NCBI GenBank assembly: GCA_956465555.1 | Contig: OY101120.1 | Coordinates: 2,474,001-2,538,000 of the forward strand | Direction of reading: 5' to 3' | From: Nitzschia sp. pyKryTriq1 | Lineage: Eukaryota > Bacillariophyta > Bacillariophyceae > Bacillariales > Bacillariaceae | Length of the DNA stretch: 64,000 nucleotides | Shown: one piece after another, positions 1-64,000 of the stretch | Layout: every line of letters begins with the position of its first letter | Position numbering within the stretch: the first letter of the stretch is position 1 | The notes under the pieces: model-generated | Seen by the model: the letters and a program-made list of their open reading frames with translations, nothing else | The model's database searches: none | Told to the model about the DNA's origin: nothing | Made by a program: the position numbers and the translations under genes

Positions 1-954
1 GATGCCTTGAAACGCCTGTATAGGGGAGTCGACGTGAAGAACCGAATCTATCATTTCAAAAAGTACAGCCGTTGTTTCGTAGGATCCGAAGCTGTTGACT
101 TTATGATCAAGAGTGGATGGGCCAAATCCCGAGAACATGCGGTCAAAATCGGCCAATCGTTGCAAAAAGAGTTTAATCTTTTTGAGCACGTTGTGGATCC
201 CGATCGTCATCTCTTTCAAGACGATTTCCTCTTTTTCAAGTTCAACAAAATGGAGTCTTCCTTTCTCGATGAGAGTATCAGCCGAGATGATTCTTCTACC
301 AGCAATCATACTACTTCCCAGTCAGTAGAAGACGACCTCCTCCTCGAAGCCGAGAGGCACAGAAGAACTTCCATCACACGGTCGCTCATGAACGATTCCA
401 AGAAGATTGGGTTGATTTCGGTGGGGGAAATCTTGAGACGGGGAGTCAATCAAAAGTATAACTCCATTCTCGATAAGAAGGGCTTCTATGCCGATGAGGG
501 CGTAGACTACATGGTGAGCACAGGGCTGGCAAACTCTCGGAGTGATGCGGAAGCCATTGGTTTGGCGTTGCAAAAGGCCGCGGGGGTCATTCAAAATGCC
601 AAGATGCCAGACAAGCCCTTTAAAAACTCGAGAACGTTCTTTTTTTTTACCGATGAGGGATCTGTGGAGCTCAAAATGCCAACTTGGAAGAAGGATCTTC
701 GAGCGGCATGCGACTTTTTCAGAGAGAATATGAAAAGGACGGACCATGTCTACCGACTTCGAACCTACAAAGATACATTCACGGGCAAGGAAGGTGTGGA
801 TTTATTCCTCATGGCTGGTATCACCAATTCCAGACAAGATGCAGTCCTACTTGGACGGGCTTTAATGGTCGAATTCAATCTCTTCGGCCATGTGGTAGAC
901 GAGCACGAGTTTGAAGACGCGGACTTCTTTTACAAATTCTCCAACAACAACTAA
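1..954 (+). CDS. Partial protein with three DEP domains
   Basis: The frame is open from the first base of the window (Asp-Ala-Leu-Lys...), so the 5' end lies outside and no start can be chosen. Three DEP-like modules are visible, at about residues 5-80, 135-215 and 235-315. Each has the typical DEP pattern: a bulky aromatic run, a G-x-E-(A/G)-V-D-(F/L) motif, then an (A/V)xxLGxxL helix and an FxxHVxD segment. The third module ends in DADFFYKF just before the stop. DEP domains are known to attach signalling proteins to membranes or to partner receptors. No catalytic domain is visible in the part present. The middle copy has lost the HVVD segment and is the most divergent. The next gene is convergent, about 90 bp away. 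Family assignment is good; function is inferred only from the domain. Confidence 0.8.
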   Translation, partial: DALKRLYRGVDVKNRIYHFKKYSRCFVGSEAVDFMIKSGWAKSREHAVKIGQSLQKEFNLFEHVVDPDRHLFQDDFLFFKFNKMESSFLDESISRDDSSTSNHTTSQSVEDDLLLEAERHRRTSITRSLMNDSKKIGLISVGEILRRGVNQKYNSILDKKGFYADEGVDYMVSTGLANSRSDAEAIGLALQKAAGVIQNAKMPDKPFKNSRTFFFFTDEGSVELKMPTWKKDLRAACDFFRENMKRTDHVYRLRTYKDTFTGKEGVDLFLMAGITNSRQDAVLLGRALMVEFNLFGHVVDEHEFEDADFFYKFSNNN

Positions 955-1042
955 ACTAGATTTTTTACATATAATGTCCATTTTGTTGCCAAGAGATTCG
1001 ACCATAGTTGCATAGTCGTCTCAACCTGATAATATTACTATT

Positions 1043-3267
1043 TCAGCCTCTACTCTTCGTTTTCTTGCCATTTCGTTTGTTCCACAAGGTTCTCATGCGG
1101 CTTACTTTCTTGACAGGATGGTCAAAGTGATTCGTGCGGATCCAAACACGTCGAATTGGTTTGGGGAGAGAATGCACAAAGTTTCCAATCGATTGATCTT
1201 CACTAAACAGTGATAGAGCCGTTCGATTGCAGGCAGGCGATGTAATGTAACGTGCCAAGTCGGGACTTAACAAATACAAGGGCCCTGCCATGTAGGCGGG
1301 GCCGAGATTCAAAGTGGACACGGATGGTTTAATACGATAATCGCCACCATAGATCCGCATGTTGTTAGGAAACTTTGGCAAGGACTTGATTTGGGTGTTC
1401 AGCAATGACTTGGGATATATGATGGTATCCGAATCCGCCTTGACCAGATAATCAAAGTAGTACCGTTCCAACACAGTGATGGCAAACTTGAAATAAGTTT
1501 GGGACTTGCCCTCTTTCCCATTTTCTTGGATGTTCAAATACACAATATCGCCTTTGTCATGATCCGCCAAACGTATCGAAGTAGGGAGCGAGTCGCCTTC
1601 CAAAGCAATAGGTCCAGTGGCTTCGGTAACTTCGACAAGCTCTTTCGACCCACCCGGGTTGCCGCTGACGACAAAAACGTAGGCAACCTGACAATCCTCC
1701 TGTCGCTCCAGTGTATCCAATTCTGCGAGAGCGCAAATTCGGTGCGGAGTGTCCGAGTCAACAAAGGCTCGTAGATAGGTACTTCGAATCATTTCCCTCC
1801 GTTCTAGTTCGAGCTGGCTGTCCATACTAAAAATCCCAAGCAAGAGACGAGGCGGAAACTCGCTTGTGCTGCTGCTGCTGCTGATACTGCTGATACTGGC
1901 ATTCGTTGTTGTCATTGTCGTCATCATCATCAAATTGGGATGGTTCGCCCGCACCAAAGCCACCTCTTGAGGATCTTGATAATCCACCAAACGATCTTTG
2001 TAGCGATCGAAGAAATCCAAGTACTCACCGACGCTATCTTGTTTGGAGACTTTTTCAACCAAGCCCTTCAATTCCACCTCATGAATCGGGTAAGGGTAGG
2101 ATTGTAAAGCATTCGCAACGGCAACATCCGGCGACGATGACGAATCATTGGTGGGTGTCAGTGACGACTCGGATGCATACGTCGGTATTGGTTGCTTCGC
2201 CAGATAGTCCACAAGATCCGACGACAAGAGTACAAAGCGTCGCATGAGGGTATCCCTTTTCAAGGAAGCACACTTCTTCTTGGGACAATGCTCCTTGGAT
2301 GTGGCCAGTCCACCGTAGATGCCTTTCAACGCCACCATGGTTGGTGGTGGTGTCACGGCCAAAATAGGGTTGGAATCCCAAAGATGGTGGGTTTGAGCAG
2401 AACATGGGCGTCCGTATAGGCTACCAACCAAGGAACATCACCATTATTTTTTGTGGCATTCGTCATCATCCTCTTGATCGTGGACGATGATGCATACCGA
2501 AGCCAACTCCATCGTTTCCCTATCGTATCTGTCTCGTTGACGTTGAAGTAAAGCACATCCTTCTCATGTCGATGTTTTTCAAACATTGTTTCTGATAGCT
2601 CGGCACCACGCTCCAGACCCGAAAAAATAGTGGCAGCATCCATGTCGGTAGTAGTATCCTTCGTAGTATCCTCCGGTCCGAGAACAAAGGTGTAAATCAA
2701 ACGGCAGCTCTGCATCGGCTGCTGACGATGATTATCACGAGGCTTATTGGTAGTCCAAAAATTCAAATAGTCTCTCAAAGCACATACTCGATTGGGTTGA
2801 TCGGGTCGATGCAGACGATCAAAGTCGACGTACGTATCTCGGATTAGATGACGTCGATGTCGTTCCGTGGGACCGTTCAACGAACTGAAAATACCCAGCA
2901 GAATTCGAGTAGGAGGCGCTTGATGATGAGACATAATATTATTGGGGCTGTTGGCGATTGCGAGTACTTGTAGAGGATGCTCATCATCATCGTCATCACC
3001 ATCCTCTCCCATCGACGAGGACGAGGACGAAACGGCGGGTACTAATACTTGCGAGGAGACTGACGATGGAGCTCCAGCATCACAAAGATTCGAAGATACG
3101 GTACTTGAAACAACGCCATCGGGGCAGTATTCATATTCAAATACATATTCGTAGTTGACAGGTGCGCTACTGCCGCTCAGCCAAACAGTCACGGAAACGG
3201 AGACTAAAAGAAGGGCGCCAAGAATCAAGCGAACGGTCTGTATTATCCATCTGCTTCTACTGGGCAT
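1043..3267 (-). pseudogene. Two-domain GT31-like glycosyltransferase, frameshifted
   Basis: Two overlapping reading frames together match the intact neighbour at 4263-6353 from end to end. The first frame (from ATG at 3267) has a signal anchor (about residues 8-32), then a GT31-like N-terminal domain with a RHRRHLIRDTY motif and a degenerate acidic site (TDAH). The second frame continues the protein and carries a second domain with ERREMIRSTY, KADSDTIIYP (DSD metal-binding motif), a YMAGPLYLLS acceptor-side loop and EDQSIGNFVHS. The frames meet at 2377-2382, a TTTGGG run on the minus strand. One extra base there would restore colinearity with the neighbour. The cause could be a real 1-bp loss or a homopolymer sequencing error. 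The expected role is a Golgi type II membrane glycosyltransferase. An alternative start lies 51 bp upstream (3318). It is convergent with the DEP gene. Confidence 0.75.
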
Positions 3268-3318
3268 GACTTCTCTGTTTTTATTGTGATGCTCATCCCA
3301 ACCCAAACTCGTAACCAA

Positions 3319-4262
3319 TAATTAATAAGCAATAATCTTCTACAGGGGCCGGATGCCATCAATCATCAGCATGCCGTAACTTTTTGACATCTTCGTTCAA
3401 GCACAGCATCATGCACCATGCAAGATGATGCAGCACTCATCTCTCTCATCGTGAGCAATAAAAGCTGTTTTTATCGTACGTAATAAATTCGTACAGAATA
3501 GTAGAGCAGAGCAGAAGGGCCTTCTCGAGCAAAAGAGGCCTCGAAGCGAGATATATGGCCTTTTGACGGCTCTTTTTACCCCCCCCCCCACTTTCAACGA
3601 AATTTTCCTTTGATGCAAACACATCGCCAGTACCGGATTGACCAAATCATCATGATTCGTTACTGCTTACAAGGTTCTACTACTAGTAGACTATGTATGT
3701 ATATAGGATGATTCCAAGGTCCATATCATCAATTTGACTTTTGAGACTCCTCCTCGTGCAGAGAAGTCTACTCTCTACTACTACTACTTCTACTACTACT
3801 ACCAGAGAGTCTCTTGGCTATATGATAGCAGAGTACTCTACTGTAGCTCGACTAGTAGTACAGTACTACAACTGGTACTTTCAATGACGAAAGAGTCTTG
3901 AAAGAAAGGCAACGTTCGAGCAGTAGACTAGACGACTCCTGTCGGCGCTGGATTTGGACATTCTACTAGCTAGTAGAGCAGCCCGGAAGCCCTCGCTACT
4001 GGTCGTACCTACTACGTAGTAGATAGGTCTCTTTCTCTCCTTTTTCTTGCTTTGTTCGTAGAGAGTCGACTAGCAGTACTAGTCGTTTCTGTTATACTAA
4101 CAATGGGAAAGTTTGGCACGGGATGGAAAGACATTGGCGGCAATTCTATTTGGTCTTTAAAAATATGACAGACGCAACAATGTACTAGATTCTATTCGGC
4201 TAGCGAAGTATGGGTGGTATGTACTCGTACTCAAGTTGATTGGACTAATATGCCTCCTTCTG
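3319..4262. other. Intergenic, low complexity
   Basis: No credible gene. It holds an 11-base C tract (3579-3589) and, from about 3660 to 4090, dense TAC/TAG triplet runs and short palindromes such as CTACTAGTAG. It lies between the 5' end of one glycosyltransferase and the 3' end of its tandem paralog. Confidence 0.7.
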
Positions 4263-6353
4263 TCAATCTGGTCTTTTCGCTGCAGATTTTTCCTCTTTCT
4301 GAAATCGCGCCCATTCTTTACGGAATTCGTCCAATTCCTTCAGAGGGTGCCTGTGGGACCTGTTCCCGATGACGGGGATGCGTCGGATTGGGAGAGGGTG
4401 CGAATGGACAAAATTGCCCATGCTAAAGTCTTCAATGCCCCAATCGACCGCTCGCCGATCCAATTCAGGGGATGTCACAAATCGGGCCAGATCGACGCTC
4501 ATCCAGTACAAATGCCCGCCCATGTAAATGGGGCCGACTCTGCGATGAGACCATTCGTATTTTTGTCGGTATTGGCCTCCATACACACGGACATTGTCGG
4601 GAAACACTGGAGACTTCGCCAGAGTCGTATCCAAAAAGAAATTGGGGAAAATCAAAGTGTCGGTATCCGTCTTTCCAACGTAATCAAAGTAGAAATGGTC
4701 ATCAATCACAGTGGTTGCATATTTGAACCAAGTGGGAGACTTGCCATCTTCCATATTCTCTCGAATATTGAGATGGACAATATCGTTCTCGTCTTGCAGT
4801 AAGGGTCGCGAAGAGCTGCCGGCTTGATTGTCCGCAATCATTGGAAAGGTAGCATTGGGCCCGATCAATTCGGTCGGGCCATTGGGATTACTACCCATGA
4901 CAAAGGTATACGCCATCTGGCAATCAACGCCGTTGTTGGGTACCAGTCCGCTAAGGAGTTCGTGCAAGGAGCAAATTCGATTCGGTGTCGGCGAGTATTT
5001 GTAGTAGGATAGGTATGTACTGCGAAGAGTTGCTCTTCGTTCTGTTTCGACGGGACTATCCATCGTAAAGATGCCCATCAAAATGCGCGGACCCGGCAAC
5101 TGTTTGGCAGAAGTTTTCACAGAAAAATATTTGGTAGCACTACTAGCTTCCACCAAGGCAACTTCTTTCGGATCATTGAAGCTTCCTTCTGCCGTTAGCA
5201 TCGTGTCTTTGTATTTGTCCCACTGGTGGAGATAATCACTCCAACCTCCTCGATTCGCCAAGGCTGGACGGGCTCCCACCAACGCTTGCGGTGTGACAGG
5301 GACGGATATTAGTTGTTGCAGAAAATTTGCCAGAGCTACATCCACAGATTCTTTGGGCTGGAGTGCACCGTAAGTCTCCACAGGATCGGCCTGTACCACT
5401 GAATCCAACAGATCCCCGGAAATTAAACTGATCCGTTGCAACATGGTCGGAGCCTGAAGGGAGGGACACCATTCTGCCGTGACAGACTTTTTCTGGGAAC
5501 ACTTGGATTTGTGGACAAGATTTCCTGCGTAAATACGCTTCTTGGGTGACGAAGTAAAGATGGAGTTTTGCCAAAATTCCACTGGATGAATCCGCACTCG
5601 GGCGTCCATGTGCGCAACGTAATCAAATACGGATTGTTGCTCCTTCTTTTTGTCCTTCTTCTTCATCCATTGATTTGCAACATATCGATGCCAACTCCAA
5701 ACTTTGTAGGAATTATGTCGATCACCAGTATTGAGAAACAGAAAGTCACCCTTATCATGTTCACTCAATGTCATTTGCTCCAAGGCCTCCTGGCTCGGCG
5801 TAATGGTAACGTCGTTATTGCTATTGGCAGTCGAGGAGGGCACTAGGTTGGCCCGCCATTCACTGGGTGGAGTCTCGCTCCGTGTCTCATTGGCTCCCAG
5901 CACAAACGTATATACCAGTTGGCATTCATATGGCTTCCATTCGTCAACTGGTTTGATAGAGAATTTCTGAATCGAACACACTCGATTGGGTGTAGTAGTA
6001 TTGTGGACATGATCAAAAATGAGATGCGTTGTTCGATGAGTTTCCCGCAGTCTCCCATCACTGTTCATCAACGTTTCATCCGTATCAATATTGCTGAATA
6101 TCCCGAGCAAAATCCGAGGTGGACGACTTGACGACGACGAAGAAGAAGTAGATCCAGCTACCGTGGTTGTAGTTGTTGTTGCTGCTGCTGCTATTGTCAT
6201 CGTCATGGATCGTGGGTGATGATGACTTGTTATTCCGAATGACCATGATGTTATTGGTGAAGTGAAATCTAAGGTTGTCGCGAAGAAGAGCTGGATGACT
6301 GAAACAAGAAGGGACAGAACAAAGACATAGATGTAGATGGGTTGTCGTGTCAT
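4263..6353 (-). CDS. Two-domain GT31-like glycosyltransferase (type II membrane)
   Basis: A 696-residue single-exon protein. It starts with a short basic N-terminus and a hydrophobic signal anchor (about residues 6-28), then a Ser/Thr-rich stem. Two GT31-like domains follow. The N-terminal one (about 78-330) has a PRILLGIFS start, an RLRETHRTTHLIFD helix and a substituted acidic site (HMDARVRI). The C-terminal one (about 425-680) has PRILMGIFTMDS, ERRATLRSTYL, the acidic metal motif in KTDTDTLIFP (about 557-566), YMGGHLYWMS and EDFSMGNFVHS. By analogy with beta-1,3-galactosyltransferase-type enzymes it should transfer a sugar from a nucleotide sugar in the Golgi. Donor and acceptor are unknown. 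The N-domain looks catalytically dead. It is a tandem paralog of the frameshifted gene downstream. It is divergent from the GT47 gene, with about 470 bp between the starts. Confidence 0.85.
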   Translation of the reverse strand: MTRQPIYIYVFVLSLLVSVIQLFFATTLDFTSPITSWSFGITSHHHPRSMTMTIAAAATTTTTTVAGSTSSSSSSSRPPRILLGIFSNIDTDETLMNSDGRLRETHRTTHLIFDHVHNTTTPNRVCSIQKFSIKPVDEWKPYECQLVYTFVLGANETRSETPPSEWRANLVPSSTANSNNDVTITPSQEALEQMTLSEHDKGDFLFLNTGDRHNSYKVWSWHRYVANQWMKKKDKKKEQQSVFDYVAHMDARVRIHPVEFWQNSIFTSSPKKRIYAGNLVHKSKCSQKKSVTAEWCPSLQAPTMLQRISLISGDLLDSVVQADPVETYGALQPKESVDVALANFLQQLISVPVTPQALVGARPALANRGGWSDYLHQWDKYKDTMLTAEGSFNDPKEVALVEASSATKYFSVKTSAKQLPGPRILMGIFTMDSPVETERRATLRSTYLSYYKYSPTPNRICSLHELLSGLVPNNGVDCQMAYTFVMGSNPNGPTELIGPNATFPMIADNQAGSSSRPLLQDENDIVHLNIRENMEDGKSPTWFKYATTVIDDHFYFDYVGKTDTDTLIFPNFFLDTTLAKSPVFPDNVRVYGGQYRQKYEWSHRRVGPIYMGGHLYWMSVDLARFVTSPELDRRAVDWGIEDFSMGNFVHSHPLPIRRIPVIGNRSHRHPLKELDEFRKEWARFQKEEKSAAKRPD

Positions 6354-6822
6354 GGTGGATGGGCGATGTGTCGTTTGCCGTTGTTGTGCATCTCTACTTT
6401 TGGTGAACTATGCTGCTCAATCTCGATCGATACTATTAGTCTTCTTCAGCGAGCATCATCATCGTGCTCTTGAGTTTTTGATGACGATGACGATGACGGT
6501 ATGATGAGATGATGGGCCGCGCCAAGAGATTGGGCTCTGTCGAAACCCCGAAAGCGCCAAAAGAAACTCCGAAGTGACTGAGGAAAAAGATCTTGTGCCG
6601 CAGAATTCTCGTGTCACCCCGCACCTCCCCTCACGCATCTCCCTCCGACGCTCGCGCCGCTGTTCTGATGATTTCTGATCATCTCCTCGTCTCTCGTCGT
6701 ACTACTATATATACTACCGCTTTATTTTTTACGATGACTTTCATCTCTTTCTCTTGCTGCTCGACGCTCGACCCTTGACCCTTATTTTCATCTTCTGTTG
6801 GAACGACCGACTATGACTACTG
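6354..6822. other. Divergent intergenic region between two glycosyltransferase genes
   Basis: A shared upstream region of the GT31-like gene (minus) and the exostosin-like gene (plus). It contains short GATGATGAC-type runs near 6450-6510 and a CT-rich stretch near 6690-6770. No clear core promoter element was recognised. Confidence 0.5.
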
Positions 6823-8331
6823 ATGAAGGTAAGCAGAACCAGCAACAGCAACAGGAGGCTCCGAGCTCTTCTTTTTACGGTCACGGCAGTCTCGGCCATC
6901 ACATCTCTGGTCACATGCAGCATCCAGGATGACGTCAACTTGGTTCAAGGCGCCTACTTCACAGCCTTAACACCGGTCTTGACACCACCGACGACGTCTC
7001 GACAAAGCATGACGTCAAAACCACCCGAAGACTACGGCAATTTACTATTGACCGTTCCCTTCTATGTCTACGAAGAGCTGGCATGGGAAGATGCCACATT
7101 TGGAGCATTGACCGTGGAGAATTTGGCACGGGCTCCACGAGGTCGGAGCAAACACGCCGACGACTTTTACTTTATGAAAGCCAGTCTCAATCATCCCATG
7201 CGAACCAGAGATCCCAGTCAGGCAAAAATCTTTGTCATTCCATTGCTGCTGAACTTTTATGCCGACAGACACTACTATTCAGGCCGGGAGCACAAATTGT
7301 GTTCTGCTTCTACTAGTACTAGCCTGACGAGGACGAGCAGGAGGACTTATTGCGACCGAGATCTCTTGCGGCACGCGGCGACAGTATTGCAACACTCGGA
7401 ATGGTTTCAGGCGCATCCAGAACGACATATTGTGGTCCAGTCTCACTATCTTGCCGACAAGAAATTCAAAATTCCCACTGAGCTGAAAGATATGCTCTAT
7501 CAAGTGAATGTGATTTCCTTTGAAAACCAAGTACCCAATCGGCCCGACCGACTTCGTTTCCCCAAATATTACGTCGGACATTCATGCCTTACTACTCGTA
7601 ATAATATCGATAAAAAGAAGAACGACCCAAGGCAAGAAGATTCTACTGCTGCTGCTGCTGCTGCTGTGAAAAAGACCCAAGACGTGGTAATGATCGCTAG
7701 CGTCAATCACGAAAAATTGCATTACTTTCAAGATCGCCTCAATGTCTGCGAGTGGATTCGAAACAACAACAACTACAACAACACTGATACTGATACTGAT
7801 CATAATAACGCTACTACTACTATTATAATGAGCCAATGTGGCCAAGGCGAGCAATGTCCTGCCTTGGCACAAGCCAAGTTTGGCTTTCATACCCGAGGAG
7901 ATACACTGGGGAGCAATCGACTGATGGATACTATCTTGAGTGGTACAGTACCTATTTTTACAAGGCGTGAGCAATATGATATTTTACCTGCTTGGATCGA
8001 TTGGAAGAATCAACTTTCGGTCTTGCTGCCAATGAACAACAGCGACGACGAACCTGCTGCCATCAAGAGTAATCAAACGGCGGCATCATCATCGTTCTTA
8101 CAGGCTCTCAAAGCAATCCTCCAAGATGAGCAAGGATATCAGGAGAGGCAAGCGGCGATTCTCCAGCATCGAGCACTGTTTGATTGGACAACATTGTATC
8201 CATTTGATACCTACATGTACATGCTACAGGCCGAACTTTACCCCGAGACGCGTCATCCCATCGACAAAATTTCGTCTGTGTGGCCCGCATTGCTCCTCCC
8301 GCCGCCGCCGCCACCACCACGACCGAAATAA
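6823..8331 (+). CDS. Exostosin-like glycosyltransferase (GT47)
   Basis: A 502-residue single-exon protein. A basic N-terminus and a hydrophobic segment (about 12-33) act as signal anchor. The exostosin fold is recognised from FYVYEELAWED near residue 75, an (A)KIFVIPLLLNFY segment, a PERHIVVQSHY segment, and the C-terminal signature FGFHTRGDTLGSNRLMDTI followed by SGTVPIF (about 352-380). This last block corresponds to the GT47 motif in which a P/R-GD-S-R-L-D-I-GC/T-P pattern contacts the nucleotide sugar. Ala, Asn and Thr/Asp repeats (about 275-345) look like unstructured insertions. The C-terminus is a Pro run followed by Arg-Pro-Lys. A Golgi role in glycan or cell-surface polysaccharide synthesis is inferred. 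The specific sugar cannot be read from sequence. Confidence 0.85.
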   Translation: MKVSRTSNSNRRLRALLFTVTAVSAITSLVTCSIQDDVNLVQGAYFTALTPVLTPPTTSRQSMTSKPPEDYGNLLLTVPFYVYEELAWEDATFGALTVENLARAPRGRSKHADDFYFMKASLNHPMRTRDPSQAKIFVIPLLLNFYADRHYYSGREHKLCSASTSTSLTRTSRRTYCDRDLLRHAATVLQHSEWFQAHPERHIVVQSHYLADKKFKIPTELKDMLYQVNVISFENQVPNRPDRLRFPKYYVGHSCLTTRNNIDKKKNDPRQEDSTAAAAAAVKKTQDVVMIASVNHEKLHYFQDRLNVCEWIRNNNNYNNTDTDTDHNNATTTIIMSQCGQGEQCPALAQAKFGFHTRGDTLGSNRLMDTILSGTVPIFTRREQYDILPAWIDWKNQLSVLLPMNNSDDEPAAIKSNQTAASSSFLQALKAILQDEQGYQERQAAILQHRALFDWTTLYPFDTYMYMLQAELYPETRHPIDKISSVWPALLLPPPPPPPRPK

Positions 8332-8613
8332 TCACTCCTATAACAAGTACAGTATGTATGATTCGAGCTACAAATATTATTCGTCGTCTTTTAATTGATC
8401 GAGAAACATGGCTTGAGGCAGGATACCACCTTACAGTAAGTGTAGGAAATTCTTTGGAAAAAGTAGGGTGGCCGGCCGTGGAATGCAGCTTGGCATCTTG
8501 GGCAGTGGCAACGAGATGATGGCACAAAAAAGATCTGGTACACATAATAAGGAATTCTACCCCATGCCTACAGTTGGTATGCATTTGGCATCCTTATTTG
8601 TGGGGTTTCGCGC

Positions 8614-9285
8614 TCACGAGAGGAGGCTTTGCATGTGGGTTTCTCCAATACTGTTGCTGCTGCTGGGAAGATTCGCGGCCGACAACGGTGCGTGATGCCA
8701 GGTGAAAAAGGCTGGATATAAATGATACAACGTATAGGCTGAACCGACTAGAATGGGACCCGCCTGCAAGCAATTCACCAGTATCAACTCGAGATTGAAC
8801 TTGGGATGAGCCACCGAATATTGAGACCAGAATACCCAATAGTCGAGTCTTACATTGACCCAACAATAGAGCGACCATGCCAGAATGATGAGGGCGACAC
8901 GACCCAGTTTCTTAGCCCATGCCTGCCATGACTCGGTATCATCGTCTTCGACCGTGACCACGCGATGCTGAGAGGATCCTGATGTCGAAGCTAGCAGCCA
9001 GGCCTGCCAACGCCACATCCACTCGTACGCGGCCAACAATGCCGCGGATATGGCGAGCACCACAACGGCACAAGTGACCGACAAGACATACCAATGATGA
9101 TCCACCAGATACACCATCCCGTTCAACAAAGTCCCAGCCGATTTGGTGTAAAAGAAACCGTACGAAAGCACCGTCACAAGAACACGAAGGCCGCGACTCA
9201 CGAGAGATTCATTGTCGGCGCTGGTTGCCCGAGTCGCTATTCTCCAGCCTCTTTCTAGTACATGCAGTACATCCGAGAGGTCCAT
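8614..9285 (-). CDS. Small multi-pass membrane protein, unknown
   Basis: A 223-residue protein that I do not recognise. It has three to four hydrophobic helices: a weak one around residues 33-55, a strong one at about 66-90 (Trp-Tyr-Val-Leu then Val/Ala/Leu-rich), one at about 128-148 and one at about 168-193. An acidic loop (VEDDDTES) separates the second and third. Trp residues flank the helices, which fits interfacial positioning. No signal peptide, catalytic motif or known transporter signature is visible. The start ATG at 9285 is the only sensible one. It is convergent with the GT47 gene (about 280 bp apart). Confidence 0.65.
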   Translation of the reverse strand: MDLSDVLHVLERGWRIATRATSADNESLVSRGLRVLVTVLSYGFFYTKSAGTLLNGMVYLVDHHWYVLSVTCAVVVLAISAALLAAYEWMWRWQAWLLASTSGSSQHRVVTVEDDDTESWQAWAKKLGRVALIILAWSLYCWVNVRLDYWVFWSQYSVAHPKFNLELILVNCLQAGPILVGSAYTLYHLYPAFFTWHHAPLSAANLPSSSNSIGETHMQSLLS

Positions 9286-9808
9286 GATGGTGCACAGATT
9301 GTCAGTCAGTCAGTGCTGCGGAGCTATGCTCGTCGATATCTGCAAACTGATACGGTAGAAGACGAGGAGCAAGGTAGTGAACACACATCACTGCTGCGTT
9401 TTATGTGCTTCTATTGAAATTTTATGGCAGGGATCGAGAGAGATGCGTCCGCGATGTGTATTTTTTACGCGATATTGCATAGTAGCTTCGTTGTGTTCCT
9501 GGTGCGAACTGATGAGGAGGGGCTAAGGAAGTCCCAGCCAAGAAATCTATCCTTCACGATTTGAAATCGATCCTCTTGATGAGGATATATGGAGTTGAAA
9601 CTCAAACCTTTTCAAAGGAAAGAGGAATGAAAAAGGTGGGGACCTGTACTGTAGATATGAAAATGCATTCTAGATTATATAGCCTCTACTACTTGTAGAG
9701 TATCTACGAGCTTTTTAACTTTTTTCATTCATTTTTGGCGTGGTTGTTGTGTCAGCGGCTCCTCTCATCATAGTATTAGTGCGAGAGCGTCCGTCTCTGA
9801 CCACGTCT
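9286..9808. other. Intergenic
   Basis: No gene supported. It contains a GTCAGTCAGTCAG repeat near 9301-9313 and a few TACTAC/TAGAG words near 9680-9710. Confidence 0.5.
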
Positions 9809-11374
9809 CTATTTATTGTTGGTCTTCTTGCTGGCACTACTACGGCTAGTAGTAAGCACCCGGGGGACAGATGGTTTTCTCGTTGCTTTTTGTATGTACT
9901 CTTCTTGTTTCCGATTGAACTCCGCCGTTCCCTCGCGCAGCGCTTGTCCACATTTCATCACAGCCTTGTCATCCCCCACTTCATACCATGCCTCCGATTT
10001 GGGATTACTCGGATCCTTGGCCAAGAATCTTCCACCCATGGCCCGCACATAGTTGCAAATATACCGTGCCAGAGCTCCTTTATCTCCTTTCGGAGCTGTA
10101 CAATAGTGGATCCGATGGCTAGAGATCAAATTGCGGAATCGAATATTTCCTGGATTCGTGTTGGTGAGTCCCCCTCGTCCCATTAGAACGTCGTGTTCTT
10201 CGGGTAACAAGACGGGATTCTCAAATTTCTTGTCGGCGGGAGTCGGACGCATTTTAGGAGCTTGGGTGAGCATTCGCCACGTCTCCGGAGGCTTGTACTT
10301 CTCAAAGCGAAACTTGGTGGACATTCTGTCCTTGCCGAGTACTTCATCGATATCCAAGGGTTCGCTGCAGGCGGTGGCGATGAGGGGCGCGCTGGGATGA
10401 ATCACCGGTACTACGGCAGGAGGCCCAGCACTTGCGCCGCTTTCTTGTTCCTTCTTATTGTTTGAAGAGGAAGATGAGGACAATTCGTTTCCTTGTTCTT
10501 GTACTGTCTCCCACCAGGCGCCTCGCAGGGCTGCCAAATGGGAAGGAATTCCAGCAGCACCTCCACAACCAATACCACCAACGAGTGAACAAGCAGCGCC
10601 AGTTACATCGCTGTTTTGTTGGCGCGCCACGGCTTGCATCTGTGCTTGAAAGAGTAAGGCTTCCAGCTGCATGCGTTTTTGACGGGTCGTATCATCTTCC
10701 CTCGTACTAGCACTACCGTCTACTCCCATCATGGCCGCTGCCAGCTGAGGAGGCAGTCCTTGTAAGGTGCTAAAGGCGAGCGCGCGGCGAGCGAGTTCTG
10801 CGGAAGTTTGCGATTGCAAAGTGGTGGTAGGCGGAGGCGGGAAGGAGTACTCGTTGGAAGATTGCTGGATGAGATGTGGTGGTGGTGGTGGTGGAGCAGA
10901 CGAAGAAATGATCAACGGCGAGGACGACGACGAAGACTCGTTCGCGTCTTCAAACTGACCATCCATAGTGGCATGGTGTTTGCGCTTCTTTCCAATCTTC
11001 CGCAACGAAGCCCCGACGGGGCCGACAGCCCGGATCTTGCGCTTCTGATCAGGGGTAGGGGTGATCATTTGAGGCCTACGCGCGCAGGGAGAGGATGCTT
11101 CTTCCTCTTCCGAGTCGTCCTCGTCCTCGAATAGCGGAGGACGAGACACTGGAGAGGTCACGCCAACAACTGAATCTTCGCCATCATCGTCGACGTCGTC
11201 CTCGTTGCTGACATTGTCATGATTGTCATGATCTTCCGCTTTCACACGCGTACGTGTAGTACTTGGAGGATCATTACTCGCAGCAGATGGAGCGGCGGCT
11301 TGGAGGCCCAGAAGACTCAGAATGGCAGTCTTTTCATCTTCGATCGCGACTGGGATAGTCGGGGTGGCACTCAT
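9809..11374 (-). CDS. DUF6824 domain protein
   Basis: A 521-residue protein, mostly disordered, with a conserved C-terminal domain. The domain (about residues 390-490) starts with EEHDVLMGRGGLTNTNPGN and continues through IRFRNLI, an ARYICNYVRAMGGRFL helix and AWYEVGDDKAVMKCGQALRE. This is the DUF6824 pattern, D-V-L-x-G-R-G-G-x-x-N-x-x-G-N, which is strongly expanded in diatoms. Upstream is low-complexity sequence rich in acidic, Ser and Pro residues, including a KKRKHH basic patch that could be a nuclear localisation signal. Biochemical function is unknown. A DNA- or chromatin-linked role is often suspected but is not shown here. The same domain recurs in the two genes of the inverted duplication at 43-47.7 kb. 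Confidence 0.85.
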   Translation of the reverse strand: MSATPTIPVAIEDEKTAILSLLGLQAAAPSAASNDPPSTTRTRVKAEDHDNHDNVSNEDDVDDDGEDSVVGVTSPVSRPPLFEDEDDSEEEEASSPCARRPQMITPTPDQKRKIRAVGPVGASLRKIGKKRKHHATMDGQFEDANESSSSSSPLIISSSAPPPPPPHLIQQSSNEYSFPPPPTTTLQSQTSAELARRALAFSTLQGLPPQLAAAMMGVDGSASTREDDTTRQKRMQLEALLFQAQMQAVARQQNSDVTGAACSLVGGIGCGGAAGIPSHLAALRGAWWETVQEQGNELSSSSSSNNKKEQESGASAGPPAVVPVIHPSAPLIATACSEPLDIDEVLGKDRMSTKFRFEKYKPPETWRMLTQAPKMRPTPADKKFENPVLLPEEHDVLMGRGGLTNTNPGNIRFRNLISSHRIHYCTAPKGDKGALARYICNYVRAMGGRFLAKDPSNPKSEAWYEVGDDKAVMKCGQALREGTAEFNRKQEEYIQKATRKPSVPRVLTTSRSSASKKTNNK

Positions 11375-12541
11375 CTCTCTCGTTACGTACTGACTACTGT
11401 TTTATCGAACGGACACGGTCAGTCGGTCTACTGAGTTTGATTGGCAATGAACAAGTGACGATCGTCTCGCGCAACTAGCTAGAGACCTACTGTACTGCTT
11501 CCAGAGGAGATGTTGTGAATGGATAGTCGTAAAGGGATCAATGGGGATTTGGACGACGGCGAACGAGGCGGTGACGGCGACGACGACTCGTGGTTATGGA
11601 GAGAGACCGCGTGTGAGCGAGATGTGAATGTGAAACCGTCCACGTAGATGACGAAGCGTGACAGAAATCTACCGGAATGCTGCTGTAGCATGCACACATC
11701 GCAAACCCACTTGCTTTTTTTTTGGGCGCTTTTTTCCGGGTGTGAATTGCCAGCCGGTTCGTACCGGTACATATCATACCGGTACAGTAGCGTTTTCACG
11801 ACACGAAACCGTCGGTCTTGCGTTTCGCATTTTCGCTGAAGGGTCCGTTTACGTGGGATCTGGTACTCATCGTCTGTGACTCTTTTACGTTGAATTCTAC
11901 ACACGGCGGCTGTGCACACGCATGCAGCACTTGTACTGTACATAAAAGATACCGCCGATACGATACCGGTACCGGTACCGACGCGACGGTCACTATTTGT
12001 ACCGGTATCCTCGTTGGCGGCCGCCGAACGACGATACTGTAGAATGCCGATGCGAAGAATCATGATCATCATCATCACTATTATTTAAGTCTCTATGTTC
12101 TTTCCACCCATAGATATATGCCCTACCCCACATCCGCCTATCATAAACAATAATGCACCAGCTGGTACCATACTGTCCTGTACTGTGCCTGTACTGTGCT
12201 TGTGCTGTTTGCACTGCACAGTAGGATTGCGCGTGTGGTCGGTGGGGGGTGGACGCGTATGCGAGGGGCGGGGGGGCGGCACTAGTAGAGTAGCGGGCGG
12301 AACAATAGTAGACCTACAGTACCATAGTACAGGTACAGTACACACCGGTACTAATGTGCGTACCGTAACAGGTATTGTGCTCGTACTGTAGGCGAGAGAC
12401 TCTCTACTCTAGAATAGATCTACGAGAAGCCGTTTCTCAATCCTCTCCTACTGAATAAGTCTAGGTAAAGCGTAGCTAGAAAGTTTATAGTAGTAGAAGT
12501 AGTAGTAATAGTGTACATGTCCTTGCGATACAGATACTTTA
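11375..12541. other. Intergenic, palindrome-rich
   Basis: No convincing gene; the longest frames are repetitive and lack domain features. The stretch is rich in the self-complementary words GTACCGGTAC and ACCGGTACCGGTACC (11761, 11778, 11964-11979, 12001, 12344) and GTACAGTAC. It also has a G-rich run near 12243-12275 and AGTAGTAG runs near 12487-12510. Confidence 0.6.
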
Positions 12542-15500
12542 TCAAAGCTTTGGCATTTTCGCGGCACTTTCGTCCCCGGCGGCCCCGCCGAGAATGTCAT
12601 CCATATCGTAAAGATCATCGTCCCCCGTTCCCATGTCCTTCGAAGCAGCAAGTAACATGGCTTTGCGTTTGATACCGCGTTCCCGTTCTTTTTGTTCGTC
12701 TTCTTCCGTCTTGCTAGATCGCATCAGGCGCTTCTTCAAGGTGATCCAGTCTTGGACGTACTCGTCCTGGAAAGCTTTCGAGGAAGAATTCTCAAAAAAG
12801 GTTTGCATATATTCGTGTTGGAGAGCTTGTTTAGCAGAAATGCGCTTCTTGGGATCCAAGTGAAGCATTCGACTAATCAAGTCAAGAGCACCAGCGTATG
12901 TCTGAGGATTGTCTTCTTTCATCATGTGCGTCAGAGCCTTAGCCACACCAGGACCGTACTTTTTCTGGGGTTTCTCATAGTACGGAAACTTGACGCCGTC
13001 CTTGAAGTTTTCCGCAGAAGGGATTCCCACCAACTTGTACACCGAAAGTAGCATCGACTGGCGCTCCTTGCCACTGTAAAGAGGCTTGCCGAGCAGCAAG
13101 TGACAAAGGAGACATCCAAGAGTCCAAATGTCAGTCTCCTTTGTAAACTTGGGAGAGCCCAGAAGCATTTCTGGAGCGGCATAGGGATTGTTCAAAATGT
13201 CGTCGTCATCGTCTCGTTTGCTCTTTCGGTTCTCCTTCTTGCGTTCTTTTGCCGCCTTGAGAATGTCGGCTCGTTTTTCTTCCTTGGATAGGACGGTAGC
13301 TCGGTAGAAGCTACCAAATTTAACCACGCCACTGTGATCGACCATGATCTGGTCTGCTAGGAAGTTCCGAAGAACCACATCATTGGAGTGGCAGTGAAGA
13401 AGTGCTGACAACAAGTCGTGCGTCCAAGATGCCAAGATCGTAGGGGTTATCAGCTGATCTTCGGGCTCGCCGTCTCGCTTCTTTCGTACGGTAAAACGCT
13501 GCAAGACAAAAGGAGTTGGATGAAAGACAAGATGCGGCCCCGTCACCATGTCTTTTCGTTTACGTTCTTTTTCTGCGGCAACCTCATTCTCCAAGCTGGT
13601 GCGAGTTAGCGAGAAAATATCTTCGTCGATTCGTTTCAGATCCAAACCCTTGGAGCCCAGTGGTGACAAGTCCATTCGCTCATTGGTTTCTTTCGCTTCA
13701 AAAGGAAGACCCACTGCAATTGGTAGCAAGAAATTCGGATGACCCTGAGGAGATTTAATCAATCCATGTATCCGGTACAACACTTGCATTTCCTGCAGAG
13801 CACCAGCAGAAAATCCACTCTGCCACGTGCGTTTGCCCTTTTTGCCTTTGCCTTTCTCTTCATTTTTATCTTTTCCTTGTTCCCTCTTAGCCACCTTTTC
13901 AGTCGGCCACCGCTGAAGTGAGACTGGAACGAATCGATCGGTGGCCCCCTCACTGGGCCGCTTCTTTCCCATCATGGATGTGAGCATCGAAAAGGCTGCC
14001 GATTCTCCTTGGAATGCGTGGGTAAGATTCGCCAAAGCTTCTAGTGTGCCCGATTCGCTATTATTCACTAGGAACATGTCGCAAATGGTCCCAGTAGGGT
14101 TCGGTCCGTATCGAGGCGGAATCCACCATCGAAGGCCACCATGTCGCAGTTCCGACTCCTTAATTTTGCCTGGAACGCAACTTTTGCCACCAGTCTTGCG
14201 TCCCCAGAACGCTTGAGTCGACAATTGAGATTGAATAGTCTCGGCCCAACCATCCACGGTCTCAATCTTATTCATGGAAAGTAGACCCGGTTCTCCCTTG
14301 GCTTGAATAGCGTTCTGGGAAGTGATTGGCAGCTTGCCAGTTTCTGGTGGACCAAGTTGGCACCTGCCTTCGACAGCTTGTTCTAAAAGATAGGCAGCAA
14401 TGGAAGTTGCTCTCCAAGAGCCCTCCAAGATGATTTGCTCCATCCCGGTATGCTCTTCTTGCTCCAAAAATATTGAGGAGTTACTTTCGGCTCCAATCCC
14501 ATCCAACGCCGGAAGGATCACCTCCTTGATAATGGTGGCATCGACCCCTTTGAAGATCTTTCTTATTTTGTTTCGTTGTCCCAACAGCCGATAACGTTGT
14601 TCTTTCTCCGACATTTGATCCATCCGGTACCCTGGTGAAAACGAGGACATGCTCAGCGCACAAATTTGCTTGATATGTGGAAGCCGTGTCGCAAGGCCTT
14701 TCTTTCCTTCTTGGAACAGTGGATGCGAGGATTGGACTTTACCAAAACTTGTGTTTCGCATCGAAGAGATGATGATTTCTGCCGCTTGAAGGACCTTGAA
14801 GGGAATCAAGGAGAGCGCTGGAAAGATACTGTCAAGCTTTGCATCCAGGAAACCAGCCGCAGCAGCGTAGACGTACTCGGCGCCATAGGTAAGCCACAAG
14901 TCGGGTCCCGCAGCGAGAACGGGACCACTGACCGAAAAGGTCAAGGCTGCCTTGGCCAATTTCGGGTCCATCTTGCCTGCTTCCACCGCTGCAGAGACGA
15001 TCCAGTCGAATCCTCTCCAGAAGACATCGTAATTGAGAGTCTCCAGGATTTCGGATTCGGCAGCAACGACCTTCTCTTCCCAAACGACAACTTCTTCCTT
15101 GGACGAATCGAAAGTGACACCCGGGTAGAAGCCCTTGTAAGCAGCCTCCAAGACAGCATCGAGCTTCTTCCACTTGGCTAGCTTTTGTGCTTTGTTGGCA
15201 ATAAAGATACAAGCCAGCTCGATTTCTCGCATTTTCATATTCGATTCGGCCGCGTCGTCTTGGGATAGCATTGTGGCGAAGCGGTAGAACACAACCGTCG
15301 CATGGGCTGCGACTTCTGCTGGCAACTCCAATGCCGAAATGATCTCTGCCATTTCCAAGCAGGCATTCATAGTGGATTTCGAGTCAAACGTCAAGGCTCT
15401 GGAGGAGGTCAATGCGGAGCTACTGGCTCGATTGTTGGCGGCGTCAGGTGCCTCTTCCGTGATGGCCACATTCTGCGATGTACTTCGTCGCGCCAACGTC

Positions 15501-18145
15501 CAATCCCGACCAAAGATCCAGCTTTGCTGTCGAACGCAATGATCTCGGAACAGTTCAATTTGAAGTCGAATCAACTCTTCCGCCAACGCTGCACGCTCTC
15601 CTTCGGAGACACTGTCAGGAACTTCAGAGGTCTCAATGGGAGGCAACAAAGTAGTTCCAATCGCAGGCCGCGGTGCCCCCTTGCCATCAATGCGCAAGTG
15701 ATCTCCCGTCATTGAATCGACAGTGACCGAAGCACCTGTCACCGATCTAACGAATTCAAAGAATTGACCGCTATTCCGCATCATCAAGGGTTGGTAAAGT
15801 CGATCGGGTCCCAAGTATAAGTACTTGACGCCACGAGCCACCTCGGCTGCGCGTTGTTTGACTAGATTCCAGAGTTTCGGAATCACCTTGGGATCACAAC
15901 CAAAATATATTTTACGAGGAGCGTTGGGAGTGGCTTCGTTCACGATACGATTCGAGGCATCAATGCGTCCCTTGTCCGCATCTGATTGAACCCAAATGGT
16001 ACATCTCTGGGTCGATTCAAACGAAGAGAAAAAGGGTGACCAGCGTGCCAAATCTTCCTTGGCCGTATGTCGTCGTAAGGGTTGGGTACTTCCTCTTCCC
16101 GTCTGTGAAGCTGTGTGTGAGGTGGTAGTAACAGTGGTCTTGTCGTACTGCAACAAGCGATGAAAGTCGGATGAACTCAACTCTCCCGCCAGAAATCCTA
16201 AATCCAAATACACACCCGACGGTGTTTTGGGTGAGTTGTTTTCTTCACAACATACCACGAGTTGTTTCCACAGGTTTTCTTTCGCACTATCAATATCCGA
16301 TTGGAGAGATCCCTCTAGAATCAGTTTGGCAAATTGCTTGCTTTTGGATTCCGAGGCCACAAAAGTGATATTTACACTCCTACACTTTTCTCGTAAGAAT
16401 GGCATCCGACGTCTGACGGATTCCACAATGGATCGTGGCAAGACCACTTCTGTCGGAGGAAGTCCCGTAGTATTGACAATTCCCGTGCCGGTACCCGCAA
16501 TGTCTGAGGTAGCGCTCATCGGTCCTCCCAAGCCATTGAGGGCGCCTGACGAGCTGGATCCCACGATTCCCAGTTGTTTTTCCAGGTAGGCAACATTCTT
16601 TTCCAGAATACTGTGTGCCTTGAGAATATCAATGCCTACAATGGTGAGTTTCCACACGGTTCCATCGGTGGATTGGTCCAAGGCCTTGTACTTTTCCTGT
16701 TCCTCTGGGTCATTCGGATCGGGTGGTAGGGGTGGTTTTGCAAACTGCTGGGGTGAAATGGTGACTTGACAAGATCGTTGGCATCGATCCAGCAAGTGTT
16801 TGCTAATCAGGGCTTCCTTAATCGGTGTCTGCACATAGATGTAATTCTTGGCCTTTTGTCCTGACAAGAGTAGATTCATACCCGGCATGGAAGATGCCAT
16901 GGACGAGGAAACTCCCTCCAATAGGGATTCTGTAGCACCCGATCCATTGGCGTCGGATCGCATTGCCTTTTTCCGAATAATGTACCCCTGTGCCTCTTCA
17001 TCGAGGATCATCCAGTCTTCTGTTTTGAGATCTTCCCATACTTCTTCCATGTCATGTCGATACATGAGTAAATGTTTTCCCGTCGTATCATTAAAGGCTA
17101 CGACATCCGCGATAAAGTATTCTTGTGTTTCCTTGGAAAAGACACGGACGCATCGATTGACAATTTCGTTACGGGCTCGTAGAATCAGTGGTTTCGTCCA
17201 ATGCGACGACAACTGGCGTTCCAAGGCTTCTTCTTCCATACTCCGGGGCACCTCCAAGGTCCCTCGACAGGTAGCGGCTCCACAATGGCACTTGGTGGGC
17301 GCCCGGCCCCTCTTGCGTTCCCACTGATAATCAAAGGACAACTCCGTTCCGGAGGGAATGTCCTTGGTGGCAATGACTGCCGCCCGCAGGATGCCCCGGA
17401 CCTTCCACCGCTCGACGACGCAATTGGGTTCGCACGAATGATTGATGTACCGGGCAATCCCTCCCCGCCTCCGGGCATCCAAATAAATGGAATTGTCCAG
17501 TGCCATAATGTACAATCGCCGTTCATTGGCGTACCGATGAAAGAGAGTGGGTAGAAAGTGCTTGGGAATCGCGCGTCCTACATATTCACACACAAAGTCC
17601 CCCCGGGCGACATCCTCCAAGACCCTCAAGCCTCGTCCCTTCTTTCCAGCATCAAAGACTTCTATATCCTTCCATTCCCGTCGTTGAATACGTCTATTCC
17701 CACACTGTTCTCCCGCCTCACACGATGACGAACGACATTCCTCTTGGCAGGCAAACAAAACGCACGACAAATCATTGCACGTCATGACCGTCGGATCCTC
17801 CGGGCGTCGGCACCCACAAGGATCGTCACTACGATCCGCCCTCGGTTTCGGTGCCAGTTCATCCCCATCTTCCGTCATCATCGTGCCATTATTGTAGTTG
17901 TTGTTGTTGTTGTTGCTGCTGCCGCTGCTGTTGTGCACATTGGGATCCGCCCATTCGACTTGGTCAATCATTTGAAAGCCCCGATCGCCTTCGTCGTCTG
18001 CGAGTGCGGCAGGAATCATCATCTGGTTGTTGTTGTTGTTGTGGTTGGTAGTATTAGAGGACGAAGAAGCAGGCACTGGACTCAAACTACTTCGGCGGCG
18101 GTTCTCGTCATCAGTGTGCGTTTTAGGAGGCCCCCAGCGACTCAT
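12542..18145 (-). CDS. SET methyltransferase-cyclin-CDK-like pseudokinase fusion
   Basis: A single 1,867-residue frame without introns. Residues about 108-150 form a Cys-rich AWS module. SET follows at about 158-278, with GKKGRGLRV, YINHSCEPN (235-241) and TELSFDYQW, then a post-SET with CxC...C (286-293). This is the layout of SET2/NSD/ASH1-type H3K36 methyltransferases. KH-like stretches may lie between about 400 and 830 (weak). A cyclin fold spans about 890-1128: LELPAEVAAHATVVFYRF, ELACIFIANKAQK and ILETLNYDV match transcriptional cyclins T/K/L. The kinase-like C-terminus (about 1440-1785) has a helix-C-like LQEMQVL, HPNFLLPI, YAAPEMLLGS, DIWTLGCLLCHLLLGKPLY and a CDK-like LVGIPSAENF. HRD is replaced by LRN, its Asn by Gln and DFG by SFY, so it is probably inactive. 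Nuclear action on chromatin at transcribed genes is inferred. Start at 18145 gives the complete AWS-SET. Confidence 0.88.
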   Translation of the reverse strand: MSRWGPPKTHTDDENRRRSSLSPVPASSSSNTTNHNNNNNQMMIPAALADDEGDRGFQMIDQVEWADPNVHNSSGSSNNNNNNYNNGTMMTEDGDELAPKPRADRSDDPCGCRRPEDPTVMTCNDLSCVLFACQEECRSSSCEAGEQCGNRRIQRREWKDIEVFDAGKKGRGLRVLEDVARGDFVCEYVGRAIPKHFLPTLFHRYANERRLYIMALDNSIYLDARRRGGIARYINHSCEPNCVVERWKVRGILRAAVIATKDIPSGTELSFDYQWERKRGRAPTKCHCGAATCRGTLEVPRSMEEEALERQLSSHWTKPLILRARNEIVNRCVRVFSKETQEYFIADVVAFNDTTGKHLLMYRHDMEEVWEDLKTEDWMILDEEAQGYIIRKKAMRSDANGSGATESLLEGVSSSMASSMPGMNLLLSGQKAKNYIYVQTPIKEALISKHLLDRCQRSCQVTISPQQFAKPPLPPDPNDPEEQEKYKALDQSTDGTVWKLTIVGIDILKAHSILEKNVAYLEKQLGIVGSSSSGALNGLGGPMSATSDIAGTGTGIVNTTGLPPTEVVLPRSIVESVRRRMPFLREKCRSVNITFVASESKSKQFAKLILEGSLQSDIDSAKENLWKQLVVCCEENNSPKTPSGVYLDLGFLAGELSSSDFHRLLQYDKTTVTTTSHTASQTGRGSTQPLRRHTAKEDLARWSPFFSSFESTQRCTIWVQSDADKGRIDASNRIVNEATPNAPRKIYFGCDPKVIPKLWNLVKQRAAEVARGVKYLYLGPDRLYQPLMMRNSGQFFEFVRSVTGASVTVDSMTGDHLRIDGKGAPRPAIGTTLLPPIETSEVPDSVSEGERAALAEELIRLQIELFRDHCVRQQSWIFGRDWTLARRSTSQNVAITEEAPDAANNRASSSALTSSRALTFDSKSTMNACLEMAEIISALELPAEVAAHATVVFYRFATMLSQDDAAESNMKMREIELACIFIANKAQKLAKWKKLDAVLEAAYKGFYPGVTFDSSKEEVVVWEEKVVAAESEILETLNYDVFWRGFDWIVSAAVEAGKMDPKLAKAALTFSVSGPVLAAGPDLWLTYGAEYVYAAAAGFLDAKLDSIFPALSLIPFKVLQAAEIIISSMRNTSFGKVQSSHPLFQEGKKGLATRLPHIKQICALSMSSFSPGYRMDQMSEKEQRYRLLGQRNKIRKIFKGVDATIIKEVILPALDGIGAESNSSIFLEQEEHTGMEQIILEGSWRATSIAAYLLEQAVEGRCQLGPPETGKLPITSQNAIQAKGEPGLLSMNKIETVDGWAETIQSQLSTQAFWGRKTGGKSCVPGKIKESELRHGGLRWWIPPRYGPNPTGTICDMFLVNNSESGTLEALANLTHAFQGESAAFSMLTSMMGKKRPSEGATDRFVPVSLQRWPTEKVAKREQGKDKNEEKGKGKKGKRTWQSGFSAGALQEMQVLYRIHGLIKSPQGHPNFLLPIAVGLPFEAKETNERMDLSPLGSKGLDLKRIDEDIFSLTRTSLENEVAAEKERKRKDMVTGPHLVFHPTPFVLQRFTVRKKRDGEPEDQLITPTILASWTHDLLSALLHCHSNDVVLRNFLADQIMVDHSGVVKFGSFYRATVLSKEEKRADILKAAKERKKENRKSKRDDDDDILNNPYAAPEMLLGSPKFTKETDIWTLGCLLCHLLLGKPLYSGKERQSMLLSVYKLVGIPSAENFKDGVKFPYYEKPQKKYGPGVAKALTHMMKEDNPQTYAGALDLISRMLHLDPKKRISAKQALQHEYMQTFFENSSSKAFQDEYVQDWITLKKRLMRSSKTEEDEQKERERGIKRKAMLLAASKDMGTGDDDLYDMDDILGGAAGDESAAKMPKL

Positions 18146-19446
18146 TATACGTACTGTTCGTACGAATGTCTACCGAATGTTACTCGTAGCCAACGTAAAG
18201 TAAAGTAAAGTAATAATCTTCTTCTGAAGCAAAAGTACGACTACGTACTGTGGTCGGCGTCGCATCGGATGCATACACCTGTATTGAGGTGACATCGATC
18301 ATGGAGATGAGCGAGATGCGAGAGAGAGAGGCATTGGTGCGACGATGATGATTGTTGATTGCGCGTCGTCGGTCGGGCGGGCGTCTTTGCGTCTGTTCTC
18401 CCACCCATCCGATCGGTGGGAGAAGAGAAGAACGTGTGGTTGTTCTGCGTTTGTGTACAAATCCTACCGGTACGTCAACGTATATACCATCCGATAGATG
18501 GGCGCGACGCGCGAGCAAAAGAATGACCCCACCGTCCGTCCATGCTCCGTTCTTGCTCACTTGACAACTTTTTGCAACCAAAGATTGATTCTTCATTCCA
18601 GATCTTTTTCCACCTTCTCCATAATATTATATTACTAGTCTACTCCTTTCTAATTTGTCCATTATCCTCTCTTGCTTCCACACTTGATCTCTACATACAT
18701 ACTGTCTGTGCCTTGCTTATTTTAGCTCACGAGCTAGTGAAGACAGACAGTCATGAGCTATAGAGAGTTTCTTCTAATGCTAGCTACGTACAGTCAGTCA
18801 GTAGGGAGTGTAATAATGGAGAATGGAGAATAATTTGAAGAAGGGGAAAGAGGCTGTGTCGTTGGTCCTACGTGTGTTCCAATTTTTTCAGATTTTCCAA
18901 TGTGCCGTCTCAGGTTTTGCAGAGAAATATTTTTTTAAATCATCGTATGCTTTACATCTCCATATCATCCCTCTCCCATGCCATGCCATGCTCGCGACCG
19001 ATGACAACGCCAAAAATTATGGTGGTGACACATCAATGTACTAATCCATCAATTCATTTCGTACAGACATCACCTTAAACAAACGGAAGGGGACGAGACG
19101 AACACTCCAAAGCATACGAGTACTAGTACAGTATCTGACCACACTATCATGGATATTACCGGTGAGCAGATCTTGGAAGCATTGAAAGATCCCACTCGTC
19201 GCATCGATAGGTTGGAGACACCAAGCAGCAGCCTTCATAATCATTGTGCCTGTACGTACTTTTTGAAGTTATGGATATGCCCTTGCTTGAGCGCGACAGA
19301 ACAAGTGGAGCCTGTTGGTCCTCCTTGGCAAGACTTCCTAAGAGTAGTAGATCGGTACTGCTTCATACCATACTTGCAGCGTCTTTCTTTTGTTGGTGCA
19401 TTCCTCTTCCTTGAAAGAGTCGCTGCACTCCTCAAGCCAAGGGCAT
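18146..19446. other. Intergenic
   Basis: About 1.3 kb upstream of the SET-fusion gene. AAAGT repeats lie at 18195-18212 and GTCAGTCAGTCAG-type words near 18791. A 101-codon frame at 19149-19454 (plus) lacks recognisable features and I do not call it a gene. Confidence 0.5.
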
Positions 19447-20637
19447 TTAGATAGGCTTATAGCGTTCCATGTCTTCCAATCCAAGTTTCTCACTCAAAAA
19501 GGGCAAATAAATTTTCCTCGTTTGGTTGTTTTTGTTATTGGACTTGTTGTTGTTGCTGTTGTTGTACGGAGAAATGGGAATGATCGCCAACCAGGTCAAC
19601 TCATCTTTATCGAAAAACTCGGGTATCTTCCTTCGTCGAGCTGTTCCCGAGGAGGAGGAAAGAGTGGGAGAGTTGGTAAGACTTGAGGCGACCGAGGAAG
19701 CGGAACCTATATTGAAGCTACGGCGGCGGACAACTTCGGCAACCACCGCCGATGTCGCACCACCCTCTAAATCATAGAATCGGGGTGTTGGAAGAACGGT
19801 GATGGTGTGTAGCATCAACAATCCCACACTACTGCTTTGGTGTACTGCTGGATCCGCCAATGATCGATCGACGCCGTCATTTTGATCTCGTGACTGTTGC
19901 TGTTGCTGTTGCTGCTCATGTTGCCGACGATCATGGTGTGAACAAGTAGATTGTGACACGGACTCTAGAAACTCGATCAATTCGGGAGTTTTGGTCCTTC
20001 GAGCATAAGAGAGTGGAGTGGTGCCTTTGGATGTTTTCACGTGTATGGAAAAGGGATATATTTTCAGTAATAGTCGAATGACTGCCAACGGCATATCAAA
20101 TCGACACGCCACATGAAGCGGAAGCCACCCATTGGCATCCGCCCGCGTCGCGGCGAAGGGATACGCGCTCACCAACCGCTCAACGACTGGCAATTCGGCC
20201 CCATGATGGCACGCATAGTGAAGAGGGTATCGGCCGAGAATGTCTTGACCTTGTGCGGTCGCAGGATCCAACTCGATCAATTTAAAAATCACTTCGGTGC
20301 GGGCGGAAGCAATCAGCGCCACATGCAGTGGCAGCCGTTTGTAGACCGAGTCTCTCGTATCCACGAATCGGGGATCCAGTGCATGTAACACCTCTATAAA
20401 ATCCACGGGAGGCGGAGCTTCATCATCATCATCATGATGGGAACAAGAAGAACAGGCTTGGTGCATGGGTGTTACTTGACAGTCCATATCACTGCCCAAG
20501 AAGCCTCGAACCGTCGCACACTTTCGGCCCATTACAGGGTCTCTCTGAATCTCTAAACGGGCTAGCTCCCATTCTTTCCGCGCAATCAATTCCATGACAT
20601 GATGGGAAGAAGAAAGGTGCCCGGCGATGGATGCCAT
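19447..20637 (-). CDS. Ankyrin-repeat protein
   Basis: About 396 residues from the ATG at 20637. A longer frame reaches 20748, but its extra codons come from a TGAT microsatellite (NQSINQSINQ), so I prefer the internal ATG. Three to four ankyrin repeats are visible in the N-terminal half: KRLPLHVALIAS, GRYPLHYACHHGAELPVVERLV, NGWLPLHVACRFDMPLAVIRLLL, and a last one starting KGTTPLSYA. Each has the TPLH-like turn and paired helices. The C-terminal half is Gln/Ser-rich and disordered. Ankyrin stacks bind protein partners; no enzymatic domain is attached. Diatom genomes carry many proteins of this type with unassigned roles. It is divergent from the plastid fibrillin gene. Confidence 0.8.
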   Translation of the reverse strand: MASIAGHLSSSHHVMELIARKEWELARLEIQRDPVMGRKCATVRGFLGSDMDCQVTPMHQACSSCSHHDDDDEAPPPVDFIEVLHALDPRFVDTRDSVYKRLPLHVALIASARTEVIFKLIELDPATAQGQDILGRYPLHYACHHGAELPVVERLVSAYPFAATRADANGWLPLHVACRFDMPLAVIRLLLKIYPFSIHVKTSKGTTPLSYARRTKTPELIEFLESVSQSTCSHHDRRQHEQQQQQQQSRDQNDGVDRSLADPAVHQSSSVGLLMLHTITVLPTPRFYDLEGGATSAVVAEVVRRRSFNIGSASSVASSLTNSPTLSSSSGTARRRKIPEFFDKDELTWLAIIPISPYNNSNNNKSNNKNNQTRKIYLPFLSEKLGLEDMERYKPI

Positions 20638-21552
20638 CGTGTTCGAAGCCGTATATACTGTACGTGAAGAGGTAAGGCACGGGCGAAGTGCGTTGGTCCA
20701 GGTTGGCTGATTGATTGATTGATTGATTGATTGATTACACAAATGCAAAGCAAAACGAACGTGTCCACTTCTTGGTCACGACATCATCATCCGCTTTTCT
20801 TTGTTTTAGTCCGCATCAACTTTGAACTTTGAAGTTGAAAAAGACATCGTCCTATTTCGATCATCCACCGCGTAACAATATGCATAATAATATAGCGTTC
20901 TCTCTCGTCTCGCGCTCTTTTGCATCGAAGAAGACGAAAATCGTTTTTTGTATACATACAGCATCACGAGTTCGAAGTTTCAGTCAATTGAGTCGTGTGG
21001 GTCATGGAAGCTTACAAGATGCTGACGCACTACTCGAGTACCAGGTATGGTGCCTCCCTGGCCTGCGGTACCTATTATACCGGTACACGTTCAAGTACGA
21101 AATGTATCTGCAGCACCCACCATCCTCGGAGCAGGATCGGCGGTGTAATCGTAGACTACCGGAACGATCACTCTACTACCAGTAGCTCTCTACTACTACT
21201 AAGCTAGCGCCTATTTGCAGCACTCTGCTACTGACTTCTGTACTGGTACAGTACTTGTACTTCTCTCTACTCTAGAATAGGCAGTACCGGTAGAGTACAA
21301 GCTTCCTCCTCCATCATCCCTTCTTTTTTCAGTTGAAGTTGAATAGAGTCGTGTGAGTCAAACGATGACGTATGTACGTTCGCGTTGGATCGGATCGCGC
21401 ATCGGCCACATCTGCGGATCCGATCGAAATGCAATATGGTGATAATAGAGATGATGTGATGACCATGACCACATATCATGCGGAGATGATACTGTAAAAC
21501 TGCGAAGAGATTCTTCATTGAACGCTCCGTACCGGTACACTTTCTTAAGAAA
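20638..21552. other. Divergent intergenic region with TGAT microsatellite
   Basis: It contains a GATT tetranucleotide repeat (about 20709-20737), CTACTAC words near 21170-21200 and several palindromic ACCGGTA words (21079, 21284, 21531). The last lies about 20 bp upstream of the fibrillin start codon. Confidence 0.55.
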
Positions 21553-22560
21553 ATGATGATGATGAATAATGCGACGAATTTGCTTGTAGCGGCACTTTGC
21601 AGCAGCCTGCTGTTTTGGGTTGATGCTTGCTCTGCCTTTGCAGCGGTGCCTACTATCATAACAAGAACAAGCCTATTGCAATCGTCGGCCAGCACGGATG
21701 AACCAAGTACTACCAACAGCGTTCTGGATCTCAAGATCAAGCTCGTGAATTTGTGCACTCAAGGTGGATCGAAGCCCCAAGAGAGTGCAGTGCAGGCATG
21801 TGTCAAATCTCTGGAAGACGCAGCGGAACAGATGGGACTCGGGCAATCGTCGTCGTCTTCGGGTCTTCTAAACGGTGAATGGTGAGTAGCCTACTGCCTA
21901 TGTCTGTCACTACGAGTATGAATGATATTTATAACGCTGCGATGTTGACAGTCACCTCATCAATCCATCGAATAATGAACAAACATGTACATACCAAAAT
22001 TATTCCATTATTATAGGGAGCTCCTCTATTCTCCCGAAGATATGACACGGTCCTCTCCATTCTTTTGGGCTTTCAAACGAGCGATTCCCGAATATGCAGA
22101 TCAGATATTTGGAATTACGGATGCGATTCCATCTCCCATCAAGGATGTGGGTCCAGCGATTCAGAAAATTGACATGAACGAAAATTCGAGCGGAACCTTG
22201 GTTTCGAGAGTCAAAGTAGCGACGTTGAATGGAATGGCAACCTCCATGATGACTACCAAAGCCACAATTATTGGTTCACTGGGATATGATGGTCTGGAGC
22301 TTCAAGTCGAAACAACACAACCCGAGGAATCGACGATTGTCAAGACATTGCTGGGGCCTCTTGCTTCCGTGGTGGAGGGAAATCTGCCGGCCTTTCCGTC
22401 GGGAGAAGCATTGGAACGGGTGATGCCGGGTTCGTCTCGTGTCGTCATGAAAACTACCTTCTGTGATGAGACACTGCGGGTGAGTCGGAATGCAGACGAG
22501 CCCAATCGAGTTTTTGTTTGGACACGCAGAAGCTTTGGATCTCCTTCAGAAGCGTTCTAA
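21553..22560 (+). CDS. Plastid lipid-associated protein (PAP/fibrillin family)
   Basis: Two exons, 21553-21881 and 22017-22560, joined over a 135-nt GTGAGT...TATAG intron, give 290 residues. The splice rebuilds the fibrillin hallmark NGEWELLYSPEDMTRSSPFFWAF, in which the Trp codon itself is split. Later signatures are a central hydrophobic beta-rich barrel and VMKTTFCDETLRVSRN near the C-terminus, as in the family's lipocalin-like fold. The N-terminus has a signal peptide (about 8-28) followed by ACSAFAAVP, close to the diatom ASAFAP motif with Phe after the cleavage site, so import across four plastid membranes is expected. Fibrillins bind lipids or quinones at thylakoids and plastoglobules; the ligand here is unknown. 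It is convergent with the methyltransferase gene downstream. Confidence 0.88.
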
Positions 22561-22837
22561 GTTTGGGTGAGGTTGGAGTATACCGAACTACGGGTACAGC
22601 AGGTTGCCTCATCTGTGGTGAAAGACGAGAATCTCCTAACCATGTTGGTTCAGCTATGGTGCTCATTACTGGTGGTCGGTCCATTCAAAGGCGGGCGTGT
22701 CTACTCTTTCAGCCTGCTGCTGCTACTATACTATACTAGAGCTCTGAACGATGATTCAAAATTACTGTAATGTGTTCGCTACGGTACTTTTCTCTAGCCT
22801 AGCGTATGACACTACCATGTTTGTCTCCGTCGAATCA

Positions 22838-24558
22838 TCACTCTACAGCTTTCTTTTCAAAGATCATCAAACATTCAATGTGCTTCGTTTGAGGGAACAA
22901 ATCGTAGGGTTGGATAGACACAATTTCGTATCCACCAACTTCGACAATCCCCTTGGCATCCCGGGCTTGCGTGTTAGGCCCACAACTCATATAGACAATC
23001 CGCTGAGGACTGTATTCATATAGTTGTTCCAAAAAGACTCCTGAACACCCCTTCCTAGGAGGATCCAAGACCACGACCGTCTTGTCCCGCGGAAAGTCTT
23101 GGACCTGCTGGTCTTCAAATCCTTCTAGCGTAATCTTGGGTGGGCTCTTGAAAATAGCTTCCGCGCTGGCTGCCATGAATTGACAGTTTCGAATTTGGTT
23201 CGCTTTGGCATTTGCGGTGGCTTCGGCAATGGCCTTATCGTTGACTTCAATCCCCACACACAAGTCGAATTTCGAAGCGGCCGTGAGAGCAAATAGCCCC
23301 GACCCACAGTAACAATCAATGAAATACTTAGGATCGTTGCCTGCTGCAGTAGGTTGCAAAGCAGCATTCAAAACTCCTTCGACCATCAATGGCAAGACGT
23401 AGTTGTTATTTTGAAAGAAATTTCCCGCTTGGTATCGAAACGTAACCCCCTTGACCGTGGTCGTCATGTACTCGTTGTTGTCCATCACGACGACGGGATT
23501 TCCATCGGCATCTGGATCGGCTTCTCGAAACAACAATGTTGCCCCAGCGTCTCCCTTACTCCGTCGATTCCGCTTGCGTTTCTTGCGCCCATTCAAGACG
23601 CCCTCTTTGGCTTTGAGTTGCAATTCGGCGCGCACTTGTTGCAATTTGGCGTTGATTGCCGGAGTGGCAATGGGGCATTCTTCCACATCAATCACTTGCC
23701 GACTACATATTTGTTGAAATCCAATCGGTCCCATTTCAAATTCTTCCGTCGTCTTATTTCGATACGGCGCCTCGTAGTGTGGCGTCAATTTGCTGCGATA
23801 TCCATAAATTTCGTCCGTACCGAGCGCGGGGTGCAGCAAGGCACTACAATGGTCGCTGTTGCCGAGATTAGTATTATCATATCCAGCAATCGATTGTTTC
23901 AACAATCCCTTTCGAACATAATCCGTCTTCCATTTTCGTTGCGTTTCAATCGATAAATGTTGAAATTGACATCCTCCACATTTCCCCGCCAAGGAACATT
24001 TGGGTTGGATCCGAATAGGAGACGCCTGGACTACACTCACCAAATCTCCTTCACTGTAGGTATCAAAGTTTTTAAAGATCCTGGTACGGACCCGTTCCCC
24101 GGGGATCACCATCGGTACTCGCACCTCCCATTCCGTCCACGAAGTCAGGGTGGATGGAAGCAGCTCATCACCGGGCAAGATGACATCGTCGGGTTGCTCC
24201 TTGGCAATTTTTCCCACACCCACTCCCAGATCATTCAACGCGGACAAATCGTCTCCCTGAATATCGACTTCTACTTCAAAATGATACTGTGTTATAATGA
24301 AAAAGTCAAGTAGCAAAAGAGTGTGATCATTGATGGTCAGTGCTGTGAAAACGTTTTGTAATACTGTACCGTACGAGCCTGCTGCGCGATGGACAGTACA
24401 TGCACTGTACTGGCGCTGTTCTTGTAGTCTACTAGAGAGAATGAGGATCGACGTACCGGAAAGGGTTTGTCGACGAATTTCGGAGGGATCCTCGACCGGC
24501 CACCCGTTTCTTCTCCTTCGATGGCATCGTCGTCGTCGTCGTCGTTGGCGTCTGACAT
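22838..24558 (-). CDS. TrmA/RumA-type RNA (uracil-C5) methyltransferase, paralog 1
   Basis: Exon 1 (24558-24457, 34 codons, acidic start MSDANDDDDDD) joins exon 2 (24286-22838) over a 170-nt GTACGT...ACACAG intron in phase 0, giving 516 residues. A TRAM-like segment (VPGERVRTRIFKNF) is followed by an Fe-S-type cysteine cluster, CX5CX2C in CSLAGKCGGCQFQH. The SAM-binding motif is FIDCYCGSGLFALTAA. Then come VVVLDPPRKGCS and YMSCGPNTQARD, whose Cys is the family's nucleophile, and DLFPQTKHIE with the conserved C-terminal Glu. The enzyme should make m5U in tRNA or rRNA. A Lys/Arg-rich insert (RKKRKRNRRSKG) may help RNA binding. No targeting peptide is seen, so a nucleo-cytosolic location is inferred. 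It is paralogous to the gene at 51.9-53.8 kb, with the intron at the same place. Confidence 0.88.
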
Positions 24559-25004
24559 GATGACTCCTATGTAGAAGAATGCTGATTGACTGGTTGACTG
24601 ACTGACTGACTGACTGACTGACTCGAGAGCGATTGTTCCAGTACGAATGGTAACACTGCTGGCTGATGTCGACGACTTTGTGGTGTGGTAAGAGTAGTCT
24701 CTATGAATCAATCAATCATCATCATCAACATCATCGTGGTGAGATCCGCTTGCTCTGCGGACATGATGTTTTCTTCTTGTTTCTCTCTCCATACTCTCTC
24801 GCGTATTTTTTCGTGGCTCTACCGACGCGGGACTGCATTTATGAGCTCATGACCCATGACTAAGAGACGACTCACTCGACCGTGATCCACCTGTCGACGA
24901 CAAAAATGACCCCTTTACTTCGCATTGAAGTGCTCCAAAAAGGTTGAACTACACACTATAGATTATGAATTCTGGACATAACTTATGGACTTTGGGATTG
25001 GCCT
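24559..25004. other. Intergenic with CTGA microsatellite
   Basis: It contains a GACT tetranucleotide repeat (about 24590-24622) a short way upstream of the methyltransferase start codon, and an ATCATC run near 24715. No gene seen. Confidence 0.55.
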
Positions 25005-25450
25005 CTACAATGATTCAGTGTTGGCAGCTTGCCAACATGGAAGGAAGGTGGTCCTATATCGGCTAGACTGCAAGCACAAACCTGGCCCAGCACAGACATT
25101 CGCCACGCAGTAGGACGAGGAGCTCATTCCCTTGAGCCGCCGGTTCTCTGCTTCTTTCTCTTTCTGGGAAGCCATTGCCGAAGCATCAGCCGCACGAGTA
25201 GCTGGTGCTGGTGGTAAAGACAAAACATCAGAAATAGCATCACGCGGTCTTCTTATAATTGTTCTTCTTGTTCCAGGTCAATCGGTTCTACATCGGCCGC
25301 ACGAGTGGCCGATGGCAAGGACAAAACAAGCCTCGCTCATTCTTCCCGGACTTTGGATTGTTTATTCCGGTCAATTGGTTCCGGACCAGCCGCACGAGTG
25401 GCTGGTGGCTGGTGATGAGGTATCATGCGATGAAAAAGTACCACTTGTGC
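25005..25450 (-). pseudogene. Decayed duplicate of the adjacent Ser-rich gene's repeats
   Basis: On the minus strand, 25223-25005 can still be read as LPPAPATRAADASAMASQ... followed by NRRLKGMSSSSY. This matches LPPSPTTRAANASALTARK and NRRLKKTSSSSSY inside the gene at 25474-28746. Further upstream, 25280-25440 matches the gene's stretch around 26180-26360 at the DNA level (the ATTGATCGATGG / CCAGCCACTCGTG region) but with indels and stops. I read it as an old partial duplication beyond the present stop codon. It is probably not expressed as protein. Confidence 0.6.
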
Positions 25451-25473
25451 TTTCTTCATCAAGCTTGGATTGT

Positions 25474-28400
25474 TCAATTCACTCGGGCGTCAATCAACAC
25501 TTTGACATCAATTCCAAGAACTCTTGCATGCTTTTTCAGGACTTTCATTTCAGCCTTTCCGATAGGAGGAGCGACAACAGCTTTTGGTGCTCGGTTTTCG
25601 TCACAGCCGTTGTCGTCATATTCGGGGGGGAAAGGCGTCGATGTTCGGTTTTCGTCATGGTCGTCTCTGTAGTCACAAGGGAGAGAATTCATCATCCCTT
25701 CGACCCTGTCCGTCAACGTAAGACTACCAGAGGGAAGGGCATCATTCTCATCATTCTTTGTCTGTTCATCGTCATGGGGATGATCATTCTTTGTCCTGAC
25801 CAGTAAATCATTATCTTGCGGGCCTTTCTTTGTCAATACCGGTACATTTACAACCCCTATGGGATCATTCTTCTTTCTCTGGACCTCGCCCTCGCCCTCC
25901 GAGGAGGGAATAATCCCCCCGCAGAAGACGGAGAGCATGAACTCGCCCACGGCTGTACTAAAGTAGGAAAGGGGCGAAGGATCGGTACTCCTAGCTTGCA
26001 AGCGCGTTTTCTTCGGTGCCACTTTGTAGGATGATGAGGAGCTTGTCTTCTTCAGCCGCCTATTCGAAATCTCTGTTTCTTCCTCCTTCCGGGCAGTCAG
26101 TGCCGAAGCATTAGCGGCACGAGTGGTTGGTGATGGTGGTAAAGACGAAACATCACGGTTCTCTGGTTCTTCCTGGGTTTCTGATTGTTTTTCCCATCGA
26201 TCAATCGATTCCGCATCATCAGCCTCACGAGTGGCTGGTGATGGTAAATAATTCGAAGAAGGGCTCTCGCATTCTTCCTGGAATTCTGATTGTTCATCCT
26301 GGTCAACTGCGTCCGAAGAAGCAGGTGATGAGGCATACGATGAACGGGTCCCACATGTGCTTGCAGTGGTTGCAGTTAACCCCGACATGACTTTAGGGAT
26401 GGATTTGATGAAAGATCCCATCGATCTCTCGTCGGACGATAGTTTCGGCTTTAGCTTATTGGAGCTTCCGGCACTACGAGCATGCAAATGACGACTTTTT
26501 GTAGGAGTCGCACTTGTGCTTGCAGTACTTGCAGTTAACCCCGACATGACTTTAGGGATGGATTTGTTAAAGGAACCCATCGATCTCTCGTCTGACGATG
26601 ATTTCGGTTTTAACTTGGGGCTTTTCGCACTACGAGCATGCGAATGACGACTTTTTGTAGGAGTCGCACTTGTGCTTGCAGTACTTGCAGTTAACCCCGA
26701 CATAACTTTAGGGATGGATTTGTTCAAGGATCCCATCGATCTTTCGTCTGAGGATAGTTTTGGCTTTAACTCGGGGCTTCCCGCACTTCGAGCATGCGAA
26801 CGACGACTTTTCGTAGACGAGCTCTCCGAGCACGATTGTTCCGAAGGAGCCACACTAGGGGTTGTTGGAGATGATGGAGATAGACGAGCAGCATCACCCT
26901 TGATTGATGATGGGAAACACGAAGAAGGCGTAGGAGTGGTGCTTGAAGGCATCGCATCGGCTGTGCGGGAGGAGTCCGATTTGGATATATTGATAGATTT
27001 CATGAAGGATCCCCGCGAAGATGGATAGACGCCTTTCTGACTCGCAGGCAAGGACTCCGGGACTGATTGTTCACTGTTATTGGAACCGATCTTTGCCAGA
27101 TACCGAGAAGGCTTGCTAGATAAAGAGGATTCCTCTGCTTTGAAATCTGACTGGACCGGGGATCGACTTCGCATTATCATGGAATCATTGTCCTCGTTGG
27201 TCCGCGTGATGGCAGAATCTTGCGTTGGGTTCATACCGATCCAGCCTCGTACGGTCGCCCAATCTTCTTTTGGGAACCAGTCCTTGCTTGTGCTCGTCTC
27301 TGGCGTTGGCTCAAGAGTAGGGATCATATAACGGGAAACCATCGTTTTTGAAGATTTCGTCGACATTGCCATACTTTCGTCATATTCTGATCCGAGACTA
27401 TCAAGCTCGAAAAGGCTGGACGAGTCGAAACTTAAGGCGGTCCAATAAGCGTGACTGAAGTCTTTGTCGTCAAGCTCGGAATCGGCCCATGGTAACGAGC
27501 CACCTGGAATAGGTGCCCAATTAACGTTTCTGATGTTGGGATTTCGTGTTGACTCGATTTTCGAATAAGCGTTCTTTGGAAGATTCTCTGTTCGAAACTT
27601 CGATAGCTCAATCATCCTAGCCATTGCATCCTTCTTTTGCTTGGTGCTGGACAAATCAGACCTCAAGATTCCAACCAAGTGAAGTCTCTCTTCTTCAATA
27701 CGCTCGGACGGCTTGTTCAAAAGATTGCCACCGTAGTTCTCCGAAGGTTCAGCCTTACCGAAAGCCAAGTCGATGACCGGTGATAGCAAAAAATCCATTG
27801 TCTTTGCAAGAGCACCTGCAACATCCACATCGAAATCCAATGCCGGACTTGACTCTACTTCTGGTGTAGGTACGATGGGTTCTGTTTTTGACGTTTTGCC
27901 TGTGAATGGGGCACAGCTGAAGGGGGATCTGAAGCCTCCCCCGAGAGTACCTGTGGAAGCACTGGTGATGGAATTACTATCGATTTGTTCCAGATAGGAA
28001 ATTTGAGTCTCTGCTTGTCGGGCTAGTTTTCTAATACTCGTATTCTTGGTGTGCACGGTGCCACTTCCAATTGGTGGACTGGAGTTGTTGGCTCGCTTTA
28101 CCGCCGAAGGAGGAGAACGCACACTTTCTTGGACGGGAAGGGTGGATTTGCGATTGGCCATTGGCGTTTGTCTTGAAGTCGTCGAACTGAGTTTTCTAGA
28201 GTAAATTTTGAGTCAGGACCGAACGAGGACGAAGAAAAGATCGATGACGAGAGTTAAGGACAGCACTTACCTGAGCTTGGAGAAGGGAGCTGTACGTACT
28301 AAGACCTCCTTTTTTGCTTTGGTCACTTGTTCCTCGTCCTTCTTGCCACGTTTTGAAGACAATGAGAAGCCTCGTAATAATTTAGATGCGATACCGCCGC

Positions 28401-28746
28401 CTCGTTTCTTCTTCTGTTCTGTTGTTGTTGCTTCGTCATCGTCAATGCAAGAGTCGGCTAGTGCAGGAAGATCCCGTTCCTCGGCGTCCTCGACACTCAT
28501 TTGTCGTTTTTCGTTTGTTGGAGGATCTCTTTCATCCTCTAATGGTACGGCGGCGTCTTGGCGGCGACGACTATGACGCTGGCCTTCTTGAACATGACTA
28601 TGAGTATTCTGGTTCTTGTCCCTACTACTATTCGTTGCAACACGGCGGCGGCGATTGGTCGCAGTAGGTTTTCCACCGAGTTTCATCGTAACATTTAGAT
28701 GATAGTCGTCATGTTGACTAGCTTTGCTCCTCACCCTCGTCCTCAT
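25474..28746 (-). CDS. Ser-rich repeat protein of unknown function, two exons
   Basis: Exon 1 is 28746-28271 and exon 2 is 28186-25474. The donor is CTCAG|GTAAGT, the acceptor CTCAG|TTCG (84-nt intron). An alternative acceptor 9 nt earlier also keeps the frame. The predicted protein has 1,062 residues. The N-terminal exon is basic (SKLLRGFSLSSKRGKK). The middle holds a tandem 52-residue (156-bp) unit in about three copies, with the core SSDERSMGSFNKSIPKVMSG followed by SHARSA. The C-terminal third holds a second, looser repeat with PSPATREA and a charged tail ending IDVKVLIDARVN. There is no signal peptide, membrane segment or catalytic motif. Start choice at 28746 (MRTRVRS) avoids an upstream extension without features. 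Most likely a disordered, lineage-specific protein. Confidence 0.7.
26340..26830 (-). repeat. Tandem 156-bp coding repeat
   Basis: About three copies of a 156-bp unit inside the Ser-rich gene. Each encodes the SSDERSMGS...SIPKVMSGLTAS block. The minus-strand copies start near 26390, 26545 and 26700. The first and last copies are more diverged than the central ones. Confidence 0.75.
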
Positions 28747-29375
28747 GGTGGGCGACTGAAGTGGTATGAGGAAAGTATGTAGATTACCTTCACGATTTTT
28801 CACGATTTTTTTGAAAGTAACGGACGCAGAGCCCCGAGATGTGACAGAAACGAAAGTCGCAAATAGTGCGATGGAACCAAATCTTTTCTGGCGTTTTGGA
28901 TGCCCCAAGCGTTGGGAACTGCCTAAGTAAATGTTGGTATTTAAGAGAAAGATGCATCCGTTGACCGTTGGGAGTGCTGGCCGGCTTTCCATCTTTGAAT
29001 TAGATATGCCCAATCGCCAAATCTTCCCCACTTACAGTATTTCGATACATCCGGATTTCGGCCACAGGAACGCATCGAAAGATCGCTCCGATCCAGATCC
29101 GACGCATCCACCAGCTTTTTGAAATCTCATCGTAGCAGCGGAATAAGGATGCGATGATGAAGACCCTGGGATGCAGCAGCAATGCATGCCACTAGGTAGC
29201 CATACCACGAATAATCATCTTGCTCACAGTTCATCAACTAGTAGAGATAAGATCGACCTCCCTTTTAAACATGAACGTATTTACTACCAACACGAACGAA
29301 AGAAACAAGTAGGTCGAGAAATCGAGCAATCATCTTCCATCTTCGTCGCGTGAGCCCGGCCATTGTTTGACCACC
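28747..29375. other. Divergent intergenic region
   Basis: It lies between the starts of the Ser-rich gene (minus) and the GT31 gene (plus). An upstream extension of the minus frame reaches 29031 but shows no features. No regulatory element was recognised. Confidence 0.45.
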
Positions 29376-30752
29376 ATGATGCCTACTATTAGTGGGCCGC
29401 GCCAACGATTCTTTTCTCCGAAGAATGCTACTACTACTTCATGTACTCGGCGTGTCGCCTCTCTCTACTGGTATCTCGCCTTTCCCTGTCTTGTGTGGGT
29501 AGGGCTGTCATCCTTGCGAGCTCTCGACCAAGCGATTTCGTTGGATCGGGCTGCGCAACAGACTTCGCCCAACAATAATAATCATATTACATTGATACAA
29601 CAACAAAGACAACAAGTTTCCAAAGAAAAAGTGTTTCCCGGGTTTCATAATCGCGATCCATCATTACGCTCTGTGGGAGTTCCACCGAATAGTATTATTG
29701 CCCAAGAGAACAACAAGAACAGAAGTGGTACTCGTACCGGTAGTGAAAGTGTCGGTGATCATGGTGTGTCACCCAATAATTGGTATGCCAAACTTGAACA
29801 ACAGCAACCAAAACACACCACCACGACGTCGGGAGTCATGCATCCCGAGTTTGTGCAAAAGCTGAATCAACGTCGATTGGAATTGGAGAGGAAGGCCGCG
29901 ACGAATACGGATGGTTCCGCCTCACAAAAAGTATCTCCAGAAACCTCAAATAAGAAGTGGACACCAGCCCCCACTCCTCTGAATCAAACAATTTCATTTG
30001 GAGACTGTTTCTTGCCTCCCCCACGGATACCTCCACCAGTCAAGAAAAACAGCAGCCGCAGCAGCAGCAGCAGCACTACCGTGGTTATATTGGTACTAAG
30101 TGCCCACCACAATTTTGAGCGCCGACAAGCCATTCGTGAAACGTGGGCGCAACAACAACAACAACAACAGCAGCAACAACGACAAGAACGAAAAGAACCA
30201 TCCAATGGGAATGTTCTCATCTACTTTGTAGTGGGGCACTCCAATTGCGATGCAAGTGATGCGTCAGCGGATGGTAAAAACAACAGCAACAACATGGACT
30301 GCCTAGAACGCGATCACAGTCTCCTTTTACAAGAGCAACTCCTCTACCAGGACATTCTGGAAATTCCAATGATCGAATCTTATCGCCGATTGCCCGAAAA
30401 AGTAGTCCAAGCCTATCACTGGACTCTACAACACATTCCTACGGCACAATGGTTCGTCAAAGCTGACGACGACACCTACGTCCGACCCAACAGTCTCTAC
30501 CGCTATCTTCTCAAATATAATTCCCACATTCCTATATGGATTGGCAAAATGATTCCGCACTCACGAGTCGCAAGGACAGGCAAGTGGGCCGAGACGAAAG
30601 AATTTTGGGAGGGAGACTATTATCCCTATTGGGCGATTGGATCGGCGGGGCATGTAGTCAGTCGGGCCGTGGCGCAATATGTCGTGGAAAATTCAGCATC
30701 GCTCCATCGGTATCAAGGAGAAGATGTCAGTCTGGGTATTTGGCTACATCAT

Positions 30753-30790
<38 letters not shown>

Positions 30791-31235
30791 ACAGCAACAA
30801 ATGGGGATGGGGGTGACCTACATTCAAGCTGACCATATGATTACCAATGATGGAACGGGTGCTTGCGGGATCGCCAACTACTTCTTGATTGGTCATGATT
30901 TGACCCTGGAAGAAATCTACGATTGTTACCTTCGATTCAACAACCATACTTCCTTCTTGCAGGAAAATACTTGGGTGGATGAGCCGGCAGCATTCGCAGA
31001 CTTAGTGAGGGTGGAAGAAACTGCGGAATCGAACGTGGCGCGCAATGCCTTTATTCGAAATCACTTGAGTAAAAGGGATGGTGGTGATGGTGGCAGCGGG
31101 GCTGGCTCAAATATCTTTCAAAATGGGGGAGCCAGATCTTCCTACAACAACTATGGGGCTGCTGTGCCCAGAGGGAAGAAGATTGGATACGAATTTCCCG
31201 GATCTTTCAGGGATCATCTGGCCAAAGCGTCGTAG
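29376..31235 (+). CDS. GT31 beta-1,3-galactosyltransferase-like protein
   Basis: About 619 residues from the ATG at 29376, which has a good CCACCATGA context. A signal anchor (about residues 24-48) and a long Gln/Asn-rich stem precede the GT31 domain (about 230-540). The domain shows FERRQAIRETWAQ, VLIYFVVGHS, ESYRRLPEKVVQAYHW, the metal-binding KADDDTYVRPNSL, YYPYWAIGSAGHVVS and YQGEDVSLGIWLHHW. These are the canonical motifs of beta-1,3-galactosyl/GlcNAc-transferases of the Golgi. Two polyglutamine tracts sit inside the domain, one just after the RETW motif and one just after EDVSLGIWL. The C-terminal tail is Gly/Asn-rich. The sugar specificity is unknown. It differs from the two-domain glycosyltransferases at 1-6.3 kb, being much closer to the canonical family. 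Confidence 0.9.
30756..30802 (+). repeat. CAG trinucleotide repeat coding polyQ in GT31 domain
   Basis: An almost pure CAG run (11 or so codons, then one AAA and more Gln codons) inside the catalytic domain of the galactosyltransferase. A second, CAA-based tract lies at about 30150-30182. Confidence 0.85.
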
Positions 31236-32127
31236 GTGGTGAGAAACTATCGGTGCTGCAGGCTACGCACGAATTGTAATCTCAATCTATAGATCGCCTC
31301 TCTACTACTTGTAGTAGAGTAGTAGACCTCTGGTTCTGGTACTGTACTTTCTAGCAGGCGAGAGTGTGAAAATTATGTGAGTAGCTCAACTAGTACTAGA
31401 CCGTTTTAATCCGTACTTTTTTCATCGACTTCACTATTAGTATCTTGAAGTTGTTAGTTTCGAGTTTGGCTACTATCTGACAGCGGCGTAGCAAGATAGA
31501 AGCGTCGAGCTGTAGGATCACTACTTGTACATAGTACGGTAGTACTATGGACTTAAAATTGGCCGCTTCGACTTTCGGCGGGTTCGCCAATAAAAGTTAA
31601 ATTGAACGACACGGGTGAAAGACAAACGCCGGTACAAGAAGTGGCTCATTCTTCGCCATTTCGTGCACGGAGGGGGTTTGTACGTACTTTGAATCACGGA
31701 CTACAATCTTCAATCTTGTACCGATTCCGATACGCGCGGTCTCATATTACCAGTATCGCACTGCGGGTACCAGTACATATTGATACGCCGGGACACCGCG
31801 GGTACGTGTACCGGTTCGTACGATCATAATATTATTGTTCACTCGCGTACCCTGTCGTTTTATTTCTCGGGCGGGGACATTCCTCCCATCGACCACTATC
31901 TACAGCACGGTAATAAGTACCAGTTGTGCAGTTATTATTCGATCATCATCCTTCGCCCTCACATACAGTAGGTCTATTCAATTCTGGCACAGGATAGATA
32001 GTAGATTGTTCTTGAGAGGGGTTTGAAAATCAAGCGTACCATCGCCACCGCTTCTGAAGTCCTTCTTTTCTGATTTAAAAAGTCAAAGAAGAGGCGGATC
32101 GCCCTGAAGATAAATCTGTTGAATAAG
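31236..32127. other. Intergenic, triplet- and palindrome-rich
   Basis: CTACTACTTGTAGTAGAGTAG near 31303-31323, ACTAGTACTAG near 31391, GTACGTACTTT near 31680 and ACCGGTTCGTAC near 31810. No gene supported. Confidence 0.5.
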
Positions 32128-35100
32128 ATGGGGCGAAGAAAAAAATCCTCACAACAAGGCACTAAAAACAATGGTCCTACTAGCCAGCTTCCAAATGGTG
32201 AGTCGTCCTTGCTGGGAGCCGATACTTGTACTGAGAATCCACCGATACCCTCGACAGCGAAAAGGAACACATCCGCGGACGATCAAGAGATGTTACAAGC
32301 AAAAATGAGAGCCATGGCCGGCGTTCCACCTGGTATCTCCAAAAAAGTATCAACCGCTGTACTTGTGTCAGAACCATCGGCTAGAGTTGTCGGAGCTTCT
32401 TCGACTCCTGTTCACAACAATGTAGTGCAAGATTTTCCCTCAACAATGTCCAGTCCCAGTTCTGCTGGTCCTGGAGCCCAAAGTGGCTATCGTGTGTCAC
32501 GGGAAATGGCTGAGAATCTCCAAGCATTCAATAGCACAACTAGTCCTCGTCCCGATGGCGAATTGAATTTGGCATCTCCAATCAAGGATCATCATGCAGT
32601 GAAAAGGAGCACCGCCGATGAAGAGCTCCAACAGGCAAAAATTAGAGCCATGGGTGGGGTTCTCCCTGGTATCTCGAAAAAAGTATCCACGGCTAAACTT
32701 GTGTCAGAACCATCGGCTAGAGTTGTCGGAGCTTCTTTGAGTCCTGTTCACAACAATGTAGTGCAAGATTCGCCCTCAACAATGTCCAGTCCCAGTTCTG
32801 CTGGCCCTGGAGCCCAAAGTAACTATCGTACGTCACGGGAAATGGCTGAGAATCTCCAAGCATGCAATACCACGAGTAGTCCTCGTCCCGATGGTGGATT
32901 GCAATTGGCACCTCCAATCAATGATAATCAAATATCGATTGCGGAATCAAAATATCCCCCGGACCTCTCTGACGATCAAAAGCTTTTGCAAGAAAAAATG
33001 AGAGCTATGGGTGGGGATGTCGCTGATCTTTCCAAACAAGTATCTATGGCTGTACTCGTGACAGAGTCATCGACTCAAGCTTCTGCTAGCTCTGATGATA
33101 TGGTAGCGGGCCCTCCTTCAACAATTGCAAGCTCCAATCCTGATCCTGCAACCCATACTAAGTATCGTGCCGCAAGGGAAATGGCCGAGTACGTCAAAGC
33201 ATCCAATGTCTCGAGTGGTCCTCGTCCCGATGGTGGCCTGCAAGTTGCACCTCCAATCGAGAACGAATGGGGCTCGCGCCCTTCGCTTCATGCTGGTACG
33301 GGTGATCATGTTGAAAACGCTTCTACCGATCAAATGGCACCAGCTCAAGTATCGCTCGCATCAGCGGTCGATACACTGAGGATCGCGGAACATTCCCGCG
33401 CATCTCTTGGCCCTAACTTGATGAGCAACGCCATCCCGAGCGACGAAGCCGGATCATCGGATAGTCAACCAGGGAGTCACTTTGGTCAAACATCAGGCCA
33501 ACGAAGGCCGCGAGACCGTACTAATAGAGGTCAGCGAATTGCTGACACGGACAAGAACACTCTACTGATTGATCGTCGAGCGGCTCCACAAGAAGGCAGC
33601 GACACGGTCGATATCGAGACCTCTCTGCACGAGCAAGCGAATGACAACCAGGAAGAATCGAATTTAGAGGCGCTTGCGGCGTCTGGGGGGCGTTTTGTTT
33701 CGGTTCAACGTAATGTGGTAAGTGGTGCCACGCTTCCAGACAATGATGCTTGGGTCGGGCCGACTCGCGTATCCAGGTCTCCTGCACAGGGCTATACGCT
33801 CAATGCAGCCGCCAAAGGAAGAAATGAAGGTGCCTCTATGACCCAAGATGGTTCTCTTCCCGGGGCCGTTTCGGTGCTCACACGAGCCGCAGGATCTCGA
33901 TATCGTCCAGCATGGAATGGCACCAACAACAGCCCCACTTCTCTTGTAGGGGGGAGCTCTCAACTGTTGTCCGGGTCTCATCACTCGTCGACGCCATCAC
34001 AAGGACTCGCACCAAGCGCTACAAGCACGCAGAACCCGAGTGCTCGGCATCTCAGCTCTAGGTCTGTACAGAACCCAGATGACTTGAGAGTTTACTCTCT
34101 CGAACAACGTGCCGCGGAAATGGACCAGTCCAATATCCCCCCCGAGTTGAGACAAGTTCGAAATTCGAACGGAAGACTAGCACCAATCATCTCTTGGTTT
34201 TCGCGAAACTCTCAGTCCACTGACAATGAGAACGACAACGAAGGAAAGGATTCTGATTCTGGGTGTATTGGTCGAAATCTGGTTTTGATCATCATCGGGG
34301 GCCTTGTTCTTGTCATTGGCCTGGGGGCCGGATTGGCCTTTGGACTTGGTGGCGGCGGTGACGACGACGACGATAAGCCTTCGACTTTAACTGCGAATCC
34401 CACGGCGCGACTTCCGCCTACTAGCGCTCCGACAACGGGCTTGACTACGATGACACCCACCGTGAATGTGGATTTTTCTCTCTTCCAATCGTATGTCGAC
34501 GATTTGTACGAAGATTTATCCATCTTTCAGGATGCCCGATCTCCCCAGTATCGAGCGATGGCGTGGTTAGCAGGCGATATGTCGAACCTGGATTTAGGTG
34601 AGGGGAAGATTAGAACTCTCTACGCACTGGCCGTTCTCTTTTACAGTACGAATGGCCCCAACTTTCTTGCCGATCCAACCTGGGATCAAACTGTTGGATT
34701 CCTCGGATCGACCGATGAATGCTCCTGGAATGGCCAAGACCAGAATGGTGTACCAATTGGCGTGTATTGTGACCCTGCTCAAAACGTCCAGTCACTGTAT
34801 CTCGGTAAGTGAAAACAACGAAAGGTCCGTTGTGACGATGTTTCCCCATGTTAGACAGAGTGCTAATCACCCGTTCCGTCGCCTTCTCCATGATTGACCC
34901 GCCTCCACCCATAGCCTCAAACAACCTAGTGGGATCCCTTCCTGAAGAGATCGGTGCATTGACGGCACTGGAACGTCTGCAGCTTGGTTTCAACTCTCTT
35001 TCTTCCACTATACCATCCAGTCTTTTCGAGCTCAGTAAATTGGCGGTCGTTGACTTGAGCACCAATTCTTTCTCAGGGACGATCCCAGATTCCCTTTCCA

Positions 35101-35783
35101 AGGCATCATCCTCACTCAGTACGCTGCATCTTGGATGGAATCAATTGCAAGGGCCCGTTTCTTCCTTGGATTCTTTCTGGGACAGCAGCGATTGTCCCTT
35201 GGAATTCCTGGTTCTTACGGATAACAAATTGAGTGGCACGTTTCCCTTGGAGAGCATTGCTGTGAACTGTACAAACCTACATTCGTTGAATCTCGAGTCG
35301 TCCGGTCTGACTGCTGGCGGAAGTCTTCCGTCGACAGGGCTGGAACAATTGACAATATTGAATCTCCGGCAAATGGGCCTGACAGGGATAATTCCCGATT
35401 CCATCTCAAGACTATCGCTTCTGAGCGCACTCATGCTGGACTTTAATGACCTCCAGGGGGCTATTCCCGAATCTCTCGGTCAACTGACCAATTTGACCGA
35501 ACTTTCACTGTCCAACAATCGCTTCGAGGGAGTTGTCCCGTCCTCCTTGGGTCAGTTGCAGCAGTTGACAATCCTGGATCTCGGGACCAATCTTTTGAGT
35601 GGGAGTCTCCCTCCCGAACTGGCGTTCTGCTCCAATTTGGAACGGGCGGAGTTCGAAGCCAACTTTTTGAGCGGAACCATGGACTTTTTCTGCCCTCGTG
35701 ATCCTGATCTGCTGATATTGCTCACGGCAGACTGTTCTAGTTTCGGCAATGTTGTTTGTTCCTGTTGCTCTGAATGCTTTTAG
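32128..35783 (+). CDS. LRR-transmembrane receptor-like protein with N-terminal repeats
   Basis: Exons 32128-34804 and 34915-35783 join over a 110-nt GTAAGT...CATAG intron that restores SLYLASNNLVGSLP, giving 1,181 residues. Start at the first ATG (MGRRKKSS). The N-terminal about 700 residues have no signal peptide, are hydrophilic and contain three tandem units of about 112-119 residues. Each has a KMRAMGG block, a (V/A)(S/T)xAxLVSEPSA block, and REMAEN...SPRPDG. One membrane helix follows (about 716-741, NLVLIIIGGLVLVIGLG...), then an acidic/Thr-Pro linker, and an LRR ectodomain of about eight plant-type repeats (LxxLxLxxNxLxGxIPxxL) closed by a Cys-rich cap (CSCCSECF). Such LRR-TM proteins are common in diatoms. 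There is no kinase domain, so any signalling role is inferred. LRRs start right after the intron. Confidence 0.88.
32275..33270 (+). repeat. Three tandem coding repeats of about 335-355 bp
   Basis: Units start near 32278, 32613 and 32968. The first two are the most alike (long identical DNA runs such as the stretch encoding SEPSARVVGAS and PSTMSSPSSAGPGAQS). The third is diverged but keeps KMRAMGG and PRPDGG. Confidence 0.8.
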
Positions 35784-36236
35784 TAGACGAATGTAAATTA
35801 TATGTCGCGTAGAAAACCTTTTTGAATTTTGCAATAATTGGATCTCTCTACTCTACTAGCTACTAGCTCTACTAGCTACTAGTGGCTATTAGTAGCTACG
35901 AGTACAATAGAAAGTACCAGGTACCGGTAGAGATTGCCTCCTTATTGTGTGAGGTGTGTTGTCAGGGAAGACGGGGGGCAGAAACGAAGGGGTGTCTTTG
36001 AACCCCCCCCCCCCCCCCAACAACAAAAAGCCGCGTCGGCCGGCATTCGCTCAACGGACCGAAAAAACAAACGACCGAAAAAACAAACGCACGACCGCAA
36101 TGATAAAAATGATCGCTGGACATAAGACTATGTACTGCGTACAAGCACCGTACGTACCGTTAGGATCATTTCAACTTTCACAGGTATTACATTATTAAAA
36201 TATTAGTCTACCGGCTGTAAAGTGAAAAGAAGAACA
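35784..36236. other. Intergenic with poly-C tract
   Basis: A 16-base C run at 36003-36018, CTACTAGCTACTAG words near 35853-35885 and GTACCGGTAG at 35921. It is upstream of the cysteine protease. Confidence 0.6.
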
Positions 36237-37733
36237 ATGTATCTCAAACAACTCTTACTGCAGCTCACTCTATTGCTGGGTTGGCTCTTTGTCAACGCCG
36301 CTGCTCAAGATGAGTCGTCGTCCTGTTCCGCCGATGAGATTGCAGCTTGTGCTCTGGAAGATCGCTTGTGTGTAGTGCAAGAAGTTGTGTCATCGGACGG
36401 TTCTTCTACAAATACTGCATCGTGTGGTCCTTGCGTAGAGGGATTTTTCGAGTGGGAACGAGTCGAAACAGGTTGTTTCAACATTTCGGACTTGACCTTG
36501 CAGGATTTCATCGAGGCGTTTTCTCCTGTCTACACGGATGAAGGCGACGATGAGGCGGGCGGGGACGGTAGCAGCAATAGCACCACGTTGCTGGAACGCC
36601 TCCAATTTTTAAAGCAATCGGCGGAATTCATTGGAGACTACTACCGTTCCCGAAACGCATCATCACTGCCAGTCGTGACAGTACAAGGAGAAGGAGGAGA
36701 CGGGGGAAACAGCACCACCAACAGCAGCTTTGAGTTTGGCTTGACTCCGTTTTCGGCCGATGGACCTACCGAGTACAAGCAGCGCTCGGGCTTTCAGGCG
36801 AATATTCCATTGGATGAAAACGCCGAAAGGATCCCGCTTTCTCCTTCAACAACGACGATGTCCGCGCAAGACTTGCCGGACAAGGTCGATTGGAGAGCCC
36901 GTGGAGCGGTCACAGAAGTCAAGGATCAAGGTCGTTGTGGATGTTGCTGGGCTATTAGTATGGTGGGAGCCATTGAAGGAGCGGCAGCCGCCAACAATGG
37001 CTACCTCCAGAACCTTAGCTGGCAGCAGCTCATTAGCTGCGATGCCAGCAACTTGGGATGCAATGGTGGAGCCATCGTTATCGCCTTGGGTTATTCGTGG
37101 CTTAATCAATTTGGGGGTTTGACTCGCAACAATGAATATCCGTACACGGACTATAATGGGGACACTACGTTTAACTGTCAGGTCGACTCCAAACCACTGG
37201 CCGTCACTGTCTCGGAACCCAGGATTGTTTTTTCTTTCGAAATTCCAGTTGATTTCGATACTCGAGTCCAGCTCATGAAAGAAGCCCTCCAAGTGGCCCC
37301 TGTGAGCATGGTAATCAAGAGTGCCTGCAATACTCTCTCCAACTATCGCAAAGGGATTTTAACTGACGATGGGGACTGTGCCTGTTCGGACACTAGTTGC
37401 ATCGACCATGCCATCTTGATGGTGGGGTACGACGACACCACCAATCCTCCCTCTTGGATTCTCAAAAACTCGTGGGGCACCTCTTGGGGAGAAGACGGCT
37501 ATTTCTACATCAGCCAACAAGCCAAGGGAGATTGGGGACTCTTTGGCGTAGTCAGTCAAGGCGTCCAAGCACAACTGGCTCAAAATGTGACGGCCCAAGT
37601 CGCAGATGATAGTGTGGACGAGCCTCTCAAGCCCTATGCTTGGGTCTTGATCGCTTTGGCAGCGGTGTGTGTGTGCTCGTGTGTGGCAGGCATTGTTCGC
37701 AAACAATTGTCAACCAAATCGGCTGAGGAGTAA
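36237..37733 (+). CDS. Papain-like cysteine protease (C1A) with C-terminal membrane anchor
   Basis: 498 residues from the ATG at 36237. The longer frame starts at a GTG and only adds five codons. A signal peptide is clear (about 1-23, leucine-rich, ending AAAQ). A pro-region of about 190 residues has an acidic Gly/Ser/Asn-rich insert. The mature domain starts near LPDKVDWRARGAV. The catalytic Cys is in DQGRCGCCWAIS (about 236), the His in CIDHAILMVGYD (about 390) and the Asn in LKNSWGTSWGEDGYF (about 409). CNGG, typical for the family, is present. After the domain comes a single membrane helix (about 462-485, AWVLIALAAVCVCSCVAGIV) and a short basic tail. Endolysosomal or cell-surface proteolysis is inferred. 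The membrane anchor is unusual for papain-family enzymes. Confidence 0.9.
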   Translation: MYLKQLLLQLTLLLGWLFVNAAAQDESSSCSADEIAACALEDRLCVVQEVVSSDGSSTNTASCGPCVEGFFEWERVETGCFNISDLTLQDFIEAFSPVYTDEGDDEAGGDGSSNSTTLLERLQFLKQSAEFIGDYYRSRNASSLPVVTVQGEGGDGGNSTTNSSFEFGLTPFSADGPTEYKQRSGFQANIPLDENAERIPLSPSTTTMSAQDLPDKVDWRARGAVTEVKDQGRCGCCWAISMVGAIEGAAAANNGYLQNLSWQQLISCDASNLGCNGGAIVIALGYSWLNQFGGLTRNNEYPYTDYNGDTTFNCQVDSKPLAVTVSEPRIVFSFEIPVDFDTRVQLMKEALQVAPVSMVIKSACNTLSNYRKGILTDDGDCACSDTSCIDHAILMVGYDDTTNPPSWILKNSWGTSWGEDGYFYISQQAKGDWGLFGVVSQGVQAQLAQNVTAQVADDSVDEPLKPYAWVLIALAAVCVCSCVAGIVRKQLSTKSAEE

Positions 37734-38944
37734 GCTGTGCACGTAGTCTAGAGAATATAAGGAGCTAGAGAACTACAGTAATCGAGTCAACACTCGTTGT
37801 GTTGGGATGTGCCCTGTCTGCGTACTATCGTCGACGATCCCCCCCCCGTATAGGGGATTCCGCTACCGGAGTACCGGTAGCAGAGACTCGCAAAAAATAA
37901 CAGGATTCTTCTTTCACCCTGTCGGGATCATCAGCTCTCTCTCTCTCTCTCTCTACTTACTCTCTTTACTGGTAGAGAGAGACTACTAAGGAGTAGTTCA
38001 CATCTCTGCTCTCTACGAGTACTCTTTAATCGCTCTCAACCGTCAAGGTAGCAACTAAATTAGACCGTGCACTTTTTCGCTGCTTTACGATATACTCTAC
38101 TAGTAGTAGTAGAGAGAGAGTGTGTGTGTGTGTGTGTGTTCTCTACTACAATACGAGTAGTCAATTACTTTACTGGCGTTTTTCTTACTGTTAGTGTAGT
38201 AGCTGGCAGCATAGTGCACAGTACAGTACGAAGTAGAGGTACTCGTACCGGTACGGTACCGTAGTGTTAGTGGAGACAAGCAAGAGGAAATAGGCAAAGA
38301 GCTTCCAAGAACATTTTTCTACTCTACTAGTAGTAGAGCAATCGGCAGAGGTTCCCAGGAGAACATCATCGAACATCGCCATTATTGAAGCACGATGATC
38401 TTGTTTTTGTAGTCTACGAAGTAGAACTATTATCATACCGATACAGTACTGGTACTACCGGCATACTGCTGGTGCTGTAATCGTATTCTCTCTGCCGTAG
38501 AGAGAGCTCTACTACTAGTAGTAGTAGAGAGCTATCGGTACTCTCTACACTACTCTACTCTACTACCAATAAGAGAGCAGAGTAGTAGAGAGAATAGATA
38601 TGAGTAATGTACCTGGTACAGCACATCGTACCGCCTGGCGCAACACGTGCATTATCATATTTTGCAAATACAGAAGCGGGGAAAATGGTTTATCCGGAGG
38701 CTTATACATTAATCATATGCCCACTTCAATCAGGTCGGTTTCGCTCAAGACCCACTTCTTTTTTCACATAACCAACTTGGAATCGTAATCGGACAATCGC
38801 GTGGTGGTTTGATATGTGTTCAACAATTTGCTGGTAGAAAGGCCCTATGCTACCGGTACTAGTACGGTAGTACATCGCGTCTTGTCACTAAAACCACAAC
38901 ATCTCACAAATCCCACAGCAACATTGAGTCCGTTTCACTTCACG
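37734..38944. other. Intergenic with CT and GT microsatellites
   Basis: CT repeat at about 37935-37953, GT repeat at about 38120-38139, a 9-base C run at 37839-37847, many CTACTAGTAG / TAGTAGTAG clusters (38100-38120, 38320-38340, 38505-38590), and ACCGGTAC near 37873 and 38247. No gene seen. Confidence 0.65.
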
Positions 38945-39349
38945 ATGAATATCCAAGTTTGCGTCTTCGATCTCTCTGCCATGGAGTGCGTCGGCAACAC
39001 CACCACCACCACAGACGAAGAAGATTGGAGTGTCAGTTTGGCTGCCCCTCTTCATGATGACGAGGATGGCGACTCAAATAAAAAAGAAGTGAAGAAAACT
39101 CCAGGTCATCTTCGTTGGCGCCGTCGAATGGAACGGCGAGGATCCAATGAAACTGCGGACTCCTTTAAACTCCGTACGAGCTGTCCTCGATTACTGAGAA
39201 GCAGGCGCCGCCAGCCGTCACAGCAAGCTATCTCTCCCCCTGCAAACATCACTCTGGACCAGACATCAGTCAAACCCTCCAGCACTACCGCAAACTCTAC
39301 CTTTATCCCAACTCCACGAAGGCAATCAATTTCCAACTGTGCTGCGTAG
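38945..39349 (+). CDS. Small hypothetical protein
   Basis: 134 residues from the ATG at 38945 (MNIQVCVFDLS). The sequence is acidic and Thr-rich first (TTTTTDEEDW), then strongly basic (RWRRRMERRG, RLLRSRRRQ), then Ser/Thr-rich. There are no membrane segments or known domains. The context GATGA before the ATG is acceptable and the upstream part of the frame has no features. It is convergent with the peptidase gene. It may be a real small basic protein or a chance frame. Confidence 0.35.
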   Translation: MNIQVCVFDLSAMECVGNTTTTTDEEDWSVSLAAPLHDDEDGDSNKKEVKKTPGHLRWRRRMERRGSNETADSFKLRTSCPRLLRSRRRQPSQQAISPPANITLDQTSVKPSSTTANSTFIPTPRRQSISNCAA

Positions 39350-39521
39350 TAACAGTCAGTTTCATGGTCTGCTGCACGAGCAGCCACGTCGCTACCGAGA
39401 ATTACTTTGTTGATTGGTAACTTTTAGCCAATGATTTTGATAGTCAGTTAACATTATGAAACTGTATATATCATTGAATAATAGTGCGAGGAACAAAGTC
39501 CTCGACTGTAAGAAAGCCTTC

Positions 39522-41765
39522 TCATCGGCTCCTATTAGCATTAGCACTCGCCGGTAATGAAAGACTGCTCCAGTAGTTTTCCACGGTCGGTTTCTTCCCT
39601 CCCAGCAAATCGTGTAGCATGATTTGAGGATCTCGAGCTCCTCCATGCATCAGCATGCCCTTCCACAACTTTTGCCCGGCACGACGGTCGAGCGACTGCG
39701 GATGAAAGAGTTCGTTCCAAATGGCACTGGCAAAGACTTGTGAGTACAAGTAGCCATAATACCCGGCGCCATAGGTAACAAAGTGTCCCACGTTGGTATA
39801 AAAATGAGACCCTTCCATGAACGGCGCTTGATAGTCCTTGTGGAGACGAGACCAAAGCTCCTGGGGTCGACCTGGTACTGAAGGTCCTCCAAAAATTTCT
39901 TGATCAAATCTCGACAATATGATTTGACTTTGCATTTCGAGGCATTTAAACTGATTCTGACTGGCAACAAGAGCCCGAATGGTCTCGTCCGGCAAGGACT
40001 GGCCGTTTTGTTGACAGAGTATAGGCAAGAATGTGGGATCCCAGACATAATGTTCCATCCAATGAGAAGGCGTTTCGACAAAATCCATGGCCGCTCGAGT
40101 TCCTGCCATGTGCTGAAAGTTGGTCCGACTCAACAGTGAATGCAGAGCATGTCCCATTTCATGAAAGAGCGTTTCTACCTCGGAATGGGACGACAAGGTG
40201 GCACTTCCCGAGTTCATGTTGCAGACCAACGCGACAATAGGCAGTTGATAGTCCGAATCTGGTCCACTGCTTCGACAGCCACAACGAACCGTGAAATGTG
40301 CAGCATGCGTGTACTTTCCGGGGCGAGGGTGTAAGTCCAGGTACATGGTGCCGAGAGGTTGTTCTGTTTGTTGGTCCCAAAAGGAAAATTTCCGAATTCG
40401 TTCTGCAGGATTCAACAATAAGGTATTGCCATCATCATCGTTAACATCCCAGGCTTCTCCCGGTGCCATGACTTGCTCTTTCATGTCAATACCGAATAAT
40501 CGCTCCACTAACAATTGCATAGCATTCAAACAGTTTTCCAATCCGAGATAAGGAGCGAGCTCATTTGGATCGACTCCCCATTGGGCTTTCAATAGTTTGG
40601 TATAAAATTTGACATCCCATGGTTCGATGATGGAGGATCCTTCCACTTGTGACTTGGCCCGACCCAACAATTCCAGGTCTGCCTTGTACTGGGGTTGAAT
40701 TTGTCGTTCGACATCTTGTAGAAACTGGAGTACACCCTCTGGCGATTGTGCCATTTTGTCTTGCAAACTCCTGGCCGCATAACTCTGAAATCCCAATGCA
40801 GTGGCGAGTTCATGACGTTGATGAATCAACGCGTCCAAGACATCTTTATTTTCCGGTGTATTGGTCATGCTTTCCCAGTAGACTTGTTTTCTCAAGTCCC
40901 CGTTGGTGGAAAAACTCGAAATCGAATGAGCAATCGGCGAGTCGGTGACAATTTGCAGTCTCTTATCGTCATTATCGCCATCATCGTAAACGGCCCCATT
41001 GGCTTCCAAGACATGTCGTGGCAAGACCGCTTCCACTGACGCGGCTGCATCACCATCTATCCAAAAGCGTTTGTGAGAATGGGTAATATTGTTCATCCAC
41101 AAGGTTTCGACATTGACGACATGCTCGTGCAAGGTTTGTACATTTGTACGCTGTTCTTCGGGCAAATGAATCCCATCCAATTCAAATTCCCGCTGCAATA
41201 AAAAACAAAATCGGGACTCTTCTTCGGTCAATTCCGTCCCATACTCTCTCTCGACCATGACCAGCGCTTGATATAAGCGTCGATCGGCATTCAACGTGGC
41301 AATGTACTGTTGGAGTTGTTGAAAGGTTTCATTGGCCACCTGCCGCCACTCGGCCGACGCATGAGCGGAGCGACACAATTCGGCAGCATCAATCACATTG
41401 CAAATCGTCTTTGAAATTTCGTCGAGTCGATACAAAGTTTCGACGGCGTGTGCGGCAGAAGTGAATGACTGCTGATCGGGAAGAATACCGGCCCGCAAAT
41501 CGTCGCTCTTGTGAATGGCGTCCTTGGCGAGACGGCGAAAATCAGCGGGGGTCACCAGACCTTCAATCGAAAATAAGCCAGGAGCAGCAGCAGCAGCAGG
41601 GCGTCGATAATTCTTTTCGCCATTCGAAGTCGTTGTAGCAGTGGCAAGAGAGCGTATTGGTGGTTGCTGCCACTGCAAAACATAAGGTTGCTGCCGTGGT
41701 GGTTGAGTGGTGAGGCGACGAGACACAAGGAGGAGTCGTCGACAAGTAGTAGTGGACCACAGCAT
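39522..41765 (-). CDS. MIPEP: Mitochondrial intermediate peptidase (M3 metallopeptidase)
   Basis: 747 residues, single exon. The N-terminus (about 1-50) is rich in Arg, Leu, Ser and Thr with almost no acidic residues, as expected of a mitochondrial presequence. PGLFSIEGL near residue 65 resembles the start of the mature MIP family. The M3 zinc site is HEMGHALH (about 535-542), with the third ligand Glu downstream in FVETPSHWMEHY. The C-terminal GGYYGYLYSQ-like stretch (YGAGYYGYLYSQVFA) is the substrate-binding loop of the family. In other eukaryotes this enzyme trims an octapeptide from precursors after the main processing peptidase has cut. An organellar oligopeptidase with broader specificity is the alternative. 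An 81-bp piece of this gene (41121-41201) recurs inverted at 42678-42758. Confidence 0.9.
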   Translation of the reverse strand: MLWSTTTCRRLLLVSRRLTTQPPRQQPYVLQWQQPPIRSLATATTTSNGEKNYRRPAAAAAPGLFSIEGLVTPADFRRLAKDAIHKSDDLRAGILPDQQSFTSAAHAVETLYRLDEISKTICNVIDAAELCRSAHASAEWRQVANETFQQLQQYIATLNADRRLYQALVMVEREYGTELTEEESRFCFLLQREFELDGIHLPEEQRTNVQTLHEHVVNVETLWMNNITHSHKRFWIDGDAAASVEAVLPRHVLEANGAVYDDGDNDDKRLQIVTDSPIAHSISSFSTNGDLRKQVYWESMTNTPENKDVLDALIHQRHELATALGFQSYAARSLQDKMAQSPEGVLQFLQDVERQIQPQYKADLELLGRAKSQVEGSSIIEPWDVKFYTKLLKAQWGVDPNELAPYLGLENCLNAMQLLVERLFGIDMKEQVMAPGEAWDVNDDDGNTLLLNPAERIRKFSFWDQQTEQPLGTMYLDLHPRPGKYTHAAHFTVRCGCRSSGPDSDYQLPIVALVCNMNSGSATLSSHSEVETLFHEMGHALHSLLSRTNFQHMAGTRAAMDFVETPSHWMEHYVWDPTFLPILCQQNGQSLPDETIRALVASQNQFKCLEMQSQIILSRFDQEIFGGPSVPGRPQELWSRLHKDYQAPFMEGSHFYTNVGHFVTYGAGYYGYLYSQVFASAIWNELFHPQSLDRRAGQKLWKGMLMHGGARDPQIMLHDLLGGKKPTVENYWSSLSLPASANANRSR

Positions 41766-42677
41766 TCTTCTTATTTTGGCTCGGTCTACTAGAGCTACTA
41801 GACTAGAGTAGAGAGAGCAACGCAGTAGACCATGGTATTCGACACCTACTACTAGCGGTATAAAGCATTGCTACCGGTATCTGCACAATATCCCCACGAT
41901 TTTTCTTTGGAAGATATGTAGCTCTAATATCCTTGAAGGAATCGCACCAGACGCAATTTCCCTTCGTTTTGGGGCGCAGACAGCGGTGCAGGTGGCACCC
42001 GGATCTACCTGGAATGATTTCAATCCGAGAGCATTCCGTGTCAAGAGGGATTCCGTTGACTCTACGTAACTACATACTATATTTACTGTGTGTAGACTAC
42101 ACGACAAAAGATGAACTTACGCGAATGCCCCCCCCCATTCTCTCCCTTTTTTTGCCCGCATTCGCGCACTTGCGCAAATGCCATCCCATTCTCTCCCTTC
42201 TATTCTCGCCCGGTCGCGAATCCTCCACCATTCTCGCCGAAGGCGGACCCTTATGCCTTATGCGCCGATCTGCCCCTGCCCCATTCGGCCCGACAATGTG
42301 GCAGAATGACTTTTTTTGCACGATGCTTAGAATCAGACTTTCCACGGCTACTAGTACGCAAACCGTGTCGTGCTGAACGGCTAGCGAAGACGGTAGACTA
42401 GCAGACCTTCGGTGAGATCAAAGAACCAAGCTGCGAGAAACCTGATCCAAGCCTGATCTGCCTCATAAATTTTGGTCAGCATGACCACGCCCAACTGCTC
42501 TCAGCCCGCGGGGTGTCTATGACCGCCAGGGTGAGTACGCGAAACTTAGAGCGCAGCCTAAACTAGATATTCTTTATTCGATTCGATTTCAATCTCAGCT
42601 CGTAGTGCCCATACAGGTACTTCGTTCTAACGAACGGATGATAATTTTGACTAATGGGAGTCAAATAATCTCTCAAG
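41766..42677. other. Intergenic next to a rearrangement junction
   Basis: It contains CTACTAG words near 41788, a C-rich stretch with loosely repeated CCCATTCTCTCCC words (42126-42240), and no supported gene. It ends at the peptidase-gene fragment. Confidence 0.5.
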
Positions 42678-42758
42678 TTATTGCAGCGGGAATTTGAAAT
42701 GGATGGGATTCATTTGCCCGAAGAACAGCGTATAAATGTACAAACCTTGCACGAGCAT
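42678..42758 (+). pseudogene. 81-bp fragment of the mitochondrial peptidase gene, inverted
   Basis: It reads LQREFEMDGIHLPEEQR then INVQTLHEH on the plus strand. This matches the peptidase gene at 41201-41121 (minus) with only about two base differences, then diverges at once on both sides. It is an isolated duplicated piece, not a gene. It sits about 10 bp from the OTU1 fragment. Confidence 0.85.
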
Positions 42759-42767
42759 ATGATGATA

Positions 42768-43008
42768 TTTCGACCCACACCTTCCATCGGATATATCATG
42801 GATAACGAGACAATTCTCTCCCAATGATGTTATTATTTTGGAACGTGCCAAGCACCTGTGCGCTCAAGAGCATCAACGCAAAGCTTATACCGATACGAGC
42901 AATTTCACGCTTCGGTGCCTGGTGTGTCAACAAGGTCTCAAGGGCCAGACCGAAGCGGCGCAGCATGCTCAAGAAAGTGGACATGCGAATTTCTCGGAAT
43001 TCCGGTAG
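42768..43008 (+). pseudogene. Truncated OTU1 3' end
   Basis: It matches the last about 75 codons of the OTU1 gene at 47736-48686, including the ILERAKHLCAQEHQRKAY and zinc-finger part LRCLVCQQGLKG up to the same stop. A 6-bp insertion-like change near 42795 alters the start. The OTU catalytic domain is missing, so this is a by-product of the inverted duplication. Confidence 0.88.
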
Positions 43009-43056
43009 ATATCAGCAGAAAACTCAGTACAGTAGTACGTGTAGTAGCCCAATTGA

Positions 43057-44695
43057 TCAAAATGTCGTCTTGAGCTTCTCAACACCGCAGCAAGTATCGA
43101 AAAAGGGCCTCGAATCCCCTGTCCCTTCAATACGAGACCTCTTGTTGACATGGGTCTCTCCGCGTCGGGACCATGGCTCCTCCTTCACAGCGGCTACTGA
43201 ATCAGCAGGATTGGTGGATGCTCGGGCTACACGAAAGACCATCTCTGCCCGCTTTTGGGCTTCTTCAAGACTAGCTACAAACCACCAGCCCTGGACTTCG
43301 CGCTTCAAAAACCGAGCTCCATCCTGTTGCATTTTTTGTACGATTCGCAACTGCCATTCCTCTTTCCCTTGCTTGGATTCGTTTCGATACACATCCAAAT
43401 GGTAGGTACAAAGCTGACGCATTTGAATGTTTCCCATGTGATATTGCAAACTTTTCCCCCGCCCAAGTAAAACATCTCGATTGCTCGGTGTTTCGATCCC
43501 AGAGAATGAATTGAAATAAGGGTATCCCAAGCTTCCAAACTTTTTCAACAGATACTCTTCCTTGCTCTTTTGTCGAGCTATCCATTTCGAATGAGCCCCG
43601 GTTTTCAACTCTCCATCCTGCGTCAGAGGAAAGACATCCACCGGTATTCCAAAGCTCATGAGAAAATACTGCAATTCCGTGGGGGAACCTGGTGTCAAGG
43701 GAGATATTATGTATTAGTACAAAAACACAACAATATTGGACACCCACGCATCATCTCCACTCGAGAAACGATGCGGAAACAAAGGGCTACACACCAGTAT
43801 GGATTCGAGTCCGTGCACGTGCTTCTCGGGGCATAATGGCCAGCATGAACGTTTTGAAGAATGAAATGAACTTATTGTTGACGCACAGATGTATCGCTGC
43901 CATTCGAAGTGGCAACCACTCGGACGCCTGTGCGGTCTGCCGCATCAGTTCAATATCCACACCTTCCATTTTCACCGAGTCGGAGATATGCACCATTCCA
44001 CAGATACCTGTCTTTTGACTTTCTTCGTCTTCTTCCAAAGACACCATCATAATGTACGTGAATGCTTTCAACTGCTGTAGAGAATAACAACAGGAGGAGT
44101 GCGCGACCAATGATTAGTTCCATCCACCAACCGCGGCATCAGTTTCATAGTTCGACTCGAAATAATAATATGTGCTTACCATGTTTTGCGTCCACTTGGA
44201 GCTTCCTTTCTGTGACATTAATGCGAAGTCGCACATGATAGGGCGGCCCGATCGGTCCCTACCAGGAATCCACTGGCGTATACCTGTGGCCAGACACTTG
44301 CGGTCGTCTTCATCAAGATCGCTGTAGCTAACACGCCGGCAAAGACACTCATCTCCATATAACTTTCTCTTTTCCTGTAAGTATCGAACGAGGACTTGGG
44401 CCGCCGCTTTCGGATCGAACCGCCGCGATCTCAAGAACATGAGACGGAACTTGCGATCTTGTACATATTCTTTGCACCGTAGCAGAGCTTCATCGTAGTC
44501 GGGTTTACTGGGAATCGTGCGTATTTCGTTCTCCATTTCGTTCAAGGCCTTTTCAACCATACCTTCATTTTCTTCCACAAGCGGGGAGACTCCGTGGATA
44601 TCCTCGAACACAAATTCGCGCTCTTGAAAGGACAATTCGTTCAATTCTTTGGCGAGAAGAGCGTCGACATCCTTTTCCTGAGATATAATATTCAT
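43057..44695 (-). CDS. CRAL-TRIO/DUF6824 protein, left copy
   Basis: Exons 44695-44180, 44071-43795 and 43688-43057 give 474 residues. All four splice sites are GT-AG. The N-terminal half is SEC14/CRAL-TRIO-like: a helical lead with FRLMFLRSRRFDPKAAAQVL, then SGRPIMCDF, a FTYIMMVSLEEDEES strand-helix, GICGMVHISDSV, and WLPLRMAAIHLCVNNKFISF followed by GIPVDVFPL. The third exon adds a DUF6824 domain with NRDVLLGRGKSLQYHMGN and QDGARFLKREVQGWWFV. CRAL-TRIO folds bind phosphoinositides or other lipids; the ligand is unknown. It differs from the right copy at about 13 residues, plus a shortened N-terminus (start MNIISQEKDV). A longer in-frame start exists at 44782 but lies outside the shared sequence. 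Confidence 0.82.
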
Positions 44696-44715
44696 TGTCA
44701 AATCGAGTATTTTTT

Positions 44716-45114
44716 GTGGTTGGGTGGTTGTGTGCGGTTGGGTGGGGGGGGGGGGCATTTCAGTTGAAAATGAGATGATCATCCATTACCAGGTGCCAGT
44801 ACTGTACCGGTACCGCAGTGCACAGGCCCTCGGAGTAATCCGCCGCGTCGGTCTATTTTCTATTACGGGTACAGCAGGTACGCGTACGAAGTAGAAGTAC
44901 GTCGTGTGAAGCGAAGAATCATCAATCCCCTTCCGTCCTGGAGTTCTTGTTACGAAAGATCAGTAAGCTTATCAAGACTCTTGTCTTTTTCTCCTGTACC
45001 CTATGTCTTCTCGTTTATTGTGTATGTCTTCTCGTTTATAGGGTTCTCGGGTTTTCGGGTTTCTCCAATGTGTTCCCATCAGGGTTCTCGCATACCCTTC
45101 TAGGATCACATACC
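44716..45114. other. Spacer between inverted arms, left part
   Basis: An 11-base G run at 44745-44755, GTACCGGTACCG at about 44804, and TTCTCGTTTAT direct repeats at about 45008 and 45028. It is the 5' region of the left CRAL-TRIO gene. Confidence 0.5.
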
Positions 45115-45590
45115 CAGTTCGTGATTTGACGCGAGTTGAGTCTTGTTCGTCCGTCACGCAGTTCCACATTCCGGCGAAATCGGCGTCGACGTACATATCC
45201 ATGGTAAGCTCAGACGTGGGCTTGAAAATCATGCCTTGCGTACTTGTGCCGATCAGATATCGGATAATTCGTTTTACCGCTTTCGAGTGATGTGCCTTGG
45301 GGTGATGGGTGTATCTTGCGCATGCATGTACAGCATATTGAATGTCGGGTCTTGTGTTGTTCGCGAGATACATGAGACATCCGATCATAGTAGCATATGG
45401 CCACTCTTCATCATGGCCTGGGTCACGATCGTGTCCCGGACCAAGAGGGTCCTTGTCTGCCGGTGTCGCTTTGCTGGCATTTCTTGCTTCGGACAAGTTC
45501 ACAAGTGTGATGCACTTGTCGATCAAGCCTCGTTGTGACAGCGAAACGGATTTTGATGCTTCATCAAATTTTACCTCAACGCCGAGAGCT
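45115..45590 (-). mobile_element. Ty1/copia retrotransposon remnant (RT end and RNase H start)
   Basis: On the minus strand, from 45590, it reads LGVEVKFDEASKSVSLSQRG, then MIGCLMYLANNTRPDIQYAV and HACARYTHHP, then VDADFAGMW and VKSRTGYVI. This is the diagnostic junction of copia reverse transcriptase and RNase H. A stop lies directly upstream of LGVE and homology ends after RTGYVI. LTRs, gag, protease and integrase are absent, so it is a dead piece. It sits almost at the centre of the inverted duplication. The terminal part of the open frame (to 44972) is not copia-like. Confidence 0.85.
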
Positions 45591-45999
45591 ATCTAGGAGC
45601 CAATGCTGCTGTACGATGTTGGAAGAAGAGATCGATCAAGAAGATCTTGGTTTTGATTTTGTTCTTCCTCGTAACGGTCAGAAACGTCCGCATGAAACGG
45701 GCGCGCACGAATGAAATCGGTCGACGACAGAAGGAAGATTCGCATGAGTCCTGCTGCGATCTCGTTGTTCTGCGACACTCGGTGAGCTCTCCTCTCTAGT
45801 AGACATGCTACATGGCTCCGATCCGCGGAGGAATGCCAACCACAAGGCGAGACTTCGCTAACCGCTACAGAAATCCCTTTCACCCTTTTCACAACTGGGA
45901 TGCACACGTATCACGTACCGGTGCGCCACCCCAGGTACCGGTACAGCAGCTCTTGTACTCGTACTCTACAAGAGTCTTGTACTGTACAGCGAAAGCACC

Positions 46000-47970
46000 C
46001 CACAAATATTCGATTTGACAATGAATATTGAAGCCGATCCTCCTGGCGAGGGTGATCTACTTCAGGAAAAGGATGTCGACGCTCTTCTCGCCAAAGAATT
46101 GAACGAATTGTCCTTTCAAGAGCGCGAATTTGTGTTCGAGGATATCCACGGAGTCTCCCCGCTTGTGGAAGAAAATGAAGGTATGGTTGAAAAGGCCTTG
46201 AACGAAATGGAGAACGAAATACGCACGATTCCCAGTAAACCCGACTACGATGAAGCTCTGCTACGGTGCAAAGAATATGTACAAGATCGCAAGTTCCGTC
46301 TCATGTTCTTGAGATCGCGGCGGTTCGATCCGAAAGCGGCGGCCCAAGTCCTCGTTCGATACTTACAGGAAAAGAGAAAGTTATATGGAGATGAGTGTCT
46401 TTGCCGGCGTGTTAGCTACAGCGATCTTGATGAAGACGACCGCAAGTGTCTGGCCACAGGTATACGCCAGTGGATTCCTGGTAGGGACCGATCGGGCCGC
46501 CCTATCATGTGCGACTTCGCATTAATGTCACAGAAAGGAAGCTCCAAGTGGACGCAACACATGGTAAGCACATATTATTATTTCGAGTCAAACTACTGAA
46601 CTGCTGCCGCGGTTGGTGGATGGAACTAATCATTGGTCGCGCACTCCTCCTGTTGTTATTGTCTAATGCAGTTGAAAGCATTCACGTACATTATGATGGT
46701 GTTTTTGGAAGAAGACGAAGAAAGTCAAAAGACAGGTATCTGTGGAATGGTGCATATCTCCGACTCGGTGAAAATGGAAGGTGTGGATATTGAACTGATG
46801 CGGCAGACCGCACAGGCGTCCGAGTGGTTGCCACTTCGAATGGCAGCGATACATCTGTGCGTCAACAATAAGTTCATTTCAGTCTTCAAAACGTTCATGC
46901 TGGCCATTATGCCCCGAGAAGCACGTGCACGGACTCGAATCCATACTGGTGTGTAGCCCTTTGCTTCCGCATCGTTTCTCGAGTGGAGATGATGCGTGGA
47001 TGTCTAATATTGTTGTGTTTTTGTACTAATACATAATATCTCGGTTTGTACCAGGCTCCCCCACGGAATTGCAGTATTTTCTCATGAGCTTTGGAATACC
47101 GGTGGATGTCTTTCCTCTGACGCAGGATGGAGAGTTGAAAACCGGGGCTCATTCGAAATGGATAGCTCGACAAAAGAGCAAGGAAGAGTATATGTTGAAA
47201 AAGTTTGGAAGCTTGGGATACCCTTATTTCAATTCATTCCCTGGGATCGAAACACCGAGCAATCGAGATGTTTTACTTGGGCGGGGGAAAAGTTTGCAAT
47301 ATCACATGGGAAACATTCAAATGCGTCAGCTTTGTACCAACCATCTGGATGTGTATCGAAACGAATCCAAGCAAGGGAAAGAGGAATGGCAGTTGCAAAT
47401 CGTACAAACAATGCAACAGGATGGAGCTCGGTTTTTGAAGCGCGAAGGCCAGGGCTGGTGGTTTGTATCTAGTCTTGAAGAAGCCCAAAAGCGGGCAGAG
47501 ATGGTCTTTCGTGTAGCCCGAGCATCCACCAATCCTGCTGATTCAGTAGCCGCTGTGAAGGAGGAGCCATTGTTCCGACGCGGAGAGACCCATGTCAACA
47601 AGAGGTCTCGTATTGAAGGGACAGAGGATTCGAGGCCCTTTTTCGATACTTGCTGCGGTGTTGAGAAGCTCAAGACGACATTTTGATCAATTGGGGCTAC
47701 TACACGTACTACTGTACTGAGTTTTCTGCTGATATCTACCGGAATTCCGAGAAATTCGCATGTCCACTTTCTTGAGCATGTTGCGCCGCTTCGGTCTGGC
47801 CCTTGAGACCTTGTTGACACACCAGGCACCGAAGCGTGAAATTGCTAGTATCGGTATAAGCTTTGCGTTGATGCTCTTGAGCGCACAGGTGCTTGGCACG
47901 TTCCAAAATAATAAGATCATTGGGAGAGAATTGTCTCGTATCCATATCCGATGGAAGTTGTGGGTCGAAA
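46000..47970. repeat. Right arm of inverted duplication
   Basis: Reverse complement of 42768-44715. This arm is the likely source copy because it continues into the complete OTU1 gene, whereas the left arm breaks off inside it. Confidence 0.9.
46021..47686 (+). CDS. CRAL-TRIO/DUF6824 protein, right copy
   Basis: Exons 46021-46563, 46672-46948 and 47055-47686 (introns of 108 and 106 nt) give 483 residues. The architecture is that of the left copy: CRAL-TRIO-like lipid-binding fold (about 20-300), then DUF6824 (about 345-440) and a basic tail (VNKRSRIEG). The N-terminus is longer (MNIEADPPGEGDLL) than in the left copy. The ATG at 46021 is preceded by an in-frame TTG six bases upstream, which I ignore. 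The gene is convergent with OTU1, the two stop codons being only 49 bp apart, so the 3' UTRs probably overlap. Membrane-lipid sensing or transport is inferred only from the fold. Confidence 0.85.
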
Positions 47971-48686
47971 CAGTACGCCACAGCATCATAGTGGATCCCA
48001 TCATAGATAACATAGATTCGTCGCTTGTACTTGTCCTCAGTTCCATAGTCGTCGTGTCGATTTCGAATGATATCCAGCGCGACAATCTCAGTATTAAATA
48101 TTTGACTCAAAATACTCAAATCGATTTGCCCGCCCCAAGAATTGGATTCTTGAATCCAGCTAGCATATTCCGAGTTAGGTCGTCCAAGAAAGGCTTCGGA
48201 GTAGGTGGATGGATCCCTGAGAACGGCTTGAGCGACAGCACTTCGCAGCGCTTGGGACATGCTAGGAGGTTGTTGAAAAGCATAGCCTATTGAGTGGAAC
48301 AAGCAAGAATTGTCGGCATCGACAACGCGTCGAACTACATATCCTTCTGGATCCACTATCGGCGGTTCCTCTTCGAAAGCTCCAATTTCAAATGGGACGG
48401 TCGGCTCGGCGGCGGCAGCAGCAGCAGCAGCACTCGTCACCGCGGCAACCGGGAATCGGAGACTCGGCTTGTCGCCCTCCGAGACATGGATCGAATCCAC
48501 TTCAAAGGGGAGAGGATCAGTGGCTACAAATGTCGAATGCCTGGGTGGATAACCGCACTTCCATTCCTGGCGAGAAAGAGAAATGCCAGTAGTCTCTTGA
48601 ATGATTTCTCCGACTTCCTTGGCGGATGCTGCGTTGTTTATGGTTGCAGATCCACCGGAATGGCGGATCCGTAGTTTGTTGGTCAT
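47736..48686 (-). CDS. OTU1: OTU1/YOD1-type ubiquitin thioesterase
   Basis: 316 residues from the ATG at 48686. The longer frame begins with a GTG and resembles a splice acceptor just before the ATG. A UBX-like N-terminal part (MTNKLRIRHSGG...) is expected to bind the p97/CDC48 ATPase. The OTU catalytic domain (about 115-240) has VVDADNSCLFHSIGYA, with the catalytic Asp and Cys, and YDGIHYDAV with the His. A C2H2-type zinc finger ends the protein (LRCLVCQQGLKG...HAQESGH). This three-part layout is that of yeast OTU1 and human YOD1, which trim ubiquitin chains in ER-associated degradation. An Ala run (about 92-100) is a local insertion. Its 3' third is duplicated at 42768-43008. Confidence 0.92.
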   Translation of the reverse strand: MTNKLRIRHSGGSATINNAASAKEVGEIIQETTGISLSRQEWKCGYPPRHSTFVATDPLPFEVDSIHVSEGDKPSLRFPVAAVTSAAAAAAAAEPTVPFEIGAFEEEPPIVDPEGYVVRRVVDADNSCLFHSIGYAFQQPPSMSQALRSAVAQAVLRDPSTYSEAFLGRPNSEYASWIQESNSWGGQIDLSILSQIFNTEIVALDIIRNRHDDYGTEDKYKRRIYVIYDGIHYDAVAYCFDPQLPSDMDTRQFSPNDLIILERAKHLCAQEHQRKAYTDTSNFTLRCLVCQQGLKGQTEAAQHAQESGHANFSEFR

Positions 48687-49136
48687 GCTGGACTGTAATA
48701 ATGCAAGCACATCATTGACGATTCCTCTCGAGAGCTAATACAAAACAAGGCCAGAAACAAAATGCTCTCGTTTTTTTCGCGGGTTCCTTTTGCTACCGTT
48801 GATATTATGCAGCGCTCGCCAGGCCGCTCGCCGCTCGCGTGCAAAGCCGTTTATGGCCAATGCCATCAGCCGCGCGAAGCGAGAGCGTGTAGTGTATTAT
48901 TAAAAAAATACGCGATACTTTTCGGACTGCGTTCTCGCAAAACAATCCCACTCATCTTCCGACAATATTACTGCCGGTATCGTACCAGGATACGAATAGT
49001 CTACTTGCACTACTACTACCGGTACTCTACCCGGTAGTCCAGAGTTGATTGGAATTACTACGAGCACACTACTTGACTTATCGCTCGCTTGGTCAGCCGC
49101 TTCTTGTTTGTGATCACGTGCTCGATCAGTTTGAAA
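48687..49136. other. Divergent intergenic region between OTU1 and p24 genes
   Basis: It holds CGCTCGC-type words near 48810-48890 and CTACTACTACCGGTACTC near 49010-49025. No gene seen; probably the shared upstream region of two secretory/ER-linked genes. Confidence 0.45.
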
Positions 49137-49913
49137 ATGAACCGAACGGCAACATCACCAACAACTGTTGCGACAGCAGTATTAGCCAACCATCGCAGTC
49201 TGCGGTCGCTGCTGTTGCCCTGCTGGTGGTTGTTGTGGCTACTGCTAATTGCTTCTACTGGAATTTCCTATTGCAATGCGGCGTATATTGTGAATGTGCC
49301 TGCCAAGGACGAAGAGTGTTTTTTCGTGACCTCCCCCAAATTGGCAGGAACCTTTTACGGCAACTACGAGTTGATTGATGACGGTACTGGCGACGCTGCG
49401 GATTATTCTCCTTCCTTGCCACGATCGGCCGACGCAGTGTCACTCGCTATTCTCGATGCCAAGACCAGTCGGATCCTTTATCGAAGTCGACGTGGATCGA
49501 ATGAAGGAAACTTTAAAATCGAAGCCACGCCCGGTCAGAAACTCAGTCTCTGTGTGCAAAATGGGATTTTCCATGCCGGCAGACGCAAGCCTGGTCAAAC
49601 GCGAGAGCACGATGGTAAAGAACGGACGGTCGGACTGCAATTTTCGTTTGAAGAAAAGAATCCGCATCTAGAATTGCACAGTCAAAGCGGAAAGCTAGTT
49701 TCGGCGAGTCGGAATTTGATTCGAGAGTTGAGTCGTCTCCGCGATCATTATGGATACATGAAGGCGCGGGAAGCCAAGCATCGGGAAACGGTAGAAGGAA
49801 CCTTTTCGAAATTGATGAATTGGACATTATTGCAAGGCACGGTGGTGGTTCTGGTGGCGGTGGGTCAGATTATGTATTTTCGAAGATTTTTGGAACAGCG
49901 GCGGTACATTTAG
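49137..49913 (+). CDS. p24/TMED family cargo receptor (GOLD domain)
   Basis: 258 residues from the first ATG (49137). A long hydrophobic signal peptide (about 25-48, PCWWLLWLLLIASTG) ends near YCNAA. The GOLD domain begins with VNVPAKDEECFFV and contains KLSLCVQNG; its paired Cys residues are typical. A coiled-coil segment (ELSRLRDHYGYMKAREAKHRETVE) precedes a single C-terminal helix (LLQGTVVVLVAVGQIMYF) and the cytosolic tail FRRFLEQRRYI. FF-like and dibasic signals in p24 tails recruit COPII and COPI; here the tail has YFRRF and an RR near the end. It should cycle between ER and Golgi as a cargo receptor. The TMED subfamily cannot be set by eye. Confidence 0.88.
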   Translation: MNRTATSPTTVATAVLANHRSLRSLLLPCWWLLWLLLIASTGISYCNAAYIVNVPAKDEECFFVTSPKLAGTFYGNYELIDDGTGDAADYSPSLPRSADAVSLAILDAKTSRILYRSRRGSNEGNFKIEATPGQKLSLCVQNGIFHAGRRKPGQTREHDGKERTVGLQFSFEEKNPHLELHSQSGKLVSASRNLIRELSRLRDHYGYMKAREAKHRETVEGTFSKLMNWTLLQGTVVVLVAVGQIMYFRRFLEQRRYI

Positions 49914-50017
49914 AAGATTGAATTGCAGTTGAGTGATCTAGCTACCAACGAATGCTAACGCAACATAAGAGCTATTAGTGGCTTCTTGATTACTCTACCG
50001 GTAGCTTACTCTATTAG

Positions 50018-51223
50018 CTAGGAAGAAACACGGGTAGAAATCAACTGACGGACAATATCCGCTGGAGGAAGAATGTTGGCACTTCGGCCTCGGACAGGGA
50101 GCAACTTGAGAACACCTTTATGAAAGGACACCTTGAATACATCACCAGGAGTGGCACCCTCCATTTGAGATTGAATGCTTTTCATTCCATTCAAAATATT
50201 GCGTTCCAGATCTTCCTTCTTCCTGGGAGCAGCGAGTGCGGTCCTTGCGACTTGTTGCAAAGACTGCACCTGTACTCCGGTGAGGCTGCCACGGCCTTTG
50301 GAGCCATGACATATATTCGTGCTGCCGCTGCTAATCATTTGGAACATCACATTGGTTTTCCAGTATCTAGGGTTGGATGCTTTGATTTCCACAGGATTGC
50401 CTTCCAGAAGGGCATCCGTCTCGGCACGAAAGAGAACTCGGTACTTATTGCTGTCGCTACTACTTCCACAATCACCGATATTCATGACATGAAGGTGCTC
50501 GACGGATGCTTCATCCGAACTGGCATCCTCCATGGGTCTTCCCGTCATGAGGCGTTCAAACTGAAAGCCTACATCAGAGAGATTCTTTATGTAGTCCTTA
50601 TTTTTGGCAACCATGATCGTCTTGGGCGTCCCCGGAACACGTGTCACCATGTAGGGATCATCGGATTCGTTGCAAGATGCCAACATGCCCAGCGTCGAAC
50701 CACCAAACGAAAAATCAATATCGTCAAAGTTGACTCCTCGATGGTGTGCCGCCACATGAAAGCAAACGATGTCAATCTTTCCACGAGGAAATTGATTCTT
50801 GTGTTCATACGGTGGCAAATTGGACAGGAATGGTTTGGGCATCCGGATACTCTTGTGATCGACGAGATCCCCCGGTGTTCCATTCAAGTCCAAATACGAC
50901 GACAAATTCAATTGCTCCGTACTAGTGATACTGCTGAGATCGAGGTAGTTGGCATCCGGTGGGGCATTCCATGAAAAGTATCCATTGTCCGAGAGACATT
51001 CAAAGATACGGAACCCCGTACGATTGATGTGTTCCTGAAGGGCTTTGGATTTCTCGTCCACAAAAACCTTATTGTCGTCCTTGAGTGCGAGATTACCGAG
51101 AAGCACCGATAAATCGTCCTTACTATTGCTGCTGCTTGTGTTCGACGCCATGATGAGTCGCTGTTGTAGTCTTTTGTCTCGAGGAATAACTGTTGCTGCT
51201 GCTTTTGCGAATCTTCTAAACAT
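50018..51223 (-). CDS. DXO/RAI1-like mRNA decapping nuclease
   Basis: 401 residues. The order of motifs GFQFE (about 218-222), ETD (about 264) and EIK (about 280) matches the DXO/RAI1 active-site motifs G-phi-x-phi-E, E-phi-D and E-phi-K of this PD-(D/E)XK-fold family. It is followed by a Gln-containing helix (MFQMISSGSTNI), as in those enzymes. The N-terminal part has GYFSWNAPPDANYLDLSS, similar to the family's Tyr-tyr-Pro region. Family members remove incomplete or NAD caps from RNA and degrade it 5' to 3'. The N-terminus MFRRFAKAAATVIPRDKR looks like a mitochondrial presequence. A second Met (residue 25, MASNTSS) could give a cytosolic or nuclear form. The assignment rests on motifs only. 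Confidence 0.68.
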   Translation of the reverse strand: MFRRFAKAAATVIPRDKRLQQRLIMASNTSSSNSKDDLSVLLGNLALKDDNKVFVDEKSKALQEHINRTGFRIFECLSDNGYFSWNAPPDANYLDLSSITSTEQLNLSSYLDLNGTPGDLVDHKSIRMPKPFLSNLPPYEHKNQFPRGKIDIVCFHVAAHHRGVNFDDIDFSFGGSTLGMLASCNESDDPYMVTRVPGTPKTIMVAKNKDYIKNLSDVGFQFERLMTGRPMEDASSDEASVEHLHVMNIGDCGSSSDSNKYRVLFRAETDALLEGNPVEIKASNPRYWKTNVMFQMISSGSTNICHGSKGRGSLTGVQVQSLQQVARTALAAPRKKEDLERNILNGMKSIQSQMEGATPGDVFKVSFHKGVLKLLPVRGRSANILPPADIVRQLISTRVSS

Positions 51224-51924
51224 AACAAAGACGAGCGGGACTCGTCGTTCTTTTTTAATGACCGGATGATGATTCGGATCCGGATAGTAGGTTTGGCACT
51301 CTTATTTTATCTGCAGTGTGGATCGTAGAAAAAGGGGGGGGGGGAGAACAACCAGCGATGCGTATCGTTCATTGGCGGAGTGAAAATTTCCACTTGGTAC
51401 GAAGAATATACAGACGATTCAAGGCGATGTAGGTAAGTGGCACTTCGTACGGTTTCGAAATTTTCATACGACCAATCTTCCCCCTCCGTTCAATCCCTTG
51501 ATGTTAGAGGCTACTCGTCTATCGGTGTTTGCAAGAGTGGAGTGGAGTGGAGTGGAGTGAAGAGCTCCTCAAAGTCGAAAATGATCACAACGAGTTGTTC
51601 AGAAGAAAATGTTTTTGGGTGGTCCCAACAAGATCTTTTTTTGTTAGTCGAACAACTCAAACCTCGTCCCTCCGCCGTCCCCCGCGCGCGCCCGCAAACG
51701 CGGGAAAAACAACGCAAAAAAGGTGCCGAGCGCGCCGAGCCACCCATCATATCGCGTCCATCAAAAAACAAGCAACAAAACGCATGATATGTAGATGAAG
51801 AATAAGAAGTTATTGTGTGGTCCGCACAAATGGACTATTCGGAGCTATCATCAACACAGAGATTTGACTTTCACACATTATTTATTTCTGCTACATAAAC
51901 TCAGTGAGGACGTTGCTCCGAGCA
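51224..51924. other. Divergent intergenic region with poly-G and GGAGT repeats
   Basis: An 11-base G run (51334-51344), a short GGAGT tandem repeat (about 51536-51560) and a CG-rich stretch (51680-51740). No gene supported. Confidence 0.5.
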
Positions 51925-53751
51925 ATGAGATCCTCTTTCGCGAGCAGCACGGGAATTCTTGCCATTGGGGTCATCATGACGTGGTCAGTCGTCCTCCAAC
52001 AACTGCTAGTCGGGAGAAGAATTCTTCAGGTTCAGGGGTTGAATAGCAATACCGGTAGCTGGTCCTCCAGGACAATACATCACTCTTACGGCGGACGGCG
52101 ACTCCTGGCTACAAGTACTACGAGTAGTACTGGTGTGGCGGACGCGCAGGACAGCCAACCAGTCGCTCCACGAAAATTTGTCGCCAAGCCTTTTGATGTA
52201 AGAAGAAAAGGAGGAATATGATGCATGTTCCATGTTTTGCAAAAAAGTCGGACGATATCTCATCCATTCTTTCTTGCTTTCTCTCAGTATCATGAAGAAC
52301 TTACTATTCGGATAGATTCCTTGACCAATATGGGCTGGGGTATCGGGCGAGTACCCATAGATCCGGCACGTATGTGCGAGACGAGTCCGAGGAGTCGTAA
52401 TGTTGAGGATGATGATGAGGAGGAGGAAGACCATGAGGCAGTAGTAGTGGAGAATGATGATCGACTCTGGGTGGTCATGGTGCCCCATGTGGTGGTGGGT
52501 GAATTAGTGAGAGTCCGAGTGTTTCGAAATCAGCGCCAATATTCCGAGGCAGATCTGATGGAGGTAGTGGAGCCTAGCCCTCATCGAGTCGAGCCGAAAT
52601 GTGCCTTGGCGGGTACTTGTGGTGGATGCCAGTATCAACACATGTCCATTGAGGCACAACGCGACTGGAAAACCAAGCATGTGGAAGAAGTTTTAAGACA
52701 ACAGCAAATTTTGGGATACACCACCGCGGAAGACTTGAAGATACTGCCGACTCTTGGGACAGACGAAATTTTCCATTATCGGAGCAAGATTACGCCTCAT
52801 TACAATGCCCCAAGAGAAACGGGGTTGGATACATATGACTTGGAAGCCATTGGGTTTCAGCAATCTTCCAATCGAAATCTAGTGGATGTACCCGAATGTC
52901 CGATTGCTACTGTACCTATTAATGAAAAGTACAAATTGGTTCGAGAAACACTCCACGAAAAGGCCAAGACTGGCGAACTCAACGAGTCGAAAAAGAAAAA
53001 GAAACGAAGAGGGAGCCGGGGTGGTGCCTTGGGTGCGACATTACTCTTTCGCCATGCCGATAATGATCCAGAGACGGGAGAACCAGTCGTGGTGACTGAC
53101 CACAACCAATACATGACAACTACGGTCAAGGATCTAAAATTCCGCTACCTGGCTGGCAATTTCTTTCAAAACAACAACTTTGTGTTGCCCCTCATGGTGG
53201 ACTCGGTTCTGGAAGCCGCCACGAAGCCAATGGCCAATGGGGAAGCTCCGTCGCACTTGATTGATTGCTACTGCGGGTCGGGTCTATTTGCCTTGAGTGC
53301 GGCCTCCAAGTTCCAGCTCTGCGTCGGTATTGAAGTCAACGACAAAGCTGTGGCAGAAGCGACAGCCAACGCAGAATTGAATGGTATTTCCAACTGTCAA
53401 TTTGTTGCTGCTAGCGCGGAAGCCATCTTTACAAGCCCTCCCAAGCTTGAAGTTGTAGTGGAAGGACACGACGCCGAACAAGAGGTCAAGAATTTCCCGC
53501 GCGACAAGACCGTCGTGGTCCTGGATCCTCCTCGCAAGGGATGTTCGGAAGAGTTTTTGGAACAACTCTATGATTATAGTCCTCAAAGGATCGTCTATAT
53601 GAGCTGTGGTCCCGCTACGCAAGCCAGAGATGCGAAGGGCATTGTCGAGATTGGTGGTTACGAAATTGTATCCACACAACCATTTGATTTATTCCCTCAA
53701 ACCAAACACATTGAATGTTTGATGATTTTCGAAAAGAAAGGATTAAAATAG
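51925..53751 (+). CDS. TrmA/RumA-type RNA (uracil-C5) methyltransferase, paralog 2
   Basis: Exons 51925-52197 and 52288-53751 (90-nt GTAAGA...CTCAG intron, phase 0) give 578 residues. The joint reads KPFD|YHEEL, the same place as KPFP|YHFEV in paralog 1. A TRAM-like part (VVGELVRVRVFRNQ), the CX5CX2C cluster (CALAGTCGGCQYQH), FIDCYCGSGLFAL-type SAM motif (LIDCYCGSG), VVVLDPPRKGCS, YMSCGPATQARD and DLFPQTKHIE are all present, so it should be active. Unlike paralog 1 it has an N-terminal extension of about 90 residues that starts MRSSFASSTG, has a hydrophobic stretch (about 10-30) and is Ser/Thr/Arg-rich. An organelle-targeted form is inferred. A Lys/Arg-rich insert (KKKKRRGSRGG) is shared with paralog 1. 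Confidence 0.88.
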
Positions 53752-53958
53752 TGATTGATGTCAAACTAGAAGATGGCAAGCATGAAAGCTACAACTGCAT
53801 GCCACGGTCATCATATTATGGGTTTGTGGAGCACACCGACTGGAGAGTCCAACTGGAGTCTTTCTCGTTCTTTATTCCATACTCTCGAGTGTATTGCACA
53901 GTTCGAATAATTTCCTGCTTCTCTCCGCGGCGTGCCGTGACACCAGTCAGTCCACCTT

Positions 53959-54468
53959 TTAGACGTATGACTGAAAGTTGGACCCAATGTCGGACAAGGC
54001 GACTTCCTGGTCGGGCCCGAAAATGTAATGGGTTGGCTTGTGGGCCCCTCCACTTCGTAGCAATTCGGATGCCATGTACATCATATCTACTTCTGATTTA
54101 TCCGAAGCTGCAATGAAAAACTGGATTCCATTCAGGTGATTGATGACTTCTTCGCGTTGTGGTCCTACCTTGGCCTTTTTCATAATCCCAACGGTAGGTC
54201 CGATCCACGTGATCATGGCCGATTTACATCGCGTTGAAGTGACAGCCTTGCGATCTTCTGCACCCACCCGCAGAAAGCCGCACATTACCTGGTCATCCTC
54301 AAATTGTTCCGCCAATTCTTTGAGTCCACCAGATCCGGTGCCCTTGACACCTATTTTTTTCTTGCCGTCGACGTAACTGAGAATCATTCAATTGATTTTC
54401 CCTTTGGCATCAGCGACCTTGTTCCAAGAGTCCATGATGGCAGCATCGGTCAGATCCAGCTCTCCCAT
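53959..54468 (-). pseudogene. Coactosin-like actin-binding protein with in-frame TGA
   Basis: From ATG 54468 the frame reads MGELDLTDAAIMDSWNKVAD then AKGKIN, then TGA (54390-54388), then MILSYVDGKKK in the same frame to 53959. The downstream part has the ADF-H pattern of coactosins: FLRVGAEDRKAVTSTRCKSA, MITWIGPTVGIMKKAKVG and a FFIAASDKSEVD helix. In that family a Trp sits at the position of the TGA (KIN-W-x-x-LSYDG), so TGG to TGA is the simplest change. No GT-AG intron can remove it without being far too short. Translation from the ATG right after the stop (54387, 142 residues) would lack the first helix. Pseudogene, sequence error or readthrough are all possible. Coactosins bind F-actin. 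It is convergent with TrmA paralog 2. Confidence 0.65.
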
Positions 54469-55219
54469 GATGCTGAGGATGACGATACTTCTTCTTCTTT
54501 GGCTTTATATTGTTCGAACGATAGAGAACGACGTTCGTGTTGTTGTGACCGTTGTCGATCGGTGGCATCATCATCGATCTCATCATCGGACATTGGCACT
54601 TCTATCTTGTCTCTCGAGTAGAGGAATGCGGTGACGAATGATGACGACGACGAAAAAGGGATCTTGGGCATCTCGATTTCGCCATAGGAAGGACCAAGGT
54701 CGGCCCGCTCGCTGGTCATTCCATCATTGGTTCAATCTGATGAATCATCACGACTCACGACTCCCTCATCCTTTGACCCAATCGAGTCACGAATGTTTCT
54801 GCCACGATCTCGATCAACATCCTGCTTATTTTGCGGTCATGAAAGATCCACGTGGCAGCCGCTCATGGATCATTATTTCTCCTGTATTCGACCCAGTCGA
54901 AAATTCGTACCAGGACAGTTTGTACAGTACCGGTGTTGCAAGTAGACGCTGCGTACAAAGCGTACAGTAGACTATGCTCGACGCTCGATCGACCATGGCG
55001 TTCCAGGTTCCAGCAATCTTCGGCGCCCGCGGTGCCGTGTACTTGGTAGCTTTCGTCTCCGGAAAGCGTTTACTCACACTCTCTTAGACATACAACATCT
55101 TGTCTGCGACCCCCTTGGACCTTCTCTGCCCTTACGCTTCTCCCTAATATCATCTGGTATTCATCCTTCTTGTACGGAGGAACGCAGAAAGCAACAAGCG
55201 ATCCAATAAAACCGCCACA
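54469..55219. other. Divergent intergenic region; overlapping acidic open frame
   Basis: A minus-strand frame (54719-54450) encodes an acidic Ser-rich peptide (MSDDEIDDDATD...) that overlaps the coactosin start in another phase. It could be an upstream part of that gene or a chance frame. GTACAGTACCGG words occur near 54923-54935. No other gene. Confidence 0.4.
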
Positions 55220-55951
55220 ATGATCAAGGATATGATAGACAAGCAAGTCATCGAGCTGAAAAAGCTCTGGGCAAACAAACGGCAACTATTATTTCAAGTG
55301 CTGAACTTGGCTATGATTGTATTTTCGGCGTTGATGATCTGGAAGGGTCTCATGTTCTTGACCAAGGTACGTAAGAGGAAGGACAAATACACCTCTATGC
55401 GGAATGATGTAGGATGCTGGCGTGATGGCTCTATTGGCTGATGGGTATCGAAAGATTCTATTCCATGTATGGATATTCTATTCTCACTTTACATCTTTCC
55501 TCTTCCTTTTCTATTGTTCCCTTCTTTTATTTATTACCATTAGTCGGAATCACCTGTAGTGGTGGTATTGTCAGGTTCCATGGAACCCGCGTTTCAACGA
55601 GGTGATATTTTGTTCTTGAACAATGCGGTGGAAGAGGTCGGTGTCGGAGATGTCGTTGTCTTTAAAATAAAGGACCGAGATATTCCGATTGTCCACCGTA
55701 TTTTGAAGGTTCATGAGAATGCGACAGGTCATGTCGAATTACTCACCAAGGGAGATAACAACCGTGTGGACGATCGCGGCTTGTATGCTCCCGGTCAACT
55801 CTGGTTGGAGCGGGAAGATATTTTGGGTAAAGCGGTTGGAACGTTGCGGTATGTGGGAATGGTGACGATTGCGTTGAATGATTATCCAGTATTGAAATAT
55901 GTGCTAGTGGGAATGATGGGCCTCTTTGTATTGACAAGCAAAGAAGGATAG
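55220..55951 (+). CDS. SEC11: Signal peptidase complex catalytic subunit SEC11
   Basis: Exons 55220-55366 and 55544-55951 (177-nt GTACGT...CATTAG intron, phase 0) give 184 residues, normal for SEC11. A single N-terminal membrane helix (about 24-45, [19 protein letters not shown]) anchors it in the ER. The intron removal joins FLTK to [20 protein letters not shown], which holds the catalytic Ser (SGSMEP). The His of eukaryotic-type enzymes is in [11 protein letters not shown] (bacterial enzymes have Lys), and the Asp in [15 protein letters not shown] second hydrophobic segment closes the protein. It cleaves signal peptides in the ER, for instance those of the p24, protease and fibrillin precursors coded nearby. 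Confidence 0.95.
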
Positions 55952-56373
55952 TAGTAGACGCAAAAAGGCACATCAGTGACTCACTCAGTCTACAAAGTAG
56001 AAAGATTCACCATGCAGCCGTGCAATTGCTACTACCCACCCTAAACATTTAGTATTTCTATACTGTTTGGCATGCTTGCAAAACTATTAGTCGATTGGAC
56101 GATTATCACTATAATTGTTTGACACGAAAATAGTGTCATGCTGGTCGTCAAACAATGTATTATTTGCATTCGAGGAGATAGACATCCAATCATCGAGGAG
56201 TCCTGTCTACTAGAGAGTACAGGTACCAGTACCGACTACCGGTACTCGCATGCCGTATACCGTATATAGCAGATTAGATAATACTTGCTGTTGTGGCGCA
56301 CAAGCCCATTCTTGTCGCATCGCGTCTCTTTACCCCAACTAAAAAAGACACCAGGAAGCAATGTATACCTGTC
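55952..56373. other. Convergent intergenic region
   Basis: An AT-rich stretch (56080-56165) and ACCAGTACCGACTACCGGTACTC near 56224-56247. No gene seen. Confidence 0.5.
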
Positions 56374-57816
56374 TCATCTGCTCTCAATACCCCCCACCCA
56401 GCCGTCACCGCCGCCGCCACCACTACCACCCTCTTCGTCATTCGAGTAGTATGCATCCACCGCCTCATACGGCGGCGGCGACGACGACGACGACGATTCT
56501 GGTGGATCTTGCAGGAGCAGAATCCGATACAATCCTAGACGCATCAATAGTTTGGCTCCAGTCTTGAGAGGAGGAGGATGATCATGATCATGATCATGAT
56601 GATACCCGCCCGACGGGAATAAGGAGGAATTGGTCTCCTCAGTAGTACTTGTAGTAGTAGTATTTGTCGATAAGGTCCATTGTAGATTGGACAAATTGGC
56701 GGGAGCCGCCAAGGGCAAAAGGAGCTCTTGCAGGCAGGCAGGAATGAAAGAACGACCATCGTAATGGTCTGAGGAGGAGGAGGAGGAGGAGACACTGACA
56801 ATCGTTTGCAACAATCCCAAGAGTGCCACTGCCAAGGCATCGCAAGAAATTGACGAGGACGACGGCACTGAGAGATTTCCATGATATACCTGTGCAATCA
56901 AAGTGGCAGTGACGTGCCACCAGCCATCGAGCAATCTGAATGCCCGACTACTAGTAGTAGTAGCACCATCCTCATCCTCATCCTCTTGATCACCATCACC
57001 ACCACTTCTGCCGAGTCTTCTTCGTCTTTCGTCACCAACGCCAGAAAATGCTTGCAGAATCATGGCGCGGTGTACCCAGGCAGCATGAGGATGAGAAAGA
57101 AGACTGGACGCCATCCATTTTTCAATGGGGCTGTGGCTATAGCTGTTGTTGTTGTTGTGGAAGATCTCGGAAGTCGTGCCGGTAGCAGTTGTACTAGTAG
57201 TACGAGTAGAGGAAAGATCCAGCATCCAAGAATCGAGCTGTTGCACTAAATGGCATGCGACGCTCTCCAAGGTCCGTTTGCTCGTCTCTATCTCCGCCGC
57301 TTTTTCGTCCTCGCGAGTTGCCCCGTCTCCTCCCGTACCAGCAGCAAGAACAGATCCCGCCAATCGACAGGCCACTTGAAAGAGATGATCCATATGGTCT
57401 CGATGAGGCCTTTCGAGCATCTTCTTCCAGAGTGGTCTGGGCATCGTCGTGCCGGGAGGAGCGCCAATCATTGGAAAGATGGAATCCAGCCGACACTTTC
57501 TTCGTGCGGAAGCAGCAACTGCAGCGGGGAACGGATGATCCTCAAGATGGTGATGACCAGAATGACGACTCGCCTTCTTTTTCTTTTTCCCTTGTTCTTG
57601 TAAACGCTGCTGTTGACGTTGACGAAATCGCTCCTTGACAATGACCATGGCGGCAGCCGTCTGGAGGAGAGACTCTTCTTGGCGCGTCAAGCAGCGGACG
57701 CCGGGAGCGGACGCTGGATCAAACGAGGCGAGAACCCCTCCTCGAACGTCGCCGCCGCCGCCGGATGCTGCTGCTGCTGGTGCTGCTGCACGGCGAGTTG
57801 TCGTGTTCCCTGTCAT
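56374..57816 (-). CDS. Unrecognised protein, low-complexity with helical core
   Basis: 480 residues, single frame. Ala/Gly-rich start, then a basic stretch (RFRQRQQQRLQEQGKKKKK), then a region around residues 105-330 with regular amphipathic helices, for example RPLWKKMLERPHRDHMDHLF, ACHLVQQLDSWM and AFRLLDGWWHVTATLIAQVY. Ser/Thr/His runs (SSSSSSSSDHYDG, HHDHDHDHPPPL) interrupt it. No signal peptide or membrane helix and no domain I can name. The ATG at 57816 is followed by a plausible frame to the stop at 56374. I treat it as a real but lineage-specific protein, partly because antisense frames are no better. Confidence 0.6.
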   Translation of the reverse strand: MTGNTTTRRAAAPAAAASGGGGDVRGGVLASFDPASAPGVRCLTRQEESLLQTAAAMVIVKERFRQRQQQRLQEQGKKKKKASRHSGHHHLEDHPFPAAVAASARRKCRLDSIFPMIGAPPGTTMPRPLWKKMLERPHRDHMDHLFQVACRLAGSVLAAGTGGDGATREDEKAAEIETSKRTLESVACHLVQQLDSWMLDLSSTRTTSTTATGTTSEIFHNNNNSYSHSPIEKWMASSLLSHPHAAWVHRAMILQAFSGVGDERRRRLGRSGGDGDQEDEDEDGATTTSSRAFRLLDGWWHVTATLIAQVYHGNLSVPSSSSISCDALAVALLGLLQTIVSVSSSSSSSDHYDGRSFIPACLQELLLPLAAPANLSNLQWTLSTNTTTTSTTEETNSSLFPSGGYHHDHDHDHPPPLKTGAKLLMRLGLYRILLLQDPPESSSSSSPPPYEAVDAYYSNDEEGGSGGGGGDGWVGGIESR

Positions 57817-57842
57817 TATAGTCGTACAGACAGTGTATAGTC

Positions 57843-57876
<34 letters not shown>

Positions 57877-58642
57877 AATCGTATCCTGCAGACAGATAGA
57901 GAATGATGATTGCTGCTGATGGCAAGGATGAAAATAATGAAAATGAATAAGTGAAAGAAGGATCGAATAAAATGTGAGATCGCGAAGATCGCATCGAACC
58001 AATGCGATCGACCGATCCGATCTCTCTCAGTACTCAAAGGACCTACTACTAGTACTGCTGCTGCTGGTACTACTATCATAGTACCTGGTAGTCTCGGGCC
58101 GCCGGTGCGAGACGAAGCGCTACAACACGCTATTATTGACGACTACTAGTAGTACATACGGTGTACTGCTGTGCTACTAGAAAGTCCAGCAGCAGTCAGC
58201 AGGATCGGCGGCACCATTCTTCTCTACTAGTAGGAGAAGAAAATCAGCAGTAGTACTACTGGTAGAAGAAGGACCACTGCTTGACCTCGTTGTACTATAA
58301 ATATTACTATTCTTAGCTCTAGTAGGAGAGGAAGGAAAATGACGACGGAAATACTATTTCACATGGTTTTACATTACATTTGTTACTACGATGATATTGT
58401 TACACGATAGTACTACTGGTACTCGGACCAGTTTTGTTGGGGCCCATTCTTCTCAAACAACAACAATGACTGACTAACGGACTGACTGACGACTTGCCCC
58501 CGGCAAAAAGAACCGCAAGAAAAATGATGCTGACATTGTTATTTTGTTCTTCTTCTGGTGGATGGATGGTGCTCCTCCTGGTGGTGGACTGATCATGGTT
58601 CTTCTTGCAGCAGCAGCACCACCTTCATGACTAGTAGTATGA
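57817..58642. other. Intergenic with AAGT microsatellite
   Basis: An AAGT/TAAG tetranucleotide run (57844-57876) starts about 28 bp upstream of the start codon of the 480-residue gene. ACTACTAGTACTG words lie near 58045-58075 and 58245-58262. There is no clear gene; a competing frame (58474-59151, minus) is Arg/Ser-rich and has no features. Confidence 0.5.
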
Positions 58643-59608
58643 TTACAACATCCAATGATCGGTGCTGGGTTTGTTAGTTGGATCGTCCTCCTCCTCCTGG
58701 GGCGGCGCCGGTGTGGGTGACGGAGGAGATAGTTGCTGTGGTGGTTGTTGTTCTGCTGCTGCATTTTCTTGGTGGTGGTGCTGCTGCTGCCCCCGTAGGC
58801 GGTCATCCTGCTGGTGCTCGCCGCCGCCACCACCACGATTCCAAGTTCTCTTGTTGTTGTTGTTGTTGCCAACACGCCACCAGCGGTCCTGCTGCTCGCC
58901 GCCCAATATTCGTTCTTCTTCCATCCCGCCCAAGACATGGAACCATTGATCCAATGTACTGTGAGAAACAGTGGGCTGGAATTCTCGTCCTTGGCTCCTG
59001 TTCTCCTGCTCCTTCTTCTTGCCACCCCCTCCTTCTTCTCCTCGTTCGGCTTCTGCCTTATTTTCCTCTGCTGGTGGGGCGCCGGTACCAGCAGCAGTCG
59101 TACTAGTACTACCGCTACTAGTAGTACTCGTCGCCATTCGAGCGGCGGCATTCATGGCAGTGGCGGTGCTATTCCAGGACATGTCTTGGTCGATGCGGTG
59201 GCGATGATGATAATTATGATGAGGATCATCATGTCCACCATGACCACTACTAGTACCACCAGCAGCAGCGTTGTTTGAATACGCGAGTGACGTGCTGCTG
59301 CTGGTCCTCGATGATGATGAGGTAGTAGTAGTACCAGACGGGGTAGTAAATCCTTGATGATCTCCTCCTCCTCCTCCTCGCTGGTGGTGGTGCTGGGACT
59401 GAAAATAGTAGTAGTGGTAGTAGGAATGCTGCTGCTGCCGCTGCTGGTGCTGTTGATTATTCATCAGCATCATCATGCTGTTTGTTGCCGAGGACGATAT
59501 CGAAGAGGGCCCCACGAATGATTCCACCAACAGAACCAGAGAGGAAAGCATCAAAAAGGCTTGCAATCTGGATGTCTGGCTCATCCATTGGACCATGAGG
59601 GGGGTCAT
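58643..59608 (-). CDS. Low-complexity protein with signal peptide, uncertain
   Basis: 321 residues. It begins with a plausible signal peptide (about 14-30, LQAFLMLSSLVLLVES) followed by FVGPSS, so Phe stands at the expected cleavage site, as in diatom plastid precursors. SSSTSLAYS follows further on. The rest is dominated by His/Gln/Ser/Gly/Asn runs and contains a short ordered-looking stretch (DQWFHVLGGMEEERILGG). No domain is recognised and a competing frame overlaps its 3' half. It may be a real secreted or plastid protein with a missing exon, or a chance frame in repetitive DNA. Confidence 0.4.
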   Translation of the reverse strand: MTPLMVQWMSQTSRLQAFLMLSSLVLLVESFVGPSSISSSATNSMMMLMNNQQHQQRQQQHSYYHYYYFQSQHHHQRGGGGGDHQGFTTPSGTTTTSSSSRTSSSTSLAYSNNAAAGGTSSGHGGHDDPHHNYHHRHRIDQDMSWNSTATAMNAAARMATSTTSSGSTSTTAAGTGAPPAEENKAEAERGEEGGGGKKKEQENRSQGREFQPTVSHSTLDQWFHVLGGMEEERILGGEQQDRWWRVGNNNNNKRTWNRGGGGGEHQQDDRLRGQQQHHHQENAAAEQQPPQQLSPPSPTPAPPQEEEDDPTNKPSTDHWML

Positions 59609-60421
59609 TGTTGTTGTTGTTGTTGTTGTTGTTCGTTGTGTTGCTTGCTTGCTTGTCTGTTCTTGGTCTGATTTTAATTCAGTAGGTAAAGCAGTATTGC
59701 TCTATGGTGCACTGGTGGTAGTACCGGTCGTCAACCACAAGGCAGAGGAGGAGGAGTCGATGACGACCTGCTGAATGCTGATGATGGTGATGTTGATGAT
59801 GTGCCACAGCAAGAAGTCGACCGACGACTCAAGAAGAATGAGCAAAATGGTTGGTGCTCACGACGACCACGGTATGAAATGCTGTACCAGGTAAACAGTG
59901 GTGAAATAAAGAGAGAAGGAAAAGACCGATGCGAGGGGGATGATGCGCCAATGCGCCGATGTTCTTGTGATGAATGTTCTTGTGAGATGCGGATGGTCGA
60001 TATGCATGATTGCGATGATGGCTCTCTCGCGCATATATCTTCTGTCGCATCTCTTCTCGCGGTCGGAGAAGAAAAAGCAGATGGTCGCACATGATGAAAT
60101 TCGAAATCGGAATTTCGCCAGAAATTCAAACGTGCGAGATTTTTGGTTCACGAATCACGAATGAATGATCGAATGCGACGAATGAGAAGAATCTTTGTTT
60201 GCAATCCAACGAGTCGTCGTCGTCGTTCGGACGGAGACGGACGGATATCGAGAGCCATCAAAAACTATCCAGCACAAAAATACCATCTACGCATCACACA
60301 ATAAAAAACAAAATGCGATGTTTGTAAAATAGACCAGATATTATATAATACCAGCAGACATCAGCTAATAGCATAGTGTCTGTTTTCTTTTCTGTTTGAA
60401 CAGTCTCGCGAAATCATCACC
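59609..60421. other. Divergent intergenic region
   Basis: A GTT trinucleotide run (59609-59632) sits directly upstream of the previous start codon. ATGCG/CGATG words are common in 59940-60250. An AT-rich stretch (60300-60360) lies just upstream of the SET-domain gene. No gene seen. Confidence 0.5.
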
Positions 60422-61819
60422 ATGACTGGTGATAGCAAATCTTTCATCATCCGGTTCTCGAATTGTTGGTTTTTATTTTTGTTGTTGTGGTTTGTGGGGC
60501 TGGCATCTCCCCTAGTGGTGCCCAACAACAACAGCAACAACAACAACAACAAGAATATTGCTCCTGGCGGCGGCGGCGGCGGCGCGGAAACAGCGTATCT
60601 AAAACCCACCCACCTTCTTCTCCATGACTTTCCATCTTCTGGTCGGGGCGTTCAAACCTTGGTGGATCGAGAGCCTGGCGATATTTTGCTCAAGGTACCA
60701 CGCAACGAAACCATCACTGCGTCGAGCGATCTCAGCAGTGGCAGTGGCAGTAATAATAATAATAATAATAATGACAAAAACGACGACGACCAGCATCACC
60801 AGCCGTCTTATGATTGGCAGCAACTTTCCGAAGAGCAAAAACTATCGTTGAATTTACTATACCTGAAAAAGAAGATGCATCACCCCTATGTGTGTACAGT
60901 TCTACCCGCGGAACACTTTGCAATCTGGACGGTACCTCAAACGATATTTGACGCCCGACCTTGGTCTCTCTTACCACGATGCTATCGAGAAACCTTTCAA
61001 GCCACGCGAGAAATGACATTTCAATTCGCAAAGTCGGTCGAGAAACAGTTCCATATGGAAGATGTGTTATGGGCATTTTCAATGGTTCGTTCGAGATCGA
61101 TTGCTGTGCCGGAATTATTGACTGATGATGATCATCATGATCATGATCATGATGATCATGCTGCAAATAGTGATCCACAAAAAAACAGCATCAGAGCAAT
61201 GCCACTGGCACTGATTCCGGGCCTCGACTTGCTCAATCATCAATTCGATTCTGGATCCTCATTACAATTAGTGGACGGCCAATACTGGACTCTTACTTCC
61301 TCACGATCCTACAAAGCAGCCGATCAAATCTTTCTATCCTATGGCGACGACAAGGATAATTGGAAACTTTTGCTCACCTATGGCTTTGCGGTTGGAAACA
61401 ATCCAAACGCCGTGGCATTTTGGACCTGGGAAGATCTTTTGGATGCCGCGGGGGCGGTCCGTCCTGCCATGTTTTCGGATCACGTACGACGATCCCTGCT
61501 GCGACATCCGCAACTCAAAGTATACGTGTCATTGACGGAGGAACGCGCCACGTTTTCCTTGGATACCCAAACCAAACTCCCTCGAGAGTCCTTGAAGAAT
61601 GGTTTGTTCATGCTCTCGAATCTCGCTACCCAACTTGGTTTCCCGCAAGACGAAACACTCCAGCCAGACGTTCTCGACTTTTTGATCCAGAAACGAGTGG
61701 AAGATCTGGGAGGCTGCTTGTCGTCCTTCTCTGAAGAAGATCTTCCAGAAAAATGGATACCATTCATGGCATCTATGAAGCTTGTTTTGGAGGAAGAATT
61801 GAATCATTTGGCAAAATGA
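60422..61819 (+). CDS. SET-domain protein methyltransferase (SETD3/SETD4/LSMT-like)
   Basis: 465 residues with a good CACCATGAC start. A hydrophobic N-terminus (about 14-34, WFLFLLLWFVGLASPLVV) acts as signal peptide or anchor and precedes an Asn/Gly-rich linker. The SET domain is of the split type: GRGVQTLVDREPGDILLKVP opens it, an inserted helical part (iSET) with EEQKLSLNLLYLKKK follows, then WAFSMVRSRSI, the SAM/lysine-channel motif ALIPGLDLLNHQ, and IFLSYGDDKDNWKLLLTYGF. A C-terminal helical part (about 330-465) corresponds to the Rubisco-LSMT substrate-binding domain. Such enzymes methylate lysines or histidines of non-histone proteins, including chloroplast Rubisco and actin; the target here is unknown. 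The signal peptide hints at a plastid or secretory location. Confidence 0.85.
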   Translation: MTGDSKSFIIRFSNCWFLFLLLWFVGLASPLVVPNNNSNNNNNKNIAPGGGGGGAETAYLKPTHLLLHDFPSSGRGVQTLVDREPGDILLKVPRNETITASSDLSSGSGSNNNNNNNDKNDDDQHHQPSYDWQQLSEEQKLSLNLLYLKKKMHHPYVCTVLPAEHFAIWTVPQTIFDARPWSLLPRCYRETFQATREMTFQFAKSVEKQFHMEDVLWAFSMVRSRSIAVPELLTDDDHHDHDHDDHAANSDPQKNSIRAMPLALIPGLDLLNHQFDSGSSLQLVDGQYWTLTSSRSYKAADQIFLSYGDDKDNWKLLLTYGFAVGNNPNAVAFWTWEDLLDAAGAVRPAMFSDHVRRSLLRHPQLKVYVSLTEERATFSLDTQTKLPRESLKNGLFMLSNLATQLGFPQDETLQPDVLDFLIQKRVEDLGGCLSSFSEEDLPEKWIPFMASMKLVLEEELNHLAK

Positions 61820-62096
61820 ACAAAATAAAGAATTGGCGATGAGGATCTCGCGATCATGCCATCTTCCCAGCACAATAAACGCCCAAATCCAATACAAACA
61901 ACACAATGTTTTCAAATCCCAAGAACCTCTTCTCGATATACTAGCAACCAGCAAATCCAAGTGAAGACTATTTAAGATTATTCTCACTAGTAGTAGCTGT
62001 TGTAGTCATCATACGTCGCGGAGCTAATAGTTGACACGTTTGCAGCAAATCGAACCATCGATCGCGGAAACGTAGGATCCTGTCTCTCAAGAAGCG

Positions 62097-64000
62097 TCAA
62101 GAAATCTTGCGTCGTTTGCTTCGAACTCGAAGATTGGGAGATGGTGCGAGAAAGTCAGGCCCGAGGGGGCACTCCTCTTCAGGGTGCTCGTCTAGTGTTC
62201 GACAGGCTTCGCGAGTGACATGATTGGGATGATGCTTCAGTAGTAGAAAGAGAACCGACGCTTGACAGGTCCTAGCGAGGAGTCGGTGTTTCTGTTGTAC
62301 GGATTGTTGGCTGCTGCTGTCTTTCAGTGATGATAATAATAGAGGTGCCACATTGGCTGTGGCTTGGGCAATTCGGTCTCCCAATACATGCGTCCACAAA
62401 GTTAATGGAAGCTGCTCACCATTCGATAATTTCCCTCGAGCCGCGTGATGAAAGGCCAGTAGTATGTGAATCTTGGTCGGAAACGCCATGAGACGCGAGT
62501 TGGACGGCAAATCTCGAGGAACAATTTGCCCCAGGGCAGGAAAGTCCAGTAAAAGTGCTTCCAACTTGGCATTGTCAACGGGAGAACGTGACCGGAACCG
62601 ATTGTGCAAGATATGGTTCCGAGTCAACCAAAGACATTGCAGCAAGGGCTTCTTCTCTGTGGCTACAAGAGTAAAAGTACAAGAAGTAGCTGATGCTGAT
62701 GGCGTATCGTCAGCGGTGGCAGGAAACATCAAGGAATCCATACCATCCTCTTGCCGGTCCACCCTCAGATCGCCGCCCTTTCGGTCCCACATGATTCGTT
62801 CAATACGATTTTGGGACATGTCCAATATTCGAAGATTCGTACAATGGTGACGGATTGTCTGTAATAAACGTCGCAGGTCTCGACTCGAGGCTGAGTTTTC
62901 CTTGAGAGAAAGTTTGGCCAGCGAGTGACAGTCGCCCCCTCCTTGTGCTAGCGCATCGGCCAACATCTCTATGCGAAGGGGGCCAATGCATCGACTCTTG
63001 GTCAAAATATTACATTTATCAAGAGCCAGAGAAGTGATCCGACAAGAAGGATGATGAAGTACTCGACCTAAAGCCATTAGGGTGGCTTCTGAGAAGTAAT
63101 TTTCTGAGAGATTGAGCGTTTTCAATGTCGGGTGGCACATTAACGAGTCAGGAAGCGATGGTGGAAGCGCTCGATAGCGCAGATTTATGACTGAAAGCTC
63201 TATCAATGTGTGGTTTCGTCTCAAGGTATCTCCGAATGCTGATATTAATATTTCTTCTTCTCCTTCTCCATCTCCTCCCTCAGTAGTATTGGTAGTAGTA
63301 GGAGTGGCTCCTCGCAAATCCAAAGCCTCTAGCCGCGTCTCTCCGTTCAGCATGAGAATATCAGAGGACGTTGTTTCAGTTGTACAATCGAGGAGAATGC
63401 CATTCAGGACCTCTACCAGCGCTAGATCCAGCACCGCACCATCTAATCGTAATCGTTTCAGCGTTGGATGGTGCAATACAAAGGGCCTCAACAAAGAATT
63501 TGTGATCAAGGGATTGTGGTTGCATTTTCGAAACTCCCAGGATCGAAAGATTCCCAACTTTTTGGCGGCGTGCAAAACCTGCAATAAAGGCCCATTGACT
63601 TGAGCATCCCAAATCTCCAATTGTCTCCATTGGCAGTAGTTTGTTCTTCCTTTACTGGCATCACTTCCCTCTGTTCTACGTGTAGTTTGTTGTTGTTGTT
63701 GCTGCTTTTGTTGTTGTTCAAAGAGCTCTACAATGGCAGAGGCGACTGTTGCACTCAACGTCAACAACTGGTACCAAACTTCATCTTCGTCTTCTCCTCC
63801 TCCTCCTGCTGCGAAATTGTAACACCCCCGAAGAATAAAAGTATCAAAACAAAGCTGCTGCTGCTGCTGCTGCTCATCATCATCATTACCACGTCGCCCC
63901 CCTGCTTGACCCGCCGTCCCGTTCTGTAATTTTATTAGTTTTTGGAGCCGTCGCAAGGCATGCTCGTCCCGTAGACCTTGTGCGGTTTGTATGATGGTCG
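62097..64000 (-). CDS. Partial leucine-rich repeat (RNI-type) protein
   Basis: The frame stays open to the end of the window (reading TIIQTAQGLRDEHALRRLQKL upstream of the first in-frame TTG), so the 5' part is missing. At least 634 residues are visible. RNI-type LRRs of about 28 residues occupy about 150-420: LKRLRLDGAVLDLALVEVL, LKTLNLSENYFSEATLMALG, ITSLALDKCNI, LAKLSLKENSASSRDL and LRILDMSQNRIERI. The last about 130 residues are helical (LPLTLWTHVLGDRIAQATAN, ASVLFLLLKHHP) and end in a basic tail (RVRSKRRKIS) that could be a nuclear signal. RNI LRRs bind protein partners such as small GTPases. Exact role unknown. Several Gln runs appear near the N-terminus. Confidence 0.8.
   Translation of the reverse strand, partial: TIIQTAQGLRDEHALRRLQKLIKLQNGTAGQAGGRRGNDDDEQQQQQQLCFDTFILRGCYNFAAGGGGEDEDEVWYQLLTLSATVASAIVELFEQQQKQQQQQQTTRRTEGSDASKGRTNYCQWRQLEIWDAQVNGPLLQVLHAAKKLGIFRSWEFRKCNHNPLITNSLLRPFVLHHPTLKRLRLDGAVLDLALVEVLNGILLDCTTETTSSDILMLNGETRLEALDLRGATPTTTNTTEGGDGEGEEEILISAFGDTLRRNHTLIELSVINLRYRALPPSLPDSLMCHPTLKTLNLSENYFSEATLMALGRVLHHPSCRITSLALDKCNILTKSRCIGPLRIEMLADALAQGGGDCHSLAKLSLKENSASSRDLRRLLQTIRHHCTNLRILDMSQNRIERIMWDRKGGDLRVDRQEDGMDSLMFPATADDTPSASATSCTFTLVATEKKPLLQCLWLTRNHILHNRFRSRSPVDNAKLEALLLDFPALGQIVPRDLPSNSRLMAFPTKIHILLAFHHAARGKLSNGEQLPLTLWTHVLGDRIAQATANVAPLLLSSLKDSSSQQSVQQKHRLLARTCQASVLFLLLKHHPNHVTREACRTLDEHPEEECPLGPDFLAPSPNLRVRSKRRKIS

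Follow-up and report, generated by a model that had tools for sequence, protein, structure and literature searches.

A candidate H3K36 methyltransferase of diatoms with a predicted transcriptional-type cyclin and CDK-like pseudokinase in the same polypeptide

Background

A single unbroken frame in the genome of Nitzschia sp. pyKryTriq1 encodes, in one polypeptide, an apparent H3K36-class SET enzyme, a cyclin T-like domain and a CDK-like pseudokinase, and this fusion is not a chance joining of genes, because 131 of 158 listed relatives carry its modules in an identical order. In well-studied eukaryotes the CDK, the cyclin and SET2 are distinct polypeptides brought together by phosphorylation of the Pol II C-terminal domain (CTD), and how H3K36 methylation is coupled to Pol II during elongation is among the central questions of chromatin research. 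A fusion kept across diatoms, its dead kinase strictly conserved, would physically join methyltransferase, cyclin and CDK.

The reading proposed here, to which we give an even chance of being correct, is that this is a diatom H3K36-class methyltransferase that has incorporated a transcriptional-type cyclin together with a CDK, the pair forming a single docking module without catalysis. It is proposed because the modules lie in one frame, their order is kept, the SET motifs are intact, and the cyclin retains its Lys/Glu pair while the kinase has lost its catalytic residues; and because the predicted CDK fold is complete, cyclin and kinase fall within a single high-pTM model, and no SRI domain is matched.

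Results

Gene and domain layout

The source genome comprises 40.65 Mb in 20 contigs; the window (the whole 64,000-nucleotide stretch of DNA analysed) corresponds to C6:2474001-2538000. The gene occupies positions 12542-18145 of the window on the minus strand, as do all of the features located below. As the initial annotation had described, the frame is uninterrupted; it runs from ATG to stop through 1867 residues, with no intron in it, and the family keeps both its start and its C-terminal tail. The proposed architecture of SET, cyclin and CDK-like pseudokinase likewise holds, inasmuch as profile, fold and conservation agree on it. Pfam scans at E ≤ 0.1 of 26 members (the window protein plus 25 of the 158 relatives, chosen for spread) detected both SET and Pkinase in every one, Cyclin_N in 21 and AWS in 7. 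For the window protein by itself the profile evidence is uneven: SET and Pkinase score above their cut-offs and Cyclin_N and AWS below, the cyclin being accepted through a family profile.

At the extreme C-terminus, the family alignment reveals a conserved acidic motif, DDLYDMDDIL (residues 1843-1852; 12590-12619), with Asp1843 kept in 95, Leu1845 in 98 and Tyr1846 in 98 of 99 rows; it looks like a short docking motif centered on Leu-Tyr.

The surrounding window contains two tRNA (uracil-5-) methyltransferase-like genes within its 64 kb (22838-24316, minus strand; 52225-53751, plus strand), three galactosyltransferase-family genes and one exostosin-family gene (1043-2431 and 4263-6353, minus; 29367-31235 and 6823-8331, plus), a papain-family protease (36222-37733, plus), an M3 peptidase (39522-41765, minus) and an OTU1-like deubiquitinase (47736-48710, minus).

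The SET half

The SET domain (residues 170-274; 17324-17638) is identified by Pfam (E = 1.3e-19 in the window protein), by fold and by conservation, and its catalytic motifs are intact: the Asn and His of the NHS motif are present in 139/139 rows with a residue there, and the Tyr and Asp of the FDY motif in 140/140. (A first alignment contained one Gln in place of the NHS Asn among 94 sequences.) Preceding it is a cysteine-rich AWS region (residues 105-156; 17678-17833), which Pfam matches in the window protein at residues 117-156 below cut-off (E = 6.8e-4) and which an own-genome search places above cut-off at 26 bits; each of seven cysteine positions is kept in at least 88 of the rows having a residue. 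Post-SET cysteines, recognized from conservation, follow at residues 286-298 (17252-17290), with Cys286 and Cys293 present in 140/140 rows.

Profile, fold and conservation thus support assignment of the protein to the H3K36-class SET enzymes with AWS-SET-postSET organization. The narrower 'SET2-like' label of the initial annotation is likely to be right. SETD2 gives the highest score for the SET core (146.3 bits, versus 142.9 for ASH1L and 123.4 for NSD1), and the top Foldseek match of the SET half is Set2 in a Pol II complex; against this, ASH1L scores first once AWS is included, and in fold comparison SETD2, ASH1L and NSD tie. Under the reading proposed here, the protein would most likely be the SETD2-type enzyme of its own genome. 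The SET family there seems large, with 80 matches at E ≤ 0.001, counted exon by exon.

Set2 proteins reach elongating Pol II through their SRI domain (PMC10421102, in the text available). In all 26 members scanned (Pfam, E ≤ 0.1) there is no match to SRI or to WW; the corresponding whole-genome SRI search detected no control and so carries no weight, and a separate SRI protein is possible. SRI is not universal in Set2/SETD2 proteins, since C. elegans MET-1 is also described as being without it (PMC10421102).

The Tudor-like and middle modules

Residues 327-385 (16991-17167) are modelled as a five-stranded, Tudor-like barrel, and a profile of six members over this region matches 7de9 (E = 1.1e-4), a structure reported to show the Tudor domain of RDM15 in complex with H3K4me1 (PMC8184781, in the text available); PTM_DIR17_Tudor is weakly matched in 2 of the 26 members. 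Beyond it, a putative run of alpha/beta modules in KH-like order spans residues 434-820 (15686-16846), and a small module of the same order lies between cyclin and kinase (residues 1180-1258; 14372-14608; assigned from predicted secondary structure only). Both are predicted with high pLDDT in good part. A KH identity for residues 434-820 was considered and is not claimed, as it would rest on the order of secondary-structure elements and on weak KH_1 matches somewhere along the chain in 2 of 26 members. For residues 430-822, the PDB yielded one marginal match (SRP14, E = 0.014) and Pfam no convincing family. (Since SET and kinase chains took up all of the VIA and Foldseek lists, the lack of cyclin or KH chains in them is meaningless.)

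Structure prediction had been put forward in the initial annotation for the three parts. Cyclin and kinase are predicted together in one compact model of pTM 0.85 (a whole-model figure); the model of the N-terminal half has a low pTM of 0.46.

The cyclin module

The cyclin module (residues 868-1145; 14711-15544) is matched in the window protein by Pfam Cyclin_N at residues 932-1041 (15023-15352; E = 3.9e-4), at 20.6 bits against a cut-off of 23. When this region alone was compared with the PDB by single-sequence phmmer, no match was obtained at E ≤ 1. With a profile of ten members, cyclin T1 accounts for 12 and cyclin L2 for one of the 14 PDB sequences retrieved at E ≤ 5, the best match having E = 1.1e-4. 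Lys985 and Glu1030, taken here as the CDK-contacting pair of the cyclin box, are retained in 154/155 and 155/155 rows with a residue. A putative second cyclin box is represented by helices in the model; Cyclin_C has no match in any of the 26 members. Profile, fold and conservation hence support a transcriptional-type, cyclin T-like module.

A standalone cyclin T-like protein is encoded elsewhere in the genome (locus L064, 3469-4584, minus strand), with Cyclin_N and CycT2-like_C above cut-off. An hhalign comparison pairs this protein with the fusion cyclin across 201 columns (E = 3.1e-5, probability 73); the single-sequence BLASTP match between the two is weak (19% identity, E = 7e-4). A second locus (L066) holds a standalone PITALRE kinase with its HRD motif kept (one pattern match, control 0). 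This kinase is proline-rich and has an apparent intron, and DWG replaces DFG in it. Because the genome has both of these proteins, the fusion seems to be an addition to a normal cyclin T/CDK pair. Two C-type CDKs have been described in P. tricornutum (PMC2872877, in the text available). Cyclins, too, seem to form a large family in the Nitzschia genome (40 Cyclin_N matches at E ≤ 0.01, counted exon by exon).

The pseudokinase module

The kinase module (residues 1283-1809; 12719-14299) is a bilobal CDK-like fold with insertions, identified by Pfam and by predicted structure. The Pkinase match in the window protein (residues 1563-1780, E = 7e-22) covers profile positions 92-263 only; the initial annotation had seen here a C-lobe and nothing more, which must be corrected, since the predicted fold has both lobes, its alignment to a CDK12 chain taking in 304 of 310 residues and extending over the N-lobe.

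Three canonical catalytic positions are altered throughout the family. Where the beta3 Lys would be, there is Ser (Ser1409; 13919-13921) in all 153 rows with a residue; the HRD position reads Leu-Arg-Asn (1592-1594; 13364-13372), the Asp being present in 0/153 rows; and the DFG position reads Ser-Phe-Tyr (1612-1614; 13304-13312), with Asp in 0/152 rows having a residue. The alphaC Glu is kept (153/154), and SAGALQE stands, as aligned by eye, in the PITALRE place. From its sequence, the module is a CDK-like pseudokinase from which the canonical catalytic residues have been lost family-wide. The CDK fold is complete, and comparisons with CDK9, CDK12 and other CDKs do not agree on a nearest subtype: VIA scores are close together (CDK12 25.1, CDK5 25.0, CDK9 24.5, CDK2 24.4, CDK1 24.3), by sequence CDK1 (in phmmer) and FUS3 score above CDK12/13, and Foldseek places CDK1, CDK2 and CDK3 ahead of CDK12, which ranks 15.

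Conservation of the fusion among diatoms

Three protein searches, which required shared five-residue words and a length of 0.55-1.75 times that of the query (so that relatives elsewhere are still possible), gave at least 98, at least 109 and 52 matches, amounting to at least 158 distinct proteins. Two of them sought relatives outside diatoms. The search weighted toward the cyclin by an alignment returned at least 109 matches at E ≤ 10 among 7998 candidates, the weakest listed at 2.4e-39, all of which carry family modules; that with an MMETSP transcript member returned 52 at E ≤ 10 among 4795 candidates, the weakest at 4.3e-124. Among the matches listed in these searches none has an oomycete name, and neither P. 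tricornutum nor T. pseudonana is named among them, most matches carrying no name.

Module HMMs were built from the family for AWS-SET, cyclin, kinase N-lobe and kinase C-lobe, and a match had to cover more than 50% of each model, with the order kept. By this measure the same fusion is indeed present in other diatoms: the full order is intact in 131 of the 158 listed relatives (105 of 128 before the third search). All modules occur in Nitzschia sp. Nitz4, N. inconspicua, Bacillariaceae sp., Cylindrotheca fusiformis and Seminavis robusta, and also in Epithemia clementina, Thalassionema nitzschioides, Cyclotella atomus, C. meneghiniana and Discostella pseudostelligera; incomplete members come from Mayamaea, Thalassiosira profunda, Stephanocyclus and Attheya. 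In 23 of the other 27, at least half of AWS-SET is missing; many of these start inside or after it, and P0124-P0128 lack the C-lobe as well. The C-lobe is missing from P0092, P0122 and P0158, and P0098 has no N-lobe match. These absences likely reflect truncated models or contigs.

As to whether transcripts end between the modules, a possibility raised in the initial annotation, four MMETSP transcript-derived proteins (P0039, P0090, P0117 and P0118) each span the whole fusion, whereas P0079, whose transcript is labelled complete, starts only past the SET part and may be an alternative product. That two or three neighboring genes were joined artificially, through mis-assembly or a missing stop, is hardly credible: the 27 relatives in which some module match is missing could be cited for it, truncation being the likely cause, and it would have to explain an order shared by 131 of 158 relatives on many contigs and by the four transcript proteins.

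Discussion

A proposed mechanism and its alternatives

Occurrence of the fusion in many diatoms suggests a built-in tether from histone marking to transcription, and the link between H3K36 methylation and elongation control envisaged in the initial annotation is plausible as a hypothesis. Under the docking-module proposal, the SET part would methylate H3K36 and the Tudor-like domain might read, or anchor on, the nucleosome. The cyclin would bind the pseudokinase in cis, in the usual cyclin-CDK geometry, and the resulting dead cyclin-CDK body would bind Pol II or elongation factors but not phosphorylate them. In this way it would stand in for SRI and bring the methyltransferase to transcribed chromatin, while phosphorylation could be left to the separate cyclin T-like protein and PITALRE kinase. 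SRI is unmatched in the 26/26 members scanned, and the most economical reading is that the cyclin-CDK body took over docking. A more specific version, which we advance tentatively and hold at somewhat less than even, the more so as the comparisons favor no single CDK subtype, is that diatoms exchanged the SRI-phospho-CTD link of Set2 for a dead cyclin T-CDK assembled in cis. This 'pseudo-P-TEFb' would belong permanently to the methyltransferase and would read the transcription machinery rather than phosphorylate it.

The near-invariant Lys/Glu pair of the cyclin (154/155 and 155/155 rows) and the presence in the genome of a PITALRE kinase with HRD kept would also suit a cyclin that binds an active cellular CDK in trans and carries it to the methyltransferase, leaving the pseudokinase some other scaffold role; we regard this as unlikely, inasmuch as the pseudokinase would be expected, from the shared model (pTM 0.85), to occupy the CDK-binding face. 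A strictly conserved dead active site fits a scaffold and an allosteric role alike, and the cyclin-pseudokinase might therefore be a switch or autoinhibitor of SET having no direct part in Pol II docking. To this we assign little probability: the models, made separately for the two halves and with a low pTM for the N-terminal one, show no contact with SET, and the nearest solved relative of the cyclin is the transcriptional cyclin T1. Finally, a CDK fold with a dead active site recalls a dominant-negative CDK, and the module might act as a decoy, vying with CTD kinases for the CTD or their partners and thereby restraining elongation; this is quite improbable, as the module is fused to an enzyme of a class linked with active transcription, which would rather favor recruitment. 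The conserved fusion would make a non-catalytic role for a cyclin-CDK directly testable in culturable diatoms, in which H3K36me3 has been mapped (PMC10421102, in the text available).

Comparison with known systems

The fusion has in common with Set2/SETD2 the AWS-SET-postSET region, the catalytic motifs and a best or near-best sequence match, but has no SRI or WW match and adds the Tudor-like, cyclin and pseudokinase modules. With P-TEFb (CDK9-cyclin T) and CDK12-cyclin K it shares a cyclin T-like domain and a CDK fold; it differs in being one chain, in having a dead kinase and, by eye, in having SAGALQE for PITALRE. Diatom SETD2 homologs, including PtSETD2 (Phatr3_EG02211), have been reported to contain lineage-specific motifs IV-VII, left unnamed, in a paper whose main text uses neither 'cyclin' nor 'kinase' (PMC10421102); perhaps these homologs and the fusion are the same protein group.

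The initial annotation knew of no described protein with this architecture, and likewise no description of a SET-cyclin-kinase diatom protein was found in the literature searched, where subscription papers are mostly missing. A two-part form, a SET plus dead CDK fusion, is already in print for oomycetes. Oomycetes, ciliates and Theileria have separate, perhaps inactive CDKs with C-terminal cyclin domains, stated to be absent from two diatoms (PMC3019232, in the text available). Like the diatom fusion, these combine a cyclin and a probably inactive CDK in one chain; unlike it, they carry the cyclin on the opposite side of the kinase, are described with one named Asp to Asn change, and have no SET mentioned in that text. 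The same source, from 2010, reports in Phytophthora infestans PITG_14137, with orthologs in P. sojae and P. ramorum, a fusion of SET with an inactive CDK-like kinase (PMC3019232). Compared by description only, it resembles the diatom protein in joining these two modules in one chain; it differs in that no cyclin is mentioned in the text available, where the protein is said to occur in no further species. Should the Phytophthora protein prove orthologous, the design would be an old stramenopile invention.
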